From contig NZ_CP092074.1 in NCBI RefSeq assembly GCF_024138715.1, positions 496,001-560,000 on the forward strand: 64,000 bases of DNA. The letters run 5' to 3'. This DNA is from Emticicia sp. 21SJ11W-3 (GTDB lineage Bacteria > Bacteroidota > Bacteroidia > Cytophagales > Spirosomataceae). How positions within the stretch are numbered: the first letter of the stretch is position 1; the number at the start of each line of letters is the position of its first letter. This document shows positions 1-64,000 of this stretch, piece by piece. Position numbers and translations under genes: made by a program. The notes under the pieces are model-generated. The model saw only the letters and a program-made list of their open reading frames with translations. It was not told the DNA's origin and made no database searches.

Positions 1-510
1 AATTATGAAGAAACCAATATACGTGCCTTTGCCCGTAAGGTACTTGCTGTAAATGAAGACCGGAAAGCGGTATTACAGAACTACCTGAAGGCGTTGGATA
101 CAAAAGGCGACAAAACCAACGGCAAACTGGTTTTTGAAAAAAACTGCGCTACGTGCCATCAGATTGAAGGCGTAAACGGTGTAAACTTCGGGCCGAACCT
201 TTCTACCTTGAGAAGCCGTAATGCTACTTCAATCATTACAGAAATTATCAACCCGAATAACTCCATTGCCGATAAGTATGATTTCTGGACACTGACCTTC
301 AAGAATAATAATACCATGGCCGGCCTGATATTGCAGGAAAACGCTAATGTGCTAACCCTGCGGGAAGTAGGCGGCAAAGAAAGTGTGATTCAGAAAAAAG
401 ATATAGCCAAAATGGTGAAGTCAGAAACTTCTATAATGCCTAACGGCCTGGAGAATGCTATCAGCATTAAAGAAATGGCAGATTTGATAGCCTTTATTCA
501 AAACAAATAA
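1..510 (+). CDS. c-type cytochrome domain, C-terminal part (PVC-type heme-binding protein), 5' truncated
   Basis: The reading frame is open from base 1, so this is the 3' end of a longer gene that starts before the window. The visible part has one heme c motif CATCH (bases 145-159). A GPNLSTL segment, a possible distal methionine in the MAGLI or SIMPNG stretch and an MADLIAFIQ end follow. This order matches the C-terminal heme-binding module (TIGR02603-like) that ends large exported dehydrogenase or 'PVC-type' proteins, where heme c accepts electrons in the periplasm. A short charged helix precedes the motif. The upstream catalytic part is outside the window, so the substrate cannot be named. 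A terminator hairpin begins at the stop codon. Confidence 0.8.
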   Translation, partial: NYEETNIRAFARKVLAVNEDRKAVLQNYLKALDTKGDKTNGKLVFEKNCATCHQIEGVNGVNFGPNLSTLRSRNATSIITEIINPNNSIADKYDFWTLTFKNNNTMAGLILQENANVLTLREVGGKESVIQKKDIAKMVKSETSIMPNGLENAISIKEMADLIAFIQNK

Positions 511-530
511 GAGAGGCTTCAACCTCTCTT
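509..530. terminator. hairpin terminator after the cytochrome gene
   Basis: Arms AAGAGAGG and CCTCTCTT enclose a 6-base loop directly at the stop codon of the plus-strand gene. The downstream T-run is weak. It lies between convergent genes and may serve both strands. Confidence 0.55.
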
Positions 531-555
531 ATTTGATCTTCCCAGAATAATTTTC

Positions 556-1359
556 TCAGGCATAAGGGTTACTTACATGGGTATTTTTACCTGTGCCTTT
601 CTGATGAAAATGCCTTACGGTATCTACGGCGCTTTCTTTCAGCAGGGTTGTATCGTTGGCGGCGGTTACAAATCTGAAACCCATTTCAGACATCCGCACG
701 GCTACTTCCGGTGACGGACACTGAATGCCCGCTACCAGATTATTTTTTGCGCAGGCATTTAGCACTTTTTCAAAGGCTTTCAGCAGCTCTGCATCATCAA
801 AGTCGCCCTGTTTGGGGCGTCTCATGGCAATGCTCAAATCCCAGGGGCCTATATACAGCCCTGTCATGGTTGGTGTTTTGGCAATGTCTTCCACGTTTTT
901 CAAACCTTCGGCCGTTTCAATCATGCTCATAGTTACTATTTCCTCTGTCGATTGCTCAAAATAGCCGTCTCCACCGTACACACTAGCCCTCACCGGCCCA
1001 AAACTTCTGTAACCATTGGGTATGTACCTGCAGGCGCCTACAAAACTTTCAGATTCCTCGCGGGTGTTTATCATGGGGCATATTACGCCGTAAGCGCCCA
1101 TGTCGAGCATTTTCATGTGCGTAGCCGGGTCGTTCCATTGCACTCTCACCAGCGGAACCGTATCCGTGGTTGAAATAGCCTGAAGCATGGTCAGTATGGT
1201 CATGTGGTCGCTTGCCAACCCGTGCTGGGCATCAATAGTCATGGCATCAAAGCCTGAATGCGCTACTACTTCTGCTGTCCACGATGAAGGTATCGTTACC
1301 CAGGCATTAACAACGGTCTTGTCTTCTTTCCAGAGTTGTTTTAGTCGGTTAGGTCTCAT
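556..1359 (-). CDS. HpcH/HpaI aldolase family protein
   Basis: This 267-residue protein has the class II pyruvate-dependent aldolase fold (HpaI/GarL type), which cleaves or makes 4-hydroxy-2-keto acids with a divalent metal. Visible signatures are DAQHG near residue 43 (usual D-x-E/Q-HG), VRVQWND with the substrate-binding arginine near 73, MIETAEG near 145 with the metal-binding glutamate, and GPWDLS near 170 with the second metal ligand. The length is typical for the family. The true substrate could be 4-hydroxy-2-oxoheptanedioate, 2-keto-3-deoxy-rhamnonate or a related sugar-acid product. It is in a minus-strand pair with smpB but is probably functionally unrelated to it. Confidence 0.85.
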   Translation of the reverse strand: MRPNRLKQLWKEDKTVVNAWVTIPSSWTAEVVAHSGFDAMTIDAQHGLASDHMTILTMLQAISTTDTVPLVRVQWNDPATHMKMLDMGAYGVICPMINTREESESFVGACRYIPNGYRSFGPVRASVYGGDGYFEQSTEEIVTMSMIETAEGLKNVEDIAKTPTMTGLYIGPWDLSIAMRRPKQGDFDDAELLKAFEKVLNACAKNNLVAGIQCPSPEVAVRMSEMGFRFVTAANDTTLLKESAVDTVRHFHQKGTGKNTHVSNPYA

Positions 1360-1392
1360 AGGTTTTTGGGTGGTTTGAATGGTTCAGTAGAC

Positions 1393-1848
1393 TTATTCTT
1401 CCCGCATGCGTTCTCTCGATACATCTCTTTCTTTAATGGTATCGCGTTTGTCATACAACTTTTTACCTTTGGCCAGTGCAATTTCCAGTTTGGCCAGGCC
1501 ACCGTCGTTAATAAACAGGCGGGTGGGTATTATGGTTAATCCTTTGTCGGTCAGTTTATTATCTAAACGTTTCAGTTCTTTTCGCTTAAGCAGCAGCTTT
1601 CTGTCGCGTAGAGGTTCATGGTTATAATGCGTACCCTGGTCATATTTAGATATATTCAGGTTTTTCACAAACAATTCACCATTAATAAAAAAGCAATAAG
1701 CGTCTGTCATATTGAATTTATTCAGACGTATCGATTTTATCTCGGTGCCTGTCAGTACCATTCCTGCATCATATTTTTCCAGGAAAAAATACTCAAAGCC
1801 AGCCTTTTTATTAAATACATCAATCTTTTTTGCAATTTTCTCTTTCAT
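1393..1848 (-). CDS. smpB: SsrA-binding protein SmpB
   Basis: SmpB (151 residues) binds tmRNA and delivers it to stalled ribosomes in trans-translation. The sequence shows the usual elements: NKKAGFEYFFLEKYDAG at the start, GTEIKSIR, a KNLNISKYDQG segment, RDRKLLLKR and a basic C-terminal tail ending KRDTIKERDVSRERMREE. That tail folds as a helix in the decoding centre. Length and order are normal. The tmRNA gene is not recognisable in the adjacent gap. Confidence 0.97.
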   Translation of the reverse strand: MKEKIAKKIDVFNKKAGFEYFFLEKYDAGMVLTGTEIKSIRLNKFNMTDAYCFFINGELFVKNLNISKYDQGTHYNHEPLRDRKLLLKRKELKRLDNKLTDKGLTIIPTRLFINDGGLAKLEIALAKGKKLYDKRDTIKERDVSRERMREE

Positions 1849-2690
1849 AATACTACAATTGTCATAAGACGGGCTATCTGCCTTATGGTTGATTCCGTCA
1901 CCATTATCCAGAACAGGTAATGAGGTGCCGGATGTTTAATGTTTCATACAATTTTTAAGAATAAAAAATCCCTGTCTCAAAAATAGTGACAGGGATTCCG
2001 ACTTACGTGCTTTCCTAATAATCCATGTATAAGCTCTATCTGGATTCGATTCCAAGGTGAGAAGTTTCAAAAAAACATTGGAAACTTCCCGGTACAAAGC
2101 TGAAAATTTTATTAGATAACCATCCCTGCCACTTTCTCAAACGCTCCGTTCGTATATCTATATTCAGTCTTTGAAGGTATATTAATTAAATAGTGCAATT
2201 TATGATATATAACATGAAACCACAATGAAAAATCTAATTTTCTTATTTTATGGTAAGTTAAAACCACTGGTTCTACGGCTTTACAAACAGCATTAGCCAC
2301 AAAATTAATTATCTAAATCTATGCCGGATTCCTGATTTGCCTGTCAGAAAAACAGATAAATTATTACCTGTTGGTATTCAGAAAGGTAGACTTTTTTTAC
2401 TCTTTTGGTTGTTGTTCAAATATCGGGGATGTAAATTTATCCAAAAAAATATATAATGTTTCCATTTTTTTTATTATATTTATTAAGAACCATTCGTTCT
2501 CCTGAAGTCGGTCTGGCAAAAGCCTATCAGCACAGTTAATGCAATTATGTTTCTGCTTTATGATGGTATGCTGGTTATCAGGCTTCAAAATACTTGTTTG
2601 AGTGTTTTCTTCCCAATAGCGCAACGCCGCGGGTAGAAACTTTTCAAGAAGTTAAATAGTTATCGTTTAGTAAACAAAAATTAGTAAAAA
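1849..2690. other. 842-base gap without a convincing gene
   Basis: The gap lies between the smpB start and hflX. Two minus-strand frames of 62 and 75 codons (2112-2300 and 2397-2624) have no recognisable domain and no ATG-supported start in a credible context. The region holds a clear minus-strand terminator at 1961-1997, a TAATTTTG-type -7 box on the minus strand at 2300-2307, and self-complementary GAAGTTTC/GAAACTTC arms near 2065-2093. Together these suggest a short minus-strand transcript of about 300 bases with no evident coding function. AT-rich sequence fills the rest. Confidence 0.4.
1961..1997 (-). terminator. orphan rho-independent terminator, minus strand
   Basis: Perfect 10-bp arms (1967-1976 and 1988-1997, AATCCCTGTC/GACAGGGATT) are followed, reading the minus strand, by a run of T. 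It lies upstream of the smpB start and so must end a transcript arising between about 2000 and 2690, where no clear gene is seen. Confidence 0.75.
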
Positions 2691-3926
2691 TTGCTTAATT
2701 CACCCATTTTTTCAACTGCGAAACATCAGGAAACGGCCGTTCTGGTTGGTCTGATTACGCAGAAACAAAACGCTGAGCGTACGTATGACTACCTCAACGA
2801 ATTAGATTTTTTGGCTACAACAGCCGGAGTAATTACAAAAAAGACATTTGTACAAAGACTGGACAGAGCCGACCAGAAAACCTTTGTTGGAAAAGGTAAA
2901 CTGGAAGAGATAGAAACCTGGATTATTGAAAATCCTGTTGACACCATTATTTTTGATGATGACCTCACGCCTTCTCAGGTACGTAATCTGGAAGCAGCAT
3001 TTAAGGATATTAAGATTCTTGACAGAAGTCTGTTGATTTTAAATATTTTCTCGCAGCGAGCCCGTACCGACCAGGCAAAACGCCAGGTGGAGTTGGCACA
3101 ATACCAATACCTGTACCCAAGGCTAACCCGTATGTGGACCCACCTGAGCCGTCAGAAGGGTGGTATTGGTATGCGCGGACCCGGTGAAAAGGAGCTTGAA
3201 ACCGATAAGCGTATTGTGCAGGACAGGATTGCGTTTCTGAAAGACAAACTTGAGAAAATAGACAAACAAAGCACAACCCGCCGCAAAGAGCGTAGCCGCC
3301 TGGTGCGCGTGGCACTGGTGGGTTATACCAATGTAGGTAAGTCTACACTGATGAGGAGGCTGGCAAAGGCCGATGTATTTGCAGAAAACAAGCTCTTTGC
3401 CACTATCGATTCGACGGTAAGAAAAGTTGTGTTGGGCAATATTCCGTTTTTGCTTACAGACACCGTCGGGTTTATCAGAAAGTTGCCAACCACCCTGATT
3501 GAGTCTTTTAAGTCGACACTGGATGAGATACGAGAGGCTGATGTGCTGATACACGTGGTTGATATTTCTCACCCGGGTTTTGAAGAGCAGATTGAAGTGG
3601 TAAATGCAACACTGGCCGAGATTGGCGCTGCCGAAAAACCAACGGTACTTGTTTTTAATAAGCTTGATTTGTTTAAGCCTGAAACTGAAGAAAACCTGGA
3701 CGAGCATCTGGAAACAGTAACAGAAGAAGACCTGCAACGGAACCTGGAAAAACTTAAGAAGAGTTACCTGACCAAAAATACCGAGAATGTAGTGTTTATT
3801 TCTGCCGAGCACAAAGAGAATATCGGTCAGCTGCGCGATATTCTGTTAGATAAGGTACAGGAGAAACACTTCAAAATTTATCCGAACTGGGACCCGACCC
3901 TGAATCCTTTGTATGAATGGCAGTAA
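2691..3926 (+). CDS. hflX: GTPase HflX
   Basis: HflX is a ribosome-associated GTPase that can split stalled or stressed 70S/100S particles. The 411-residue sequence has the HflX N-terminal domain, with FVGKGKLEEI near residue 65 and the signature GGIGMRGPGEKELETD near 157. The G domain follows with G1 GYTNVGKST, G3 DTVGFIRKLP and G4 NKLD. The start is TTG at 2691: an in-frame TAA lies three bases before it and the next methionine is far inside the N-domain. The REP-like repeats begin right after the stop. Confidence 0.95.
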   Translation: MLNSPIFSTAKHQETAVLVGLITQKQNAERTYDYLNELDFLATTAGVITKKTFVQRLDRADQKTFVGKGKLEEIETWIIENPVDTIIFDDDLTPSQVRNLEAAFKDIKILDRSLLILNIFSQRARTDQAKRQVELAQYQYLYPRLTRMWTHLSRQKGGIGMRGPGEKELETDKRIVQDRIAFLKDKLEKIDKQSTTRRKERSRLVRVALVGYTNVGKSTLMRRLAKADVFAENKLFATIDSTVRKVVLGNIPFLLTDTVGFIRKLPTTLIESFKSTLDEIREADVLIHVVDISHPGFEEQIEVVNATLAEIGAAEKPTVLVFNKLDLFKPETEENLDEHLETVTEEDLQRNLEKLKKSYLTKNTENVVFISAEHKENIGQLRDILLDKVQEKHFKIYPNWDPTLNPLYEWQ

Positions 3927-3927
3927 G

Positions 3928-4145
3928 CTTGTGGCGCGAACTTTCAGTTCGTCGCAAAAACTGGTAAAGGCAACAGAAATGTCTATATCCGGTGCCGAGG
4001 CAATCAACCGCGAACTATAAGTTCGCGTCACAAGAAAATTGTGAGGCGAAATTGTAGTTCGCTATAAAATAGAATTTAGTTTATCTGTACAAATAAGTTA
4101 TGGTTCAATGTTAATCTAACCGCGAACAGGATGTTCGCGCCACAA
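3928..4145. repeat. cluster of four REP-like palindromes (BIME-like) next to a RAYT gene
   Basis: Four related hairpins fill the hflX-transposase gap. Unit 1 (3928-3955) has core CGAACT-TTC-AGTTCG. Unit 2 (4009-4027) is CGCGAACT-ATA-AGTTCGCG. Unit 3 (4045-4063) is a degenerate GCGAA...TTCGC. Unit 4 (4121-4139) is CGCGAACA-GGA-TGTTCGCG. Units 2 and 4 differ at the loop-closing pair by compensating changes (T-A to A-T), so pairing is conserved. Each unit has a flanking tag CACAA on one side (TTGTG in the opposite orientation), so the orientations alternate: reverse, forward, reverse, forward. The tags of units 2 and 3 can pair with each other (TCACAA/TTGTGA). This is the layout of REP pairs mobilised by a neighbouring RAYT. 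Confidence 0.8.
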
Positions 4146-4177
4146 ATTGCTGTTACTAACATATTGCTGTTACTCAA

Positions 4178-4828
4178 ATGAAGCAGGAAATCAAGTCCTT
4201 TTACAGAAAAGATTTACCGCATTATCAACCACCACATGATACAATCTTTTTTATAACAACGCGCTTGGATGGAAGCTTACCTAAACATAAAATAGAGGAA
4301 TTAAAAAAGGCACGAGAGAAAGAAATTCAAATCATTCAAAGTTCAACTTGTTCTCATGAAGAGAAATTAAAACAAGTAGATAATGCACATAAAAGGTTTT
4401 TTGGAAAATATGATCTTATACTTGACAATCTGACCACTGGTAACCATTGGCTTAAAATACATCCTGTTGCAGAAATAGTAGCCGAATCTTTAATGCATTT
4501 TGATGGACAGAGGTATGATTTAATTTGTTATACCATCATGTCAAATCATATTCATGTGGTTTTTGAGCTTAAGAAAGAGTTTGCCTTATATGGGCTATTG
4601 CAGTCGATTAAAAGTTTTTCAGCAAAGAAAGCAAATGAATTGTTGGATAGAACCGGACAATTCTGGCAACATGAAAGTTATGACAGAGTAGTAAGAGACA
4701 ACAATGAATTGAGTAAAGTAGTTAATTATGTTCTGAATAATCCGGTTAAAGCAGGACTATGTAAAAACTGGCAAGACTGGAAACATAGTTTTGTAAGCAA
4801 CAAGTACCAAGACTACACTCAGCCATGA
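4178..4828 (+). CDS. REP-associated tyrosine transposase (RAYT, Y1/IS200-like)
   Basis: This 216-residue single-strand DNA transposase belongs to the Y1_Tnp family. The HUH metal-binding motif is visible as SNHIHVV (His124 and His126), followed by the helix LLQSIKSFSAKKAN and the conserved block FWQHESYDRVVRD (about 162-174), then VVNYVLNNPVKAGL. This arrangement is typical of domesticated REP-associated transposases, which are normally single-copy and process REP palindromes in trans. Which tyrosine is catalytic cannot be assigned by eye. The gene has no inverted terminal repeats of its own, and four REP-like hairpins lie immediately upstream. Its AT content is higher than that of its neighbours, consistent with horizontal origin. 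Confidence 0.9.
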   Translation: MKQEIKSFYRKDLPHYQPPHDTIFFITTRLDGSLPKHKIEELKKAREKEIQIIQSSTCSHEEKLKQVDNAHKRFFGKYDLILDNLTTGNHWLKIHPVAEIVAESLMHFDGQRYDLICYTIMSNHIHVVFELKKEFALYGLLQSIKSFSAKKANELLDRTGQFWQHESYDRVVRDNNELSKVVNYVLNNPVKAGLCKNWQDWKHSFVSNKYQDYTQP

Positions 4829-4849
4829 CCTAATAATAAATATAAAACA

Positions 4850-4866
4850 GACGGACGGTGTCCGTC
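4850..4866. promoter_or_regulatory. short palindrome upstream of RNase R
   Basis: GACGGAC-GGT-GTCCGTC is a perfect 7-bp-arm hairpin ending 9 bases before the RNase R ATG. Its sequence is unrelated to the REP units upstream. It could be the end of the RAYT transcript, another mobile palindrome or an RNA element near the ribosome entry site. Confidence 0.4.
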
Positions 4867-4875
4867 AATAATAAA

Positions 4876-7224
4876 ATGTCAAAAAACAAACATCAATCAT
4901 ATTATGAACGACAAAAGGCAGAAATTCTGGCCTTTTTGTCGATTAACACCACACAACCCTATACCTTACAAGACCTTTATCAACATTATGATATACATAA
5001 CAAGCAGGAAAAAAAACTGTTTGCGATGATTATTGATGATTTGCTGGAAGAAGGCAAGGTACAGCAGACAGAAAAAGGCAAATATACCGTTGACGAAGAA
5101 ACAAATGCAGTCGTAGGGCGGCTTGACCACGTAAACCCACGTTTTGGGTTTGTAAGGCATGACGACAGCAAGCCGGATATCTGGGTTGAAGCAGATAACC
5201 TGAATGGCGCCATAGACGGCGACCTCGTTAAAGTGGTTACTTTCGGCGACTTTTATCGGAAAGGTGAAAATCCGGAAGGCAGAATTGTAGAAGTACTGGA
5301 ACGCGGCAGGAGCGAAATAGTAGGCAAAGCCCAGATTTTTGGCAATTATGCATTGGTAAGGCCCGACCATAAAAGTTTGCATGAAGATATATTTGTTCCG
5401 AAAGAAAAAATAAACGGAGCAACCAGGAACGACCTGGTAATTGTGAAGATTCTTTCTTATCCGGCCAATGGCCAGCAGGCAGTGGGCGAGATTATTGAAA
5501 TATTAGGAAAAGCCGGCGATAATAATGCTGAAATGCACGCCATTCTGGCCGAATTTGGTCTGCCTATCCGTTTCCCGAAAGAAATTGAAGAAGAAGCTGA
5601 GCGTATTCCGGAAGCCATTGATGAAGCCGAGATTAAGAAAAGAAGAGATTTTAGAGAAATACTCACTTTTACAATTGACCCGCACGATGCCAAAGACTTT
5701 GACGATGCCCTGAGTTTCAGAATACTGGAAAACGGAAACTACGAGATTGGCGTACATATTGCCGACGTAACACACTATGTGAAGCCCGGCACCAGACTTG
5801 AAGAAGAAGCCCTGAACAGGGCTACCTCTATCTATCTGGTAGATAGAACCATTCCTATGTTGCCTGAAAAGCTCTCTAACAATTTGTGTTCGCTTCGCCC
5901 CAACGAAGATAAGCTTACCTTCTCGGCCGTTTTTGAAATGACCAATGAAGGTATCATTACTAAAGAATGGTTTGGGCGAACCATTATTCATTCCGATAAA
6001 AGATTTACTTACGAAGAGGCACAGGAGATTCTGGAAATAGAGGACGAACAATTAGTGGCCGACACAATAGCCAGCCAGTATGGTATGCCCTTGCATACGC
6101 TTAACAGGCTGGCAAAGATTCTTAAGCAGGAGCGTTTCAGTAAGGGAGCTATTAATTTTGAGACCAATGAAGTGAAGTTCAGGCTCGATGAAAAAGGCAA
6201 GCCGCTGGGGGTTATCTTAAAAATAAGAAAAGACGCACATAAACTGATTGAAGAGTTTATGTTGCTGGCTAACAAGAAAGTGGCCGAATTTGTATTTAAT
6301 CTGGGTAAACGCAAGCAGAAAGAGCCCAACGAAGAAAACCCTGGTAATACCATGGTTTATCGTGTACACGAACCGCCAAACCCTGAAAAACTGAGTACCT
6401 TCGCCAATTTTGCAGCGCGTTTTGGGTTTACCATCAAAACAGACTCTGAGAAGGGGTTATCGACCACCATGAATAAGATGATGGAAGAAGTAGAAGGTAC
6501 GCCTGTACAAAATGTGCTTGAACAACTGGCTGTAAGAACCATGTCTAAAGCAAGGTATACAACCGAACCACTAGGGCACTTCGGCCTGGCGTTTGATCAT
6601 TACAGCCACTTTACTTCTCCTATTCGGCGGTACCCCGACATGATGGCGCATCGTTTGTTACAGAATTACCTGGACAAGAAAAAAGCCCCGAGCCTGGAAG
6701 AATACGAAAAGAAATCGAAGCATTCGTCAGACCGCGAGCGACTGGCAGCAGAAGCCGAAAGAGCTTCTATCAAGTACAAACAGGTAGAGTTCATGAGCAT
6801 GCAAGACCACAACACCATTTTTGATGGGGTGGTAACAGGCGTTACAGACTTTGGTGTGTTTGTAGAAATAACCTCTACCAGTTGTGAAGGGATGGTTCGT
6901 CTGGCTGATTTGAATGATGATTTCTATGAACTCGATAAAGAGAATTACCGGGTTGTTGGTAAACGCAATGGCAGGGTAATATCATTTGGCGAAGCCGTTA
7001 AAGTGCGCGTAAAAGCAACAGACATGGAACGCCGAAGTATGGATCTTGAGCTGGTGAGCGTTTCAGGAAAGGCTTTCAGGGCTTCTTCAGGCGTAAATAC
7101 CAAGTCGAGAAGGGCTGCCTCGCGTGACAGGGGCAGCAGAGGGGGCTCAAACAGAAGTGCAGGCAGAAAGTCAGCCAGCGGTACTGCTGGTAGTAAAGAT
7201 AAAGGCAAAAGAAGAAGAAGATAA
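4876..7224 (+). CDS. rnr: ribonuclease R
   Basis: This 3'-5' processive exoribonuclease (782 residues from the ATG) degrades structured RNA and takes part in trans-translation decay. Visible parts, in order, are an N-terminal winged-helix region, cold-shock/OB domains (GRIVEVLERG and ALVRPDHKSLHEDIFV), and the RNB domain with the catalytic acidic cluster DPHDAKDFDDALS near residue 270. HFTSPIRRYPDMMAHR, the C-terminal S1 domain (FDGVVTGVTDFGVFVEI) and a very basic Ser/Arg/Gly-rich tail follow. An upstream GTG at 4858 is in frame but falls inside a palindrome, so the ATG at 4876 (MSKNKHQSYY) is the better start. Confidence 0.95.
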   Translation: MSKNKHQSYYERQKAEILAFLSINTTQPYTLQDLYQHYDIHNKQEKKLFAMIIDDLLEEGKVQQTEKGKYTVDEETNAVVGRLDHVNPRFGFVRHDDSKPDIWVEADNLNGAIDGDLVKVVTFGDFYRKGENPEGRIVEVLERGRSEIVGKAQIFGNYALVRPDHKSLHEDIFVPKEKINGATRNDLVIVKILSYPANGQQAVGEIIEILGKAGDNNAEMHAILAEFGLPIRFPKEIEEEAERIPEAIDEAEIKKRRDFREILTFTIDPHDAKDFDDALSFRILENGNYEIGVHIADVTHYVKPGTRLEEEALNRATSIYLVDRTIPMLPEKLSNNLCSLRPNEDKLTFSAVFEMTNEGIITKEWFGRTIIHSDKRFTYEEAQEILEIEDEQLVADTIASQYGMPLHTLNRLAKILKQERFSKGAINFETNEVKFRLDEKGKPLGVILKIRKDAHKLIEEFMLLANKKVAEFVFNLGKRKQKEPNEENPGNTMVYRVHEPPNPEKLSTFANFAARFGFTIKTDSEKGLSTTMNKMMEEVEGTPVQNVLEQLAVRTMSKARYTTEPLGHFGLAFDHYSHFTSPIRRYPDMMAHRLLQNYLDKKKAPSLEEYEKKSKHSSDRERLAAEAERASIKYKQVEFMSMQDHNTIFDGVVTGVTDFGVFVEITSTSCEGMVRLADLNDDFYELDKENYRVVGKRNGRVISFGEAVKVRVKATDMERRSMDLELVSVSGKAFRASSGVNTKSRRAASRDRGSRGGSNRSAGRKSASGTAGSKDKGKRRRR

Positions 7225-7227
7225 TCT

Positions 7228-9018
7228 ATGTTTTTTTCAAAAAGAGACATTCAGTTTAATCTATACCAGCTGCTCAATATTGAATCGCTAAGTCGTTATG
7301 CCTATTTTCAGGATCATAACCGGGAGTCTTTTAATATGGTGCTTGATGCCGCAGGACATATAGCCGAAAAAATGCTGTATCCGCTCCTGACAGAAATGGA
7401 CAGGAAAGAACCGCAACTGGTAAACGGCAGAATAAATGTACACCCCGGTATGAAACCGATTGTAAGGCAGTTTGGACAGGATGGCTGGATAAACGCCGGG
7501 TTTTCTTATGAAGAAGGCGGGCAGCAACTACCTGTAACCGTGCTTAATGCCGCAGGGTTTATCTGTCAGGCTGCTAATTATTCGGCTAGTGTTTTTCCGT
7601 TTCTTACTTCCGGTGCCGCTAACCTCATCCGCAGTTTCGGTTCGCAACAACTGATTGATACTTTTACTCCGCCCATGTATTCTGGCGAATGGCAGGGTAC
7701 TATGGCTCTTACCGAACCCAATGCAGGTAGCTCTTTGTCTGACATCAGCACCTCGGCCGAGCCAACTGAACAGGCAGGCGTCTACAACCTGAAAGGGCAG
7801 AAAATATTCATCTCTTGCGGAGACCACGATGCCTGCACCAATGTAGTGCATCTTATGCTGGCCAAAATCAAAGGCGGGCCGGCAGGAACAAAAGGCATTT
7901 CTTTATTTGTGGTACCCAGAGAACGCATCGGTGCCGGTGGTAGTCTGGTATCAAATGATGTTGTTACGGCTGGTGTATATCATAAAATGGGTTATAAGGG
8001 CGCACCCATTGCGCATTTGATGGTGGGTTCGAACGATGGTTGTGAAGGCTATCTGGTAGGAGAACCCCACAAAGGTCTTGGTTACATGTTTCAGATGATG
8101 AACGAGGCCCGCATAGGCATTGGTATTAGTGCTACCGCTATTGGTACGGCGGCTTATTATGCCTCTCTGGCTTATGCAAAAGAAAGACCACAGGGTAGAA
8201 AAATTTCTGAGAAAGACCCTTTGCAGCCGCAGACAGCTATCATCAATCATGCAGATATTAAACGGCAGTTGTTGTTTCAGAAAGCAGTAACAGAAGGGGC
8301 GTTTTCTCTTTTGATGTATTGCAGCCAACTGGCCGACCTTGCGCATGTTGAACAAGGAGAGGCTAAAGAGCGTGCGCAGTTATTGCTTGATTTACTTACG
8401 CCAATTGCCAAGTCATATCCTTCAGAAATGTGCTGTCTTTCTACCAGCGCGGCTGTTCAGATTCTGGGCGGTGCCGGGTACACCACCGATTTCCCTGTCG
8501 AACAATATTATCGTGAGGCCCGCATTCATCCCATACATGAAGGTACAACGGCTATTCACGGGCTTGACTTACTGGGCAGAAAAATCACTATTCATGAAGG
8601 TAAAGGGGCACAGCTATTCTTTGAAGAAATAAGCGAAACAATAAACCAGGCGCTGGCTATTAATGAGCTTAAACCATTGGCAGACCAATTGCAAAAAACA
8701 TTGGGCAAGGCTCAACAGGTAACGGGGCATTTATTGAACCTGGCAGGCAAAGGAGAGGTTGAAAAGTATCTGTCTGATGCCACACTATACCTCGAGCTTT
8801 TCGGCCTTACTACCATTGGCTGGCAGTGGCTCAGGCAGGCCATTACAGCGCAGCAAAGTATGCCGGGTGCACATGATACAGACAGAGATTTTTATCAGGG
8901 CAAGCTCATGACAGCACGCTACTTTTATGAATACGAACTCGTAAAAGCCGACGCTCTAATGAAGCGTTTGCTAAGTGCAGACCAGGTAACCATTTCTATG
9001 CAAAGTGATTGGTTCTGA
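7228..9018 (+). CDS. acyl-CoA dehydrogenase family protein, long form with extra C-terminal domain
   Basis: This 596-residue flavoprotein oxidises an acyl-CoA to enoyl-CoA. The usual elements are present: TEPNAGSSLSDI near residue 163 (FAD/substrate loop), KGQKIFISCGDHD, the C-terminal helical domain with QILGGAGYTTDFPVEQYYREARI, and HEGTTAIHG carrying the likely catalytic glutamate. About 140 residues beyond the standard fold form a helical C-terminal extension, as in the long (AidB/FadE12-like, ACDH_C) class. The gene starts three bases after the RNase R stop, implying co-transcription without an obvious functional link. The substrate chain length is not visible. Confidence 0.9.
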   Translation: MFFSKRDIQFNLYQLLNIESLSRYAYFQDHNRESFNMVLDAAGHIAEKMLYPLLTEMDRKEPQLVNGRINVHPGMKPIVRQFGQDGWINAGFSYEEGGQQLPVTVLNAAGFICQAANYSASVFPFLTSGAANLIRSFGSQQLIDTFTPPMYSGEWQGTMALTEPNAGSSLSDISTSAEPTEQAGVYNLKGQKIFISCGDHDACTNVVHLMLAKIKGGPAGTKGISLFVVPRERIGAGGSLVSNDVVTAGVYHKMGYKGAPIAHLMVGSNDGCEGYLVGEPHKGLGYMFQMMNEARIGIGISATAIGTAAYYASLAYAKERPQGRKISEKDPLQPQTAIINHADIKRQLLFQKAVTEGAFSLLMYCSQLADLAHVEQGEAKERAQLLLDLLTPIAKSYPSEMCCLSTSAAVQILGGAGYTTDFPVEQYYREARIHPIHEGTTAIHGLDLLGRKITIHEGKGAQLFFEEISETINQALAINELKPLADQLQKTLGKAQQVTGHLLNLAGKGEVEKYLSDATLYLELFGLTTIGWQWLRQAITAQQSMPGAHDTDRDFYQGKLMTARYFYEYELVKADALMKRLLSADQVTISMQSDWF

Positions 9019-9045
9019 TAATAGCACTGCTTCTCTGCTGAGGTG

Positions 9046-9462
9046 TTAGCCATGCAGAGAGAACAGATAAATACCGAAAACCATTAATAAGAAATATCCC
9101 ACCAGCGAAGCCGCTCCGGCATAGTCTTTCGCAATGCGTTGCCCCGTAAACAGGCAAAGAATGGCCAGGGTAGATACCTCTAAACCTAGCACCGCAAAAT
9201 CTGCCTGGCCTTCTGCAAAATAGTACACTCCACCTAAGAAGCTGAATATTCCTGCCGAAACCTCCAGAATCAGAATAACAATAAACAGCATCGTAGAAAC
9301 ACTGCGCAGGAATGTCTTGGCAAATACACTCTGAATATAAGACTTATTGCCGCTGAAATCAATTACTTTATCGAAACCGGATTGAAGAAACAGCACCCCG
9401 GCAAAAAGGGATATCGCAACCTGAATCAATTTAAGCAAGGTATGGTCAAAGATTGGGTTCAT
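9046..9462 (-). CDS. DoxX-like small membrane protein
   Basis: This 138-residue protein has four predicted membrane helices (about 12-30, 55-75, 78-105 and 115-135) with GVLFLQSGFDKVIDF after the first helix. That pattern is typical of the DoxX/MauE-like membrane family, whose members support redox or thiol processes. It stands alone, convergent with the acyl-CoA dehydrogenase, and a weak 7-bp hairpin at 9032-9060 overlaps its 3' end. A minus-strand TATATTTG box lies at 9481-9488, just upstream of the start. The exact role is unknown. Confidence 0.6.
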   Translation of the reverse strand: MNPIFDHTLLKLIQVAISLFAGVLFLQSGFDKVIDFSGNKSYIQSVFAKTFLRSVSTMLFIVILILEVSAGIFSFLGGVYYFAEGQADFAVLGLEVSTLAILCLFTGQRIAKDYAGAASLVGYFLLMVFGIYLFSLHG

Positions 9463-9586
9463 GGTATTTCAGTTTTTTGGCAAATATATCGAAAATACCT
9501 TATCGAAAAATATTGCAGAATAATATTTTGATTAGTGTCGGTAAAAGTGTTTTTTTGTTTGTGAATCAGAATAAAATTTTGAATCA

Positions 9587-10039
9587 ATGGCTTCTTTCGG
9601 CTTCGTTACTCAAAAAGAGATAGATTACCTGGTAAGTGGCTTTCTGGCCAAAACGTTGCCTTCTGCTGATTGGACACACCAGGCACATCTTATTACCGGG
9701 CTTTGGCATGTAGCCGGAATGGGTTACGAAAAGGCGCTTGCTGAAATGCGCGCTCATATTCCGGTTTATAATGAAGCTACCGGAGGGATGAATACCGATT
9801 CAGGCGGGTATCATGATACCATCACGGTTTTCTGGGTCTGGTTGCTGAACGAATGCTGGATAAGGTACTCGGAGGGAGGCCGGTCATTTGAAGATATTTG
9901 TAATGCCTTTCTGCAAAGTAAATACGCAGACAGAAACAACGCCCTGATTTTTTATTCGAGAGAACGCCTTTTTTCTAAAGAAGCGCGGCTGGGTTATGCA
10001 GAGCCGGATATACAGCCTCTTGATTTTACTAAAATCTGA
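9587..10039 (+). CDS. conserved protein of unknown function with WTHxAH motif
   Basis: This soluble 150-residue protein has no signal peptide or membrane helix. Conserved-looking elements are DWTHQAHLITGLWH near residue 28, NTDSGGYHDTITVFWVWLL near 70 and ALIFYSRERLFSKEARLGYAEPD at the end. The paired histidines and the Tyr-Ser-Arg-Glu-Arg segment look like a ligand or metal site, but no catalytic family can be named. It is monocistronic, with a strong terminator 20 bases after the stop. Confidence 0.7.
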   Translation: MASFGFVTQKEIDYLVSGFLAKTLPSADWTHQAHLITGLWHVAGMGYEKALAEMRAHIPVYNEATGGMNTDSGGYHDTITVFWVWLLNECWIRYSEGGRSFEDICNAFLQSKYADRNNALIFYSRERLFSKEARLGYAEPDIQPLDFTKI

Positions 10040-10058
10040 AGGTAGGCTTGCTGAAATT

Positions 10059-10104
10059 AAGCGTGCCACGGCTTTACTCGTTAGAGTTTAACCGTGGCAC
10101 GCTT
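10059..10104. terminator. bidirectional terminator
   Basis: Perfect 13-bp arms (AAGCGTGCCACGG at 10059-10071, complement at 10092-10104) enclose a 20-base loop, followed by a T-rich stretch. It sits between convergent genes ending at 10039 and 10121 and probably serves both. Confidence 0.85.
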
Positions 10105-10120
10105 TGACTTTTTATTTTGA

Positions 10121-10852
10121 TTACAGACGAATACCAAACATAATGGTGTTGCCGTTTACAGGGTTGTTATCTTTGAACACCGGGGTCATTTGATAGCGGG
10201 CAAAAAGTGTAAAGTTCTTGTGTCCTAACTCTGCTGCCAGCCCATAGTGAAACTTGTTCATGTTAAATGCGCTGTGGTCACGTTTGGTGCCGTTTTCGCC
10301 TTTAATTTTGGTGTAGCTGTTTATTCTGGCTCCGCCATAAGCACCCAGGCCAAGTATCCATTTGCTTTCTTTAAAGCCAAATTGCAACATTAAAGGCACA
10401 TTGAAACTGGTAACTACAAGTTTAGATTTGTCTAATTGGTCTCTCACTTCTACAAAATCTGCTCCGGTAGCCTGATTCTTCAATGTAATATTGTCTTTAA
10501 ACATATAGTTATTCCAGGCAAACTCAAATCCGGTTCCCATGGCCACATCAACTTTGTTGCCTGTAATAAGCCGATGGTTTTTCTTCCAGTTAAGTGCCAC
10601 ATAACGTGAGTTCCAGTTGTCAAGTTCTGGCGTTTTATCATTGTCGAAAGTGTTCAAACCCAGGTATAAACCAAAATCTCTTCTTGAAAACATATTCCGG
10701 CTTTTGCGTTCGGTGCGTTCTTCTTTATAGCTTTTGCTGTTATAGTTTCTATTGTCAGAGTCGAAGTGGTCTTCTTCATCCTGGGCCATTACACTTACGT
10801 GGGCTGTCATGGCAATTGCTAAAGCGGCGATGGTTTTTATAAGCGTTTTCAT
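10121..10852 (-). CDS. outer-membrane beta-barrel protein
   Basis: This 243-residue exported protein has an N-terminal signal peptide that ends near VMAQ. An acidic/polar linker (DEEDHFDSDNRNYNSK) follows, then alternating hydrophobic strands starting at FGLYLGLNTF and ending with NTIMFGIRL. A final aromatic/leucine terminus of this kind is typical of small OmpA/PorT-like barrels of Bacteroidota. No enzymatic or peptidoglycan-binding domain is seen. It is transcribed alone and ends at the strong hairpin at 10059-10104. The function is not evident. Confidence 0.7.
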   Translation of the reverse strand: MKTLIKTIAALAIAMTAHVSVMAQDEEDHFDSDNRNYNSKSYKEERTERKSRNMFSRRDFGLYLGLNTFDNDKTPELDNWNSRYVALNWKKNHRLITGNKVDVAMGTGFEFAWNNYMFKDNITLKNQATGADFVEVRDQLDKSKLVVTSFNVPLMLQFGFKESKWILGLGAYGGARINSYTKIKGENGTKRDHSAFNMNKFHYGLAAELGHKNFTLFARYQMTPVFKDNNPVNGNTIMFGIRL

Positions 10853-11071
10853 AATAGTAATAATTAATAATGGTGTAATCTGATATATTTAAAAAAACTG
10901 CCGCGGAGTTTTTAAAAAGACTTTTTTTGTTGCTTTTCATAAACAAGATGCAGAAAGCAAACACCGGGGTTGCGTAGAAGTAAAAAAAAAATTTGAGGCA
11001 ATGACAAACGGCAGTAACTGCCCTGTCAGCGGTTTGGCAGGTAGATGATTCTTAAAAGTAAAAAGTATGAT

Positions 11072-12088
11072 TTACACAAAATTGACCTCGGCTTGCAGTT
11101 GGATGCCGAATTGCTCAAGAACAGATTGTTGTATTTTCTGAGAAAGTTCCTTTATCTCGTTCCCTTTTCCGCCGCCATAATTCACCAGCACAAGTGCTTG
11201 CTTGGTGTGTACACCCACCTGTCCGAATCGCTGGCCTTTCCAGCCGGCCTGTTCAATCAACCACCCTGCCGGTACTTTTACGGTATTTTCATTTACCGGA
11301 TAAGACGGTATAGACGGAAACCTCTCTTTCAGTAAATCAAATTGTGCTTTGGGTATTTCAGGATTTTTGAAGAAACTTCCTGCATTACCTATTTCGGCAG
11401 GGTTAGGTAATTTACTCTGGCGGATACCGATAACCGCCTCACTGATGGCCTTGATGCTCAGCGTCTCCACGTTCATAGCAGCCAGTGTTTCCTGAATGGC
11501 ACCGTAAGCTACCTCAAAAACAGGAGCTTTACCCAGCTTAAAGGTTACATTTATAATTACATACCGGCCTTTGGCTTCATGCTTAAAAATGCTCTCACGG
11601 TAGCCAAAGCGGCATTCTTCTTTTGTAAAAGTTTTTATGTTACCTGTTTTTATTTCAACTGCTTCCAGGCTCTCAAACACTTCTTTAATCTCAACCCCAT
11701 AAGCGCCTATGTTCTGCATAGGGGCAGCGCCTACTGTGCCGGGTATTAGCGACAGGTTTTCTACACCAGCATATTCATTATTGACACAGTACATCACCAG
11801 GTCATGCCATACTTCTCCGGCACCTGCTTTCAGCCAGATGTGCTCTTCGTCTTCTTTAATTTTCTCGATTCCTTTAATGGCTATTTTGATTACTATACCG
11901 TTAAAATCCTGAGTCAGTAACAGATTGCTTCCTCCCCCTAATATTAGTCTTTCAGTTTGCTGAAACGCCGGGTCATTCAGTATGGCATGCAATTGTTCAA
12001 TACCTGAAACTTCAACAAAATATTTAGCAGTAGCTTCCAGACCGAAAGTATTATAAGGCTTAAGCGATACGTTGGTTTGAACCGTCAT
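11072..12088 (-). CDS. murB: UDP-N-acetylenolpyruvoylglucosamine reductase (MurB)
   Basis: MurB reduces UDP-GlcNAc-enolpyruvate to UDP-MurNAc with FAD and NADPH in peptidoglycan precursor synthesis. The 338-residue sequence has SLKPYNTFGLEATAKYF at the start, the FAD loop LILGGGSNLL near residue 49, IPGTVGAAPMQNIGAYGVEI near 113, RFGYRESIFK near 163 and GNAGSFFKNP near 240 with the proton-donor serine. It is the type I (E. coli-like) form, as shown by the extra C-terminal segment and the YRES tyrosine. It is divergent from sucD. Confidence 0.97.
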   Translation of the reverse strand: MTVQTNVSLKPYNTFGLEATAKYFVEVSGIEQLHAILNDPAFQQTERLILGGGSNLLLTQDFNGIVIKIAIKGIEKIKEDEEHIWLKAGAGEVWHDLVMYCVNNEYAGVENLSLIPGTVGAAPMQNIGAYGVEIKEVFESLEAVEIKTGNIKTFTKEECRFGYRESIFKHEAKGRYVIINVTFKLGKAPVFEVAYGAIQETLAAMNVETLSIKAISEAVIGIRQSKLPNPAEIGNAGSFFKNPEIPKAQFDLLKERFPSIPSYPVNENTVKVPAGWLIEQAGWKGQRFGQVGVHTKQALVLVNYGGGKGNEIKELSQKIQQSVLEQFGIQLQAEVNFV

Positions 12089-12678
12089 GAAGAAGAAATA
12101 AAAAGAATTTTAATTACACGTTGCGCAAATTTAGTGCTTTTGCAGGAATGAGAACTAACAAAGTTTGAAATTATAGTTTTCAAGGTGAAGTTTGTAAACG
12201 GGCAACAATAGCGGTAACGGCCTGATTTATAGATTATTATTGATTTCTGAAGATATGGCATGATTATTAACCTGCAAATTTCGTTGGTTTTTTATACTTT
12301 AAATATGAAATATTCTATATTTGCAGCATCTATTCAAGCTTACCTCTTATTTAGTAATTGATTTACTAAACCACTACTCACCCTGCCTATAAATTATTTT
12401 CAGGTACGTTTTAGCCTGCCAATCGGCACTTGCATTAAATAATTGTGAAAAATCAAAGGGTTTTGAAATTTTAGTCAGACACTTATGTCTTATAATCTGT
12501 TGACTATCAGATTCTTATATTTTTCTCCCAAAGCAGGCAGGTATTTGCATCAAAAAAACTTTTGCACTTTTCTCATTTCAAGCTACTTTTACGTAAAATT
12601 GAGAATCATTCAGTTTGCTTGCAAACGCTGTCTCTGTTTTGAGTAAAAAAATCTACTAATCATCTAATCAATGATATA
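12089..12678. other. 590-base divergent intergenic region murB/sucD
   Basis: No coding frame is credible here. It holds a minus-strand -7 box for murB (12126-12133) and, on the plus strand, TATATTTG at 12316-12323 as a likely -7 element. The latter would give sucD an unusually long leader of about 350 bases. No recognised riboswitch could be identified by eye in that leader. Confidence 0.4.
12126..12133 (-). promoter_or_regulatory. -7 box of the murB promoter
   Basis: On the minus strand this reads TAAATTTG, matching the Bacteroidota TAnnTTTG consensus, 38 bases before the murB ATG. A TTTG lies 25 bases further upstream, a spacing longer than the usual 19-21, so the -33 element is uncertain. 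Confidence 0.4.
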
Positions 12679-13554
12679 ATGAGCGTTTTAGTCAATAAAA
12701 ATTCAAAAATAATTGTTCAGGGATTTACCGGCTCTGAAGGAACTTTCCATGCCGGACAAATGATAGAATACGGTACTAACGTGGTGGGTGGTGTTACACC
12801 CGGCAAAGGTGGCCAGGAGCATCTGGGCAAACCTGTTTTCAACACTGTTGAGCAGGCCGTAATCTCAACAGGAGCAGACGTTTCAATTATTTTTGTGCCA
12901 CCTGCTTTTGCAGCTGATGCCATTATGGAAGCGGCCGATGCGGGTATCAAGGTAATCGTTTGTATTACTGAGGGTATCCCAACCAAAGACATGGTTGTGG
13001 CAAAGTCTTATATCCAAGGCAAAGACGTTCGTTTAATTGGCCCTAACTGCCCGGGTATTATCACGGCAGAAGAATGTAAAGTGGGTATTATGCCGGGGTT
13101 TATCTTCAAAAAAGGAACCATCGGTGTGGTTTCTAAGTCAGGTACGCTTACTTACGAAGCAGTAGACCAGTTAACCAAAGCCGGTCTTGGGCAAACCACG
13201 GCTATCGGTATTGGTGGCGACCCGATTATCGGTACTACTACCAAAGAGGCTGTAGAATTGCTGATGAACGACCCTGAAACAGAAGGTATTGTGATGATTG
13301 GTGAGATTGGCGGAGGCATGGAAGCAGAAGCGGCTCGTTGGATTAAAGAAAACGGTACCAAACCTGTGGTTGGTTTCATAGCCGGCCAGACCGCCCCTAA
13401 GGGCCGTCGTATGGGTCATGCGGGTGCTATCATTGGCGGAGCTGATGATACAGCTGCAGCAAAAATGAAAATTATGGCCGAATGTGGTATCCACGTGGTG
13501 GCTTCGCCGGCTGATATCGGTGCCACAATGTTGAAAGCATTAGGCAGAGCATAA
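12679..13554 (+). CDS. sucD: succinate--CoA ligase, ADP/GDP-forming, alpha subunit
   Basis: This TCA-cycle enzyme makes succinate and ATP/GTP from succinyl-CoA with the beta subunit SucC, which is not in the window. The 291-residue sequence has the CoA-binding Rossmann part ([13 protein letters not shown]), [20 protein letters not shown] near 120 and [11 protein letters not shown] near 152. [20 protein letters not shown] and [13 protein letters not shown] follow, the last with the phosphorylated histidine near 246. It is complete and monocistronic, with its own terminator. Confidence 0.97.
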
Positions 13555-13574
13555 TAAAAATTTTATTAGATGGT

Positions 13575-13602
13575 AAAGGTCAGATGTAGATATCTGACCT
13601 TT
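13575..13602 (+). terminator. sucD terminator
   Basis: A 10-bp stem (AAAGGTCAGA paired with TCTGACCTTT) with an 8-base loop leads into a run of T, 20 bases after the sucD stop. Confidence 0.9.
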
Positions 13603-13608
13603 TTTTGT

Positions 13609-13616
13609 TAATTTTG
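13609..13616 (+). promoter_or_regulatory. -7 box upstream of the DUF4271 gene
   Basis: TAATTTTG matches TAnnTTTG and lies just after the sucD terminator and 22 bases before the TTG start at 13639. No good TTTG is seen at the normal spacing. Confidence 0.35.
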
Positions 13617-13638
13617 CGAAAAATTTCATAATAATAGT

Positions 13639-14793
13639 TTGAAAAAAGGCCTCTATTTACTCTTCCTTTTGCTTTCCTATAATTTGTTCGCTGGAACTGT
13701 CGGGCCAAACGGAGAGTATTACCTGGTGCATGATTACCATGACGACTGGCGCGTGTATAGCGACCGGGCGAAGGCTTACGTACCTTATATTTCAGAGCAG
13801 CATGTCAATTATCCGGCACATACTGTTTTTTGTGATATTGAAAGCAACCGTGGCTATAACCTGTTGATTCAGGTGCAGAAAGAAGATAACTTTTTGTTTA
13901 TCAATGGCTCACTCAGGCAGAAAATACCTGCAAACAGCTGGATTGTACTGAACGTAGACAGCCTCTACAAGGTTTATCGCCAGCCCCAGATTTTCATAAC
14001 TTTATACGGCTCGCCGGATATAGCGTATAAAAAACTGTATATGGGCTATAAGCGGCAATTGAATCAGAAACCTATTATACTGGCAGAGTCGGGCATTAAG
14101 GCGCAACCACGCGCGCCAACGCCATACAAAAATTATTTTGTGCTGGTGTCGGTATTTATACTGATTATATTTACCTACCTGTCAAACTCATACGTAAGAG
14201 CGTTTGACAGATACTATAATCTGCAGGATTTGTTCAAAACCCTGGTGAGAGATCAGTCTTTTCTGATTAACCGCCCGTTGAACCGTATGAACATTTTGTT
14301 TATTTCAATGCTGGCTATGCTTATCAGCTTTTTTTATATGCTGCTACAAAGCAAGGGCATTAATGTTTTTGGGTCGAAGACATTCCTGCAGGAAGGTGAA
14401 ACCTTTGGTGTGCTGGCGTCAAACTATTTCCGTATTTGCCTGATTGTGTTTATTGCGCTTATTTTCAAGTATTTTTTCATCAGTCTGATCGGCCAGTTAT
14501 TTAATCTCGAAAAAGTAGTAGACCTGCACTATTTTAAAATTATTCAGTCGTCTATTATTTTCTACAGTGCTTTGGTTCTGGTTTTGCTGGTGATGTTTTT
14601 AGAGTATTTTCCGATTGACCTTAACTGGTCGGCGTACTTATATACACCCGTTATTTTGTTCTATCTGGTACGGTTCTTTATTGTGTATTTTACGATAAAT
14701 AGAAGTGTAACCATTCCAAGTCTTTATTTAATTTCGTACCTTTGCATTGTCGAACTGTTACCTATTGTGCTTGGAATCAGATTCGCTATTTAA
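13639..14793 (+). CDS. DUF4271 family membrane protein
   Basis: This 384-residue protein has a signal peptide (KKGLYLLFLLLSYNLFAG), an extracytoplasmic N-terminal domain of about 140 residues, then roughly seven or eight membrane helices from residue 172 to the end. The first is YFVLVSVFILIIFTYL. A C-terminal membrane region of this kind preceding hemD is a recurring Bacteroidota arrangement (DUF4271), and hemD does follow here. The start is a TTG that places the signal peptide correctly. A role in heme metabolism is only suggested by the neighbour; the function is unknown. Confidence 0.8.
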   Translation: MKKGLYLLFLLLSYNLFAGTVGPNGEYYLVHDYHDDWRVYSDRAKAYVPYISEQHVNYPAHTVFCDIESNRGYNLLIQVQKEDNFLFINGSLRQKIPANSWIVLNVDSLYKVYRQPQIFITLYGSPDIAYKKLYMGYKRQLNQKPIILAESGIKAQPRAPTPYKNYFVLVSVFILIIFTYLSNSYVRAFDRYYNLQDLFKTLVRDQSFLINRPLNRMNILFISMLAMLISFFYMLLQSKGINVFGSKTFLQEGETFGVLASNYFRICLIVFIALIFKYFFISLIGQLFNLEKVVDLHYFKIIQSSIIFYSALVLVLLVMFLEYFPIDLNWSAYLYTPVILFYLVRFFIVYFTINRSVTIPSLYLISYLCIVELLPIVLGIRFAI

Positions 14794-14875
14794 TGGTCGG
14801 GTGTGTTATAGACGCGATTTATTGACTTTTTTGTTGAATTAAAATAAGAATTCTGTACTTGAAACCCGCAATTGG

Positions 14876-15661
14876 ATGAGTGTAATGACAGATAAACTTC
14901 TTCAAGAACGCCTCCGTAAAGTTGAGAGCATTTTAGTGACCCAGGCAAGACCGGCAGACGAGAAGTCTCCGTATTTTGAATTAGCCAGAAAATACAATCT
15001 TAAGGTAGATTTCCGCCCTTTCATTGAGGTAAAAGGCTTGGATCACCGCGACTTCCGCCGTCAGAAAGTGGATATCCTGGCACATACGGCTATCATACTT
15101 ACCAGCCGTAATGCCGTTGATAACTTCTTCCGGATAGCGAAAGAACTACGCATTGAAATACCGATAGACATGAAGTATTTCTGTATTTCAGAGCAAACTG
15201 CCAATTATTTACAGAAATACATAGTTATTAGAAAACGTAAGATTTTTGTAGGGCAGAAAACAGCTGCTGACCTGGAAGCATTGATTCTGAAACATAAAAA
15301 CGAGAAATTCCTGTTTCCGTGTTCAAACATCAGAAGCAATGATATCCCCAATATCATGAACCGTAATGACCTGCACCTCACAGAGGCCATTATGTATGAA
15401 ACTGTTCCGGCTGACTTATCAGATCTGACAGAGGTTTTCTATGATATTATCTGTTTCTTCAGCCCATCAGGTATTACGTCTTTAGACCATAATTTCCCGA
15501 ACTGGCAGCAAAACCATACGCGTCTGGCGGCATTCGGGCCAACCACGGCCAAGGCCATCAGAGACGCAGGCTATATTCTTGATATTGAAGCGCCGCTTCC
15601 TAATGCACCTTCTATGACAGGCGCCCTGGAACTTTACATAAAAAAGGCGAATCATATCTGA
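14876..15661 (+). CDS. hemD: uroporphyrinogen-III synthase
   Basis: This enzyme cyclises hydroxymethylbilane with inversion of ring D in tetrapyrrole synthesis. The 261-residue sequence has the two-lobe HemD pattern: ILVTQARPADEKSPYFELA at the start, AIILTSRNAVDNFFRIA near 80, YFCISEQTANYLQKYI near 103, then FLFPCSNIRSNDIPNIM near 145. FFSPSGITSL near 193 and LAAFGPTTAKAIRDAG near 220 complete it. HemD proteins are weakly conserved, but this segment order is distinctive for the Bacteroidota form. It follows the DUF4271 gene by 82 bases and ends at a perfect terminator. Confidence 0.92.
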   Translation: MSVMTDKLLQERLRKVESILVTQARPADEKSPYFELARKYNLKVDFRPFIEVKGLDHRDFRRQKVDILAHTAIILTSRNAVDNFFRIAKELRIEIPIDMKYFCISEQTANYLQKYIVIRKRKIFVGQKTAADLEALILKHKNEKFLFPCSNIRSNDIPNIMNRNDLHLTEAIMYETVPADLSDLTEVFYDIICFFSPSGITSLDHNFPNWQQNHTRLAAFGPTTAKAIRDAGYILDIEAPLPNAPSMTGALELYIKKANHI

Positions 15662-15669
15662 CACAATTA

Positions 15670-15698
15670 ATTAGGCTAAACTACAAGTTTAGCCTAAT
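15670..15698 (+). terminator. hemD terminator
   Basis: Perfect 13-bp arms (ATTAGGCTAAACT and its complement) with a 3-base loop are followed by T residues, 8 bases after the hemD stop. Confidence 0.92.
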
Positions 15699-15774
15699 TT
15701 TTTACGTTATACTCTTGCACGTAGTATTTTTGCTTATATTGCTTTAGTAAAACAGAAATAGCCCCGGGCCAACT

Positions 15775-16725
15775 ATGAAAAAAATTTACATTTTAATATT
15801 GTCTTTGGCATATTTTACAGCTTCTGCTCAACAAGACACACAATTCAGTCATTATTACTTTAACCAGTTATTCTTTAACCCGGCCACTGCGGGGTCAGAG
15901 AATGTTACACGTTTTCAGGCCCTTTACAGAACACAATATACAGGTTACCAGAGTACTTATGACGAAGGCGGCGCACCTGTTTCTCAGGTTATTTCGGCCA
16001 ACGTGCCTTTAAAATTAATCAAAAGCGGTATAGGTCTTACATTCGTAAACGATAAGATAGGGGCGAGTATCCAGCGAGACCTGAAACTTTCTTATGCTTA
16101 TCATATACCCATTGGCGGCAGCCAGCTGGCTATTGGTGTTAATGGGGGGCTGTATACCAGAGGTATTGATTACGGTAAATTGCGCCCGAGAGACAATAAT
16201 GACCCCTTGCTGGGTACCGGTATTGTGAGCCAGTCAGAGTTCGATTTCGGCGCCGGTGCTTATTTATATAATCCTGGGTATTCGCTGGGGTTGTCAGTTA
16301 ACCATATCAACGAACCCAAGTTTGGTCTGGCAACCAAAACAGCCACTAACGCGTTGCAAAGGAGTGCATACCTGACGGGCAGTATGTTGTTTGGGGTTTC
16401 TTACATGGTTGATATCAGCCCCATGTTTATTGTTAGCTCAAATCTTAGCAACATGAGCCTTACAACGGTTTCGGCCGGAGCCATAGCAACTTATGACAAC
16501 ACCTATTGGGTAGGTGGCAGCTATAGAATAGGCGATGCCGCAACAGCGCTTTTAGGAGCCAATATTTTTAACGGCAGCATGAGAATAGGCTACGCCATTG
16601 ATGTGATAGTGAACGGGGCGAAGGCAAAAAGCGCTACCACGCATGAGATACTGCTCAGCTATTCGCTGGCACCACCAAGAGCCGGTAAAAAATCGATTAT
16701 CAGAACACCACGATATAGATATTAA
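15775..16725 (+). CDS. PorP/SprF family type IX secretion outer-membrane protein
   Basis: This 316-residue outer-membrane protein belongs to the PorP/SprF family. It shows a signal peptide ending ASAQQ, the family start DTQFSHYYFNQLFFNPATAG, then repeated amphipathic strands (SYAYHIPIG, LAIGVNGGLYTRGIDY, YSLGLSVNHINEP). Family members are barrels associated with the type IX secretion system, where they help anchor secreted adhesins or C-terminal signal cargo at the surface. It sits directly upstream of gldKLMN, as porP does in other T9SS operons, separated by 441 bases with a separate promoter-like box before gldK. Confidence 0.92.
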   Translation: MKKIYILILSLAYFTASAQQDTQFSHYYFNQLFFNPATAGSENVTRFQALYRTQYTGYQSTYDEGGAPVSQVISANVPLKLIKSGIGLTFVNDKIGASIQRDLKLSYAYHIPIGGSQLAIGVNGGLYTRGIDYGKLRPRDNNDPLLGTGIVSQSEFDFGAGAYLYNPGYSLGLSVNHINEPKFGLATKTATNALQRSAYLTGSMLFGVSYMVDISPMFIVSSNLSNMSLTTVSAGAIATYDNTYWVGGSYRIGDAATALLGANIFNGSMRIGYAIDVIVNGAKAKSATTHEILLSYSLAPPRAGKKSIIRTPRYRY

Positions 16726-17166
16726 AACCAGCTCTGAAACTAAACTTGGATAATAAAATTGAACTGTTTTGATTAATATTGACAAGGTTTTGAATCATTA
16801 AGCAACATAAAAAGAAGGCCAGAGGAAACGTTAGTGATTCATTAGGGTATATTTCACTGCTCAGCTCTGAATCGTCAAATAATAGTTTCGGTAAATCTGC
16901 CGTTCAATAATCAAACGGAATCTTCCTCATTTTTTATTTTATTGCTTCTTTACCCGGCCCATTGCGCTGTGCAGATAAACAGCTCAGATACCGCAAAAAA
17001 AACAGTTTTTAATGCGATAATGGCCCGAAACTTGTGGATTATCCTATTGATTCAATTTTTTTCATAACTTTGCATACTAATACAATAATAAATTCATTGG
17101 CCTCGTTTTTACAACGAGTAGATTAAAATACCCCAAAATATCAGATTATTAACTTGTTTTACACGT
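16726..17166. other. 441-base gap between porP-like gene and gldK
   Basis: No credible gene is present. A plus-strand TAACTTTG box at 17065-17072 lies 95 bases before the gldK ATG and is the best promoter candidate. No clear terminator hairpin follows the porP-like gene, so read-through is possible. Confidence 0.4.
17065..17072 (+). promoter_or_regulatory. -7 box of a gldK promoter
   Basis: TAACTTTGCAT matches the TAnnTTTG consensus. A TTG at 17032-17034 is farther upstream than the normal spacing, so only the -7 element is supported. Confidence 0.45.
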
Positions 17167-18255
17167 ATGAACAAGCAAACGCTTAAGACCTTATTTAGAA
17201 GTCTGTTAATTGTTGCCCCAATTGTTATGATGCAGGCGTGTGGTTCTTCGGGCAAGAATCCTCTCAGCGGACTATTTGGAGGAAAGAAAGGAAAAGGCGG
17301 TAACTCCGGAATGGATGGCATCCGTAATGGGCAAATTAATGCGAACGCTCGTAAAGGATATAAGCAGGTTGCACCCGACGGTATGGTATTGATTCCCTCA
17401 GGGTCATTGTTGATGGGTCAGGCCGATGAAGACGTGATGTCAGCAAGGGTTTCAATGAATAAACGGGTAACCATTGTGTCGTTCTATATGGACGAAACCG
17501 AAATCACCAATCATGAGTATCGCCAGTTTGTCAATCGCATGATTGAAGATTCTGCTTCTGTAATTGGCGAAGAGTTTATTATGTCTGAGTTATATCCTGA
17601 TACTTTAGTATGGACCAAAGACTTTACCTATCATAACGGCGACCAGATGACAGAAGACTACTACGGGTTACCGGCTTTTGACAACTACCCTGTTGTGGGT
17701 GTAAGTTGGGATGCCGCCCGTTATTTCTGTAAATGGCGCTCAAAGTTATATAATGCGTATCTGGCAGAGCATAAGTCTTACCGCTCGCCCAGTTTCCGTC
17801 TGCCATCTGAAGCAGAGTGGGAGTGGGCCGCCCGTGGTGGTAAAGAAGGCGCCAAGTATCCGTGGGGTAACCCTTATATTGCTAACGGAAAGGGTTGTTT
17901 TTTGGCCAACTTTAAGCCGTATCGAGGTAATTACCGTGCCGACGGATACCCATACACCGCCCCTGCCAATGCATTTAATGCCAACGACTACGGCTTGTAT
18001 AACATGGCAGGAAACGTAGCCGAGTGGTGTGAAGACGCCTATGCTGATTCTTACATGCCTATTACCTGGGATTTGAACCCTGTCTACAACGACGAAAACG
18101 AACCCAGAAAAGTAATTAAAGGTGGCTCATGGAAAGATGTGGCTTATTTTCTGGAAACTGGTACTAACACTTTTGAATACCGCAATGTGCGTCGTTCATA
18201 CATCGGTTTCCGGTGCGTGATGAACCGCCTGGGGGGTGTTCCAGGAAGAGACTGA
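17167..18255 (+). CDS. gldK: gliding motility/type IX secretion lipoprotein GldK
   Basis: GldK (PorK) is an outer-membrane lipoprotein that forms the periplasmic ring of the type IX secretion system with GldN. A lipoprotein signal ends at MMQAC (Cys25), followed by a Gly/Lys-rich linker and an FGE-sulfatase fold. That fold has GMVLIPSGSLLMG near residue 74, FYMDETEITNHEYRQFV near 110, PVVGVSWDAARYFCKWRS near 177, RLPSEAEWEWAARGG near 214 and NVAEWCEDAY near 283, ending with YIGFRCV. The active-site cysteines of true formylglycine enzymes are not expected to work here. It is the first gene of the gldKLMN block. Confidence 0.95.
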   Translation: MNKQTLKTLFRSLLIVAPIVMMQACGSSGKNPLSGLFGGKKGKGGNSGMDGIRNGQINANARKGYKQVAPDGMVLIPSGSLLMGQADEDVMSARVSMNKRVTIVSFYMDETEITNHEYRQFVNRMIEDSASVIGEEFIMSELYPDTLVWTKDFTYHNGDQMTEDYYGLPAFDNYPVVGVSWDAARYFCKWRSKLYNAYLAEHKSYRSPSFRLPSEAEWEWAARGGKEGAKYPWGNPYIANGKGCFLANFKPYRGNYRADGYPYTAPANAFNANDYGLYNMAGNVAEWCEDAYADSYMPITWDLNPVYNDENEPRKVIKGGSWKDVAYFLETGTNTFEYRNVRRSYIGFRCVMNRLGGVPGRD

Positions 18256-18266
18256 TATGAATAATT

Positions 18267-18325
18267 AATTGCGAAACATGAAGGACGTGTATTCTTACAG
18301 AATGCTATCTTCGTGTTTCGCAATT
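18267..18325 (+). other. long hairpin between gldK and gldL
   Basis: Two 17-base arms (18267-18283 and 18309-18325, AATTGCGAAACATGAAG against its complement with one G-U pair) enclose a 25-base loop. There is no T-run after it, so it is not a typical terminator. It is placed where processing, stabilisation of the gldK end or partial attenuation could set protein ratios in the operon. Confidence 0.6.
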
Positions 18326-18454
18326 GTGCTATTTAGATAAATATTTTTTTATCAGAATAATTGGTGATTAATTTTTTATAGTCGCACAAATTCTTTATTT
18401 CGTAACCGAATAACCTTATTTATACTTAAGTAAACTCTTAATTTATTTAAACAG

Positions 18455-19270
18455 ATGGCAGCAAAGAATAATACGAATTTCTTTTGGGACAAACTAGTAC
18501 CTACTATTTATGCATTGGGTGCATCAGTTGTGATTCTGGGTGCGATGGGTAAAATTATGCATTATGAGTCACTGGCATTTATGCTCCCCATAGGATTAGC
18601 AACCGAGGCGTTTATTTTCGTTTTATATGCAATTCAATCTTTTTTGTTTCCTCCGGTAGATTATCAGTGGGAAAGAGCCTATCCTGAACTGGCTGATGAT
18701 TATCAGGGCGAGCCTGTAAGAAGAAGCGCTGCTGCACCTGCACAGGGCAATGGTCTTACTGCCAGATTTGATGATATGCTGGCTAATGCCAAAATTACGC
18801 CTGATGTATTTGATAACCTTAAAAGCGGTATTCAGAATCTGACAGGCCAGGTAGCTAAAATGACAGACATCAGCGATGCAACAGTAGCCACCAGCGAATA
18901 TGCAAAAAATGTAAAAGCGGCTTCAACACAAATAACTGCTATGAACAGCGCCTACGGAACAGCCGTAGTAGCGATGAACAGCATGGCAGATGCCACCAAA
19001 GATGCGCAGGAATACAGAGCGCAGTTTGGTAAAATTACCCAGAATATGGGCGCTCTGAATGCCGTTTATGAATTGGAGTTACAAGACACCAACAAGCACC
19101 TGAAAGCCATGAATGCTTTCTACAGCAACCTGAGCGTTGCCATGCAGGATATGGCAGAGGCATCTAAGGAAACACAGCAATTTAAGTCAGAATTGTCTAA
19201 ATTGACTAATAACCTTAGCTCGTTAAACAATGTATACGGCAGCATGTTGTCGGCAATGAGAGGCAACTAA
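18455..19270 (+). CDS. gldL: gliding motility motor protein GldL
   Basis: GldL (271 residues) is the inner-membrane stator-like part of the GldLM proton-powered motor that drives type IX secretion and gliding. Two N-terminal helices (about 16-34 and 41-63) are seen. The second, MLPIGLATEAFIFVLYAIQ, carries a membrane-embedded glutamate (Glu51) corresponding to the residue required for proton use in Flavobacterium GldL. A PPVDYQWERAYPEL segment follows, then a long cytoplasmic helical region rich in Ala/Met/Asn with repeated ALNAVYELEL and AMNAFYSNLS pieces. It is the second gene of the gldKLMN block. Confidence 0.95.
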   Translation: MAAKNNTNFFWDKLVPTIYALGASVVILGAMGKIMHYESLAFMLPIGLATEAFIFVLYAIQSFLFPPVDYQWERAYPELADDYQGEPVRRSAAAPAQGNGLTARFDDMLANAKITPDVFDNLKSGIQNLTGQVAKMTDISDATVATSEYAKNVKAASTQITAMNSAYGTAVVAMNSMADATKDAQEYRAQFGKITQNMGALNAVYELELQDTNKHLKAMNAFYSNLSVAMQDMAEASKETQQFKSELSKLTNNLSSLNNVYGSMLSAMRGN

Positions 19271-19366
19271 TCGTTTGGCGTTTGTTAAGCCGTCAAGTTA
19301 ATCTTATGGCTTTATAAACGGCAGGCACAGTTAAAATTTTTACTAACCGTATAATACTCAATATAT

Positions 19367-20968
19367 ATGGCAGCTGGAAAAGAGTCACCACGGCAGAAGA
19401 TGATCAATATGATGTATCTTGTTCTGACCGCAATGTTGGCACTCCAAATAAGTAACGCTATTCTACAAAAATTTCAGTTATTGAATAATAGTCTGGAAAG
19501 AGCAAACTCATCGGCTAATGAAACAAACGAAAAGTCGGTAGGGGCAATCAAAAAGGAAATTGAAAAACCTGGTGGCGAAAAATATGCAGATGTTTTACGT
19601 AGAGCTAATGATGTCAGAAAACTGACAGCCGAAATAGATTCTTACATAGGAAGCCTGAAGCAGGAGGTTATCAATGCCGGAGGCGGATTTGACGCCGAAA
19701 CCGGTGGTGTTAAAAACCCTTCAGAAGAAGAGAAGGTTGCTATACTGATGGTAGGGGCCAACAAAAACGGTAAAGGCTATGAATTGAAGAAAAAACTGAA
19801 CGAATACGTAATTGCCCTGCAAAAACTAGGCGACCCAAGCGTAAAAATGTCTGACCTGGCCATTGATGCCTCAGAAGACCCCGCGCTTGCCAAAACCGAT
19901 GTTACCACCAGAAAGAAAGATTTTTCTGAACTCTATTTTGCTCAGACTCCGGTGCCTGCGGCATTGGCCGTATTGAGCCAGAAACAATCGGAGGTACGCC
20001 GTCTGGAAGCGCAGACCCTTGAGTACCTGGCCAAACAAGTAGGTATACAAGAGATTAAGTTTGACGAAATTTTTGCGGTGGTTATTCCTGATGCCCGCGC
20101 CGTAGTGGCAGGTCAGAAATACCATGCCGAAATTGCCATCGGAGCCTATTCAAAATCTATTACTCCGCGTATCAGTATCAATGGTAGCTCTATCCCTGTA
20201 AAAGATGGGAAAGGAATTTATGAACTGACAGCACAAGGTGGCGAGTACGATAAAAACGGTAAGTTGACGCGTTCTTTCAGAGCCAGTGTATCTTACCCTG
20301 CGCCTGACGGTAGCCTGAAAACCGTTGACAAAGAAGAATCATATACCGTATTACAGCCATCAGTACAGATTGAGTCTGCCTCACTGCCTCCTTTGTACTT
20401 TAAGTGTGCCAACGAGATTCAGACTTCTTCGCCTGGCCTTGGCGCGCTTTATTCACCAACTTTTGGTGGTTCAGGCGCTGAGTTCATTCCAGGTGGTGGT
20501 GGCAAGGTAACTGTGGTGCCTAATTCGGCACAGGTAACCATGAATGTAAGCAACGGTGGTTCTGTTCTGAAGAGCTTCCCTTTCAGAGTACGTCGTGTAC
20601 CTAAACCTGATGTATATTTTACGAATCAGTCTGGGGCAAAATTGAACGAGAAAGGTGGAGAAACGGCGGCTTCATTGCGCGTTATTAATGCAGTGGCCGC
20701 AGCAGACGAGAACTTTAAAACTACTAACCCTAAAGATGCCGCATTCCGTGTGGCAGAGTATCAGGTTTTTCTGGCACGTGGTAGCAAACCGCTGGGTAGC
20801 GTGGTGTCTAATGGCGGCCCGGCAAATATTTCAAGTTTGGCGCAACAAGCACAAGCAGGAGACCGTTATGTAATTGAAATAAAAAGGGTAGAACGTAGAA
20901 ACTTTAAAGGTGAAATTGAGTCGGTTGAGATTGGGAGTTCGTCAATTACAACAATTAACTTGAAATAA
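19367..20968 (+). CDS. gldM: gliding motility motor protein GldM
   Basis: GldM (533 residues) has one N-terminal membrane helix (MINMMYLVLTAMLALQIS, about 12-32) preceded by GKESPRQK. The helix forms the asymmetric motor core with GldL. The rest is a large periplasmic shaft: a helical domain (about 40-230) followed by beta-rich domains starting near AVVIPDARAVVAGQKYHAEI and including VESASLPPLYFKCANEIQ. These span the periplasm to reach the GldKN ring. Length and order match the family. gldL ends 96 bases upstream and gldN starts 23 bases downstream. Confidence 0.95.
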   Translation: MAAGKESPRQKMINMMYLVLTAMLALQISNAILQKFQLLNNSLERANSSANETNEKSVGAIKKEIEKPGGEKYADVLRRANDVRKLTAEIDSYIGSLKQEVINAGGGFDAETGGVKNPSEEEKVAILMVGANKNGKGYELKKKLNEYVIALQKLGDPSVKMSDLAIDASEDPALAKTDVTTRKKDFSELYFAQTPVPAALAVLSQKQSEVRRLEAQTLEYLAKQVGIQEIKFDEIFAVVIPDARAVVAGQKYHAEIAIGAYSKSITPRISINGSSIPVKDGKGIYELTAQGGEYDKNGKLTRSFRASVSYPAPDGSLKTVDKEESYTVLQPSVQIESASLPPLYFKCANEIQTSSPGLGALYSPTFGGSGAEFIPGGGGKVTVVPNSAQVTMNVSNGGSVLKSFPFRVRRVPKPDVYFTNQSGAKLNEKGGETAASLRVINAVAAADENFKTTNPKDAAFRVAEYQVFLARGSKPLGSVVSNGGPANISSLAQQAQAGDRYVIEIKRVERRNFKGEIESVEIGSSSITTINLK

Positions 20969-20991
20969 AAGGTTTAAATAAATTGAAGCTA

Positions 20992-21867
20992 ATGAGAAAA
21001 TTACAAGGCCTGGCTCTGGGTGTTGCATTAATAACCGGCCAGTTTGCAGTAGCTCAGGAAAAAACAAATGCTCAGGGTAATCCATTGTCGTTACGCCCGG
21101 TTAATGATGCTAACGTAATGTATAAAGTTACGCTATGGAGAAAGATTGACCTTCGCGAAAAGATGAATCAACCTTTTTTTGCAAAGGGTAATGAAATTAC
21201 CAAGCATCTGATTGAAGGTGTGAAAGCGGGTGTTCTTGATGCCTATGCCAACGATTCATTAGTTACTAAACTGACACTGGAGCAATTCAGTGAACGTTTG
21301 CAGATTAAAGAAGAAAGTAGTGGGTTGTCTAAAGAAGAAAGAGAAGCTGGTTTTACTGATGCTCCTACCAGCGACGACGGCTGGGGTGGCGGAGGCGACA
21401 GCACCTCGAAAAATGACGGCTTCGGAAATAAAACAGTTATGCCAAGCGGTGCCACTGAGTATTTCCCGAATCAGTTAACAACCCTTGAATTGCGGGAAGA
21501 CTGGCTTTTTGATAAACAACGCTCGAGACAGTATTATGATATCCAGTCTTTAGGAATCGTCATTCCTGCGGCACAGACAGCCCTGGGTTTTGACCGCGCC
21601 GTGGCGTATTTCAAGTTTAAAGACTTAGACCGTTATTTCAGATCAAATCCAAAATGTATCTGGTATAATGCAGCCAATACGGCTCAGCATAAAAACCTGG
21701 CTGATGCTTTTGAATTACGTTTCTTCCGTGGAAGAATCACCAAAAAATCAAATGCCGCAGACAGAGACTTGGACGACATCTATAAGTCGGCCCGGGAGGG
21801 TTTGCTGAAATCAGAACAACTTGAAAATGAATTAATGGAACTGGAGCATAACCTCTGGGAATATTAA
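20992..21867 (+). CDS. gldN: gliding motility/type IX secretion protein GldN
   Basis: GldN (PorN) is a periplasmic protein that forms the ring with GldK beneath the outer membrane. The sequence has a signal peptide (LQGLALGVALITGQFAVAQ), MYKVTLWRKIDLREKMNQPFF near residue 35, a Gly/Asp-rich insertion around 120-140, LELREDWLFDKQRS near 165, IQSLGIVIPA near 180 and a C-terminal helix rich in Glu/Leu. The ATG at 20992 is taken as the start; an in-frame TTG at 20983 would add three residues. It is the last gene of the T9SS block and is followed by a strong terminator. Confidence 0.94.
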   Translation: MRKLQGLALGVALITGQFAVAQEKTNAQGNPLSLRPVNDANVMYKVTLWRKIDLREKMNQPFFAKGNEITKHLIEGVKAGVLDAYANDSLVTKLTLEQFSERLQIKEESSGLSKEEREAGFTDAPTSDDGWGGGGDSTSKNDGFGNKTVMPSGATEYFPNQLTTLELREDWLFDKQRSRQYYDIQSLGIVIPAAQTALGFDRAVAYFKFKDLDRYFRSNPKCIWYNAANTAQHKNLADAFELRFFRGRITKKSNAADRDLDDIYKSAREGLLKSEQLENELMELEHNLWEY

Positions 21868-21887
21868 GCGCATTCAATCAATAAGGC

Positions 21888-21920
21888 AAAAGGGGAGTAG
21901 CATCAGGCTATTCCCCTTTT
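21888..21920 (+). terminator. terminator of the gldKLMN operon
   Basis: A 14-bp stem (AAAAGGGGAGTAGC with one G-U pair) has a 5-base loop and a right arm running into T residues. Confidence 0.92.
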
Positions 21921-22149
21921 TTATTGCCCTTTAGCGGTTCATCTACCTGAATACCCGGGTTTAGGGTTGTTTTAACACTCTTTAACTTTTTTTAGCATAA
22001 AAAATCTTTTATTAGCTGCAACTTTGTTCCATCAATTCGCATCTTATTGATGTGTGAATAAAAGCGGGTAAATGACAAAAAACCAACAATGCCGTTCATC
22101 AGTCTATTTAGCCATTCATCCACAACTCAAGAAAAAAATAGTACTATGT

Positions 22150-22182
22150 ATTGCATAATACCAAACAAAACATATATCTTTG
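22150..22182 (+). promoter_or_regulatory. promoter of the small exported protein gene
   Basis: ATTG at 22150-22153, a 21-base spacer and TATCTTTG at 22175-22182 fit the Bacteroidota promoter pattern with one mismatch in the -33 element. Transcription would start about 35-40 bases before the ATG at 22227. Confidence 0.55.
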
Positions 22183-22226
22183 TATTGTCAATGAAATAAC
22201 GGTAAATGTGCACTGAAAATAAAATT

Positions 22227-22577
22227 ATGAAAAAGCTATTATTAATTTTTGCAACACTTCTGATAAGCCTTAACTCAATGGCTTTGAGTTTCCCTCGCAG
22301 CGCCTACGGACACCAACGTATCCTGACTAATGCAGTTGAAAAAACGGCAGCACAGGCACAATCATTGAAATCATCATTGATAAAAGAAACAGCAATCAGT
22401 GTAGAAGAAGAAACCAATCAGCAATCGTTTATACAAATGGTGGCAGATTACGTTATTCATTTGTTTACCGAAACCATATGCAAGCGCAAAAGCGTAGCAG
22501 TGGTAAATACATTTGAGAAAGAGCGCTATGAGTGCTTTGCAATTAAACAAGATTTTGAATACCAGTTTATTGGTTAA
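22227..22577 (+). CDS. small exported protein of unknown function
   Basis: This protein has 116 residues from the ATG at 22227, which gives a clean signal peptide (MKKLLLIFATLLISLNSMA). An ATG at 22206 is in frame but would put seven polar residues before it. The mature part is mainly helical, with one hydrophobic stretch SFIQMVADYVIHLFTETIC and two cysteines. No family is recognised. It has its own promoter and a strong terminator, so it is transcribed alone, and it is likely real because both signals fit it closely. Confidence 0.6.
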   Translation: MKKLLLIFATLLISLNSMALSFPRSAYGHQRILTNAVEKTAAQAQSLKSSLIKETAISVEEETNQQSFIQMVADYVIHLFTETICKRKSVAVVNTFEKERYECFAIKQDFEYQFIG

Positions 22578-22622
22578 TCATAAAGATTCTTATTTTCATA
22601 CGGTTTAGTTAAGGTTTAGATA

Positions 22623-22651
22623 AAAAGCGCGGCTCTTTGAACCGCGCTTTT
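22623..22651. terminator. bidirectional terminator between the small exported gene and glyA
   Basis: Arms AAAAGCGCGG and CCGCGCTTTT, a 9-base loop and flanking A and T runs make it effective on both strands. Confidence 0.88.
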
Positions 22652-22680
22652 CTTGTATATATGCTGTATGTATATGAACC

Positions 22681-23973
22681 TTAGAGTTGAAACAACGGAT
22701 AATCGAGCATCCAGCTATTGATTTCTTTTTTAACGGCTGCAATGGTAGCAGCTTTATCGTGGTTCATTAACACATCGTCAATCAGATTCACAATTCTTAC
22801 CATATCGGCCTCCACCAAACCGCGGGTTGTCATGGCGGCGGTTCCTACACGCATTCCTGAGGTTGTCATGGCGGTTTTATCGTCAAAAGGCACCATGTTC
22901 TTGTTTACCGTAATATCGGCTTGTATAAGGGCGTTTTCTGCTATTTTACCGGTTAAACCTTTTGGGCGCAGGTCAATCAGCATCAGGTGGTTATCTGTTC
23001 CGTCTGAAATAACTTTATAGCCACGGTTTACAAATTCGGCAGCCATTACACGTGCATTTTTCTGAACCTGCACGGCGTAGTTATAGAAATTCTCGGTAAG
23101 GGCTTCACCAAATGCCACAGCTTTAGCAGCAATGATGTGCTCTAAGGGCCCGCCTTGAGTGCCCGGGAATACACCCGAGTCTAACAATGACGACATCATT
23201 CTTACATCGCCTTTAGGTGTAGTAATACCAAAAGGGTTCGGGAAGTCGTTACGCATCATTATTACCCCACCACGTGTGCCACGAAGCGTTTTGTGTGTAG
23301 TGGTGGTTACGATATGGCAATGGTCGAATGGGTCGTTCAGTAAGCCTTTGGCAATTAATCCTGCCGGGTGAGAGATATCTGCCAACAGAATGGCGCCAAC
23401 TGAGTCGGCAATCTGGCGCAGACGCACGTAGTCCCAGTCACGAGAGTAAGCAGACGCACCACAAATAATTAATTTGGGTTTTTCTTTATGGGCGGTTTCT
23501 TCAACCTTGTTCCAGTCAATCAGGCCAGATTCCTGCTCAACGCCATAGAAAAACGGCTGGAAATATTTACCCGATATATTAACAGGCGAGCCATGCGATA
23601 GGTGGCCGCCATGAGACAAGTTAAAGCCTAAGATTTTGTCGCCCGGTTGTAAACATGCCAAGAAAACAGCCATATTAGCCTGCGCACCAGAATGTGGCTG
23701 TACGTTTGCCCAGGTAAGGTTAAATAGCGCCTTCAGGCGGTCAATGGCTATTTGTTCTACCTGATCTACCACCTCACAGCCTCCATAATAACGTTTACCG
23801 GGTAGCCCCTCTGCATATTTATTAGTAAGCACACTACCTGCAGCTTCCATTACCTGTGGCGAAACAAAGTTTTCAGAAGCTATCAGTTCAATACCATGTA
23901 ACTGGCGATTGTTTTCTTTCGTGATTAAATCGAAGATTTCGGTATCACGATAGAGCGATGTTTGGACAGACAT
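22681..23973 (-). CDS. glyA: serine hydroxymethyltransferase
   Basis: This PLP enzyme interconverts serine and glycine and supplies one-carbon units to tetrahydrofolate. The 430-residue sequence has [19 protein letters not shown] near residue 28, [54 protein letters not shown] near 198 and the PLP lysine in [14 protein letters not shown] near 230. The HK lysine and the following GPRGG-like loop are intact. A minus-strand TAAATTTG box lies at 24023-24030. Confidence 0.97.
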
Positions 23974-24118
23974 ATTGATTATTTGATGTACGATTAAAGA
24001 AGTACGACTGATAAAATGAGTACAAATTTAATGGAATGTTGTAAGAACAAGAATTTTGCACCAAATAATCTTTTGCATGGCAGTAAATAAAACCGTACTT
24101 TCTTGAAAAAATACTATT

Positions 24119-25312
24119 TCATTTAAGCATTACAGTGCCGCTTATGGTTTTATCGATTAACTCGCAACTGGGTATATATGCCAGCTCGGCTAAGTAAGTG
24201 CCTCCTAAAATTAGAAAAGGAGTATTACGGGCTTTAAAAAATGCCTTTTTATAGGCGTCTTCCAGTTTTTCCAGCCCTATGGCAAGTCGTTTTTCATTGA
24301 TTTCCATCTCCGTCATGGTGCCAGGGCGCTCTTTTTTCCAGAAAAACTGCTCTTTCTTTTGCTGCCAGTTTTCATTCGGGCAGTCAATGTTATTCTCCAG
24401 GCGCAATTGCAAAACCAGTACCTTTCCCATGGTGTAGGGTTCGTCGGTTGAGTAATCAATTAACGACTTCAGTATGTGAGGGTCTGCCTTACCGTCTCTG
24501 ATGGCTTGTTTAACAACAGATAATATGTCTATGCGATTGGCTTTTTCCTGAAAGATTTCATCTAACAAAGTATTTTGAAAAAGATAAGAAGCCGTAACAT
24601 TAAACGCATAGGGGCTGCCTTCCGGAAGAGGAGAGTTAAGGCCTATCATATTCTCGTCAGGATACCCGTTTAAATCAATTATGCTAAGGGTTGTTTGTAT
24701 TCTGTTGTAGGTGTTGGCAGTGGCTATTTTGGCATTAATGAGCCGCAGACTGTCTTGCTGGGCAACAAGATTTTTAGGCATATCAGGTAAATGTATCAGG
24801 CTGTCAACAGGTACCCATTTAAAATTTTTAAGGTAGGGTTTATAATAGTTACGGAGGTCGGCGGTAATAGGGGCAACATGGTAAATAAACTGCTGCTGTT
24901 TAATTTTTTGCAGCGAGTCGCGCAGTTGTTTATTAATTGCGGGTTCAATCAGAAGTACCTGTTTCTCAAAGTCGGGCCATTTTTTGCAGGTGTCTGCCAC
25001 GTTTTTGAAGAAGGCGTCTTTTCTGAAATTAGTTACTTTATAGCCTTTCTCAACTATTTTCTCAAGATACTCAAATACTTGCGGCATTTTGCCTACCATA
25101 GTGGCGCAAATGGCAGCGTTGTAGTAATCTTTGGCGAAGGGTCTCTGTACATTGGCAAAGGCTTCATTATAAAATTGCAGGGCTTCATAATAGCTGGTGT
25201 CTACAATGGCCAGTTCGGCCTCGTTAATGATAGGATAATACACCCGGGTAAAGTCTGCCTGTGCAAAGCAAAAGGGGCTGCATAGGCAAAATAGTAAGAG
25301 TAGCTTTTTCAT
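24119..25312 (-). CDS. exported helical protein of unknown function
   Basis: This 397-residue protein has a signal peptide ending FCFAQ. The next 130 residues look like TPR-type helical pairs (YYEALQFYNEAFANVQRPFAKDYYNAA, then MPQVFEYLEKIVEKGY). The remainder has the helical character of a family common in Bacteroidota but without a named function: YNRIQTTLSIIDLNGYPDENMIG and ADPHILKSLIDYSTDEPYTMGKVLVLQ. It is monocistronic on the minus strand, between glyA and a small membrane protein. Confidence 0.6.
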   Translation of the reverse strand: MKKLLLLFCLCSPFCFAQADFTRVYYPIINEAELAIVDTSYYEALQFYNEAFANVQRPFAKDYYNAAICATMVGKMPQVFEYLEKIVEKGYKVTNFRKDAFFKNVADTCKKWPDFEKQVLLIEPAINKQLRDSLQKIKQQQFIYHVAPITADLRNYYKPYLKNFKWVPVDSLIHLPDMPKNLVAQQDSLRLINAKIATANTYNRIQTTLSIIDLNGYPDENMIGLNSPLPEGSPYAFNVTASYLFQNTLLDEIFQEKANRIDILSVVKQAIRDGKADPHILKSLIDYSTDEPYTMGKVLVLQLRLENNIDCPNENWQQKKEQFFWKKERPGTMTEMEINEKRLAIGLEKLEDAYKKAFFKARNTPFLILGGTYLAELAYIPSCELIDKTISGTVMLK

Positions 25313-25360
25313 GGTAGAAGAAGGGCAGGCAGTAAATGAGTTTTAAATGCCTATAAAATT

Positions 25361-25392
25361 AAAAAACCAACTCATACATGAGCTGGTTTTTT
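25361..25392 (-). terminator. terminator downstream of the small membrane protein gene
   Basis: Two 15-base arms with one mismatch (AAAAAACCAACTCAT against ATGAGCTGGTTTTTT) and a 2-base loop. On the minus strand it ends in T residues and closes the pssA-purS-side transcript. Confidence 0.75.
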
Positions 25393-25419
25393 AATAGCAT
25401 TAACAAATGCTTAACAGTA

Positions 25420-25920
25420 TCATGAAAAGTATTTCAAATGCATGGCATACAAGCCTGTAAACAGCGCAGCATTAATTAATGAGACAATGCCGATAGCCCA
25501 GCCCACTTGCCCGCCTAAAATAACAATGGGGGCAATAACACCCAGGGCATTACCGGCAATATATACGAAGAATCCTTTTTTACGTAAACTCCACATCCAG
25601 ATTCCGCCCAGTATCAACAACACACTTGACACAATACTTACCACACCTGTGGTTATCAGTGTTTTTTCTTCAAACATTTTGTTGGTTTCCTGTTGGCTTT
25701 CTTCTATCTTTTCCAGGTCTTTTTCTGAAAAGTACTTAGACATCATATCCATCATCATTTCATTGGCCTGCTCTTTACTGGCCACTACTTTTTCAGGCGC
25801 AAAAACATTAGGAATGGCGCCATAAAATTTGTAGGCATTCCACAAAAAAGTGAGTATGCATAAAACGGTAAGAAACGCAGGGCGAACAGGTACGGTGTTC
25901 TCATCAAATGGATTACGCAT
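25420..25920 (-). CDS. small four-helix membrane protein
   Basis: This 166-residue protein has a first membrane helix at about 15-35, a polar Met/Glu-rich stretch (50-80) and three closely spaced helices from 84 to the end. Examples are TGVVSIVSSVLLILGGIWMW and FFVYIAGNALGVIAPIVIL. No family is recognised; the layout is common among uncharacterised Bacteroidota membrane proteins. It is 24 bases downstream of purS and likely co-transcribed with it. Confidence 0.6.
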   Translation of the reverse strand: MRNPFDENTVPVRPAFLTVLCILTFLWNAYKFYGAIPNVFAPEKVVASKEQANEMMMDMMSKYFSEKDLEKIEESQQETNKMFEEKTLITTGVVSIVSSVLLILGGIWMWSLRKKGFFVYIAGNALGVIAPIVILGGQVGWAIGIVSLINAALFTGLYAMHLKYFS

Positions 25921-25944
25921 AGTAAAAATATTTATAAAGAATTG

Positions 25945-26196
25945 TTAAATAGCTGTAAGCTCAAAGCTGTATTCTTCCATTATCAGGTTAGCCAAAAGTT
26001 TTTTGCAGGCATCTTCTACAATGCTTTCTGCAGTAGCTTTATCGGCTGCTTCTATTTCCATGTTAATGTGCTTACCGATGCGGCAATCACTGAAACCTTG
26101 AATGTCAAGGTTTTTAAGACCCAATAATACGGCTTTTCCCTGAGGGTCAAGGATTTCTTTGATAGGCATTACGTCAATCGAAGCGAGGAATTTCAT
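25945..26196 (-). CDS. purS: phosphoribosylformylglycinamidine synthase subunit PurS
   Basis: PurS (83 residues) is the small subunit that links PurL and PurQ in the FGAM synthase step of purine synthesis. It shows MKFLASIDVMPIKEILDPQGKAV, LGLKNLDIQGFSDCRIGKHI and the C-terminal VEDACKKLLANLIMEEYSFEL, the full family pattern. Having a separate PurS means the cell uses the three-part complex rather than a single long PurL. It is downstream of pssA with a 44-base gap. Confidence 0.93.
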   Translation of the reverse strand: MKFLASIDVMPIKEILDPQGKAVLLGLKNLDIQGFSDCRIGKHINMEIEAADKATAESIVEDACKKLLANLIMEEYSFELTAI

Positions 26197-26240
26197 AAGT
26201 ATTTACCCCCATTCCCGAAACGGGGGATTTGGTTTAAAAA

Positions 26241-26993
26241 TTACTCCCCTTTGGGAACAGGGGCAGACTTATTATTAAATAACGATAGAACAATATAAAG
26301 GAATACCACCAGCGGGATGCCCAGAAATTGCAAAACCACCAGCAAAATTACAGAAAGAATTATAAATATGTATTTGATTTTATTATCTACCCACGAAAAA
26401 TTTTTAAACTTCATGGCAAACAGGGGTATTTCTGAAACCATCAGATAACTCATGACGATAGTATAGATAATTAGAAAAGTAACGTTGAAGATAACAAATG
26501 AATAGGAGGGGTTAAAGGTGATTATCAACGGAAACGACGCCACAACCAGCGCATTGGCCGGGGTGGGTACGCCAATGAAAGAGTCTGACTGACGCGTATC
26601 TATATTGAATTTGGCCAGACGCAAGGCCGAAAATAACGCCAGTATAAAAGCTACATAAGATATTGGATGCCACGTTGTGTATGAAACCACGGTCTGGATA
26701 TCATGTGCAGGCATGGCAGATTGATAACTGGTGTAACTGATAAGCCAGGCAATCATAAATGCAGGTAAGGCACCGAAAGTAACCATATCGGCCAGCGAGT
26801 CGAGTTCTTTACCAATGGCAGAGTGCTGATTGAGCAGGCGTGCCAGAAAGCCATCGAGAAAATCAAGCACACCGGCCAGAAAAATCAGGTAGGAGGCGTT
26901 TATCAGTTCACCCTGAAAAACAAAGATAATTCCGAAGCAACCGCATAGCAGGTTGCCGAGGGTCATGAGGTTAGGAACAGTAAAGAGTTTCAT
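26241..26993 (-). CDS. pssA: CDP-diacylglycerol--serine O-phosphatidyltransferase
   Basis: This 250-residue membrane enzyme makes phosphatidylserine from CDP-diacylglycerol and serine, the precursor of phosphatidylethanolamine. The CDP-alcohol phosphotransferase signature DFLDGFLARLLNQHSAIG followed by KELDSLAD (D-x2-DG-x2-AR-x8-G-x3-D-x3-D) is complete near residues 43-66. About seven membrane helices follow. It is first of a minus-strand group with purS and the small membrane protein. Confidence 0.94.
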   Translation of the reverse strand: MKLFTVPNLMTLGNLLCGCFGIIFVFQGELINASYLIFLAGVLDFLDGFLARLLNQHSAIGKELDSLADMVTFGALPAFMIAWLISYTSYQSAMPAHDIQTVVSYTTWHPISYVAFILALFSALRLAKFNIDTRQSDSFIGVPTPANALVVASFPLIITFNPSYSFVIFNVTFLIIYTIVMSYLMVSEIPLFAMKFKNFSWVDNKIKYIFIILSVILLVVLQFLGIPLVVFLYIVLSLFNNKSAPVPKGE

Positions 26994-27114
26994 GTGTTGG
27001 GGTTTAGGTGACAGGTCTAAAATGCCGAAAATTACGATAATCCTCTGTTTAAACCGTGCAAATTATCATTAATCTGCATATTTATTAACTCGCAAGCATA
27101 AATTGAATGCCATA

Positions 27115-27141
27115 AAAAAAGCCTCGTTGCTGAAACGAGGC
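27115..27141 (-). terminator. terminator after the GNAT gene
   Basis: Arms GCCTCGTT and AACGAGGC with a 5-base loop, followed on the minus strand by seven T residues. Confidence 0.9.
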
Positions 27142-27173
27142 CTTCAGTTATTCAATAATACCGTTAATAGTGT

Positions 27174-27902
27174 CTATAATTCCACTAATTCCCTTGCTGC
27201 TGCCAATTTTTTTTTTCTACGTTCTTCACGTCTCAATAAAATTCTTTGTTTAAAGCGCATCCAGCGTTCGTAAAGCGGAAGTTCCTTAAGAAAATCCCAG
27301 TTTTCATGGTGCTTGCCATCGTCTTCTTTTTTCTTGGCTTCGGCCGGGTCAAACAGCATACCGGTGCAAAGGCAATGCTTACGGTTGGTACGCGTCAGGA
27401 TGTCATAATTGACACAGCTCGAACAGCCCTTCCAGAAGGCGTCATCGGCAGGCAGCTCACTGAAAGTGGTTGGCTCATAGCCCAGGTCAGAGTTAATTTT
27501 CATTACCGCCAGACTGGTTGTAAGGCCTATAATTTTGGCATCGGGGTATTTAGAACGCGAAAGCTCAAACGCTTTTTGTTTGATACGCGTTGCAATGCCG
27601 CTTTTACGATATTCAGGGTTTACAATCAGGCCCGAGTTAGCTACAAACTTACCGTGTTCCCAGGTTTCTATGTAACAAAAGCCAACCCATTTACGGGTAT
27701 TGGTAAGCGCTATAATGGCCTTACCTTCACGCATCTTTTCACGCAAATAATCAGGAGAACGTTTGGCAATCCCTGTACCACGGGCCTTCGCACTCTCTGC
27801 CATCTCGTCACAAATAGTTTCTGCTAAGTTATAGTGGCTTTCGTTAGCTATTTGAACAATATATTGGTCGTCGGAAGTTATATCTGTATTATTCATCGTC
27901 AT
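27174..27902 (-). CDS. GNAT family N-acetyltransferase, arginine-cluster type
   Basis: This 242-residue protein has a GNAT core (about 15-150) with GKFVANSGLIVNPEYRKSGIATRI, the acetyl-CoA loop corresponding to R/Q-x2-GxG/A, and KIIGLTTSLAVMKINSDLGYEP. The C-terminal extension has a Cys pair CSSC near 166, the block NYDILTRTNRKHCLCTGMLFDP and a basic tail. I recognise this architecture as the acetyltransferase often encoded beside argG in Bacteroidota arginine clusters, where it probably makes N-acetylglutamate. Here it stands alone. The cysteines might bind metal. The start is 27902, or 27896 (second ATG). Confidence 0.75.
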   Translation of the reverse strand: MTMNNTDITSDDQYIVQIANESHYNLAETICDEMAESAKARGTGIAKRSPDYLREKMREGKAIIALTNTRKWVGFCYIETWEHGKFVANSGLIVNPEYRKSGIATRIKQKAFELSRSKYPDAKIIGLTTSLAVMKINSDLGYEPTTFSELPADDAFWKGCSSCVNYDILTRTNRKHCLCTGMLFDPAEAKKKEDDGKHHENWDFLKELPLYERWMRFKQRILLRREERRKKKLAAARELVEL

Positions 27903-28223
27903 TTATTGGGCTTTCCCACAAACGGAGACGCTGTATCCTAAGATTGTTAAAATGAATATAAAGAAAAAAATATCGGAGGGGTTGTTTTGCCACGCAGGCA
28001 AAAGCGGTTATGGTCGAGTCCTTTCGGACCTGACATATCGAACTGGCGTTATGGGAAGACGAATGTTCATTTTTATAAGACAGATACAAAGATGTCAGCT
28101 TTAAAATTTATATCCAAAATATAAGCCCAATATTTTTGTATGAGCTAGAATAACGAAGCACCCCGGGTTTTAGTTCGTGGATTAGAAAAAATCTGATAAC
28201 TTTGAAGAAAAAATGAATAAGCA
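27903..28223. other. 321-base divergent gap GNAT/PAP2-like
   Basis: Frames here are shadows without support. On the plus strand TAACTTTG (28197-28204), with TTCG at 28174-28177 and a 19-base spacer, is a plausible promoter. It would give a leader of only about 13 bases before the TTG at 28224. Confidence 0.4.
28174..28204 (+). promoter_or_regulatory. promoter candidate for the PAP2-like gene
   Basis: TTCG, 19 bases, then TAACTTTG: a full -7 match and one mismatch in the -33 element. Confidence 0.45.
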
Positions 28224-28850
28224 TTGAATACGCGCCTGGCTACCTTTCTATCGGTTATATTGCATCCTTTATTAATGCCTACAGTTTTGTTTATGATTCT
28301 GTTCTTTCTGGCACCTGTTTCTTTAGGTTTGGAAGGTCTGGAACCCATGTTCAGATGGATTGTGATCGGCTTTGTATTCATTTATACTTTTGCCATACCA
28401 GCTTACCTGATTTACCTGCTTAATCGCTGGGGCTTTATCAGCAGCCTGCAGCTAGAAAACCTGCAGGAACGCCGGCTACCTTACCTGCTTACTGCGCTTA
28501 TTTATGGGCTGCTGGGCTATTTTTTATACAGTAAAAATTCCAGCCTGTTTGCATGTGCTTATATACTCTGGAGCATTACCATCGTTATTTTGTGTGTGGC
28601 ACTTATCAGTTTCCGCTGGCAAATCAGTGCACATGGTGCGGGTATCGGCGGGGTGATAGGCGCACTGGCAGGTATAATGGTAAAGATGGGCGAAAACGCC
28701 CTTTTTATGCCGCTTTTGTTTTGTATGATATTAGCGGGGTATGTACTGGGCGCCCGTCTGCAGCTCAATGCGCATACACCAAAACAAGCCTGGGCCGGCC
28801 TTTTTTTGGGTGTAGGGTTAAGCCTATTAGCGGTTTCTTACTTTTTTTAA
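28224..28850 (+). CDS. PAP2-like integral membrane protein
   Basis: This 208-residue protein has about six membrane helices. Near residue 130 it has SFRWQISAHGAGIGGVIG, resembling the P-S-G-H phosphatase motif of PAP2 enzymes, and near 180 GARLQLNAHTPKQAWAG, resembling the S-R-x5-H motif with its histidine. An upstream ENLQERRLPYLL could supply the first basic motif. That would make it a membrane phosphatase acting on lipid phosphates, but the motifs are divergent. The start is TTG, the only start codon that keeps the first helix whole. Confidence 0.65.
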   Translation: MNTRLATFLSVILHPLLMPTVLFMILFFLAPVSLGLEGLEPMFRWIVIGFVFIYTFAIPAYLIYLLNRWGFISSLQLENLQERRLPYLLTALIYGLLGYFLYSKNSSLFACAYILWSITIVILCVALISFRWQISAHGAGIGGVIGALAGIMVKMGENALFMPLLFCMILAGYVLGARLQLNAHTPKQAWAGLFLGVGLSLLAVSYFF

Positions 28851-28968
28851 TTATTTATTCTTCTCATTATCAGGGTTTTAAGCGGTGTTTTGAAAAAACT
28901 TACCTAAATTATGCAACATTCGCTTTTTTAGGGCGTCTTTTGTTTGAAACCATAAAACAGGATAACCT

Positions 28969-29547
28969 CTGGCTACCACAGTATTCATTAATAAACATGC
29001 CGACCTGGTCGAGCAATGTAAACGTGGCGAAAGTAAAGCGCAGTACGAGCTGTACAGGCATTACTCTAAAGCGATGTTCAATGTCTGCATGCGCATACTG
29101 AACCATGTAGGTGAAGCTGAAGATGTATTGCAGGAGGCGTTTATTGACGCCTTTGCCAAAATCGGTGATTTTCGGCAGCAGGCAACATTTGGCGTATGGC
29201 TGAAACAGATTGTGGTTAATAAGGCCATTAACCACCTACGCTCAAGAAGAGTAGAACTGGTAAATATTGACGAATACGGTATAGGTGGAGATGGCTATGA
29301 TATAGCTGATTACCCGGATACAAATACTTATACGGAAGATAACACCCGGTATGAGGTAGAACGCATCAGAAGGGCAATGGAGCAACTGCCCGAGGGTTTC
29401 AGAGTGGTGTTGTCTTTGTATCTTTTTGAAGGGTACGACCACGAAGAGATAGGGAATATATTGGGTATTAGCGAGACCACCTCGCGCACCCAGTATATGC
29501 GGGCCAAGAAGAGGCTCCTGGAAATAGTGAGCAGGCAATTGTTTTAA
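28969..29547 (+). CDS. ECF-type RNA polymerase sigma factor (non-canonical start)
   Basis: This is a sigma-70 ECF factor with region 2 (AQYELYRHYSKAMFNVCMRIL, then EAEDVLQEAFIDAFAKI and FGVWLKQIVVNKAINHLRSR) and region 4 (MEQLPEGFRVVLSLYLFEGY, then DHEEIGNILGISETTSRTQY). The first ATG in frame (29074) falls inside region 2.1, so the true start must be upstream. The frame is open back to a stop at 28963-28965 and holds no ATG, GTG or TTG in that stretch. CTG at 28969 or ATT at 28987 are the candidates; 28969 is used here. It heads a module with a membrane protein and a DUF4097 protein. Confidence 0.8.
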   Translation: MATTVFINKHADLVEQCKRGESKAQYELYRHYSKAMFNVCMRILNHVGEAEDVLQEAFIDAFAKIGDFRQQATFGVWLKQIVVNKAINHLRSRRVELVNIDEYGIGGDGYDIADYPDTNTYTEDNTRYEVERIRRAMEQLPEGFRVVLSLYLFEGYDHEEIGNILGISETTSRTQYMRAKKRLLEIVSRQLF

Positions 29548-29589
29548 GTAAATGAATGAATTAAAAAATCCCGGCAAAGGGTGATAGAT

Positions 29590-30168
29590 ATGAAAGACCG
29601 TCTGGAAAGATTTGTGAGAGACAACCGTGAAGACTTTGATAGCTACGAGCCGTCTAAAGCCTTATGGAAAAAAATTGAAACCGAGGTAGCGCAACAACAA
29701 CCGAAAGGCAAACCCCTGAACGGGAAGATAGTAAAATTGGGCAGGGTGCAATGGCGCATGAGTATAGCCGCAGGCATTGCTCTGATACTTACGGTAGGTT
29801 ATGGTATCATTACTTATATGCAGATGCCCAATGATATAACCGGTCTGAGCCTTCCGCCTGCTTATAGAAGCGCCTATGGCAAAGAACTGGTTCAGTTTAC
29901 TTCGTTAGTAGAGCAAAAAAGAGAAGAGTTAAAGGCATTAGAGAAAGAAGACCCGCAGCTCTACCACCAGTTTGATGCCGAATTGCAGGCATTAGACAAA
30001 AATTACCAGAACCTGAAAAACGAGTTGCCGCAGAATCCGAATCCGGAAGAGCTGCTGAAGGCTATGGTACAAAACTTAAATATGCAGATCGATCTGTTAA
30101 ACCAACAGTTACAAATAATTCAAAAAATTAAAAATATGAAAGATGGAAAAATTAAAACGATGGTATAG
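29590..30168 (+). CDS. single-pass membrane protein, probable anti-sigma-like regulator
   Basis: This 192-residue protein has a cytoplasmic N-terminal part (KDRLERFVRDNREDFDSYEPS, then LWKKIETEVAQQ), one membrane helix (SIAAGIALILTVGYGIITYM, about 58-77) and a mainly helical, coiled-coil-like extracytoplasmic domain. Position after an ECF sigma gene, size and topology fit an anti-sigma factor of the Bacteroidota type, but no zinc-binding anti-sigma motif is visible. A GTG at 29581 would add three residues. Its 3' end overlaps the next gene by 26 bases. Confidence 0.6.
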   Translation: MKDRLERFVRDNREDFDSYEPSKALWKKIETEVAQQQPKGKPLNGKIVKLGRVQWRMSIAAGIALILTVGYGIITYMQMPNDITGLSLPPAYRSAYGKELVQFTSLVEQKREELKALEKEDPQLYHQFDAELQALDKNYQNLKNELPQNPNPEELLKAMVQNLNMQIDLLNQQLQIIQKIKNMKDGKIKTMV

Positions 30169-31228
30169 CCTCCCGGGGCAATTAAGAGGGGTGTTCCGGA
30201 TATTGTTCTTTTTGTCGGCTGTGCAGGCATTTGCTGTACCCAAAGAAAAAGAATGGATTGAGAAGAAGAAAATTGTCAATTTGTCTTTCTCTATATCAGC
30301 CTCAGATAAAATTTATATCCAGAATCAGTTTGGCGATGTAAAAGTAAACTTCTGGGATAAAAAAGAAGTGCGGGCGGACGTAAGTATTACAGCTAGCGCG
30401 TCGTCGGAAGACCGGGCAGCGGATTTTCTGAGCACGGTAGACGTTTTTGGCAAAAAAGAGGGTAGTGTTGTGAGTATCAAAACCATTATGAACCAATCTG
30501 AAAACAGAAGCTGGAGTAATAAAGGTGACAAACACTCATTAAAAATAGACTACATCGTGTATATGCCTAAGTCTAATCCTTTGCAGTTGAAAAACTCATT
30601 CGGCAATAGTTACCTGCCCTCGTTTTCGGCGCCGCTGCAATTAGATTTGAGTTACGGTAAACTCATTGCTGATGATTTGCTTAACTCGCAGACGGAAGTT
30701 AAATTAGCCTTTTGCCAGAACTCTTACATAAAGTCAATGAATGGTGGCAGCCTGAAAGCATCTTACTCGGGTATCAAGATGGAAAAGGCCGATAACTTTG
30801 ATTTTAATAACAGCTTTGGTGATATTGACATCAAAGAGGTTGGTAAAATTGATGCCAAAATCAGCTATTCTAAAGGTAGCATTGATTTGTTGAAAGAATC
30901 AGGCACCCTGAACCTGGAGTTTTCGGGTGGGTTTAAACTGGGGAGTGTAGGCAAGAACGTGAAAGAACTGGAAATAAAAGCCAATTATTCTCCGGTAGCC
31001 CTTATACTTGCTGATAATTCAAGCTATGATTTTGATGTAAAGGTCCATTATGGCGACTTTAACTACCCTAAAGACCAGGGCGTGTCTTTTACCAGAAATA
31101 CCGATACTGAGAAAAAAGACAGGTATGGGTTTAATCCAACCAAGTATTATTCAGGCAAGCTGGGTAAAGGGTCGGCAAATTGTAAAATAACGGTTGATAG
31201 TAATTTTGGCAGTGTAAAATTGCAATAA
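30143..31228 (+). CDS. exported DUF4097-like beta-repeat protein (putative adhesin fold)
   Basis: This 361-residue protein has a signal region (FRILFFLSAVQAFAVP) and then many short beta repeats such as NQFGDVKVNFW, NSFGNSYLPSF, NSFGDIDIKEV and SNFGSVKLQ. The repeated (N/S)-(x)-FG-(D/N/S) unit is typical of the DUF4097/DUF2807 beta-helix family. The ATG overlaps the upstream gene by 26 bases, so translation is probably coupled. As the third gene of the sigma module it may be the envelope output or sensor. It ends at a strong terminator. Confidence 0.7.
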   Translation: MEKLKRWYSLPGQLRGVFRILFFLSAVQAFAVPKEKEWIEKKKIVNLSFSISASDKIYIQNQFGDVKVNFWDKKEVRADVSITASASSEDRAADFLSTVDVFGKKEGSVVSIKTIMNQSENRSWSNKGDKHSLKIDYIVYMPKSNPLQLKNSFGNSYLPSFSAPLQLDLSYGKLIADDLLNSQTEVKLAFCQNSYIKSMNGGSLKASYSGIKMEKADNFDFNNSFGDIDIKEVGKIDAKISYSKGSIDLLKESGTLNLEFSGGFKLGSVGKNVKELEIKANYSPVALILADNSSYDFDVKVHYGDFNYPKDQGVSFTRNTDTEKKDRYGFNPTKYYSGKLGKGSANCKITVDSNFGSVKLQ

Positions 31229-31249
31229 TTAAGCGTTCTGCAAATCAGG

Positions 31250-31276
31250 CAGGGCAGGTGTTTAACGCCTGCCCTG
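31250..31276 (+). terminator. terminator of the sigma/DUF4097 operon
   Basis: CAGGGCAGGTG pairs with CGCCTGCCCTG (one G-U), with a 5-base loop followed by TTTTTG. Confidence 0.92.
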
Positions 31277-31390
31277 TTTTTGTTTTCTGGCTTTGCGTAG
31301 CCGTTGAATCTTACTTTTGTAAAACTATTGGTCAACCAGGCGGATAATCCTGGCGGGTTTTTTATTTTTGTAAAAACCATAGCACAGGGC

Positions 31391-32203
31391 ATGAGCCAGA
31401 TAAAAGACAGTGTATTTATTGTAACAGGGGCTGCCTCAGGTATAGGCAGGGCACTGGCTATACAGGCCGCCGCTGCCGGAGCTAAAGTAATAGCCACAGA
31501 TGTAAACCAGACAGGGCTGGATGATACCCTGGCACTGGCATCTGGTACTATTAAAAAGTATCTGCTTGATGTGGCAGACCCTGAGCAGATAAAGCGCTTT
31601 GCAAAGGATATCATTCATGAATATCCGCATGAACCCATTATACTGGTAAATAATGCAGGGGTTGCGCTGTTTTCAGGTAGTTTTCTTGAAACATCGCTTG
31701 AAGATTTTGAGTGGTTGCTCAATATTAACCTGATGGGCGTAGTACGAATGACCAAGGCTTTTTTAAGACACATGGTTAAACTGAATCAGGGACACATCGT
31801 CAATATGTCGAGCGTTTTTGGTATAACAGCCATGCCTAATAATTCGGCTTATTCTACTGCCAAATTTGGTGTAAAGGGTTTTTCTGATGTATTGAAGCTA
31901 GAGTTGCTACGAACCAGTGTAAAGGTATCGTCGGTGCATCCGGGGGGTATTAAAACCAATATTGCGGCCAATTCAAGGCTGGGGCGCACCAAAGACAATG
32001 AAGAGGGCAGAAGAGCAATTAAACAATTTGAAAAAGCCGCCCTGAAGATGTCGCCCGATAGAGCCGCAGCTATTATACTGGCTGGCATTGAAAAAGACCG
32101 GCCACGCATTATAGTAGGTAAAGATGCCAGAACCCTTGATTTAATTGCTCGGGTTTTTCCGAATACCTATCATAAGGTTCTGGCCAGAATGTTTAAACGG
32201 TAA
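31391..32203 (+). CDS. short-chain dehydrogenase/reductase
   Basis: This 270-residue NAD(P)-dependent oxidoreductase is of the classical SDR type. The Rossmann signature TGAASGIGR is near residue 13, NNAG near 87, catalytic Ser in NMSSVFG near 138 and Y-x3-K in AYSTAKFG near 152. The C-terminal part (DRAAAIILAGIEKDRPRIIVGKD) is of the kind seen in acyl or steroid-like reductases. The ATG at 31391 places the glycine motif at the normal distance; a TTG at 31304 would add 29 unsupported residues. Its stop abuts the convergent gene at 32204. Confidence 0.9.
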   Translation: MSQIKDSVFIVTGAASGIGRALAIQAAAAGAKVIATDVNQTGLDDTLALASGTIKKYLLDVADPEQIKRFAKDIIHEYPHEPIILVNNAGVALFSGSFLETSLEDFEWLLNINLMGVVRMTKAFLRHMVKLNQGHIVNMSSVFGITAMPNNSAYSTAKFGVKGFSDVLKLELLRTSVKVSSVHPGGIKTNIAANSRLGRTKDNEEGRRAIKQFEKAALKMSPDRAAAIILAGIEKDRPRIIVGKDARTLDLIARVFPNTYHKVLARMFKR

Positions 32204-33361
32204 TTAGCGTTGAGCTACCAGCGGGGTTGGTTTGTCAAGAGATTTTTTAAGTACATATTTGGCCACCACCGGAAAGTGGTCTGAGAACGTAATGCCTCGC
32301 ATGGTCTGGCACGACTGTACCTGCCAGTCGGCACTAAAAAACTGTTGGTCTATCCGAACCCAGTAAGGCTTGCGGTTCAGGGTAAAACCCAGACCCTGGC
32401 CGGCATCCTCAAAAGCATTTTTGAAGCTCAGGCGAAGCTTTCCGTATGCATATCCGAACGGTATTTCATTGAAATCGCCACAAATAATAACCGGATACTT
32501 ACTGCCTGCCACATAAGACTCCACTTCTTTTATCTGCTCGTCACGGGCTTCAAATCCTTCTTTCAAACGGCGGAATGTGTCGCTTATTTCAACAAAAAAC
32601 TCACCAATATGGCCTTTTTTGAAGGCATCTGCCGCTTTGTTGATACGCACGCCCATCGACCACAAATGCACATTTACAACCCGTACGGTGTCTTGCTCAT
32701 AGGCTATGTCGGCACATATAAAACCGTTGATATTAGGCTGGCCGTCACGGTCCCAGATTTTGCTGTATTGCTTGATAATCGGATACTGTGAGAACAAGGC
32801 CAGGCCTACTCTGGTGGTTGCATCGAGCGATATCAGTTTTTCAAACTTATCCTGATACTGTTCCTCTACATGGCCGTTAGGTACGTATTCCTGAAAACAG
32901 GCAATGTCTGCCTTTAAAGTTGCCCAGTTAACATTCTTGCGGTCTGGCCCGCCAAAACTTTCACTATTGAAGCTCAGCACTTTTAATGATTGTGCCGACC
33001 CGAAGTCTGGCTGGCTGTTACCTATGCCAACAAAACGTTTAATAATGGGGAAGGTCATTAAAACCCATATAAAGCCGGCCGAGGCAATCAGTTTCTGGTT
33101 TTTATAAAGCAAATAACTGCTGGCTGTTAAACCGGCCAGTACAGCAAGCGGCAGGCTCATCATAATAAATCCGGTAAGCCAGTGCCCAAAAATAGGGTAA
33201 TAGCAAAAGGCCATTGTAATAAACAGGTAAAACAATGCCATGTAAGAACGTGGATATCTCTTAAAAACGGTGGCTATGCTCTTTAACCCAACTATGGCTA
33301 TTTCTCCAAAAGTCTGAATCATAGCCCATACAAATATTTTAAAGCCGTTTAATACTGTCAT
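32204..33361 (-). CDS. membrane-anchored endonuclease/exonuclease/phosphatase-fold protein
   Basis: This 385-residue protein has three or four N-terminal membrane helices (to about residue 112) and then an extracytoplasmic EEP domain. The motifs are in order: SFNSESFGG, ACFQEYVPN (metal-binding Glu), VVNVHLWS, ICGDFNEIPFGYAYG (Asp/Asn), WVRIDQQFFS and TFSDHFPVVAKY (Asp-His). EEP proteins cleave nucleic acids or phosphodiesters such as phosphoinositides or sphingolipids. The N-terminal membrane anchor is common in the Bacteroidota subfamily, whose substrate is not settled. Confidence 0.88.
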   Translation of the reverse strand: MTVLNGFKIFVWAMIQTFGEIAIVGLKSIATVFKRYPRSYMALFYLFITMAFCYYPIFGHWLTGFIMMSLPLAVLAGLTASSYLLYKNQKLIASAGFIWVLMTFPIIKRFVGIGNSQPDFGSAQSLKVLSFNSESFGGPDRKNVNWATLKADIACFQEYVPNGHVEEQYQDKFEKLISLDATTRVGLALFSQYPIIKQYSKIWDRDGQPNINGFICADIAYEQDTVRVVNVHLWSMGVRINKAADAFKKGHIGEFFVEISDTFRRLKEGFEARDEQIKEVESYVAGSKYPVIICGDFNEIPFGYAYGKLRLSFKNAFEDAGQGLGFTLNRKPYWVRIDQQFFSADWQVQSCQTMRGITFSDHFPVVAKYVLKKSLDKPTPLVAQR

Positions 33362-33417
33362 GTTTCCTCTGGTTTTCAGGTTAGAAATTAAACACTGGGC
33401 TTGCCGTCAGAGGCAGC

Positions 33418-34359
33418 CTACTTCACTTCAAATGCACCTTTTCCAATCTTGAACCCTTCTGAATAAAGTTCTATTGTATATTTGCCAGCCGTATAGGGGG
33501 CATCGTGTGTATAGATGATATCAACTTTCTGGTCATTGTTTTCAAATTGTACACTATGCCGGGTGCTGAAACCCAGCTCATCACCTTCAAAATCAAAAAC
33601 GCCACTGCCGGTGTTGTCGCTTACCACGCCACCGTTGGCGTCAAGAATACGCACAATAATTTCTTTTTTGTTTTTAACTGCAATTGGATTGGCAGGCATT
33701 ATGAAAGAAATTTTCAGCCGATGTATGCGAGACGCTCTGAAAGGCGTTGCTTCTCTTACTTTGCCATTGGCCGACAAAGCCGCAACCTGTACATTAATGG
33801 CTTTCATGGATGACGCCATGGTTACCTGCCTTTGTAGGTTGAAATTTTCAGCCGAGTACTCTGCCACCGTTTGCGACAAAGACTCTTTATCTGTTTTCAA
33901 GTTTTCGTTTTCAGTTAATACTACCTGCTTTTCAAACTCGAGTGTTTGGGTACGTTCTTTTAACTGAGAGTTTTCTTCTTTCAGTAAACTAAATTCTTTG
34001 TCTTTGGCTGAAAGGAAATTTTCGTAGTCTTTTATTTTGGCGTCATATTTCTGTATTGAAAAGTTTAAATCAGACTTCAGCAGTTTTTTATCGTTTTCAA
34101 GCTGTACTCTGATGCGCTTCAACTCCGTAATATTGCCACCCATCTGATTGATTTTTTCAATCTTTTCGTCGAGCGCTTTTGAGATAGAATCCAGCTTTAC
34201 CTGGGTGGCCGATAATTGCTCAACCTTTTGTGTCAATGATTGCTGAAGCTCAAAAGTCTCGTTTCGGGCGCCCATAAACAAGTAACCCAACAATGCCAGG
34301 ATACCGGTTAGTACTCCGAACGAAATCTTGAATACGCCTTGTGTTGCCGATGCACTCAT
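33418..34359 (-). CDS. membrane-anchored coiled-coil protein of unknown function
   Basis: This 313-residue protein has a membrane helix near residues 10-30 (FKISFGVLTGILALLGYLFM), a long coiled coil from about 36 to 180 rich in Glu/Lys/Leu heptads (LKEENSQLKERTQTLEFEKQ), and a beta-sandwich-like C-terminal domain. The last includes RIHRLKISFIMPANP and TAGKYTIELYSEGFKIGKGAFEVK. The layout suggests a periplasm-spanning or signalling scaffold. No named family is recognised. It is 96 bases upstream of nothing on the same strand except the EEP gene, and is probably an independent unit. Confidence 0.65.
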   Translation of the reverse strand: MSASATQGVFKISFGVLTGILALLGYLFMGARNETFELQQSLTQKVEQLSATQVKLDSISKALDEKIEKINQMGGNITELKRIRVQLENDKKLLKSDLNFSIQKYDAKIKDYENFLSAKDKEFSLLKEENSQLKERTQTLEFEKQVVLTENENLKTDKESLSQTVAEYSAENFNLQRQVTMASSMKAINVQVAALSANGKVREATPFRASRIHRLKISFIMPANPIAVKNKKEIIVRILDANGGVVSDNTGSGVFDFEGDELGFSTRHSVQFENNDQKVDIIYTHDAPYTAGKYTIELYSEGFKIGKGAFEVK

Positions 34360-34455
34360 GATACATAGTAATAGTTTGTTAACTACAAACTAACACAACC
34401 CAACTTAAAGAGCCGTTAAACTCACTTTAAATTTACCTTAAAATATGATTGAAAT

Positions 34456-35832
34456 TTATTGAAGCGGGAAACTGAGCGTAAATGTAGTGCCCTCAGAGTC
34501 AGAATTTACGCTTATGTCGCCATTGTGCAGCCGAACAATCTGCGATACGATGGCCAGGCCAACCCCGTGCCCTTGTACACCCTGGGCCGAGGCATTGCTT
34601 CTGTAGAAGGGCTGAAAAATATATGGAATGTCTCTTTTAGGAATAGCAGGGCCACTGTTAAAAAACGATACGGTTATCTGGCCGGGGTGTGAAAAAAAGT
34701 TGACCACAGCAGTTTTATTGTCTGAAAACTTGCAGGCGTTATCAAGCAGGTTCATGAAAACCACTTTCAGGGCTGCTTCGTTACCCGGTATAATTAATGC
34801 GTTCTCATCATCAGGGAAATTGGCAAAGGTCAGTTGAATCTGGTAGTCTTCATGCCACTTCTGTACCTGGCTTTTGGCCTCCCATAAGAGTTCGTCGAGC
34901 CTGACAGGTGTGTATTTTACATTTTCTGCATTGGCCACTACATTCGCCAGATTCAACAGGGTGTTGGTCAACTGGGTAAGGGTGCGGGTGTCTTCCTGTA
35001 GCGATTTCAGACTTTTTTCGTAGGCCTCGGGGCTGCGTTTCTGAAGCAGTGTTACTTCTATCTGCGAATAAATCTTGGTAAGTGGATTCTTTAACTCGTG
35101 CGACACGTTGGCAATGAACATCTTCTGGGTTACCAGGGCTTCTTCAATGCGGTCGAGCAGTTGATTAAACGTGGCAACCAGTGTGCCTATTTCGTCATCA
35201 GGGTTTGGGTATTCTACCCTTTTTTTGACATTACGCGGGAAAATCTGATTTACCTGCCTGATAACACCCGACACAGGCGCCAATGCCCGATTGGCAAAAA
35301 GCCAGCCGGAAATACCCAGCAGCAAAATGCCTACGCCTACCATTACAATCAGAATTTTTTTCAGGTCTTTCAGTGCCTCATGCCCGGTGGCGTCAATGGC
35401 ACTCACAATAACCCAGTTACCTTTATTTTTGGTGGATGCGAAATGGATGCCCAGCACCTGATAATCATTATAACTGGTGTAGGCCGTCGGTGCGGCAGAT
35501 GCCACCAGCGGGAGTAGCTTTTTATGAAAGCTGGTGTCGGCAGGATGAGTAAAAAAAATGAACTGCTCGAGGGTTTCGTTATAAACCGATATGCTTTCGC
35601 TGGTTAATAGTTCTTTGTCTGATACATTCACCAGTTTCATTACCGTTGTATCGGCGGCCTGTATATCAAATAACAAAGTTGTAGTGGTAATGGCGCGGTC
35701 TTGCAGGCGTTTATAAAAACGCTTTTCGAGGTATAGTTTACTGAAGAAATAAACCCCGAAAGAAAATACCAGGAGTACCGCCGTTACCAGTATGACAAAC
35801 TGATAGGTTAGCTTTGAGCGAATGTTTTTCAT
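34456..35832 (-). CDS. sensor histidine kinase
   Basis: This 458-residue inner-membrane kinase has helix 1 at about 11-31, a periplasmic sensor segment to about 155 and helix 2 at about 160-180. It continues with HAMP, HisKA with NVSHELKNPLTK (phospho-acceptor His245), and the HATPase motifs NLLDNACKFSDN (N box), FNSGPAIP (G1) and GHGVGLAIV (G2). It is a standard OmpR/CusS-like two-component kinase. Its ATG overlaps the response regulator stop by one base (TGATG), so the pair is co-translated. The signal is unknown. Confidence 0.95.
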   Translation of the reverse strand: MKNIRSKLTYQFVILVTAVLLVFSFGVYFFSKLYLEKRFYKRLQDRAITTTTLLFDIQAADTTVMKLVNVSDKELLTSESISVYNETLEQFIFFTHPADTSFHKKLLPLVASAAPTAYTSYNDYQVLGIHFASTKNKGNWVIVSAIDATGHEALKDLKKILIVMVGVGILLLGISGWLFANRALAPVSGVIRQVNQIFPRNVKKRVEYPNPDDEIGTLVATFNQLLDRIEEALVTQKMFIANVSHELKNPLTKIYSQIEVTLLQKRSPEAYEKSLKSLQEDTRTLTQLTNTLLNLANVVANAENVKYTPVRLDELLWEAKSQVQKWHEDYQIQLTFANFPDDENALIIPGNEAALKVVFMNLLDNACKFSDNKTAVVNFFSHPGQITVSFFNSGPAIPKRDIPYIFQPFYRSNASAQGVQGHGVGLAIVSQIVRLHNGDISVNSDSEGTTFTLSFPLQ

Positions 35833-36512
35833 CAGGAAACTACTTTCAGCACATAGCCCATCCCTATTTGTGTGTGCAGAAGCTTGGGTTCAAAGTCTTT
35901 ATCTATTTTTTTTCTTAAAAAATTCACATAAACCTCAATCACGTTGGTACCTGTATCAAAGGTAACATCCCAAATTTTTTCGGCCAGCTCGGCCTTTGCA
36001 ATAACCCTGCCCTGATTACGGATAAAGTACTCCAATAAGCCGAATTCTTTGGCTGTCAGGGTAATTTCCTGCCCGGCGCGTGTTACGGTTTTGGTGTCCA
36101 GATCCATTTCCAGGTCGGCAACTTTCAGGGTATTTGAGGTATGCATAATACCAATGTTGCGGCGGGTAAGTGCGCGTACCCGTGCCATCAATTCTCTGAA
36201 CTCAAACGGCTTGGCCAGGTAATCATCTGCCCCGGCATCCAGGCCTTCAATCTTGTCGTCAGTTGTACCCAAAGCCGTCAGAAGCAGCACCGGCGACGAA
36301 ACCCCTACTTCGCGCAGTTTCCGGCAAAGCTCCAGTCCATTCATGCCCGGAAGTATGATATCAGATATGATAAGTGCATATACCTGCCTTGTGGCCAGCT
36401 GGAAACCCATGGCACCGTCGTACGCTATATCAACTTCCCACTGCTGCTCTTCCAGGCCTTGTCTGATTAACTCAATGGTTCGTACTTCGTCTTCAATCAC
36501 TAAGATTTTCAT
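35832..36512 (-). CDS. OmpR-family response regulator
   Basis: This 226-residue protein has a receiver domain with ILVIEDE, phospho-acceptor Asp51 in ISDIILPGMNG, LLLTALGTTDDK and DDYLAKPF, then a winged-helix DNA-binding domain with LTAKEFGLLEYFIRNQGRVI and TNVIEVYVNFLRKKID. The start MKILVIEDE at 36512 is preferred; the longer frame to 36536 adds eight residues before the receiver strand. The histidine kinase follows with a one-base overlap. A GH105 gene lies upstream but is separated by a terminator. Confidence 0.95.
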   Translation of the reverse strand: MKILVIEDEVRTIELIRQGLEEQQWEVDIAYDGAMGFQLATRQVYALIISDIILPGMNGLELCRKLREVGVSSPVLLLTALGTTDDKIEGLDAGADDYLAKPFEFRELMARVRALTRRNIGIMHTSNTLKVADLEMDLDTKTVTRAGQEITLTAKEFGLLEYFIRNQGRVIAKAELAEKIWDVTFDTGTNVIEVYVNFLRKKIDKDFEPKLLHTQIGMGYVLKVVS

Positions 36513-36551
36513 GTCTGGTGGCTTTAGATTTACCAAAATTATAAAATTAAA

Positions 36552-36593
36552 CCGAAAACGCAGCTAAGTAAGCACACTTAGCTGCGTTTTCGG
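36552..36593 (-). terminator. terminator of the GH105 gene
   Basis: Perfect 18-bp arms (CCGAAAACGCAGCTAAGT and its complement) with a 6-base loop. On the minus strand the T-rich tail follows. Confidence 0.9.
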
Positions 36594-36611
36594 CAGAAAA
36601 TGCGTACCCGC

Positions 36612-37745
36612 TCAGCGTTTTATTTTATATACCTCTGTTAAGGCCAGCATGAAGCACCCCAGCCCGAAATCTTCATAGTCAGGAACTTTATCATAGGTAA
36701 CAGGCTGGCCATCTTTTGGCTCTTTGCCTGTACCCTGCACATAGCCCAGAAATCCATTCGGATGCACACAGTTGTTCATGATGGCATGGGCTGCCTTGGC
36801 CATTGGCGGGTAAAACTTACGGCGGTCAAGAATACCCTTGTTAATGCCCCATGCCATGCCATATAAAAATAACGAAGTGCCCGTTAACTCTTTGCCTCCA
36901 AAATCGTTCGGGTCGGCCAGGCTGGCATTCCAGAAACCATCTGTCCGTTGTAAGGGTAGCAGGGCATTCATCATTTCCAGATACGTTTTTTGATATTCAT
37001 CGCGGTGCGGGGCATCTTTGGGTAAAATATCCAATACACGTACCAATGCTGCTACAACCCAGCCATTCCCCCGGGCCCAGTAGCAACTTTTGCCTGCCGG
37101 GGTTGCATACGGCGGGTCAAAGTCTTTGTCCCGCCACCATAAACCATCTGCCTCATTATACAAGCCCTTTTCACCGTGCCGGGTTTTGGTATACAGATAT
37201 AATTCGTGCATTTTTTCAAAATAACGGTTGTCTTCGTATATAACCCCCAACTGAGCAAACACAGGCATGGCCATCTGCAGGGCATCTACCCACCACCAGT
37301 CGTCTTTTTTTGGGTTGTTCAGCATACTATCTATAGATGCCTTAATATCATGAATACGCTCAGGTTTAGGGTCTATTACATACAAATCTATGTAGGTTTG
37401 TCCGCAGCACTGGTCGTCGGCATTGCGGGTGGCAACGCCATTGCGCAAGCTCCATTTATGGGCTTCTCCCCAGGCCACTGCGTAGTCGTAATATCTTTTT
37501 TGAGGGTCAATTTTATAGAGTGCCATCAGCCCTTCATAGTACACACCCCTGGTCCAGATATTGCTGGGTCTGGTTTTGTCTGGTCCGGCAATGGGTTTGC
37601 TGACATCCGGCCACCGGAGCATAAAATATTCGTTGGCAAGGTTGATGGTTTTCAGGATATCCTGATTTTTAGGCAGGCTTTGCGCAAAGGCACAAAAGCT
37701 GGCAAGCAAAAAAATGATAGTTAATGCAGATATAATTTTCTTCAT
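36612..37745 (-). CDS. GH105 unsaturated glucuronyl/rhamnogalacturonyl hydrolase
   Basis: This 377-residue exported enzyme has a signal peptide (KKIISALTIIFLLASFCAFAQ) followed by the (alpha/alpha)6 barrel of GH105 (YteR/YesR type). It shows WTRGVYYEGLMALYKI near 68, DQCCGQTYIDLY, DDWWWVDALQMAMPVFAQLG near 155 with the catalytic Asp, and CYWARGNGWVVAALVRVLD near 218. These enzymes hydrate and release the unsaturated uronic acid left by pectate or rhamnogalacturonan lyases. It lies outside the main PUL, with an uncoupled two-component system downstream. Confidence 0.9.
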   Translation of the reverse strand: MKKIISALTIIFLLASFCAFAQSLPKNQDILKTINLANEYFMLRWPDVSKPIAGPDKTRPSNIWTRGVYYEGLMALYKIDPQKRYYDYAVAWGEAHKWSLRNGVATRNADDQCCGQTYIDLYVIDPKPERIHDIKASIDSMLNNPKKDDWWWVDALQMAMPVFAQLGVIYEDNRYFEKMHELYLYTKTRHGEKGLYNEADGLWWRDKDFDPPYATPAGKSCYWARGNGWVVAALVRVLDILPKDAPHRDEYQKTYLEMMNALLPLQRTDGFWNASLADPNDFGGKELTGTSLFLYGMAWGINKGILDRRKFYPPMAKAAHAIMNNCVHPNGFLGYVQGTGKEPKDGQPVTYDKVPDYEDFGLGCFMLALTEVYKIKR

Positions 37746-37973
37746 GGAGCTTGATTACTGAATAATATACTTCTAATATGATAAAAAGACGTTTGCCAAT
37801 AATAAATGGCTGCTTCCAAACACAAAGATAACGTTTTGGGTTGAGTAACTTTCCTGTGCTGTGTGGGTTGTGAGTAAAAGCCCCTGAGCAGTGCGAAGCT
37901 TTAATAAGCTGAATTATGAGATTTCTGAAACCCGGGCTGCCTGTATTTTGTTGATGATAGAAATTATACAATT

Positions 37974-38273
37974 ATGACAGGAACATTTGAAGAACTGATA
38001 GCCTCAGAAACGCCCATACTTATTGATTTTTTTGCTGAATGGTGTGGGCCGTGCAAGGTTTTATCACCCACTTTACAGCAATTGGCGCATGAAGCAGGCG
38101 ATCATCTCAAGATAGTAAAAATAGATGTAGACAGGAATCCGAAACTGGCTAATAAATACAAAATATCAGGGGTGCCTACATTAATGCTTTTTAAGAACAG
38201 TGAGCTTAAATGGCGGCAGTCTGGCGTATTGTCTTTACCGCAATTGAAAAGTGTTGTTGAGAAGTACAGGTAA
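37974..38273 (+). CDS. trxA: thioredoxin
   Basis: This 99-residue cytoplasmic thioredoxin has active site WCGPC (Cys24/Cys27), the buried Asp in LIDFF, VKIDVDRNPKLANKY and the cis-proline loop ISGVPTLMLF. It has no signal peptide, so it is cytoplasmic and acts as a general dithiol reductant. It is alone on the plus strand between minus-strand genes. Its exact reductase partner is not visible here. Confidence 0.93.
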   Translation: MTGTFEELIASETPILIDFFAEWCGPCKVLSPTLQQLAHEAGDHLKIVKIDVDRNPKLANKYKISGVPTLMLFKNSELKWRQSGVLSLPQLKSVVEKYR

Positions 38274-38334
38274 CAGCAAAAGAGAAACCACTCTAAGCGT
38301 ATGTGCCTTTAGAGGTAGTAATAAAACGGGCAGA

Positions 38335-38487
38335 TTAAGATATGATTTCTTTTTCAATAATGTCAGACGCTGCCTGTTCAAAGAAACGCTTGATACCATC
38401 AAAGGCACCGCTCACAATGGCCAAAGGTAAAAGAAGTGGCATGAATATTATCCATTGTAAAAACATGGATGAATTGAATTTTTTCAT
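38335..38487 (-). CDS. small membrane protein, 50 residues
   Basis: This frame starts with ATG AAA AAA at 38487 and ends TAA at 38335. It has one hydrophobic helix with an internal proline (FLQWIIFMPLLLPLAIVSGA) followed by an amphipathic charged tail (KRFFEQAASDIIEKEIIS). A Bacteroidota promoter matching both boxes (38584-38615) points at it with a leader of about 90 bases. The reading frame has natural codon use and no competing gene. No family is recognised, and it is easily missed because of its size. Its position between thioredoxin and an Fe-S membrane protein gives no firm role. Confidence 0.6.
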   Translation of the reverse strand: MKKFNSSMFLQWIIFMPLLLPLAIVSGAFDGIKRFFEQAASDIIEKEIIS

Positions 38488-38583
38488 AATGGTAGAGGCA
38501 AACTTGTAAATAGGTAAATAAGATTACTTAAATAAACGTGGCTCTGATGGGTATAATACCGTTCAGTAACGTTTACTTCTATG

Positions 38584-38615
38584 TAAAGTTAAAAAAAATA
38601 TCACCTAAGTGCAAA
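38584..38615 (-). promoter_or_regulatory. promoter of the small membrane protein gene
   Basis: On the minus strand: TTTG (38612-38615), a 20-base spacer and TAACTTTA (38584-38591), one mismatch to TAnnTTTG. Transcription would start about 38577. Confidence 0.6.
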
Positions 38616-38679
38616 GTTTTTCTACATTAAAAATTGATTTTATGGTAAAGTTATTTTCCGGTACCTAAAATCAGGTTAA

Positions 38680-40014
38680 TCAGGGGTTGTTGAGGTTTTC
38701 TGCCCAGTTGAATCGGTCTCCCGGCGAAAGTTTCCAGGGAGCCATGTTGTTTTCCAGATTCGAAAACATCGCATTCCATGACCCGGGCGCCGAAGATTCT
38801 TCCATTACTTTGTAACGACGCAGCTGAAGAATGATATCAAGCGGCGATATATTAACAGGGCATTGTTGTACGCAGGCATTGCAGGTGGTGCAGGCCAGAA
38901 TTTCTTCTTCCGTAATGTAGTCGCCCAGCAGGGTTTTCCCGCTATCATATTCATAGCCGTTTTGTAACCAGCCTTTCTGGATTTCCTCCAGTCTGTCGCG
39001 CGTGTCCATCATTATTTTGCGTGGCGACAGTTTTTTGCCTGTTATATTAGCCGGGCAGGCAGCGGTGCAACGGCCACACTCGGTGCAGCTGTAGGCATCC
39101 ATCAGGTTTTTCCAGCTCAGGTCTTTTACATCCTTAGCACCAAAGCGGCCCACTTCAGCCGGTGTTGCATCTGGTTGCTCAATTCCCAGCATGATTTTCA
39201 CCTCTTTCGTTACAGCTGGCATGTTGTGCATTTCTCCTTTGGGGTCAAGATTCGAAAAGTAGGTATTAGGAAACGCCAGAAAGATATGCAGGTGTTTTGA
39301 GTAGGTAACATAAAGAGCAAAACCCATAATGCCCAGAATATGAAACCACCAGGCAATGCGTTCATAGGTAACAAGGGCGGTGTCGCTCCAATTATTAAAA
39401 ACTGGTTGTAGCCATTGGCTAACCAGAAAATTACCCGTTGATGCCTCTGCATAATGGCCAAGGCCCCTTTGCTGCAAAATGGTGTCTGCGGCATTCATAC
39501 TCAGAAATGCCCACATCAATAATACCTCGGTTATCAATATAATATTGGCGTCGGTGCGGGGCCAGGATGTCATTTCACGGTGACGGCTCTCCTGAAAGCG
39601 TGGTACTTTAATAACATTTCTTCTGATAAGAAATACCAGACAAACGGCTACTACACCCAGGGCCAGTAGTTCAAAAAAATTAATCAGAAAACCGTAAAGA
39701 CTGCCCAGCAAAGGGTAGAACAGGCGATGGGTGCCCAGTATGCCGTCCAGCATTATTTCCAGCACTTCAATATTAATTATCAGAAAACCTGCATAAATGA
39801 TAAAGTGCATCAGCCCTACAATTGGGCGGTTGAACATCTTTTTTTGCCCGAAAGCAATCAATAGCATGGTTTTAAGACGCTCAGCCGGCCGGTCGGTACG
39901 GTCTTCGGCTTGGCCCAGCAGGATGGTTTTCTTGATAAGTTTTACCCGGCGGCCTATAAAAAAACCAGCGGTTGCTAATGCGGCTACAAATAATATCTGG
40001 GCGAGTACTTGCAT
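38680..40014 (-). CDS. HdrC/DsrM-like membrane Fe-S protein
   Basis: This 444-residue protein has about five membrane helices of the nitrate-reductase gamma/DsrM type in its first 260 residues. A 4Fe-4S dicluster domain follows with CTECGRCTAACPANITG near 307 and CTTCNACVQQCPVNISP near 383. It resembles the HdrC/DsrM-type subunit that passes electrons from quinol to a CCG-domain (HdrB-like) partner. No CCG gene follows here, so the partner must be elsewhere. It is transcribed alone on the minus strand. Confidence 0.85.
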   Translation of the reverse strand: MQVLAQILFVAALATAGFFIGRRVKLIKKTILLGQAEDRTDRPAERLKTMLLIAFGQKKMFNRPIVGLMHFIIYAGFLIINIEVLEIMLDGILGTHRLFYPLLGSLYGFLINFFELLALGVVAVCLVFLIRRNVIKVPRFQESRHREMTSWPRTDANIILITEVLLMWAFLSMNAADTILQQRGLGHYAEASTGNFLVSQWLQPVFNNWSDTALVTYERIAWWFHILGIMGFALYVTYSKHLHIFLAFPNTYFSNLDPKGEMHNMPAVTKEVKIMLGIEQPDATPAEVGRFGAKDVKDLSWKNLMDAYSCTECGRCTAACPANITGKKLSPRKIMMDTRDRLEEIQKGWLQNGYEYDSGKTLLGDYITEEEILACTTCNACVQQCPVNISPLDIILQLRRYKVMEESSAPGSWNAMFSNLENNMAPWKLSPGDRFNWAENLNNP

Positions 40015-40143
40015 GATATCAGTATTTGGGAAAATAATGGTTGGTAATTTGCCAAACAGTATGCTTGCATACCATTACAAATATAGTCAAAAAACATATA
40101 AAGCAAGCGTTGTAAAAATTTTTAAGATTTTTTTTGCCTGAAA

Positions 40144-40174
40144 TTTGTTCATAAAAAGTTTTTGTCTAATTTTG
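40144..40174 (+). promoter_or_regulatory. tRNA-Phe promoter
   Basis: TTTG, 19 bases, TAATTTTG: an exact match to both Bacteroidota promoter boxes. Transcription would start about 25 bases before the tRNA. Confidence 0.8.
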
Positions 40175-40206
40175 CAGTCCCAAAACACAGGGAATGGTGG
40201 TAATAA

Positions 40207-40282
40207 GGTAATGTAGCTCAGTTGGTAGAGCAAAGGACTGAAAATCCTTGTGTCGGCGGTTCGATTCCGTCCATTACCACCA
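40207..40282 (+). tRNA. tRNA-Phe (GAA)
   Basis: A complete cloverleaf. The acceptor stem is GGTAATG/CATTACC, the D arm GCTC-AGTTGGTAGA-GAGC, the anticodon stem AAGGA/TCCTT with anticodon GAA at 40240-40242, and the T loop TTCGATT. Discriminator A and an encoded CCA end (40280-40282) follow. It has its own exact promoter and terminator. No integrase or attachment-site duplication is visible beside it. Confidence 0.97.
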
Positions 40283-40288
40283 GAAAAT

Positions 40289-40320
40289 AAAGGCTTTATG
40301 AAGAAATTCGTAAAGCCTTT
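40289..40320 (+). terminator. tRNA-Phe terminator
   Basis: A 10-bp stem AAAGGCTTTA/TAAAGCCTTT with a 12-base loop is followed by a run of eight T residues. Confidence 0.92.
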
Positions 40321-40333
40321 TTTTGTTTACATG

Positions 40334-40381
40334 AAAAATTCACGGCTCTGAAGCTGTTTAGCATCATGGCCGTGAATTTTT
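40334..40381 (-). terminator. terminator of the FG-GAP/ASPIC gene
   Basis: Perfect 13-bp arms (AAAAATTCACGGC and its complement) are separated by a 22-base loop, just after the minus-strand stop at 40394. Confidence 0.8.
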
Positions 40382-40393
40382 TTGGATGCCACC

Positions 40394-43300
40394 CTATGGG
40401 TGAGCCTTTTTTTGAAGCTGATAAGATTGCACCTTGCCTGCATTGGCAAAAACCTGCATTACTCCGGTTTTTTTGAAGAACACACATTTACGGGTGTCAC
40501 CCTGAAAATTCAGGCCGCTTTGGTCAAAGTCAACAGGCTGAAACCCTCCCTTCCCGTTGCCCAGCAGCAGGGCGCCTTTGGATGCATCCTGCCTGCCCTG
40601 ATGGGCCTCATTGGCAAAGAAATTACCCGCTAAAAGTATGTCCTGGTGCCCATCCTGATTGAAGTCTTCGGATAGTATTGAAAAAACGGGCGATTGTTGT
40701 GCCTGCCAGGGGAGTGGCGTAAGGCTGAAACCGCCCTTGCCGGTATTTATACCTATACAGCTGCGTAGTTCATAGGCTTGCTTCTCAATAGCCCCTTTCT
40801 TATCGGTTTCGCTGAAGAGGTCATCAAACAAAACGCCGGAATAGTCTTTAAAATTGGTGTATCTTTTCCGGAAACTGTTGATTTGTAGGTTCAGGTTGTC
40901 GCGCGGATGCACCGGTACCAATTGATTGTTAACATACTGGCCCATAACTGGGTCAATTCTGCCGTTGTTATCAAAGTCTTTGGCCAATAACACAACCGGG
41001 TGTTGTGGGGTGGCCTTATAAAATGAGTTCAACCCTTCATTACCCAGCACTAAATCAATCAGGCCGTCATGGTTCAGGTCGGTAGTTGCTATTGTGTTCC
41101 ACCAGCCTTCTGTTCCGGCCTTTTGGGTGTGTGTAAACTGCCCTCGCTTGTTAATCAGTGTAGTCAGGGGCATCCATTCACCTACTACCACCAGATCGGT
41201 ATAGCCGTCTTGATTAATGTCTATGGCGGCGGCGTCGCACACCATTCCCAGCTTGCTCAGATAAGGTGCAACCTGAGCGGTGGCATCAGTAAATTTGCCT
41301 TTATCGTTTCTGAGTATATAGCTTGGAGGGGCAACCGGATATTGATTTGGAGAAACACGCCCGCCAATAAAAATGTCAAGGTCGTGGTCGTTGTCAATAT
41401 CAAGGGTGGTAATTGTACGGCTGCTTACGTGTAATAGCGGGAAATCAGCCGTGTTTTTAAAATTGCCCCGGCCATCATTGAGCCATAATTGTGGCCGGTA
41501 GGCTTCTGCTATATCCAGAGGTCGCTCGCAACTGCCTCCGGCAAAAATCAGATCCTGGTCTCCGTCATTATCAGCATCAAAAAAATGTATCGCCCCAACT
41601 TCCATCAAACGGCTGGTGGGTATTTCCTGTATCCTGCTGAATTTCCCATCCTTATTCTGCACAAAAACCTGTGTTTCGCTGCCATACAAAGCACCTCCTA
41701 TGGCAAGGTCTTCCAGCCCGTCGCCGTTGATATCCGCTTTAGCTACTGCCGGCCCGGGCTTCGAGAGCATTTTATGCAAGGTGGCTGTTTGGTTAAAGTC
41801 TATAAATGTAAAGTCTTTATGCTCAAAATCGGGTGCATGGTCAATTGTTTCAAAAAGCTTTTCTGCAATCAGGGGTGAGGGTTTACCATTTGTTGCGTCT
41901 TCATATTTCAGGGTAATTGTTGTGGTCGTACTGTCTATTTCATATTTTTTCTGCACTTTGCCATCAGGCCAGGTAATCATCAGAGAGTCGATTTTTTTCT
42001 TTTTTCCTAAACCTACTACGATGTTACGTGGCATGGAAGACAGGTAGCCCCTTACAGGGTAGTTTTCAAATAACAGCACTTCATGGCCAATCCAGGCGGT
42101 TATCCGCGTTCCTATGCCTGCTTTATTATTGGCATCACCCTTCAGGTTAATGGTAAGGCTGCTATTTTGCTTATCTGAATTGTTTCTGAAGACTGATGCT
42201 TCGCTATCTACATTATTTACTATCAAATCAAGGTCTCCGTCGTTATCAAGGTCGGCATAGGCGGCTCCATTGGCATAAGACAACTCATCCAGCCCCCAGC
42301 TTTCAGATACATTTTCAAAATCAAGGTTATTCCTGTTTCTGTAAGCATAGTTTTTCAGTGGTATTTCTGGCACCATTTCCATCAGCTTTTTACGGTTTTC
42401 TACCCTCGATTTGTTTGAGCCAAACATATCTTTGTTGCGGTAATAGCTGATAAAGTCCAGGTCTGTTACGTTTTTTCTATAACCATTGGTAATAAATATG
42501 TCTTTGAGTCCGTCATTGTCCAGGTCGCAAAGAAGGGTAGACCAGCTCCAGTCTGTTTTGGCTACACCGGCCAATAATCCGTTTTCGCTGAACTGCGGAA
42601 TCCCCCCCGCATTTCCCACATTGATTTGAAGCATGTTTCGCATATACTGCAACTCATAATTGTATGGTGCGTGTATACTCATTTCTTTTTTGTCGTAGTC
42701 GGGCTTGCCCAGCATTTGCTTCTGGCGGGCGTTATCTTCGGGCAGCATATCCAGCTGAAAAATATCTACTTTGCCATCCTGATTGATATCGGCGGCATCA
42801 ATACCCATACCAGACAAAGCCGTGTGAGGCATAGCGGTTTTAATTACATTCTCAAATTGTCCGTTGCCCTTATTGAGATAGAGTGCATCTGAGCTCAGGA
42901 AATCGTTCGAGCAATAGATGTCAGGCCGGCCATCATTATTATAATCAGACACCACCACGCCCAGCCCCAGGCCTTCATAAATGATTCCGGCCTCTGCCGA
43001 TACATCTCTGAACACCGGATGCCCGTCTGTTGTGCCATCATTTTTGAAAAGTTTGCTGGCAGAAGGATGCGACCCATCGTTCATGGCCGGCCTCAGGTAA
43101 CTTGGGTTCTGGGTATCAGGCGAGGTATTCAATAAGAAGGCATCCAGGTCTCCGTCTCCGTCATAGTCTAAGAAGGCGGTTTGGGTGGTGTAGCCTGCGT
43201 AATCTAATCCGTAGGCGGCGGCAGCTTCTTTAAAAGTGGGGGCAGAGGTCTTTTGATTAATGAATAACAGGTTATGTGTGTCAGCCATTGAGGGGTGGTA

Positions 43301-43690
43301 GGCTACCGATATATAAATGTCATCCCAGCCGTCATTATTAATGTCAATTATCGAAACCCCGTTGCACCATCGGTTGGTTGACAGCCCGGCCTGTTTGGTT
43401 ATTTTATCAAATTTCAGGTTTCCTTTATTGAGGTAAAGCTCTGAGCTTACCTGATTGCCCGTCAGGAACACATCCATTAAGCCATCATTGTTAAAGTCTC
43501 CGATTCCAACCCCACCACCATTATAAAAATTTGTAAATGTAAAAGCATTCAGCGAGTCGTTTGCCTTCAGTGAATTAACAAAATCAACGCCTGTTTCTGT
43601 TACAGCCAGTTTATTGAACAGCCTGGCGGTTTTTTTTTGGCACCCGGAGATAAATAATAGTAAAAGTAAAAATAATAGGGATGGTTTCAT
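40394..43690 (-). CDS. FG-GAP/VCBS repeat lipoprotein with UnbV/ASPIC domain
   Basis: This 1098-residue surface or periplasmic lipoprotein has a lipobox ISGC (Cys17) in the N-terminal signal; an upstream ATG at 43744 would add 18 residues and spoil the signal. At least 14 calcium-loop repeats of the D-x-N-x-D-G-x-x-D type (for example DFNNDGLMDVF, DINNDGWDDIY, DYDGDGDLDAF) form beta-propeller-like folds. A UnbV/ASPIC segment is present near 530-620 (IGTRITAWIGHEVL, then YPVRGYLSSMPRNIVVGLG). This type is often paired with SusC/SusD in Cytophagales. It is divergent from susC and shares its regulatory region. Confidence 0.9.
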   Translation of the reverse strand: MKPSLLFLLLLLFISGCQKKTARLFNKLAVTETGVDFVNSLKANDSLNAFTFTNFYNGGGVGIGDFNNDGLMDVFLTGNQVSSELYLNKGNLKFDKITKQAGLSTNRWCNGVSIIDINNDGWDDIYISVAYHPSMADTHNLLFINQKTSAPTFKEAAAAYGLDYAGYTTQTAFLDYDGDGDLDAFLLNTSPDTQNPSYLRPAMNDGSHPSASKLFKNDGTTDGHPVFRDVSAEAGIIYEGLGLGVVVSDYNNDGRPDIYCSNDFLSSDALYLNKGNGQFENVIKTAMPHTALSGMGIDAADINQDGKVDIFQLDMLPEDNARQKQMLGKPDYDKKEMSIHAPYNYELQYMRNMLQINVGNAGGIPQFSENGLLAGVAKTDWSWSTLLCDLDNDGLKDIFITNGYRKNVTDLDFISYYRNKDMFGSNKSRVENRKKLMEMVPEIPLKNYAYRNRNNLDFENVSESWGLDELSYANGAAYADLDNDGDLDLIVNNVDSEASVFRNNSDKQNSSLTINLKGDANNKAGIGTRITAWIGHEVLLFENYPVRGYLSSMPRNIVVGLGKKKKIDSLMITWPDGKVQKKYEIDSTTTTITLKYEDATNGKPSPLIAEKLFETIDHAPDFEHKDFTFIDFNQTATLHKMLSKPGPAVAKADINGDGLEDLAIGGALYGSETQVFVQNKDGKFSRIQEIPTSRLMEVGAIHFFDADNDGDQDLIFAGGSCERPLDIAEAYRPQLWLNDGRGNFKNTADFPLLHVSSRTITTLDIDNDHDLDIFIGGRVSPNQYPVAPPSYILRNDKGKFTDATAQVAPYLSKLGMVCDAAAIDINQDGYTDLVVVGEWMPLTTLINKRGQFTHTQKAGTEGWWNTIATTDLNHDGLIDLVLGNEGLNSFYKATPQHPVVLLAKDFDNNGRIDPVMGQYVNNQLVPVHPRDNLNLQINSFRKRYTNFKDYSGVLFDDLFSETDKKGAIEKQAYELRSCIGINTGKGGFSLTPLPWQAQQSPVFSILSEDFNQDGHQDILLAGNFFANEAHQGRQDASKGALLLGNGKGGFQPVDFDQSGLNFQGDTRKCVFFKKTGVMQVFANAGKVQSYQLQKKAHP

Positions 43691-43810
43691 GATTGATTTA
43701 TAGAAATTGATTGTGATTTTAATTAAATATTTCAAGAACTGCACGCGTAATTGTTAAAAAAGTACTAGTTAATAAAAAAAAAATCATACTTAGTTTTTTT
43801 TATCGTTTTT

Positions 43811-43829
43811 ATGTGTACATTTGACACAT
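43811..43829. promoter_or_regulatory. PUL operator copy A (inverted repeat)
   Basis: ATGTGT-ACATTTG-ACACAT: 6-bp arms, 7-base centre. The centre TACATTTG (43816-43823) also matches a promoter -7 box, so a bound protein would block it. It lies 92 bases before the susC ATG. Confidence 0.7.
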
Positions 43830-43836
43830 ATTTGAT

Positions 43837-43855
43837 TTGTGTGTATTTGACACAT
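43837..43855. promoter_or_regulatory. PUL operator copy B (inverted repeat)
   Basis: TTGTGT-GTATTTG-ACACAT, 26 bases downstream of copy A (centre to centre, 2.5 helical turns). The right halves TTTGACACATAT are identical in A and B. Confidence 0.7.
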
Positions 43856-43920
43856 ATCAAAATTATATAAAAAAACCTTATAAAACTTCTATTTGTACAA
43901 TTTATTTTAACTCTTAAAAA

Positions 43921-46900
43921 ATGAAGGTAAACAATTACAAACCGACCATCCAGCGAGGTTTATCACGCAAGTCGATAAGGCTGTTGCTGTTTTTCTTAAT
44001 GTCTTTATTTTCGGTTGGCTCACTGATGGCTCAGGTCAGAGGGGTAGTCAAAAACGAAAATGGCGAGGCATTTCAAGGAGTAAATGTTGTGATTAAGGGC
44101 GAAACCAAAGGAACAGTAACCGATGCTGCCGGCCGTTACGAAATTAAGGCTTCCAGCGAGTCTGTTCTGATATTTAGTTTCCTGGGGTATAAACCTGCTG
44201 AAATTAGAGTTGGTAATCAGAGGGAAATTAACGTAACCCTGGATGTAGATGCCGGTCTGATGGAAGAAATCGTGGTAGTTGGATACGGTACACAGAAGAA
44301 ATCGTCACTGACGGGTGCAGTGTCATCCATCACCAACAAAGAGCTGGCCACGCAACCGGTTATCAGCGCCACGCAGGCCATGCAGGGCCGGGTGGCAGGG
44401 GTATCTATTGTTAATAATAGCAGCCCCGGAGCTGAGCCAACCGTTCGTATCAGAGGGGTAGGGTCCATCAGCTTGAACCCAAATCCGCTTTATGTAATTG
44501 ACGGTGTGCCTGCCGGGGGCTTAAATACCATTGCACCCAACGATATTGAATCAATTGAAGTTTTAAAAGATGCCAGCGCTTCTGCCATTTATGGTTCAAG
44601 AGCGGCCAATGGCGTTGTTTTGATAACCACCAAAAAAGGAAAGGCCGGTAAACTTACCATCAGCCTTGACTCTTACGTGGGTACGCAATCTGCCTGGAAA
44701 ACCCTGGACCTGCTGAACAGCGAGCAGTATATCAAATATGGTACAGCTTTGCTGTCTGCTTCGGGTCAACCTATTCCGGGTCGTTTTTCGGCCATGAACA
44801 CCCCAATTTATGAGGGCGCCACTACCACATTTGCCCAAACCCAGACCAACTGGCAGGATGTAATGTTTAAAAATGGCCCGATTCATAACAACCAGCTTTC
44901 ATTGGCAGGCGGAACCGAGAAATCGAAGTTTTACCTTTCGCTGGGTAACTTCAAGCAGGAGGGTATCCTGCCATTTACTGAATATGGCCGCCAGAGCATC
45001 CGGTTAAACTCAGACCATAGCATTTCTAAATATATATCAATCGGGCAGACCATGATGGTGACGCAAGACAAACGCATTGCCGAAAGAGATGCCGGTGGCC
45101 GGAGCATGGTAATGAACATTATGCGTATGGTACCCTACTGGCCTGTAAGCGATCCGACAAAACTGGGTGGTTACAGTACTACTGCACAGGGGCTTGATGC
45201 AACCGACCCTGAAAACCCGATGCGTATTGCCGTACAGGAGCAAAAAGACCAGATAGACCGCTCTTTTAAAATGTTGGGTACAGTATATGCCGAAGTGAAG
45301 TTTACTAACTGGCTGCGTTACAAATTTACCATGGGTGGCGACTACTCAAGCTCTATTTTCAACGGGTTTGTGCCTATTTATAACGACGGTAACCGTAGCC
45401 GCCAGACAGCCGAGCTTACCCAGAACAGAGGGCAGTATTTTTCTACCATACTTACTAATCAGCTAACTTTCGATAAAACCTTCGGAAAGCATTACGTAAA
45501 CGCTACCGCGGTGCTTGAAAGACAGGATGCTACCTTCAAGTCTATCAACCTGACCGGCCAGAGACCTGACAATAACATTAAAGAGATACAAGGCGCCGCC
45601 AATATTAACGGTAATACCTCAAGTTCTGAAAACACCTTGTTGTCTTATGTGGGTCGTTTAAACTATGAGTACAACAGCAAATACCTTTTGAGTGCAACGG
45701 TACGCCGCGACGGCTCATCAAAATTTGCACCGGGCAATAAGTGGGGGACGTTCCCTTCGGTTTCATTGGGTTGGAGAATCAGCGAAGAAGCTTTCATGAA
45801 AGACATCGTAGCTATTAATGAACTGAAACTGAGAGGAAGTGTGGGTGTAACAGGTTATAACTCAATCGGAGACTATGACTGGCAACCGTTGATTTCAGCC
45901 AATAACACTAATTATTCGTTCGGTAATGCTTCTCAGTTGGGCTCTTATTTCAACAGCCTGGGTAACACCGGCCTGAGCTGGGAAGAAACAACCATGAAAA
46001 ACCTGGGTTTAGACCTTTCGTTGTTCAGCAACAAGGTAAGTATCTCAACCGAGATATACTCACGTAAAACAGATGGTCTATTGCTGCGTGTGCCTCTGCC
46101 AGACTCAGAAGGATATTCTAACAGCCCATTGGCCAACGTAGGTAGCATGGAAAACAGAGGTTTTGAGCTTTCTCTGGGTTATCATATTGATAAAAAAGAC
46201 TTCAAGTCAACCATTACAGGAACTTTTGACCTGGTAAGAAATAAAGTATTAAGCCTAGATACGCCAAATGCTACTATTAATGCAGGTAACAATGCCGATT
46301 TTGGTGGATTTGACATCACCCGCACAGAAGCAGGGAGTTCGTTACAGTCGTTCTACGGCTGGCAGGTAGAGAAAATCTTCCAAAATGAAGGCGAAATAGC
46401 GGCGGCCAACGGTGCAGACGGTAATTCAGGCACTCCGTATCAGAACGAGGCTACCAAGCCCGGCGATATCAAGTTCAGAGATCTGAACAACGACGGTAAG
46501 ATTGATGCCAATGACAGAACCTATCTGGGCAGCTACCTGCCTAAATTCTCTTATGGTCTTAACTACTCAGGAACCTACAAAAACTTCGATTTCTCATTGT
46601 TCTTCCAGGGTGTGCAAGGCAATAAAATCTATAATGGAACCAAGGTGATTGGTCAGGGTATGTTAAGACTATTCAATGCCACTACTGATGTGCTAAATGC
46701 CTGGACACCATCTAACACCAACACAGATGTGCCAAGAGCCGTTAGCGGTGACCCTAACCAGAATGCAAGAACTTCTGACAGATTTATTGAAGATGGATCG
46801 TACCTGCGCCTGAAAAACCTGACCGTAGGTTATACCATACCATCAGACAAAATTTCTAAGCTGACCAATAATGTGCTTACCAGAGCCAGAATTTATTTTA

Positions 46901-47052
46901 CCAGCCAGAACCTGCTCACTTTTACCAAGTATAGCGGCTATGACCCTGAGATTGCCTCAAGAAACGGTAACCTGCTTACCAATGGGGTAGATTACGGTAT
47001 GTACCCTCAGGCGCGCACGCTTACTATTGGTTTAAACCTTGGTTTTAATTAA
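43921..47052 (+). CDS. SusC/RagA-family TonB-dependent outer-membrane transporter
   Basis: This 1043-residue barrel imports oligosaccharides with TonB energy. It has a long signal (LRLLLFFLMSLFSVGSLMAQ-like), a carboxypeptidase-D regulatory domain (VRGVVKNENGEAFQGVNVVI near 38), a TonB-plug region with VVVGYGTQKKSSLTGAVSS near 118 and VLKDASASAIYGSRAANGVV near 216. A 22-strand barrel follows, ending YPQARTLTIGLNLGFN. Its SusD partner follows by 33 bases. Two copies of the PUL operator lie in its upstream region, so it is likely repressed without the substrate. Confidence 0.97.
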   Translation: MKVNNYKPTIQRGLSRKSIRLLLFFLMSLFSVGSLMAQVRGVVKNENGEAFQGVNVVIKGETKGTVTDAAGRYEIKASSESVLIFSFLGYKPAEIRVGNQREINVTLDVDAGLMEEIVVVGYGTQKKSSLTGAVSSITNKELATQPVISATQAMQGRVAGVSIVNNSSPGAEPTVRIRGVGSISLNPNPLYVIDGVPAGGLNTIAPNDIESIEVLKDASASAIYGSRAANGVVLITTKKGKAGKLTISLDSYVGTQSAWKTLDLLNSEQYIKYGTALLSASGQPIPGRFSAMNTPIYEGATTTFAQTQTNWQDVMFKNGPIHNNQLSLAGGTEKSKFYLSLGNFKQEGILPFTEYGRQSIRLNSDHSISKYISIGQTMMVTQDKRIAERDAGGRSMVMNIMRMVPYWPVSDPTKLGGYSTTAQGLDATDPENPMRIAVQEQKDQIDRSFKMLGTVYAEVKFTNWLRYKFTMGGDYSSSIFNGFVPIYNDGNRSRQTAELTQNRGQYFSTILTNQLTFDKTFGKHYVNATAVLERQDATFKSINLTGQRPDNNIKEIQGAANINGNTSSSENTLLSYVGRLNYEYNSKYLLSATVRRDGSSKFAPGNKWGTFPSVSLGWRISEEAFMKDIVAINELKLRGSVGVTGYNSIGDYDWQPLISANNTNYSFGNASQLGSYFNSLGNTGLSWEETTMKNLGLDLSLFSNKVSISTEIYSRKTDGLLLRVPLPDSEGYSNSPLANVGSMENRGFELSLGYHIDKKDFKSTITGTFDLVRNKVLSLDTPNATINAGNNADFGGFDITRTEAGSSLQSFYGWQVEKIFQNEGEIAAANGADGNSGTPYQNEATKPGDIKFRDLNNDGKIDANDRTYLGSYLPKFSYGLNYSGTYKNFDFSLFFQGVQGNKIYNGTKVIGQGMLRLFNATTDVLNAWTPSNTNTDVPRAVSGDPNQNARTSDRFIEDGSYLRLKNLTVGYTIPSDKISKLTNNVLTRARIYFTSQNLLTFTKYSGYDPEIASRNGNLLTNGVDYGMYPQARTLTIGLNLGFN

Positions 47053-47085
47053 GAAATTGCCAAAAAAGATTTAAAATACTTCGAA

Positions 47086-48636
47086 ATGAAAAAAACAGTA
47101 TTGTTATCAGGTTTATTAGGCCTGGCCACCGTGATGAGTTGTAATGACTCTGTTTTGGACAAGGTAAATCCGAACGGTGTAACTTTTGAGACATATTTTA
47201 CGAACGATAATGAGTTGGTAGCTGGTGTGAATGGCGCTTATGCCATTATTCAGGGTTTTGGCCTTGCAGCCCGTGAGTGGTTCTTTGTTCATGACCTGAG
47301 AGGCGATGAAATGGCCACAGGTGGCGGGCAGCTTGAAACCCCCCGTAACCAGTTACTTATTGGGGTGAACGACCCCGCTAACTCTGTTGCTAATTCAGTA
47401 TGGACAGGTTGGTTCAGAACCATCCACCGTGCCAATGTGGTGCTTGAGAGTGCCAATAAAACCACGGGGGCGTCTTTCTCTACTGCCATAAAAAACCGTG
47501 TAACCGGCGAGGCGAAGTTTTTGCGCGCCTGGGCTTATTATGAACTGGCCACCCTATGGGGCGGTGTGCCACTTTATACTGAATACGTTAAGTCTGTTGA
47601 GGGCGCCAAGGCCAGATCAAGCCAGCAAGATGTGTACAAACAGGTAATTGATGACCTTAAAGCGGCCGAAGGCCTGCTACCTGCTACCTACGCAGCCAGT
47701 GAATATGGCCGTGCCACCAAAGGTGCCGCACAGGTATTGCTTGCCCGTACTTACCTGCAACTGGGCGACTACACCAGCGCTAAAGCCGAACTTGAAAAAG
47801 TAGTGAGCTCCGGCCTTTACAAGCTGGTTGATAACTACCTTGACCTGACTAACGAGGAAGGCGAGTTTAACTCAGAATCCATCTTCGAAGTCGTGTTTTC
47901 GCCGTCTAATGGTGCCTTTAACTGGAGTGGCCCGGATGGCGACGGAACCAGTGCTCAGGAAGAAACCATCAGAACACAGGAGTATTCGCCTATTGGCTGG
48001 AGAAACCTGATACCGTCTGACAAAATGATTAACAGCTATGAAAGCACAGTTAAGGGTGATGCCAAAAACGACCCGCGCTTTGATATGTCTTTCTGGAAGG
48101 CCGGAGATAAATTCAATAACGGTAACGATGTAATGAAAGACGAAAATGTGCAGGGTAATTCGTCAAAGTTAAACGGACAAACGCTTAAAATCAGCTGGAG
48201 AAAATATTCGGTGCTTTATAAGTCAAATTCAGGATTCACCACCAGCGGTATCAATATGAGAATTATGCGCTATGCAGATGTATTGCTGATGCTGGCCGAA
48301 TGTGAGAACGAATTGGGTAATTCGACAAGGGCGATTCAGCTGATGAATCAGGTGCGTGCCAGAGCATCGGTAAATATGCCTCCTTATCCAACAGCCAATT
48401 ATCCTGTCGGTTCAAAAGCACAGGTATTTGCAGCCCTACAGCATGAGCGCTATGTAGAACTGGCTGCCGAGCAGGTGCGTAACTTTGATATTATCAGATG
48501 GCGGAAAAACAAAAAAGCCACAGCAGAACCTATTTCTTATTTTGTAGCAAGCAAGCATGAATTACTGCCTCTGCCACAAACAGAAATTGATAATAATCCG
48601 AAGATTGATCCTAAAGACCAGAATCCGGGCTATTAA
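47086..48636 (+). CDS. RagB/SusD-family nutrient-binding lipoprotein
   Basis: This 516-residue surface lipoprotein captures glycan and hands it to SusC. It has a lipobox MSC (Cys19), TPR-like helical pairs (VTGEAKFLRAWAYYELATLWG near 142 and KGAAQVLLARTYLQLGDY near 208), LMLAECENELGN and RHERYVELAAEQ-type helices, and ends in LPLPQTEIDNNP. It is complete and co-transcribed with susC. A 10-bp hairpin follows the stop, and the enzyme operon has its own promoter. Confidence 0.96.
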   Translation: MKKTVLLSGLLGLATVMSCNDSVLDKVNPNGVTFETYFTNDNELVAGVNGAYAIIQGFGLAAREWFFVHDLRGDEMATGGGQLETPRNQLLIGVNDPANSVANSVWTGWFRTIHRANVVLESANKTTGASFSTAIKNRVTGEAKFLRAWAYYELATLWGGVPLYTEYVKSVEGAKARSSQQDVYKQVIDDLKAAEGLLPATYAASEYGRATKGAAQVLLARTYLQLGDYTSAKAELEKVVSSGLYKLVDNYLDLTNEEGEFNSESIFEVVFSPSNGAFNWSGPDGDGTSAQEETIRTQEYSPIGWRNLIPSDKMINSYESTVKGDAKNDPRFDMSFWKAGDKFNNGNDVMKDENVQGNSSKLNGQTLKISWRKYSVLYKSNSGFTTSGINMRIMRYADVLLMLAECENELGNSTRAIQLMNQVRARASVNMPPYPTANYPVGSKAQVFAALQHERYVELAAEQVRNFDIIRWRKNKKATAEPISYFVASKHELLPLPQTEIDNNPKIDPKDQNPGY

Positions 48637-48648
48637 TGCAAAGCCTGA

Positions 48649-48676
48649 GAATAGACCGTTGAAAGGCGGTCTATTC
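48649..48676 (+). terminator. hairpin after susD
   Basis: GAATAGACCG pairs perfectly with CGGTCTATTC over an 8-base loop, 12 bases after the susD stop. The T-run is weak, so partial termination is likely. Confidence 0.5.
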
Positions 48677-48865
48677 TTACCTGATTGATGTGATAGCCGT
48701 GTAAACACTTGGGCGATGCTACCCAAAACAATTTTTGCCTGATTTTCAATTATTTAAAGTTTTTCCGACTCCGTACAAAAAAGCCCTCTTCAGTGAAATG
48801 GTAGTGCTGGCAGATGACCAGGCAAAATTAAAAATGTAAAATTAATTCTTTTTTTTCTACAAAAA

Positions 48866-48896
48866 TTTGGCTGAGCAGTATTAATAAGTATATTTG
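48866..48896 (+). promoter_or_regulatory. promoter of the PUL enzyme operon
   Basis: TTTG (48866-48869), 19 bases, TATATTTG (48889-48896): an exact match to both boxes. The predicted start is near 48903, giving a 75-base leader to the GH95 gene. Confidence 0.75.
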
Positions 48897-48912
48897 TGTA
48901 TAAATGACACAT
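48894..48912. promoter_or_regulatory. PUL operator copy C, overlapping the promoter
   Basis: TTGTGT-ATAAATG-ACACAT shares TGACACATAT with copies A and B. It starts inside the -7 box and covers the predicted transcription start, the classical repressor position. Confidence 0.72.
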
Positions 48913-48977
48913 ATTCAATCCAAGTAAAAATTACACGTCTGAATCCAGATAATTTCTATTGACTACTATCCATTCTA

Positions 48978-51434
48978 ATGAAAAAAAAACTACTCATTAT
49001 CCTGTTCATTTTCGGAAAAGGAATAGCATCCGGGCAGGTTCCTTTAAAACTTTGGTATAAGCAGCCATCCGGCAATACCTGGGAAAACGCACTACCTATT
49101 GGTAATGGGCGCCAGGGTGCCATGATATACGGCAATGTGGAGAAAGAAATCATTCAGTTGAACGAACATACAGTATGGAGTGGAAGCCCTAACAGAAACG
49201 ATAACCCACTGGCGCTTGAGAACCTGGCAGAAATAAGAAGGCTGATTTTTGATGGTAAGCACAAGGAAGCAGAGAATCTGGCCAACAAAGCCATTATTAC
49301 CAGGAAATCGCACGGACAAAAGTTTGAACCCGTAGGCAGCCTCAACCTTTTGTTTGAGGGGCATGAAAAATATACAGATTATAACCGCGAACTAGACATC
49401 GAAAAGGCCATTGCCAAAACCAGTTATAAGGTAGGCGAGGTGGTCTATACCCGGGAGGCATTTGCTTCACTGACCGACAGGGTTATTGTAATGAGAATCT
49501 CGGCCAGCAAGGCAGGCCAGTTGTCATTTACGGCAGGGTATTCGTCTCCGCAAAAAAGAAAAACCGTTGCCACCACCACAAACCGCGAACTAACCATAGC
49601 AGGTACAACCAATGACCACGAAACCGTAAAAGGACTGGTTAACTTTAAGGGTATTACCCGTATTCAGCCGGAGGGGGGGCATCTGACACTAACCGATAGT
49701 ACCCTGACCTTGACAGGCGCCAATGCGGCGGTTATCTTTATTTCAGTTGCTACTAATTTTAATAATTATCAGGACATCAGCGGTGACCAGAACAGCCGCG
49801 CCACCGAGTATATGAACAAGGCCGGCAGCAAAACCTATGCCGCCCTGCTCAATGCCCACGTAGCGGCATATCAGAAATTCTTCAATCGGGTAAAACTTGA
49901 TTTAGGTACTACGCCTGCCGCTCAGGCGCCTACCAACGAACGCCTCCGCAACTTCAGAAACGTAAACGACCCCCACCTGGTAACCCTGTACTATCAGTAT
50001 GGTCGCTACCTCTTGATATCTTCATCTCAACCCGGCGGGCAGCCGGCTAATCTGCAGGGTATCTGGAACCACCGTGTCAACCCACCCTGGGACAGCAAGT
50101 ATACCATCAATATCAATGCTGAGATGAATTACTGGCCGGCCGAAAAAACAAACCTTTCAGAGCTGCATGAGCCGTTCCTGACCATGGTTAAAGAACTGGC
50201 AGTAACAGGCCGAGAAACAGCCAGAAGCATGTATGGAGCCAGAGGGTGGATGGCCCATCACAATACAGACATCTGGCGGGCCACCGGCGCCATAGACGGG
50301 GCTTTCTGGGGTATGTGGACCGCAGGCGGCGGCTGGGTAAGTCAGCATCTGTGGGAGCATTACCTCTACACCGGCGACAAAACCTTTCTGGCGTCGGTAT
50401 ATCCGGTTCTGAAAGATGCCGCTTTGTTTTATGTTGATTTTCTGGTTGAGCACCCCAAATACAAATGGCTGGTGGTGAATCCGGGTAATTCGCCTGAAAA
50501 CGCTCCGGCTGCCCACGGCGGCTCATCTCTGGATGCCGGCACAACTATGGACAACCAGATAGTAATGGATGTACTCAACAACGCCATCAGGGCAGCCGGT
50601 TTGTTAAATAAAGACAAGTCGCTGGTAGATACCCTTTTGCAGGTAAGAAGCAGGCTGGCGCCGATGCAGGTTGGCAAGCATAATCAGTTGCAGGAATGGC
50701 TGGACGATGTAGACGACCCCAACGACCATCACCGCCATGTTTCTCATTTGTATGGCTTGTATCCTTCCAACCAGATTTCGGCTTACCGTACACCCGAATT
50801 GTTTGCAGCCTCAAAGAACACACTTATACAAAGGGGCGATGTGTCTACCGGTTGGAGCATGGGCTGGAAAGTAAACTGGTGGGCCAAATTGCAGGACGGC
50901 AACCATGCCTATTCTCTGATTCAGAATCAACTTACACCTTTGGGAACCAATAAAGACGGTGGCGGTACTTACAATAATCTGTTTGATGCCCACCCGCCTT
51001 TTCAGATAGACGGAAACTTTGGCTGTACCTCAGGCATTACCGAAATGCTGATGCAGAGCTCAGACGGTGCCGTTCATGTATTGCCTGCCCTGCCGGATGT
51101 ATGGCAAACAGGCAGTATTGCAGGCCTGCGAACCAGAGGGGGTTTCGAGCTTGTAGAAATGAAATGGGAAAAAGGCAAAATAACCAGGCTAACGGTAAAA
51201 TCTACCTTAGGTGGCAACCTTCGCTTGCGCCTGCCTAATGATGTGCAATTGGCTGGTGGAAAAATACTTAAACCGGCCGTTGGTAAAAACCCTAATCCAT
51301 TTTTCGAGGTGGACGATACCCCAAAGGCTATTATTTCCGGGCAATCGACCATCCAGCCGCTGATTCTGAAAGAGACCAGATTATTTGATATATCCACCCG
51401 GAAAGGACAAACCATTGAACTAACCGGATTGTAA
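48978..51434 (+). CDS. GH95 alpha-L-fucosidase/alpha-L-galactosidase
   Basis: This 818-residue exported inverting glycosidase begins with the GH95 start LWYKQPSGNTWENALPIGNG, GAMIYGN and NEHTVWSGSP. The central (alpha/alpha)6 barrel has LQGIWNHRVNPPWDSKYTIN and NINAEMNYW, whose asparagines (378 and 380) match the spacing of the known catalytic Asn pair in Bifidobacterium AfcA. WVVNPGNSPEN and the substrate-site DGNFGCTSGITEML follow. The length is typical. Fucose or L-galactose on xylan, xyloglucan or pectin side chains are all possible substrates. It is the first enzyme gene under the operator-controlled promoter. Confidence 0.94.
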   Translation: MKKKLLIILFIFGKGIASGQVPLKLWYKQPSGNTWENALPIGNGRQGAMIYGNVEKEIIQLNEHTVWSGSPNRNDNPLALENLAEIRRLIFDGKHKEAENLANKAIITRKSHGQKFEPVGSLNLLFEGHEKYTDYNRELDIEKAIAKTSYKVGEVVYTREAFASLTDRVIVMRISASKAGQLSFTAGYSSPQKRKTVATTTNRELTIAGTTNDHETVKGLVNFKGITRIQPEGGHLTLTDSTLTLTGANAAVIFISVATNFNNYQDISGDQNSRATEYMNKAGSKTYAALLNAHVAAYQKFFNRVKLDLGTTPAAQAPTNERLRNFRNVNDPHLVTLYYQYGRYLLISSSQPGGQPANLQGIWNHRVNPPWDSKYTININAEMNYWPAEKTNLSELHEPFLTMVKELAVTGRETARSMYGARGWMAHHNTDIWRATGAIDGAFWGMWTAGGGWVSQHLWEHYLYTGDKTFLASVYPVLKDAALFYVDFLVEHPKYKWLVVNPGNSPENAPAAHGGSSLDAGTTMDNQIVMDVLNNAIRAAGLLNKDKSLVDTLLQVRSRLAPMQVGKHNQLQEWLDDVDDPNDHHRHVSHLYGLYPSNQISAYRTPELFAASKNTLIQRGDVSTGWSMGWKVNWWAKLQDGNHAYSLIQNQLTPLGTNKDGGGTYNNLFDAHPPFQIDGNFGCTSGITEMLMQSSDGAVHVLPALPDVWQTGSIAGLRTRGGFELVEMKWEKGKITRLTVKSTLGGNLRLRLPNDVQLAGGKILKPAVGKNPNPFFEVDDTPKAIISGQSTIQPLILKETRLFDISTRKGQTIELTGL

Positions 51435-51456
51435 ACCAAAATTTAAAATCACAAAA

Positions 51457-53136
51457 ATGAAGACCCTTGTTTCCAGGCTTTTAATGATTACGCTTTTATG
51501 CCTGACCATCAGCTTTGCTCAATCACAAACCATCATAGTAAATCCTATTCTTACCGGGTTTTATCCTGACCCGAGTATAGTAAAGGTAGGGCCGGATTAT
51601 TACATCGTCAATTCAACGTTTTCCTATTTTCCGGGTCTGCCCATTATGCACAGCAAAGACCTGAAAAACTGGAAACAGATAGGAAATGTGATTGACCGCC
51701 CGTCTCAACTTGATTTTATGGGCGAACGCATGACCCGTGGCTTGTTTGCACCGGCCATCAGCTATTATAAAGGTACTTTTTATGTTACCTGCACCGACAT
51801 AGACCATGACGGCAACTTTGTGGTAACGGCCAAAAATCCGGCAGGCCCCTGGAGCAATCCGGTGAAGATTCCGCAAGTGCGAGGTATTGATCCGTCTATC
51901 TACTTTGATGAAGAAACCGACAAAGCCTATATCATTTATAACAGCGATGCCCCAGACAGAAAACCCCTGTATTCAGGCCATAGAACAATCAGGATGTATG
52001 AATTTGATTATCAGAATCTGAAGGTGGTGGGCGAAGAAAAACAACTGGTAAACGGCGGTGTAGATCTTTCTAAAAAACCTGTCTGGATAGAAGGTCCGCA
52101 TATTCTGAAACGTAACGGATGGTATTATTTATATGCAGCCGAAGGGGGTACCTCTGTTAACCACTCTGAAGTGGTGCTACGCAGTAAATCAGTATGGGGG
52201 CCTTACATACCCTTTGAAGGAAACCCGATTTTAACCCAGAGAGAATTACCTGCCAACAGGCCTTACCCGATCACATCAGCAGGCCATGCACAGTTTGTTG
52301 AAGGCCCAGATGGCAAAATGTACAGCATTTTTCTGGCCGTGCGCCCTTATGAGGGAGATTATTACAATACGGGTCGCGAAACCTTCATCGCCCCGGTTAC
52401 CTGGAAAGACGATTGGCCGATGATTGAACATGGCGAAAAGGCCATTCCGTACAGCTATAAAATAGGCATTAAAGAAATAAAACACAAAGGTGGTTTACCG
52501 CAATCGGGTAATTTTCAGTACACCATAACTTTTGACAAAGGACTAGACTACTCATGGCTGTTTATGCGTACGGTTGACAGCAGCGCTTTCAAAACCTCAA
52601 AGGCCACCGGTTTAACCCTGAAACTAAAACCAGAAACGATTTCAGAACTCGGTAATCCTGCTTTTGTGGGCAGACGCCAGCAGCACCTGAATAGTACTGC
52701 CGAAACACAGTTGAGCTTTACGCCCGGGTCTGATAAAGAAAAAGCAGGGCTGGTGATTTTTCAGGACGAACGCCATTATTACTTCATTGCGCAATCAAAA
52801 AATGAAGGCAAAGATGTAATTCAGCTTTATAAAAGCCAGCCGAAAGGGAAATCGACCGATTTAATAACCGAAGTTCCGCTGACCACCAATACAGGCAAAG
52901 TGTTTTTCAGAATCACCTCTGCCGGTGCAGACTACGGCTTTTACTACTCAACAGATGCGAAAAACTGGCAATTGCTAAAAGACAAAGTAGATGGTAAATT
53001 CCTGAGTACCAAAGAGGCGGGTAGTTTCATTGGCTGTGTGTTTGGCTTGTATGCCACCTCAACTGGTGAAAGCTCAGTGAACAGCGCTTCTTTCAGGTTT
53101 TTCAAATACAGTGGTAATGACCCCATGCTGAAATGA
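51457..53136 (+). CDS. GH43 family beta-xylosidase/arabinofuranosidase-like, with C-terminal beta-sandwich
   Basis: This 559-residue exported enzyme has a five-blade propeller with the three acidic residues in FYPDPS (Asp38), RGIDPSIYFD (Asp near 148) and WIEGPHILKRNG (Glu near 212). A C-terminal beta-sandwich (about 345-559) contains QLSFTPGSDKEKAGLVIFQD and SVNSASFRFFKY. This order fits GH43 subfamilies of exo-acting beta-xylosidases that trim xylo-oligosaccharides. Its last bases overlap the next GH43 gene by four, so they are translated together. Confidence 0.93.
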   Translation: MKTLVSRLLMITLLCLTISFAQSQTIIVNPILTGFYPDPSIVKVGPDYYIVNSTFSYFPGLPIMHSKDLKNWKQIGNVIDRPSQLDFMGERMTRGLFAPAISYYKGTFYVTCTDIDHDGNFVVTAKNPAGPWSNPVKIPQVRGIDPSIYFDEETDKAYIIYNSDAPDRKPLYSGHRTIRMYEFDYQNLKVVGEEKQLVNGGVDLSKKPVWIEGPHILKRNGWYYLYAAEGGTSVNHSEVVLRSKSVWGPYIPFEGNPILTQRELPANRPYPITSAGHAQFVEGPDGKMYSIFLAVRPYEGDYYNTGRETFIAPVTWKDDWPMIEHGEKAIPYSYKIGIKEIKHKGGLPQSGNFQYTITFDKGLDYSWLFMRTVDSSAFKTSKATGLTLKLKPETISELGNPAFVGRRQQHLNSTAETQLSFTPGSDKEKAGLVIFQDERHYYFIAQSKNEGKDVIQLYKSQPKGKSTDLITEVPLTTNTGKVFFRITSAGADYGFYYSTDAKNWQLLKDKVDGKFLSTKEAGSFIGCVFGLYATSTGESSVNSASFRFFKYSGNDPMLK

Positions 53137-54710
53137 AAAGACTAGTACAAATATGGGTAACATGCCTGGCTCTGGGTATTATACCTAGCGTACAGGCTCA
53201 GGTAAGTAAGGCAAGAAACCCGATTATTTATGCCGATGTGCCAGACATGGCCATGATACGTGTAGGCAAGAATTACTACATGAGCAGCACCACCATGCAC
53301 ATGAGCCCGGGGGTTCCGCTGATGAAGTCCACCGATTTAGTGAACTGGCAGATGATGGGCTATGTATATGACACCCTGGCCAATATTCCGGCTTTGAATC
53401 TGACAGATGGCAAGGGTACTTACGGGCGGGGTTCGTGGGCAAGCTGTATCAGGTATCATCAGGGTATCTATTATGTTACCACTTTTGCGCAAACAACCGG
53501 CAAAACGCATATTTATAGCACCAGAAATATAGAAAAAGGCCCCTGGAAAGAGGTGTCATTTGCACCAAGTCTGCACGACCACAGCTTGTTTTTTGATGAC
53601 GACGGCCGGGTGTACATGGTTTACGGAAACGGTAAACTGAGTATCATAGAGCTGAATGCCGATGTGTCCGGCCTTAAAAAAGGGGGCATTAACCAGACAC
53701 TTATTGAAAATGCCAATGCCCCTGCTGGCGATAAAATTATGCTTGGTGCCGAGGGCTCGCAGTTGTTCAAGGTAAACGGTAAGTACTACCTTTTTAATAT
53801 TGTATGGCCCCGGGGTGGCATGCGTACGGTACTGGTTCACCGGGCTGATACAATTACCGGCCCGTGGGAAGGGCGCGTGGCCTTGCAGGATTTGGGTGTG
53901 GCCCAGGGCGGCCTGATAGATACGCCCGACGGCCGCTGGTTTGCCTACCTGTTCCGTGATTTTGGTGGAGTGGGGCGGATTCCGTATCTGGTGCCTGTCA
54001 AATGGGAAGACGGCTGGCCGGTGCTGGGCGAAAACGGCAAAGTACCGGAAACGCTGGACTTACCGGCAGGAAAGGGGCTGATTCCCGGAATAGTGCATTC
54101 AGATGAGTTTACACGCAAAAAAGGTGAGCCTGCCTTGCCTTTGGTCTGGCAATGGAACCACAACCCCGATAATACCTTGTGGTCGGTAACTGACCGCAAA
54201 GGTTTTTTAAGATTAAAAACAGGTAGACTGGATACTTCTTTTGTTTTAGCACGCAATACACTTACCCAAAGAACCGTAGGGCCTGAGTCATCAGGCTCTA
54301 CTTTACTTGATGTTTCAAATCTGAAAGAAGGCGATTTCGCCGGTCTGGGCCTATTGCAGAAAAACTATGGGCTGGTGGGTGTAAAAGCTACCTCAGAAGG
54401 TAAATTACTTGTGATGATAAGTGCCAATACAGGTAAACCCGTTGAGATTGAACGTATTCCGCTTACCCGAAGTACGGTTTACCTGAAAGCCGAATGTAAT
54501 TTCAGAGACAGAAAAGATACTGCCCTTTTTTATTACAGCCTTGATGGCAAAACCTGGCAACGAATTGGCGAACCCCTGAAAATGCCTTATACCATACCCC
54601 ATTTTATGGGCTACCGATTCGGGCTTTTTAATTATGCTACTAAGCAGCCAGGCGGCTTTGCCGACTTTGATTTTTTCAGGATCACAGATACTATTTCAAG
54701 CAATCCATAA
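53133..54710 (+). CDS. second GH43 family enzyme
   Basis: This 525-residue exported GH43 has a different subgroup pattern from its neighbour. It shows NPIIYADVPDMAMIR near residue 29 (base Asp38 likely), HDHSLFFDDDGRVYMVYG near 148 (Asp) and LGAEGSQLFKVNGKYYLFN near 206 (catalytic Glu). A C-terminal sandwich has LLDVSNLKEGDFAGLGLLQ. Its ATG overlaps the upstream stop (ATGA). Two GH43 subtypes side by side imply two linkages in the same substrate, such as xylose and arabinose. The propeller is complete and the gene is part of the PUL enzyme operon. Confidence 0.92.
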   Translation: MKRLVQIWVTCLALGIIPSVQAQVSKARNPIIYADVPDMAMIRVGKNYYMSSTTMHMSPGVPLMKSTDLVNWQMMGYVYDTLANIPALNLTDGKGTYGRGSWASCIRYHQGIYYVTTFAQTTGKTHIYSTRNIEKGPWKEVSFAPSLHDHSLFFDDDGRVYMVYGNGKLSIIELNADVSGLKKGGINQTLIENANAPAGDKIMLGAEGSQLFKVNGKYYLFNIVWPRGGMRTVLVHRADTITGPWEGRVALQDLGVAQGGLIDTPDGRWFAYLFRDFGGVGRIPYLVPVKWEDGWPVLGENGKVPETLDLPAGKGLIPGIVHSDEFTRKKGEPALPLVWQWNHNPDNTLWSVTDRKGFLRLKTGRLDTSFVLARNTLTQRTVGPESSGSTLLDVSNLKEGDFAGLGLLQKNYGLVGVKATSEGKLLVMISANTGKPVEIERIPLTRSTVYLKAECNFRDRKDTALFYYSLDGKTWQRIGEPLKMPYTIPHFMGYRFGLFNYATKQPGGFADFDFFRITDTISSNP

Positions 54711-54732
54711 ACCGTATGGCCTCTTTAAAACT

Positions 54733-55581
54733 ATGAAAAATGTCTTTGTTTACCTGCTGATTTCTGCTTCCCTGCTGGCAGGGCAGGTTTGTGTGGCTCA
54801 GAACCCCAACTTTCATATCTACCTCTGCATAGGTCAGTCAAATATGGAAGGTGCCGGGCGCATTGAAGCACAGGATACCCTAACTATTGACCCCCGCTTT
54901 AAAATACTGGAAGCCGTAGATTGCCCCCAGATTAACCGCGCAAAAGGGCAGTGGTATACAGCCAAACCGCCATTGTGCCGCTGCAGAACAGGGCTTTCGC
55001 CAGCTGATTACTTTGGCCGTGCCATGCTTGAAACCATGCCCAATGAGCAATCGCTCGGGCTCGTACATGTTGCCGTGGCAGGTAGCAAACTTGAAATTTT
55101 TGATAAAGTAAAGTATAAGGCTTATCTGGATTCATCCGCCAAAGAAAAACCCTGGATGATTAATATGGCCAAAGAATATGGCGGCAACCCGTACGAAAGG
55201 CTGATTGAAATGGCCAGAATTGCCCAGAAATCGGGCGTTATTAAAGGCATTCTGTTGCATCAGGGAGAGTCAAACACCGGCGACAAAACCTGGCCCGCAC
55301 AGGTAAAGAAACTGTATGACGATATTCTGGCCGATTTGAACCTGGCTCCAAACTCTATTCCTCTGCTTGCCGGAGAGGTGGTGGGTGCAGACCAGGGCGG
55401 TAAATGTGCCAGCATGAACGAAATTATAGCTACGCTGCCTCAAACTCTGCCAAAAGCCGTCGTTGTTTCGTCAAAAGGCCTGCCTGCAGTGCCAGACAAA
55501 CTGCATTTCAGCAGTGAGGGGGTGCGAGATTTCGGCAAGAGGTACGCTGCGGCTCTACTGGTTGCTGAAGGAAGAAAATAA
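54733..55581 (+). CDS. SASA/CE6-type acetylesterase
   Basis: This 282-residue exported SGNH-like esterase has the nucleophile Ser36 in CIGQSNMEGAG, a GILLHQGESNTGD segment near 173 and the C-terminal D-x-x-H pair in VPDKLHFSSEG. Family members remove acetyl groups from xylan (CE6) or sialic acids; the PUL setting favours xylan. The ATG at 54733 gives a clean signal peptide (FVYLLISASLLAGQVCVAQ); a longer frame back to 54634 overlaps the GH43 gene and is rejected. It follows the second GH43 gene by 22 bases. Confidence 0.9.
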   Translation: MKNVFVYLLISASLLAGQVCVAQNPNFHIYLCIGQSNMEGAGRIEAQDTLTIDPRFKILEAVDCPQINRAKGQWYTAKPPLCRCRTGLSPADYFGRAMLETMPNEQSLGLVHVAVAGSKLEIFDKVKYKAYLDSSAKEKPWMINMAKEYGGNPYERLIEMARIAQKSGVIKGILLHQGESNTGDKTWPAQVKKLYDDILADLNLAPNSIPLLAGEVVGADQGGKCASMNEIIATLPQTLPKAVVVSSKGLPAVPDKLHFSSEGVRDFGKRYAAALLVAEGRK

Positions 55582-55677
55582 ACGCACAAAAGACACTTTG
55601 CCAATAGATTAGATGAATTGCTGAAACTTATTTATAATAGTATTATTTTTCTAAAATCAACCTTAAATAAAACTATC

Positions 55678-56583
55678 ATGAAAAGGGTATATCTTATATT
55701 CTGCATTTCAGCATTTTTCAATCTTGCCCAAAGTTTGGTTACCATTGCTCAGGAAAAAATAATATTGTACCCGAATGGCGTTCCGAACGCAAAGCCCGCT
55801 GCCGTAAAAGAGACAGGGGCAGAAAACGGCGTTTACAAAGGCATCACCAACCCGACTCTGGAATACTACAAGGCTAATCCGGCACTATCTACGGGCGCTG
55901 CTGTGATTGTGGTTGCCGGCGGAGGGTATGGCGTAATTGTCTATAACGGAGAAGGCATAAATACGGCCAAAGCGCTGGCAGAAAAAGGGATAGCCGCCTT
56001 TGTGTTAAAGTATCGCCTGCCGAGTGACGAAATAATGAACGATAAGAAAATCGGCCCCTTGCAGGACGCCCAGCAAGCCATAAAGCTTGTGAGAGACAAT
56101 GCCGCCGGATGGGGCATTGACCCAAATAAAATCGGAATCATGGGTTTTTCGGCCGGAGGGCATCTGGCCAGCACTGCCGCCACGCATTTCGAAAAAGCCT
56201 GGGTGAGTAATCCTGAAAAAACAAGCCTTCGGCCAGACTTCCAGATACTGGTTTATCCGGTTATCAGTATGCTTGACAGCCTCACGCATCATGGCTCAAG
56301 AGATAACCTGCTCGGCAAAAATCCATCTTCAGAAGACAAACAGTATTTTTCAAACGATTTGCAAATCAAAGCCAATACACCACCAGCGTGGCTTACCCAT
56401 GCTGCAGATGATAAAGTAGTGGATGTAGACAACAGCATTGCCTACTTTGAGCGGCTCAGAAAACATAAAGTAGACGTAGAAATGCATATTTTCCCGAAGG
56501 GTGACCATGGATTTATATTCAGGCATCCGGGCTGGATGAACCCCTTGTTTGATTGGCTAAAACGTTATGGTTGGACCAAATAA
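55678..56583 (+). CDS. alpha/beta-hydrolase, acetyl-xylan esterase-like
   Basis: This 301-residue exported esterase has an oxyanion loop VAGGGYG near 79, catalytic Ser158 in GFSAGGHLAS, a likely Asp in HAADDKVV near 243 and His in FPKGDHGF near 279. It belongs to the BD-FAE/axe-type carbohydrate deacetylases. The ATG at 55678 gives the signal peptide; 20 extra residues from 55618 are unlikely. The 96-base gap upstream is the longest in the operon. It is followed after 13 bases by a type B carboxylesterase. Confidence 0.9.
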   Translation: MKRVYLIFCISAFFNLAQSLVTIAQEKIILYPNGVPNAKPAAVKETGAENGVYKGITNPTLEYYKANPALSTGAAVIVVAGGGYGVIVYNGEGINTAKALAEKGIAAFVLKYRLPSDEIMNDKKIGPLQDAQQAIKLVRDNAAGWGIDPNKIGIMGFSAGGHLASTAATHFEKAWVSNPEKTSLRPDFQILVYPVISMLDSLTHHGSRDNLLGKNPSSEDKQYFSNDLQIKANTPPAWLTHAADDKVVDVDNSIAYFERLRKHKVDVEMHIFPKGDHGFIFRHPGWMNPLFDWLKRYGWTK

Positions 56584-56596
56584 ATAACTGAAACTA

Positions 56597-58162
56597 ATGA
56601 AAAAACAATCTTTATACTTATTAAAACTTTTGCTGGCGTTAGTACCTATTACCGGTGTAGCCCAACTGGACAAACCTGTAAAAGTGCAGCAGGGTTTGGT
56701 TCAGGGAACAATTGAAGGTGGTTTAGCTGTCTTTAAAGGTATTCCGTTTGCGGCACCTCCTGTCGGTGAGCTCCGCTGGAAAGCCCCGCAGCCTGCGGCC
56801 GCCTGGTCGGGCGTAAAAAATACCACACAGTTTGCTCCGGCTCCGTTTCAGGGGGGGAATCCGCCTTCAGGTAAAAGTGAAGACTGTCTGTATCTGAACA
56901 TCTGGTCGCCGGTCAAAACGCCTAAAGAGAACCTGCCGGTATTGGTCTGGATTTACGGAGGGGGCTTTAGTTTCGGTGCCACTTCAGAGCCTGTTTACAC
57001 CGGCGAGAACCTCGCCAAAAAAGGAGTAATACTGGTAAGCATCGCTTACCGGGTAGGGCAGATGGGTTTTCTGGCACATCCGGAGTTAAGCGCTGAAAAC
57101 CCACAGCGGGTATCAGGTAATTATGGATTGCTCGATATGATTGCCGGTTTGAAATGGGTTCGGCAAAATATCAAAGCCTTTGGTGGTAACCCCGACAAAG
57201 TAACCATCTTTGGTGAGTCTGCCGGGGGTATAGCCGTCAGTATGCTTTGTGTTTCACCTTTGGCCAAAGGTTTGTTTCATGGAGCTATTTCTCAGAGTGG
57301 CGGTTCTTTTGGTCCTTACCGGAGTACAACGTATCCCGGAGAAAACATGAAGATGCTTTCTTTTGCAGAAAAACAGGGGCTAGAGTTTATGGAGAAAGCC
57401 GGTGCTAAAAATCTGGCTGAATTAAGAAGTTTACCTGCCGACAAACTGCCGTCGGGATTTGGCCTGCCCGGTGCCTGGCCTATCATTGACGGCTACGTAG
57501 TGCCTGACGACCAGCACTTACTATACGAAAGAAAAAAATATAACGATACCCCCATACTGATTGGCTATAATTCAGACGAAGGCGCTAGTTTCTCTCCACC
57601 CAAAACACCTAAAGATTATGTGGATGGTACAAACAAACGCTATGGGAAATTTGCCGATGAACTGATAAAGGCCTACCCGGTTGGTGAAACCAAGGTGCCT
57701 AAAACGGCTCGCGACCTGGCGCGTGATGCTGCATTTGGCTGGCATACCTGGAGTTGGGCAAGGCTACAATCACAAACCGGTAAGTCGAAGGTTTACTATT
57801 ACTACTTCGACCAGCACCCGGAGTTTCCGGCTGATTCACCGCGGCATGGCTATGGTTCGCCTCATGGGCAAGACGTAGGCTTTGTGTTCGGACACATTAA
57901 TCCGAATAGTCAGGAAAAGACGCCAAGCGATGCCGATGTCTCAGAAACAATTATGACTTACTGGACAAACTTTGCCAAATACGGCGACCCTAACGGCAAA
58001 GGCGTACCTCAGTGGGAGCCATTCAGCATTCAGAAGCCCGGTGTGATGCATTTTCAGCAAAAGGCGCAAATGGGTGGCGTGCCAAGCGCAGAGGCCTTGC
58101 AGGTGCTTGATAAATACTTTGAATGGCGCCGCACCTCAGAAGGAAAACAATGGGCCAGGTAA
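56597..58162 (+). CDS. type B carboxylesterase
   Basis: This 521-residue exported esterase of the cholinesterase-like family has FKGIPFAAPPVGELRWK near 48, EDCLYLNIW, the oxyanion loop YGGGFSFG, nucleophile Ser208 in FGESAGGIAVS, acid Glu in GYNSDEGASF near 331 and catalytic His in SPHGQDVGFVFGH near 425. The full alpha/beta fold is present. In this operon it may remove larger acyl or methyl esters from the glycan, but the actual substrate is not visible. It is followed after 19 bases by GH29. Confidence 0.92.
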   Translation: MKKQSLYLLKLLLALVPITGVAQLDKPVKVQQGLVQGTIEGGLAVFKGIPFAAPPVGELRWKAPQPAAAWSGVKNTTQFAPAPFQGGNPPSGKSEDCLYLNIWSPVKTPKENLPVLVWIYGGGFSFGATSEPVYTGENLAKKGVILVSIAYRVGQMGFLAHPELSAENPQRVSGNYGLLDMIAGLKWVRQNIKAFGGNPDKVTIFGESAGGIAVSMLCVSPLAKGLFHGAISQSGGSFGPYRSTTYPGENMKMLSFAEKQGLEFMEKAGAKNLAELRSLPADKLPSGFGLPGAWPIIDGYVVPDDQHLLYERKKYNDTPILIGYNSDEGASFSPPKTPKDYVDGTNKRYGKFADELIKAYPVGETKVPKTARDLARDAAFGWHTWSWARLQSQTGKSKVYYYYFDQHPEFPADSPRHGYGSPHGQDVGFVFGHINPNSQEKTPSDADVSETIMTYWTNFAKYGDPNGKGVPQWEPFSIQKPGVMHFQQKAQMGGVPSAEALQVLDKYFEWRRTSEGKQWAR

Positions 58163-58181
58163 ATTCATCTAACTAATTACA

Positions 58182-61398
<3,217 letters not shown>

Positions 61399-61423
61399 TT
61401 GATTTAAGCTTTAAATAAAAACT

Positions 61424-62590
61424 ATGAAAATGAAAACAATTGTGACTATCCAGCTTTTAACGCTCACCCTGCTGCTGGTTTTCGCAGGCAAGGTAAGCGG
61501 CCAGCCTCCCAGAGGGCCTTTGGTGGTTTCGCCACAGGTAAATGCCGACAAATCGGTAACTTTCAGGTATCTGGCACCAGCAGCCAAAGAAGTAAAACTC
61601 AGCGGGCAGTTTCTGAAAGCCCCCGTAGACCTCGCCAAAGATGCGCAGGGTATCTGGAGCGTTACCACCGCCCCTGTAAAACCGGATATTTATCCTTACA
61701 GTTTTGTGGTTGATGGCGTTACTGTAATGGACCCGGCCAATGTAGCCTTTTTTCCGAATGAACGTTTCAAGGCAAGCCTTGTTGAGATTCCGGATGATGC
61801 ACCTTCGGTGTATTCATTAACTAATGTGCCTCATGGTACCATCAGCTATGAGTACTACCCTTCTGTGGAAGGTTCAACCGGAACTTTAGTAGTGTACACA
61901 CCACCGGGATACACAAAAGATAAAGCCAAAAAATACCCCGTTTTTTATCTGATAAGCGGCACAACCGATACCGAAGAGACCTTTTTTAAAGTAGGAAAAA
62001 CCAACCTTATACTGGATAACCTGATTGCAGACGGCAAAGCCAAACCCATGCTAGTGGTTATGCCGTATGGTAATCCGGCGGCACGCATTGCCGAGCAGAA
62101 AAGCCAGGCTAAACCAGCCGACATCATGAACCGTGACAGCGAAGTTGCCATTAAAAGAGCCAAATTTTTTGAGACCGATTTAATCACCAATATTATTCCC
62201 TATATAGAGAAAAACTATCGCACGCTCAATAACCGTGAGAACCGAGCCATCGCTGGTTTTTCAAGGGGTGGCGGGCAAACACTCAGAGCTGCTTTTAATA
62301 ATATGGATAAGTTTGCCTGGGTTTGCAGTTACGCATCGTACATATCACCCGCTGAAATGGACAAGGGGTTCAGCCACATTGGTGGCAATGCCGACAGAAC
62401 CAACCAACAACTGAAACTGCTATGGTCGGGCATTGGTACTGAAGACTTTCTGTACAAAGGTACTGTTGAGTTTGAAGATTATCTGAAGGCCAGAAAAATC
62501 AACTTCAAAAGCTATGTAACGGATGGTGGCCATACCTGGATGAACGTGAAGAAATACATGAACCAAACCCTGCCCTTGTTATTTCAATAA
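61424..62590 (+). CDS. CE1-type esterase with N-terminal E-set/CBM48-like domain, paralog 2
   Basis: This 388-residue paralog has the same two-domain layout: SVTFRYLAPAAKEVKLSGQF in the N-terminal domain, then [13 protein letters not shown], nucleophile Ser280 in AGFSRGGG, IGTEDFLY and [12 protein letters not shown]. It differs from the others at the usual His-Gly loop, where ISG replaces LHG, and by a longer insertion (EQKSQAKPADIMNRDSE) before the active-site helix. The specificity is likely different. The start could also be the second ATG at 61430. Confidence 0.9.
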   Translation: MKMKTIVTIQLLTLTLLLVFAGKVSGQPPRGPLVVSPQVNADKSVTFRYLAPAAKEVKLSGQFLKAPVDLAKDAQGIWSVTTAPVKPDIYPYSFVVDGVTVMDPANVAFFPNERFKASLVEIPDDAPSVYSLTNVPHGTISYEYYPSVEGSTGTLVVYTPPGYTKDKAKKYPVFYLISGTTDTEETFFKVGKTNLILDNLIADGKAKPMLVVMPYGNPAARIAEQKSQAKPADIMNRDSEVAIKRAKFFETDLITNIIPYIEKNYRTLNNRENRAIAGFSRGGGQTLRAAFNNMDKFAWVCSYASYISPAEMDKGFSHIGGNADRTNQQLKLLWSGIGTEDFLYKGTVEFEDYLKARKINFKSYVTDGGHTWMNVKKYMNQTLPLLFQ

Positions 62591-62600
62591 AACTAAAATC

Positions 62601-63680
62601 ATGAAAAAATATATCCCATTCATATTCCTGATGCTAACGGTGGGCGGGGGCGTTTTCGCACAGCAAAGACCGCCCGTTATCAGTTCGCCTGATGTGCAGG
62701 CCGACAACAGCGTTACGTTCAGATACTTTTCTAAAAAAGCGCAGAGAGTCTCGCTTTCAGGCGAATTTCTGAAAGCCCCCGTAGCCATGACCAGAGATAC
62801 CGCCGGAATCTGGTCTGTTACCGTACCGGCTATTAAACCTGATATTTACCCATACAGTTATTATGTAGACAGCGTGCAGATAGCCGACCCTAACAATACT
62901 TTTATTTTTGCCAATGAGCGTTTCAAACGCAGTATTGTTGATGTGCCGGGTAAAACACCACTGGTGCATGCTTTGCAGAATGTGCCGCACGGAAAAATTC
63001 ATTATCAATACTACAACTCAAAAACACTGGGGCGTACAAGAGACCTGCTGGTATATACCCCACCGAATTTTGATGCCAGCGGCAAAACCAAATATCCGGT
63101 ATTGTATCTGATTCATGGCGGCTCTGATACGCAGGAGACCTGGACGAAAGTAGGCCGGGCCAATTTCATTGCCGACAACCTCATTGCTCAGGGAAAAGCA
63201 ACACCCATGATTATTGTGATGCCATACGGCAATGTGCGCCCAAGCCCGATGCCAGACTTTACGAAGGAGATAGTTAATGACATTATCCCGTTTATTGAGG
63301 CAAACTATCCGGCTAAGACCGACAGTAAAAACCGGGCAATAGCCGGGTTTTCGGTAGGTGGCGGGCAAACCCTGAATATCGGGTTTACCAATACCGATAA
63401 ATTCGGTTATATTTTTTCTTATGCCCCGTACACAGCTACTGAAGAATTCAAGAAGAATTTTACCGACTGGAACCCCAATGCCGGTTTGATAAACAAACAG
63501 GTGAAGCTCTTTACCATCAGCGTAGGCACAGAAGATTTTCTCTATGAAAGCGTGAAACAAAATATAGCCATGTTTCAGGAAAAGAAAATCAAGGTTGAAC
63601 CTCTGATTGTGTCTGGCGGGCATACCTGGATGAACTGTAAGCTGTTTCTGGCAAATTCATTACAACAGGCTTTTAAATAA
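62601..63680 (+). CDS. CE1-type esterase with N-terminal E-set/CBM48-like domain, paralog 3
   Basis: This 359-residue paralog has SVTFRYFSKKAQRVSLSGEF in the N-terminal domain, then YLIHGGSDTQETW, nucleophile Ser251 in AGFSVGGG, VGTEDFLYES and [12 protein letters not shown]. It is the shortest, without the insertion of paralog 2. It starts 10 bases after the preceding stop. It shares the same oxyanion and histidine context as paralog 1, so a similar activity is likely. Confidence 0.9.
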   Translation: MKKYIPFIFLMLTVGGGVFAQQRPPVISSPDVQADNSVTFRYFSKKAQRVSLSGEFLKAPVAMTRDTAGIWSVTVPAIKPDIYPYSYYVDSVQIADPNNTFIFANERFKRSIVDVPGKTPLVHALQNVPHGKIHYQYYNSKTLGRTRDLLVYTPPNFDASGKTKYPVLYLIHGGSDTQETWTKVGRANFIADNLIAQGKATPMIIVMPYGNVRPSPMPDFTKEIVNDIIPFIEANYPAKTDSKNRAIAGFSVGGGQTLNIGFTNTDKFGYIFSYAPYTATEEFKKNFTDWNPNAGLINKQVKLFTISVGTEDFLYESVKQNIAMFQEKKIKVEPLIVSGGHTWMNCKLFLANSLQQAFK

Positions 63681-63716
63681 TTACATACCTCTCTTACCAA
63701 AATCAACCTTAAAACA

Positions 63717-64000
63717 ATGAAAAGCACATTATTACAACTTGCCGCTGTGGCTGCCCTTGCAGGTAGTGCTTTTGTGGCACAGGCCCAACAGGCCAACATT
63801 ATTGAAGACTTCAAGCCTTCATCATTAAACCAGCCTGGGCAGGAATACCCAATGGTTAATTCGCAACGTTATGCCCGCTTCAAGATAGTTGCACCCGCCG
63901 CCGACAGTGTGCGCGTGAGCCTGGGTTTGGGCGGTGGAAAAGGCACCAAACTGGCTAAAGCAGAAGATGGTACCTGGATGGGCACCACCGAAGGCCCGAT
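63717..64000 (+). CDS. fourth E-set/CBM48-CE1 esterase, 3' truncated by the window
   Basis: An ATG at 63717 opens a frame to the right edge. It has a signal peptide (LLQLAAVAALAGSAFVAQA) and the beginning of the N-terminal domain (RYARFKIVAPAADSVRVSLG, GTWMGTTEGP). The pattern is the same as in the three preceding paralogs but starts with a different linker, NIIEDFKPSSLNQPG. The catalytic domain lies outside the window, so CE1 is inferred from the neighbours. The PUL evidently continues. Confidence 0.7.
   Translation, partial: MKSTLLQLAAVAALAGSAFVAQAQQANIIEDFKPSSLNQPGQEYPMVNSQRYARFKIVAPAADSVRVSLGLGGGKGTKLAKAEDGTWMGTTEGP

Follow-up and report, generated by a model that had tools for sequence, protein, structure and literature searches.

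Inverted repeats before a susCD pair and a GH95/GH43/esterase operon in Emticicia sp. 21SJ11W-3: probable operators of the arabinose regulator AraR

The three copies of a 19-bp inverted repeat that precede susC and a GH95-led enzyme operon are very probably operators of AraR, an arabinose repressor of the NrtR family (Nudix plus winged helix). They lie in a window of 64,000 nucleotides (contig NZ_CP092074.1, positions 496,001 to 560,000), whose numbering is used here unless genome coordinates are named. The same kind of site is found before araR and araB, and AraR is therefore the arabinose regulator of the cell, extended over a PUL, and not a regulator dedicated to the PUL. The regulator type is familiar from gut bacteria; the operator is a variant with a changed outer letter.

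Operator copies, promoters and genes

All three copies match WTGTGTN7ACACAT without a mismatch and continue on the right-hand side as TGACACATAT, which confirms the positions, the pattern and the identical right arm given in the first-pass annotation. The sites and the genes around them are as follows.

40394..43744, minus strand: FG-GAP/UnbV_ASPIC protein, divergent from susC (Pfam)
43811..43829, no strand: operator 1, susC promoter, ATGTGTACATTTGACACAT (pattern match; unchanged in genomes G094 and G027, one base different in G085)
43816..43823, plus strand: candidate −7 box TACATTTG, inside operator 1 (sequence, consensus of PMC7366714)
43837..43855, no strand: operator 2, susC promoter (pattern match; centre-to-centre 26 bp from operator 1)
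43921..47052, plus strand: susC-type TonB-dependent transporter (Pfam)
47086..48636, plus strand: susD-type lipoprotein (Pfam)
48866..48869, plus strand: candidate −33 box TTTG, 19 nt before the −7 box TATATTTG (sequence)
48889..48896, plus strand: candidate −7 box TATATTTG, overlapped by the enzyme-operon operator (sequence and alignment)
48894..48912, no strand: enzyme-operon operator, TTGTGTATAAATGACACAT (pattern match; TANATTTGTGT...GACACAT kept in 8/8 aligned promoters)
48978..51434, plus strand: GH95 glycoside hydrolase, gene 1 of the enzyme operon (Pfam)
51457..53136, plus strand: GH43 glycoside hydrolase (Pfam)
53133..54710, plus strand: second GH43 glycoside hydrolase (Pfam)
54634..63680, plus strand: run of esterase genes (SASA, BD-FAE, COesterase, three Pfam Esterase) with an alpha-L-fucosidase (Pfam)
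58182..60266, plus strand: the alpha-L-fucosidase gene within this run (Pfam)

According to Pfam, the esterase run extends beyond position 64000 with more esterases, GH127, GH51, araR and araB; the limits of the enzyme operon are estimated from gene spacing only. The divergent FG-GAP/UnbV_ASPIC gene, with the sites in between, is also present in G094 and G027 and may possibly be served by the same two susC operators. The tandem operators of susC are spaced by 25 bp in G094, G027 and G085.

Measured against the promoter consensus TAnnTTTG/TTTG (PMC7366714), the last copy begins within the candidate −7 box TATATTTG and the first copy covers the candidate box TACATTTG; both overlaps had been pointed out earlier and hold. 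This position fits the exclusion of RNA polymerase and argues against a reading in which AraR binds as an activator, or in which its arabinose-bound form is the one that binds. Tandem sites at susC, in a cluster where no further regulator was found, would be compatible with such a reading, but the relative from Bacteroides thetaiotaomicron (BtAraR) is reported to lose DNA affinity with L-arabinose (PMC4666351), and we give this reading very little credence.

The repeats are rare. The symmetric form WTGTGTN7ACACAW occurs three times in the window (0.02 expected), a number reached by none of 100 dinucleotide shuffles, and five such sites fall within 28 kb (0.01 expected from base composition). 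In the 5.18-Mb genome the exact pattern is found at five places (seven strand matches; backwards control 0), two of them outside the window: one upstream of araB, the other where a second NrtR-type regulator gene begins. The palindrome upstream of araR is one mismatch away from the pattern. A placement solely before the two PUL transcription units, as first noted, thus stands within the window but not genome-wide, where araR and araB have sites too. The genome scan with one mismatch that had been proposed gave 22 forward and 25 reverse matches (control 19 and 14); as these counts are close to the control, such matches are mostly background, and only two sites were added from it, on positional support: the araR palindrome and a further one at the second NrtR gene.

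Could the repeat be something other than an operator, for instance a structural element or a chance occurrence? The shorter TGTGTN7ACACA is present at 12 places in the genome with about six expected from base composition. Six of these are unassigned and were left out of the operator set: four within open frames, one between convergent genes and one 128 bp before a gene. The backwards control, however, yields a single place, and the clustering in 28 kb, the promoter position and the conservation all make a non-operator repeat extremely improbable.

The regulator gene and its family

A search for a regulator gene to the right of position 64000 had been recommended, and it led to araR (genome 566940–567638, window-equivalent 70940–71638), 6.9 kb beyond the window end, on the same strand and between the PUL and araB. 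It is followed by araB, araA, araD and a symporter gene, the ara trio encoding ribulokinase, L-arabinose isomerase and ribulose-5-phosphate epimerase. The protein comprises NUDIX, NrtR_WHD and AraR_C domains (PF00293, PF21906 and PF19368, all above curated cut-offs). Its best PDB match is 5bs6, BtAraR (E 1e-67), the nearest solved relative, with 99 of 216 residues identical. It scores below the NCBIfam NrtR equivalog cut-off (137.9 of 400 bits).

In the AraR branch two or three glutamates of the Nudix signature are substituted, as described in PMC4666351; here the signature is impaired, REUXEE reading RILYDL. The L-arabinose contacts R34, R86 and H131 of BtAraR are present as R33, R85 and H130, and nine of the ten ligand-pocket residues named in PMC4666351 are identical, the exception being V92 of the hydrophobic wall, which is T91. 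Further features of the branch found here are the ara gene cluster and, in front of ara genes and PULs, an operator with GTGT/ACAC arms 7 bp apart. The DNA contacts K179, R180, N181, K184, K204 and R205, described in the same paper as absolutely conserved in AraR, read R, R, N, R, T and K (only R180 and N181 identical, three K/R exchanges, K204 lost). As these contacts are not all retained, we class the protein as a divergent AraR whose operator is a variant, distinct from the Bacteroides type and its site.

The earlier observation that no LacI, GntR or HTCS gene is near the locus agrees with Pfam scans of 35 window ORFs (15775–63680, small and antisense ORFs excepted) and of the 13 ORFs of L006, which found none. 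An operator of this type was dropped, as no such gene was found in the cluster, though such a regulator may be encoded elsewhere in the genome. A CRP-like site was dropped as well, the Crp-like motif wwwTATGTTnTAnAACATAwww given in PMC3878776 having different arms. Operators of two paralogues with GTCT-type sites were also rejected; TTGTCN9GACAA has no match in the window within one mismatch, and no GTATC- or GTCTC-type palindrome was found. Other regulatory genes of the region are a classical OmpR-type two-component pair (34456–36536) and an ECF-type sigma gene (29074–29547), both in the window, and, some 32 kb past its end, a LacI-type gene (L007:12764–13933) that adjoins another susCD cluster.

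Conservation and covariation of the sites

Within the genus, the site is conserved at araB in 8/8 and at araR in 6/8 fetched junctions, before the enzyme operon in 8/8 and, as a pair, before susC in 4/4. No exact site was found upstream of araR in G085 and G049. In G123, where no araR orthologue was found, the site before araB is retained. In the named outgroups, a non-coding site is present at 25 of 27 loci of the same helix class. The 17-mer TGTGTN7ACACA is only modestly enriched across the 11 genus genomes (56 places, backwards control 20).

This footprint bears on the second NrtR-type regulator, a paralogue encoded at genome 5046878–5047693. Its helix, LDRRNF, is that of AraR, and TTGTGTTTATTGTACACAT and TTGCGTAGTTTTTACACAT at its own start are near-identical to the operators; it might be the main reader of the sites, or both paralogues might compete, and the PUL would then answer to a second sugar. 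Its orthologues (at least 81% identity), however, occur in just four of the 11 genus genomes (G000, G027, G074 and G094), whereas G085, G062, G049, G102, G110 (only ara sites visible) and G128, with a best paralogue match of at most 50%, still have PUL or ara sites. We regard a main or competing role of the paralogue as very unlikely and retain AraR as the probable reader.

Across related regulators, two half-site positions covary with residues of the recognition helix and the wing: the outer base, which is T here but A in BtAraR and other clades, and the inner base that distinguishes GTGT, GTCT and GTAT. We lean towards the view that a readable protein-to-DNA code holds for the sugar-sensing NrtR-type regulators of Bacteroidota. 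In this code, the inner base −5 would be set by residue 180 together with residue 178 (R180 with D178, GTGT; N180, GTCT; S, T or A180, mostly GTAT), and the outer base −8 by residues 179 and 206 (K or N179 with G206, A; R179 with K206, T). Where a PUL has no regulator nearby, a distant one could then be assigned to it purely from sequence, as in the present case, and an intercalating Arg180 like that of BtAraR would mark only the GTGT class. The palindrome filter used was a looser version replacing a strict one that missed many sites (backwards control 22/203). Eighty-four R180 regulators (52 of the DK/DN/DD class, 32 DRRN) lack a palindrome before their own gene, and many such regulators have a site before araB instead.

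Proposed control and known systems

From the sites, their scarcity and conservation, and the regulator gene with its neighbours we infer the following control. An arabinose-free AraR dimer would occupy each GTGT-N7-ACAC palindrome, with two adjacent dimers over the susC promoter and one over the −7 box in front of the GH95-led enzyme operon, and would block access of RNA polymerase. Through the araR and araB sites, AraR would likewise control its own gene and arabinose catabolism. L-arabinose, presumably set free by the GH43, GH51 and GH127 enzymes, would enter the Nudix pocket as effector and take AraR off the DNA, so that the plant-fibre enzymes would be made only with arabinose present. The original proposal of a dedicated, probably repressing regulator survives in part: the anatomy and conservation favour one regulator, probably a repressor, that couples susCD to the enzyme operon, but the sites before araR and araB speak against a dedicated one.

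On this reading, an arabinose repressor controls a GH95/GH43/esterase PUL in whose cluster no HTCS gene was found, which suggests that the locus is switched by a monosaccharide product and not by a periplasmically sensed oligosaccharide. The operator sequences are ready for reporter use; should the covariation prove true at the bench, NrtR-type regulons would be predictable from sequence.

The closest known system is BtAraR (BT0354), as described in PMC4666351. It shares the Nudix and winged-helix domains and the core GTGT-N7-ACAC, the core of its three EMSA/crystal oligonucleotide sites being equal to that of the sites here. Its gene likewise lies beside ara catabolic genes, its main promoter has tandem sites, and its regulon also takes in PUL genes (susCD, GH43, GH51), as predicted here. 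The two differ in the outer base of the left arm, which is T here (TGTGT) and A in the three published BtAraR sites (AGTGT), in the protein (K179R, K184R, R205K, K204T and G206K) and in the distance between the tandem sites, which is 26 bp here and 24 in the BT0356 oligonucleotide. That paper places three B. thetaiotaomicron PULs under both AraR and HTCS, whereas no HTCS gene was found in the present cluster. XylR of Bacteroides (BT0791; PMC3878776, PMC4666351) is a sugar-operon regulator of the same NrtR family and is reported to be 33% identical to BtAraR (PMC4666351). The ADP-ribose-responsive NrtR of Shewanella oneidensis (PDB entries 3gz5 and 3gz6) also belongs to this family (phmmer E 5e-29 with the present AraR), but it controls NAD genes with ADP-ribose as effector (PMC4666351).

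Repeats and candidate promoters of the locus

The first-pass annotation had described three copies of the inverted repeat WTGTGT-N7-ACACAT before the two units of the polysaccharide utilization locus, susC and the GH95-led enzyme operon. All three were recovered at 43811, 43837 and 48894. Their right sides are identical as claimed: AT follows every copy, so that TGACACATAT is common to all three. Against an expectation of 0.02, the 64 kb contain three matches to the symmetric form WTGTGTN7ACACAW; among 100 dinucleotide-shuffled sequences, none had that many.

Repeats and candidate promoter elements (window positions; repeats by exact coordinate check)
43811: repeat 1, ATGTGTACATTTGACACAT
43816-43823: candidate -7 element TACATTTG, within repeat 1
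43837: repeat 2, TTGTGTGTATTTGACACAT
48866-48869: candidate -33 element TTTG, 19 nt before the candidate -7 box
48889-48896: candidate -7 element TATATTTG, its last three bases being the start of repeat 3
48894: repeat 3, TTGTGTATAAATGACACAT

The published consensus (PMC7366714) is TAnnTTTG at -7 and TTTG at -33. The proposed overlaps of the first and third repeats with candidate -7 boxes hold.

The regulator gene and genome-wide distribution of sites

The genome is a single 5.18-Mb contig, of which the window comprises bases 496001-560000. An absence of LacI, GntR or HTCS regulators near the locus had been claimed; Pfam analysis of 35 window ORFs lying between 15775 and 63680, with small and antisense frames set aside, found no LacI, GntR, AraC or HTCS gene. 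To the left it identified a two-component pair of OmpR type and a sigma gene of ECF type. Gliding/type IX secretion genes (PorP/SprF, GldL, GldM, GldN) occupy 15775-21867.

To the right of position 64000, where a search for a regulator gene had been suggested, lies araR (genome 566940-567638), encoding a regulator of 232 residues with NUDIX, NrtR_WHD and AraR_C domains (Pfam). Its top PDB match is entry 5bs6, AraR of Bacteroides thetaiotaomicron (BtAraR; E = 1e-67, 99 of 216 aligned residues identical). On its 3' side follow genes for ribulokinase, L-arabinose isomerase, L-ribulose-5-phosphate epimerase, a transaldolase/fructose-6-phosphate aldolase, an SSF symporter and an aldose epimerase. 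Esterases, GH127 and GH51 lie 5' and continue the enzyme run of the window without a break; the plus strand therefore carries a single run that begins with susC and reaches the arabinose genes. Adjoining the ara operon, but on the opposite strand, is a GH10/SusD/SusC cluster (fetched stretches L006:16599 to L007:2996); with up to one mismatch, its sole match to the pattern is at genome 580941, within the susC reading frame.

Exact matches to the pattern number five in the genome: the three window copies, 567690 and 5047677. Its reversed control has no match. Between 539811 and 567708 we counted five W..W sites; mononucleotide frequencies, taken from 174 kb of the genome, predict 0.01 there and 1.8 genome-wide. 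The one-mismatch scan proposed earlier was less selective: its counts of 22 and 25 are close to those of the control (19 and 14), so most such matches are background. Position backs two additions: at 566784 lies TTGTGTTATATTTACACAA, a perfect palindrome, and at 5047713 lies TTGCGTAGTTTTTACACAT. Sites thus flank araR upstream (566784) and downstream (567690).

The predicted AraR operators would cover the candidate -7 boxes, a position that suggests repression by exclusion.

Conservation in the genus and in relatives

An araR orthologue (at least 85% identity) is present in 9 of 11 genus genomes. The nearest rival for its sites is the paralogue at 5046878, which could cross-bind them: its helix equals that of AraR, and sites nearly identical to these lie at its own start. 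Orthologues of this paralogue, however, are limited to 4 of the 11 genomes.

Within the fetched stretches, own genome included, GTGT-N7-ACAC precedes araB in 8/8 genomes, araR in 6/8 (G085 and G049 being without) and the GH95/GH43 operon in 8/8; genome G110 is left out of the last count, its contig stopping within GH95. The enzyme-operon promoter alignment retains TANATTTGTGT......GACACAT in 8/8, and tandem sites 25-26 bp apart stand upstream of susC in all four genomes with susC fetched. No GH95 was found at the enzyme-operon locus of G027 (L079), where the site stands before GH43. The GH95 of G094 is reduced to a short match (L076:9777-10121), again with the operator before the operon retained. 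Across the 11 genomes the bare 17-mer TGTGTN7ACACA is only modestly enriched (56 places, 20 for the reversed control), and the argument therefore rests on position and clustering.

Neither araR nor araB was found in G074. In G123 the araR orthologue was not found, yet an AraR-type palindrome is kept between GH51 and araB (L088:3455-3471); the gene may simply be absent from the assembly of this 90% complete genome. Palindromes of this type also lie between other genes in relatives (L087:3267, L089:3468, L090:3228), none beside arabinose genes within the fetched stretch; those of L089 and L090 sit at the same gene pair.

A contig search gave at least 577 confirmed relatives. Among the best 80 loci, which we examined, the closest came from MAGs, of Emticicia sp. 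at 91% and of Arcicella sp. at 88%, suggesting a genome close to Emticicia in the Spirosomataceae. Regulators with D178-R179-R180-N181 (BtAraR numbering from an ungapped alignment; L138-L140 included, helix confirmed) have non-coding GTGT-N7-ACAC at 25 of 27 loci (31 sites, 2 for the control pattern); for regulators whose residue 179 is K, N or D the figure is 16 of 53 loci (17 sites, control 1). In Lacihabitans soyangensis (L150), a single locus contains AraR, a GH95-GH43 pair and a site of this kind.

Other NrtR-type genes were also observed. The second such gene (within L008:2891-11724) is flanked on one side by a group made up of an MFS transporter, an FGGY kinase and a TIM-barrel isomerase, and on the other by a protein of glucose/sorbosone-dehydrogenase type that carries PKD, CBM6 and cytochrome c domains. 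Another NrtR/AraR-type regulator (L056:8195-8941, minus strand; genome 772195-772941) has helix FDKRNF and wing KG; no sugar-catabolic gene was found among its ten scanned neighbours, and no palindrome before the gene. Matches 51-58% identical to AraR occur throughout the family and may be its orthologues. Two further paralogues, L125:8542-9216 and L126:8291-8983, have palindromes of their own directly before the gene (TTGTCTCATTTTGTGACAA and TTGTCTAATTTTTAGACAA, respectively).

Recognition residues and comparison with known AraR proteins

The base directly outside GTGT in the left arm (-8) varies with the regulator. It is T in 29/31 sites of the R179 class, in which all 25 loci having sites (of 27) carry K206, and A in 16/17 sites of the class with K/N179 and G206 (Fisher test of T against A, 1.7e-11, ignoring phylogeny; one or few changes may underlie it). 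Over both arms the relation is weaker (T 45/62 and A 21/34, respectively).

For base -5 we used 203 distinct NrtR-type regulators, 77 from the named relatives and 126 from other loci. A GT/AC-armed palindrome lies within 350 bp upstream for 97 of them, compared with 22 for the reversed control. Among the 92 whose two arms agree at -5, R180 goes with G (26/28), N180 with C (36/38), G180 with C (6/6) and S, T or A180 with A (16/20; remaining C 3, T 1). In the BtAraR crystal structure (PMC4666351), R180 intercalates beside base -5 and D178 contacts the partner C. The main gap in this relation is the 84 R180 regulators (52 DK/DN/DD, 32 DRRN) for which no palindrome was found upstream of their own gene.

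None of the titles and abstracts returned by searches of open-access PMC reports AraR operators in Spirosomataceae or the helix-to-base relation. PMC4666351 and PMC3878776 describe AraR from Bacteroides and Prevotella, and "AraR" in PMC5507952 and PMC10766802 denotes other proteins.

The Nudix signature is degraded in both AraR proteins (REUXEE is RILYDL here). The BtAraR DNA contacts K179, R180, N181, K184, K204 and R205, termed "absolutely conserved" in AraR in PMC4666351, correspond to R, R, N, R, T and K. In the ligand pocket, the two proteins share R34, R86 and H131; of the seven residues of the hydrophobic wall, six are shared and V92 is replaced by T. L-arabinose is the negative effector of BtAraR according to the same paper, and pocket identity together with gene content points to arabinose as the probable inducer here. 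Three BtAraR sites that we delimited in the assay DNA published there, AAAGTGTTACTTTTACACCCA, AGAGTGTATTTGATACACCAA and AAAGTGTAAAAAAGACACTTA, all read GTGT-N7-ACAC, with the same core and spacing as the window repeats. The BtAraR dimer spans 25 bp of DNA (PMC4666351); by analogy, the pair at the susC promoter, 26 bp apart, would fit two adjacent AraR dimers.
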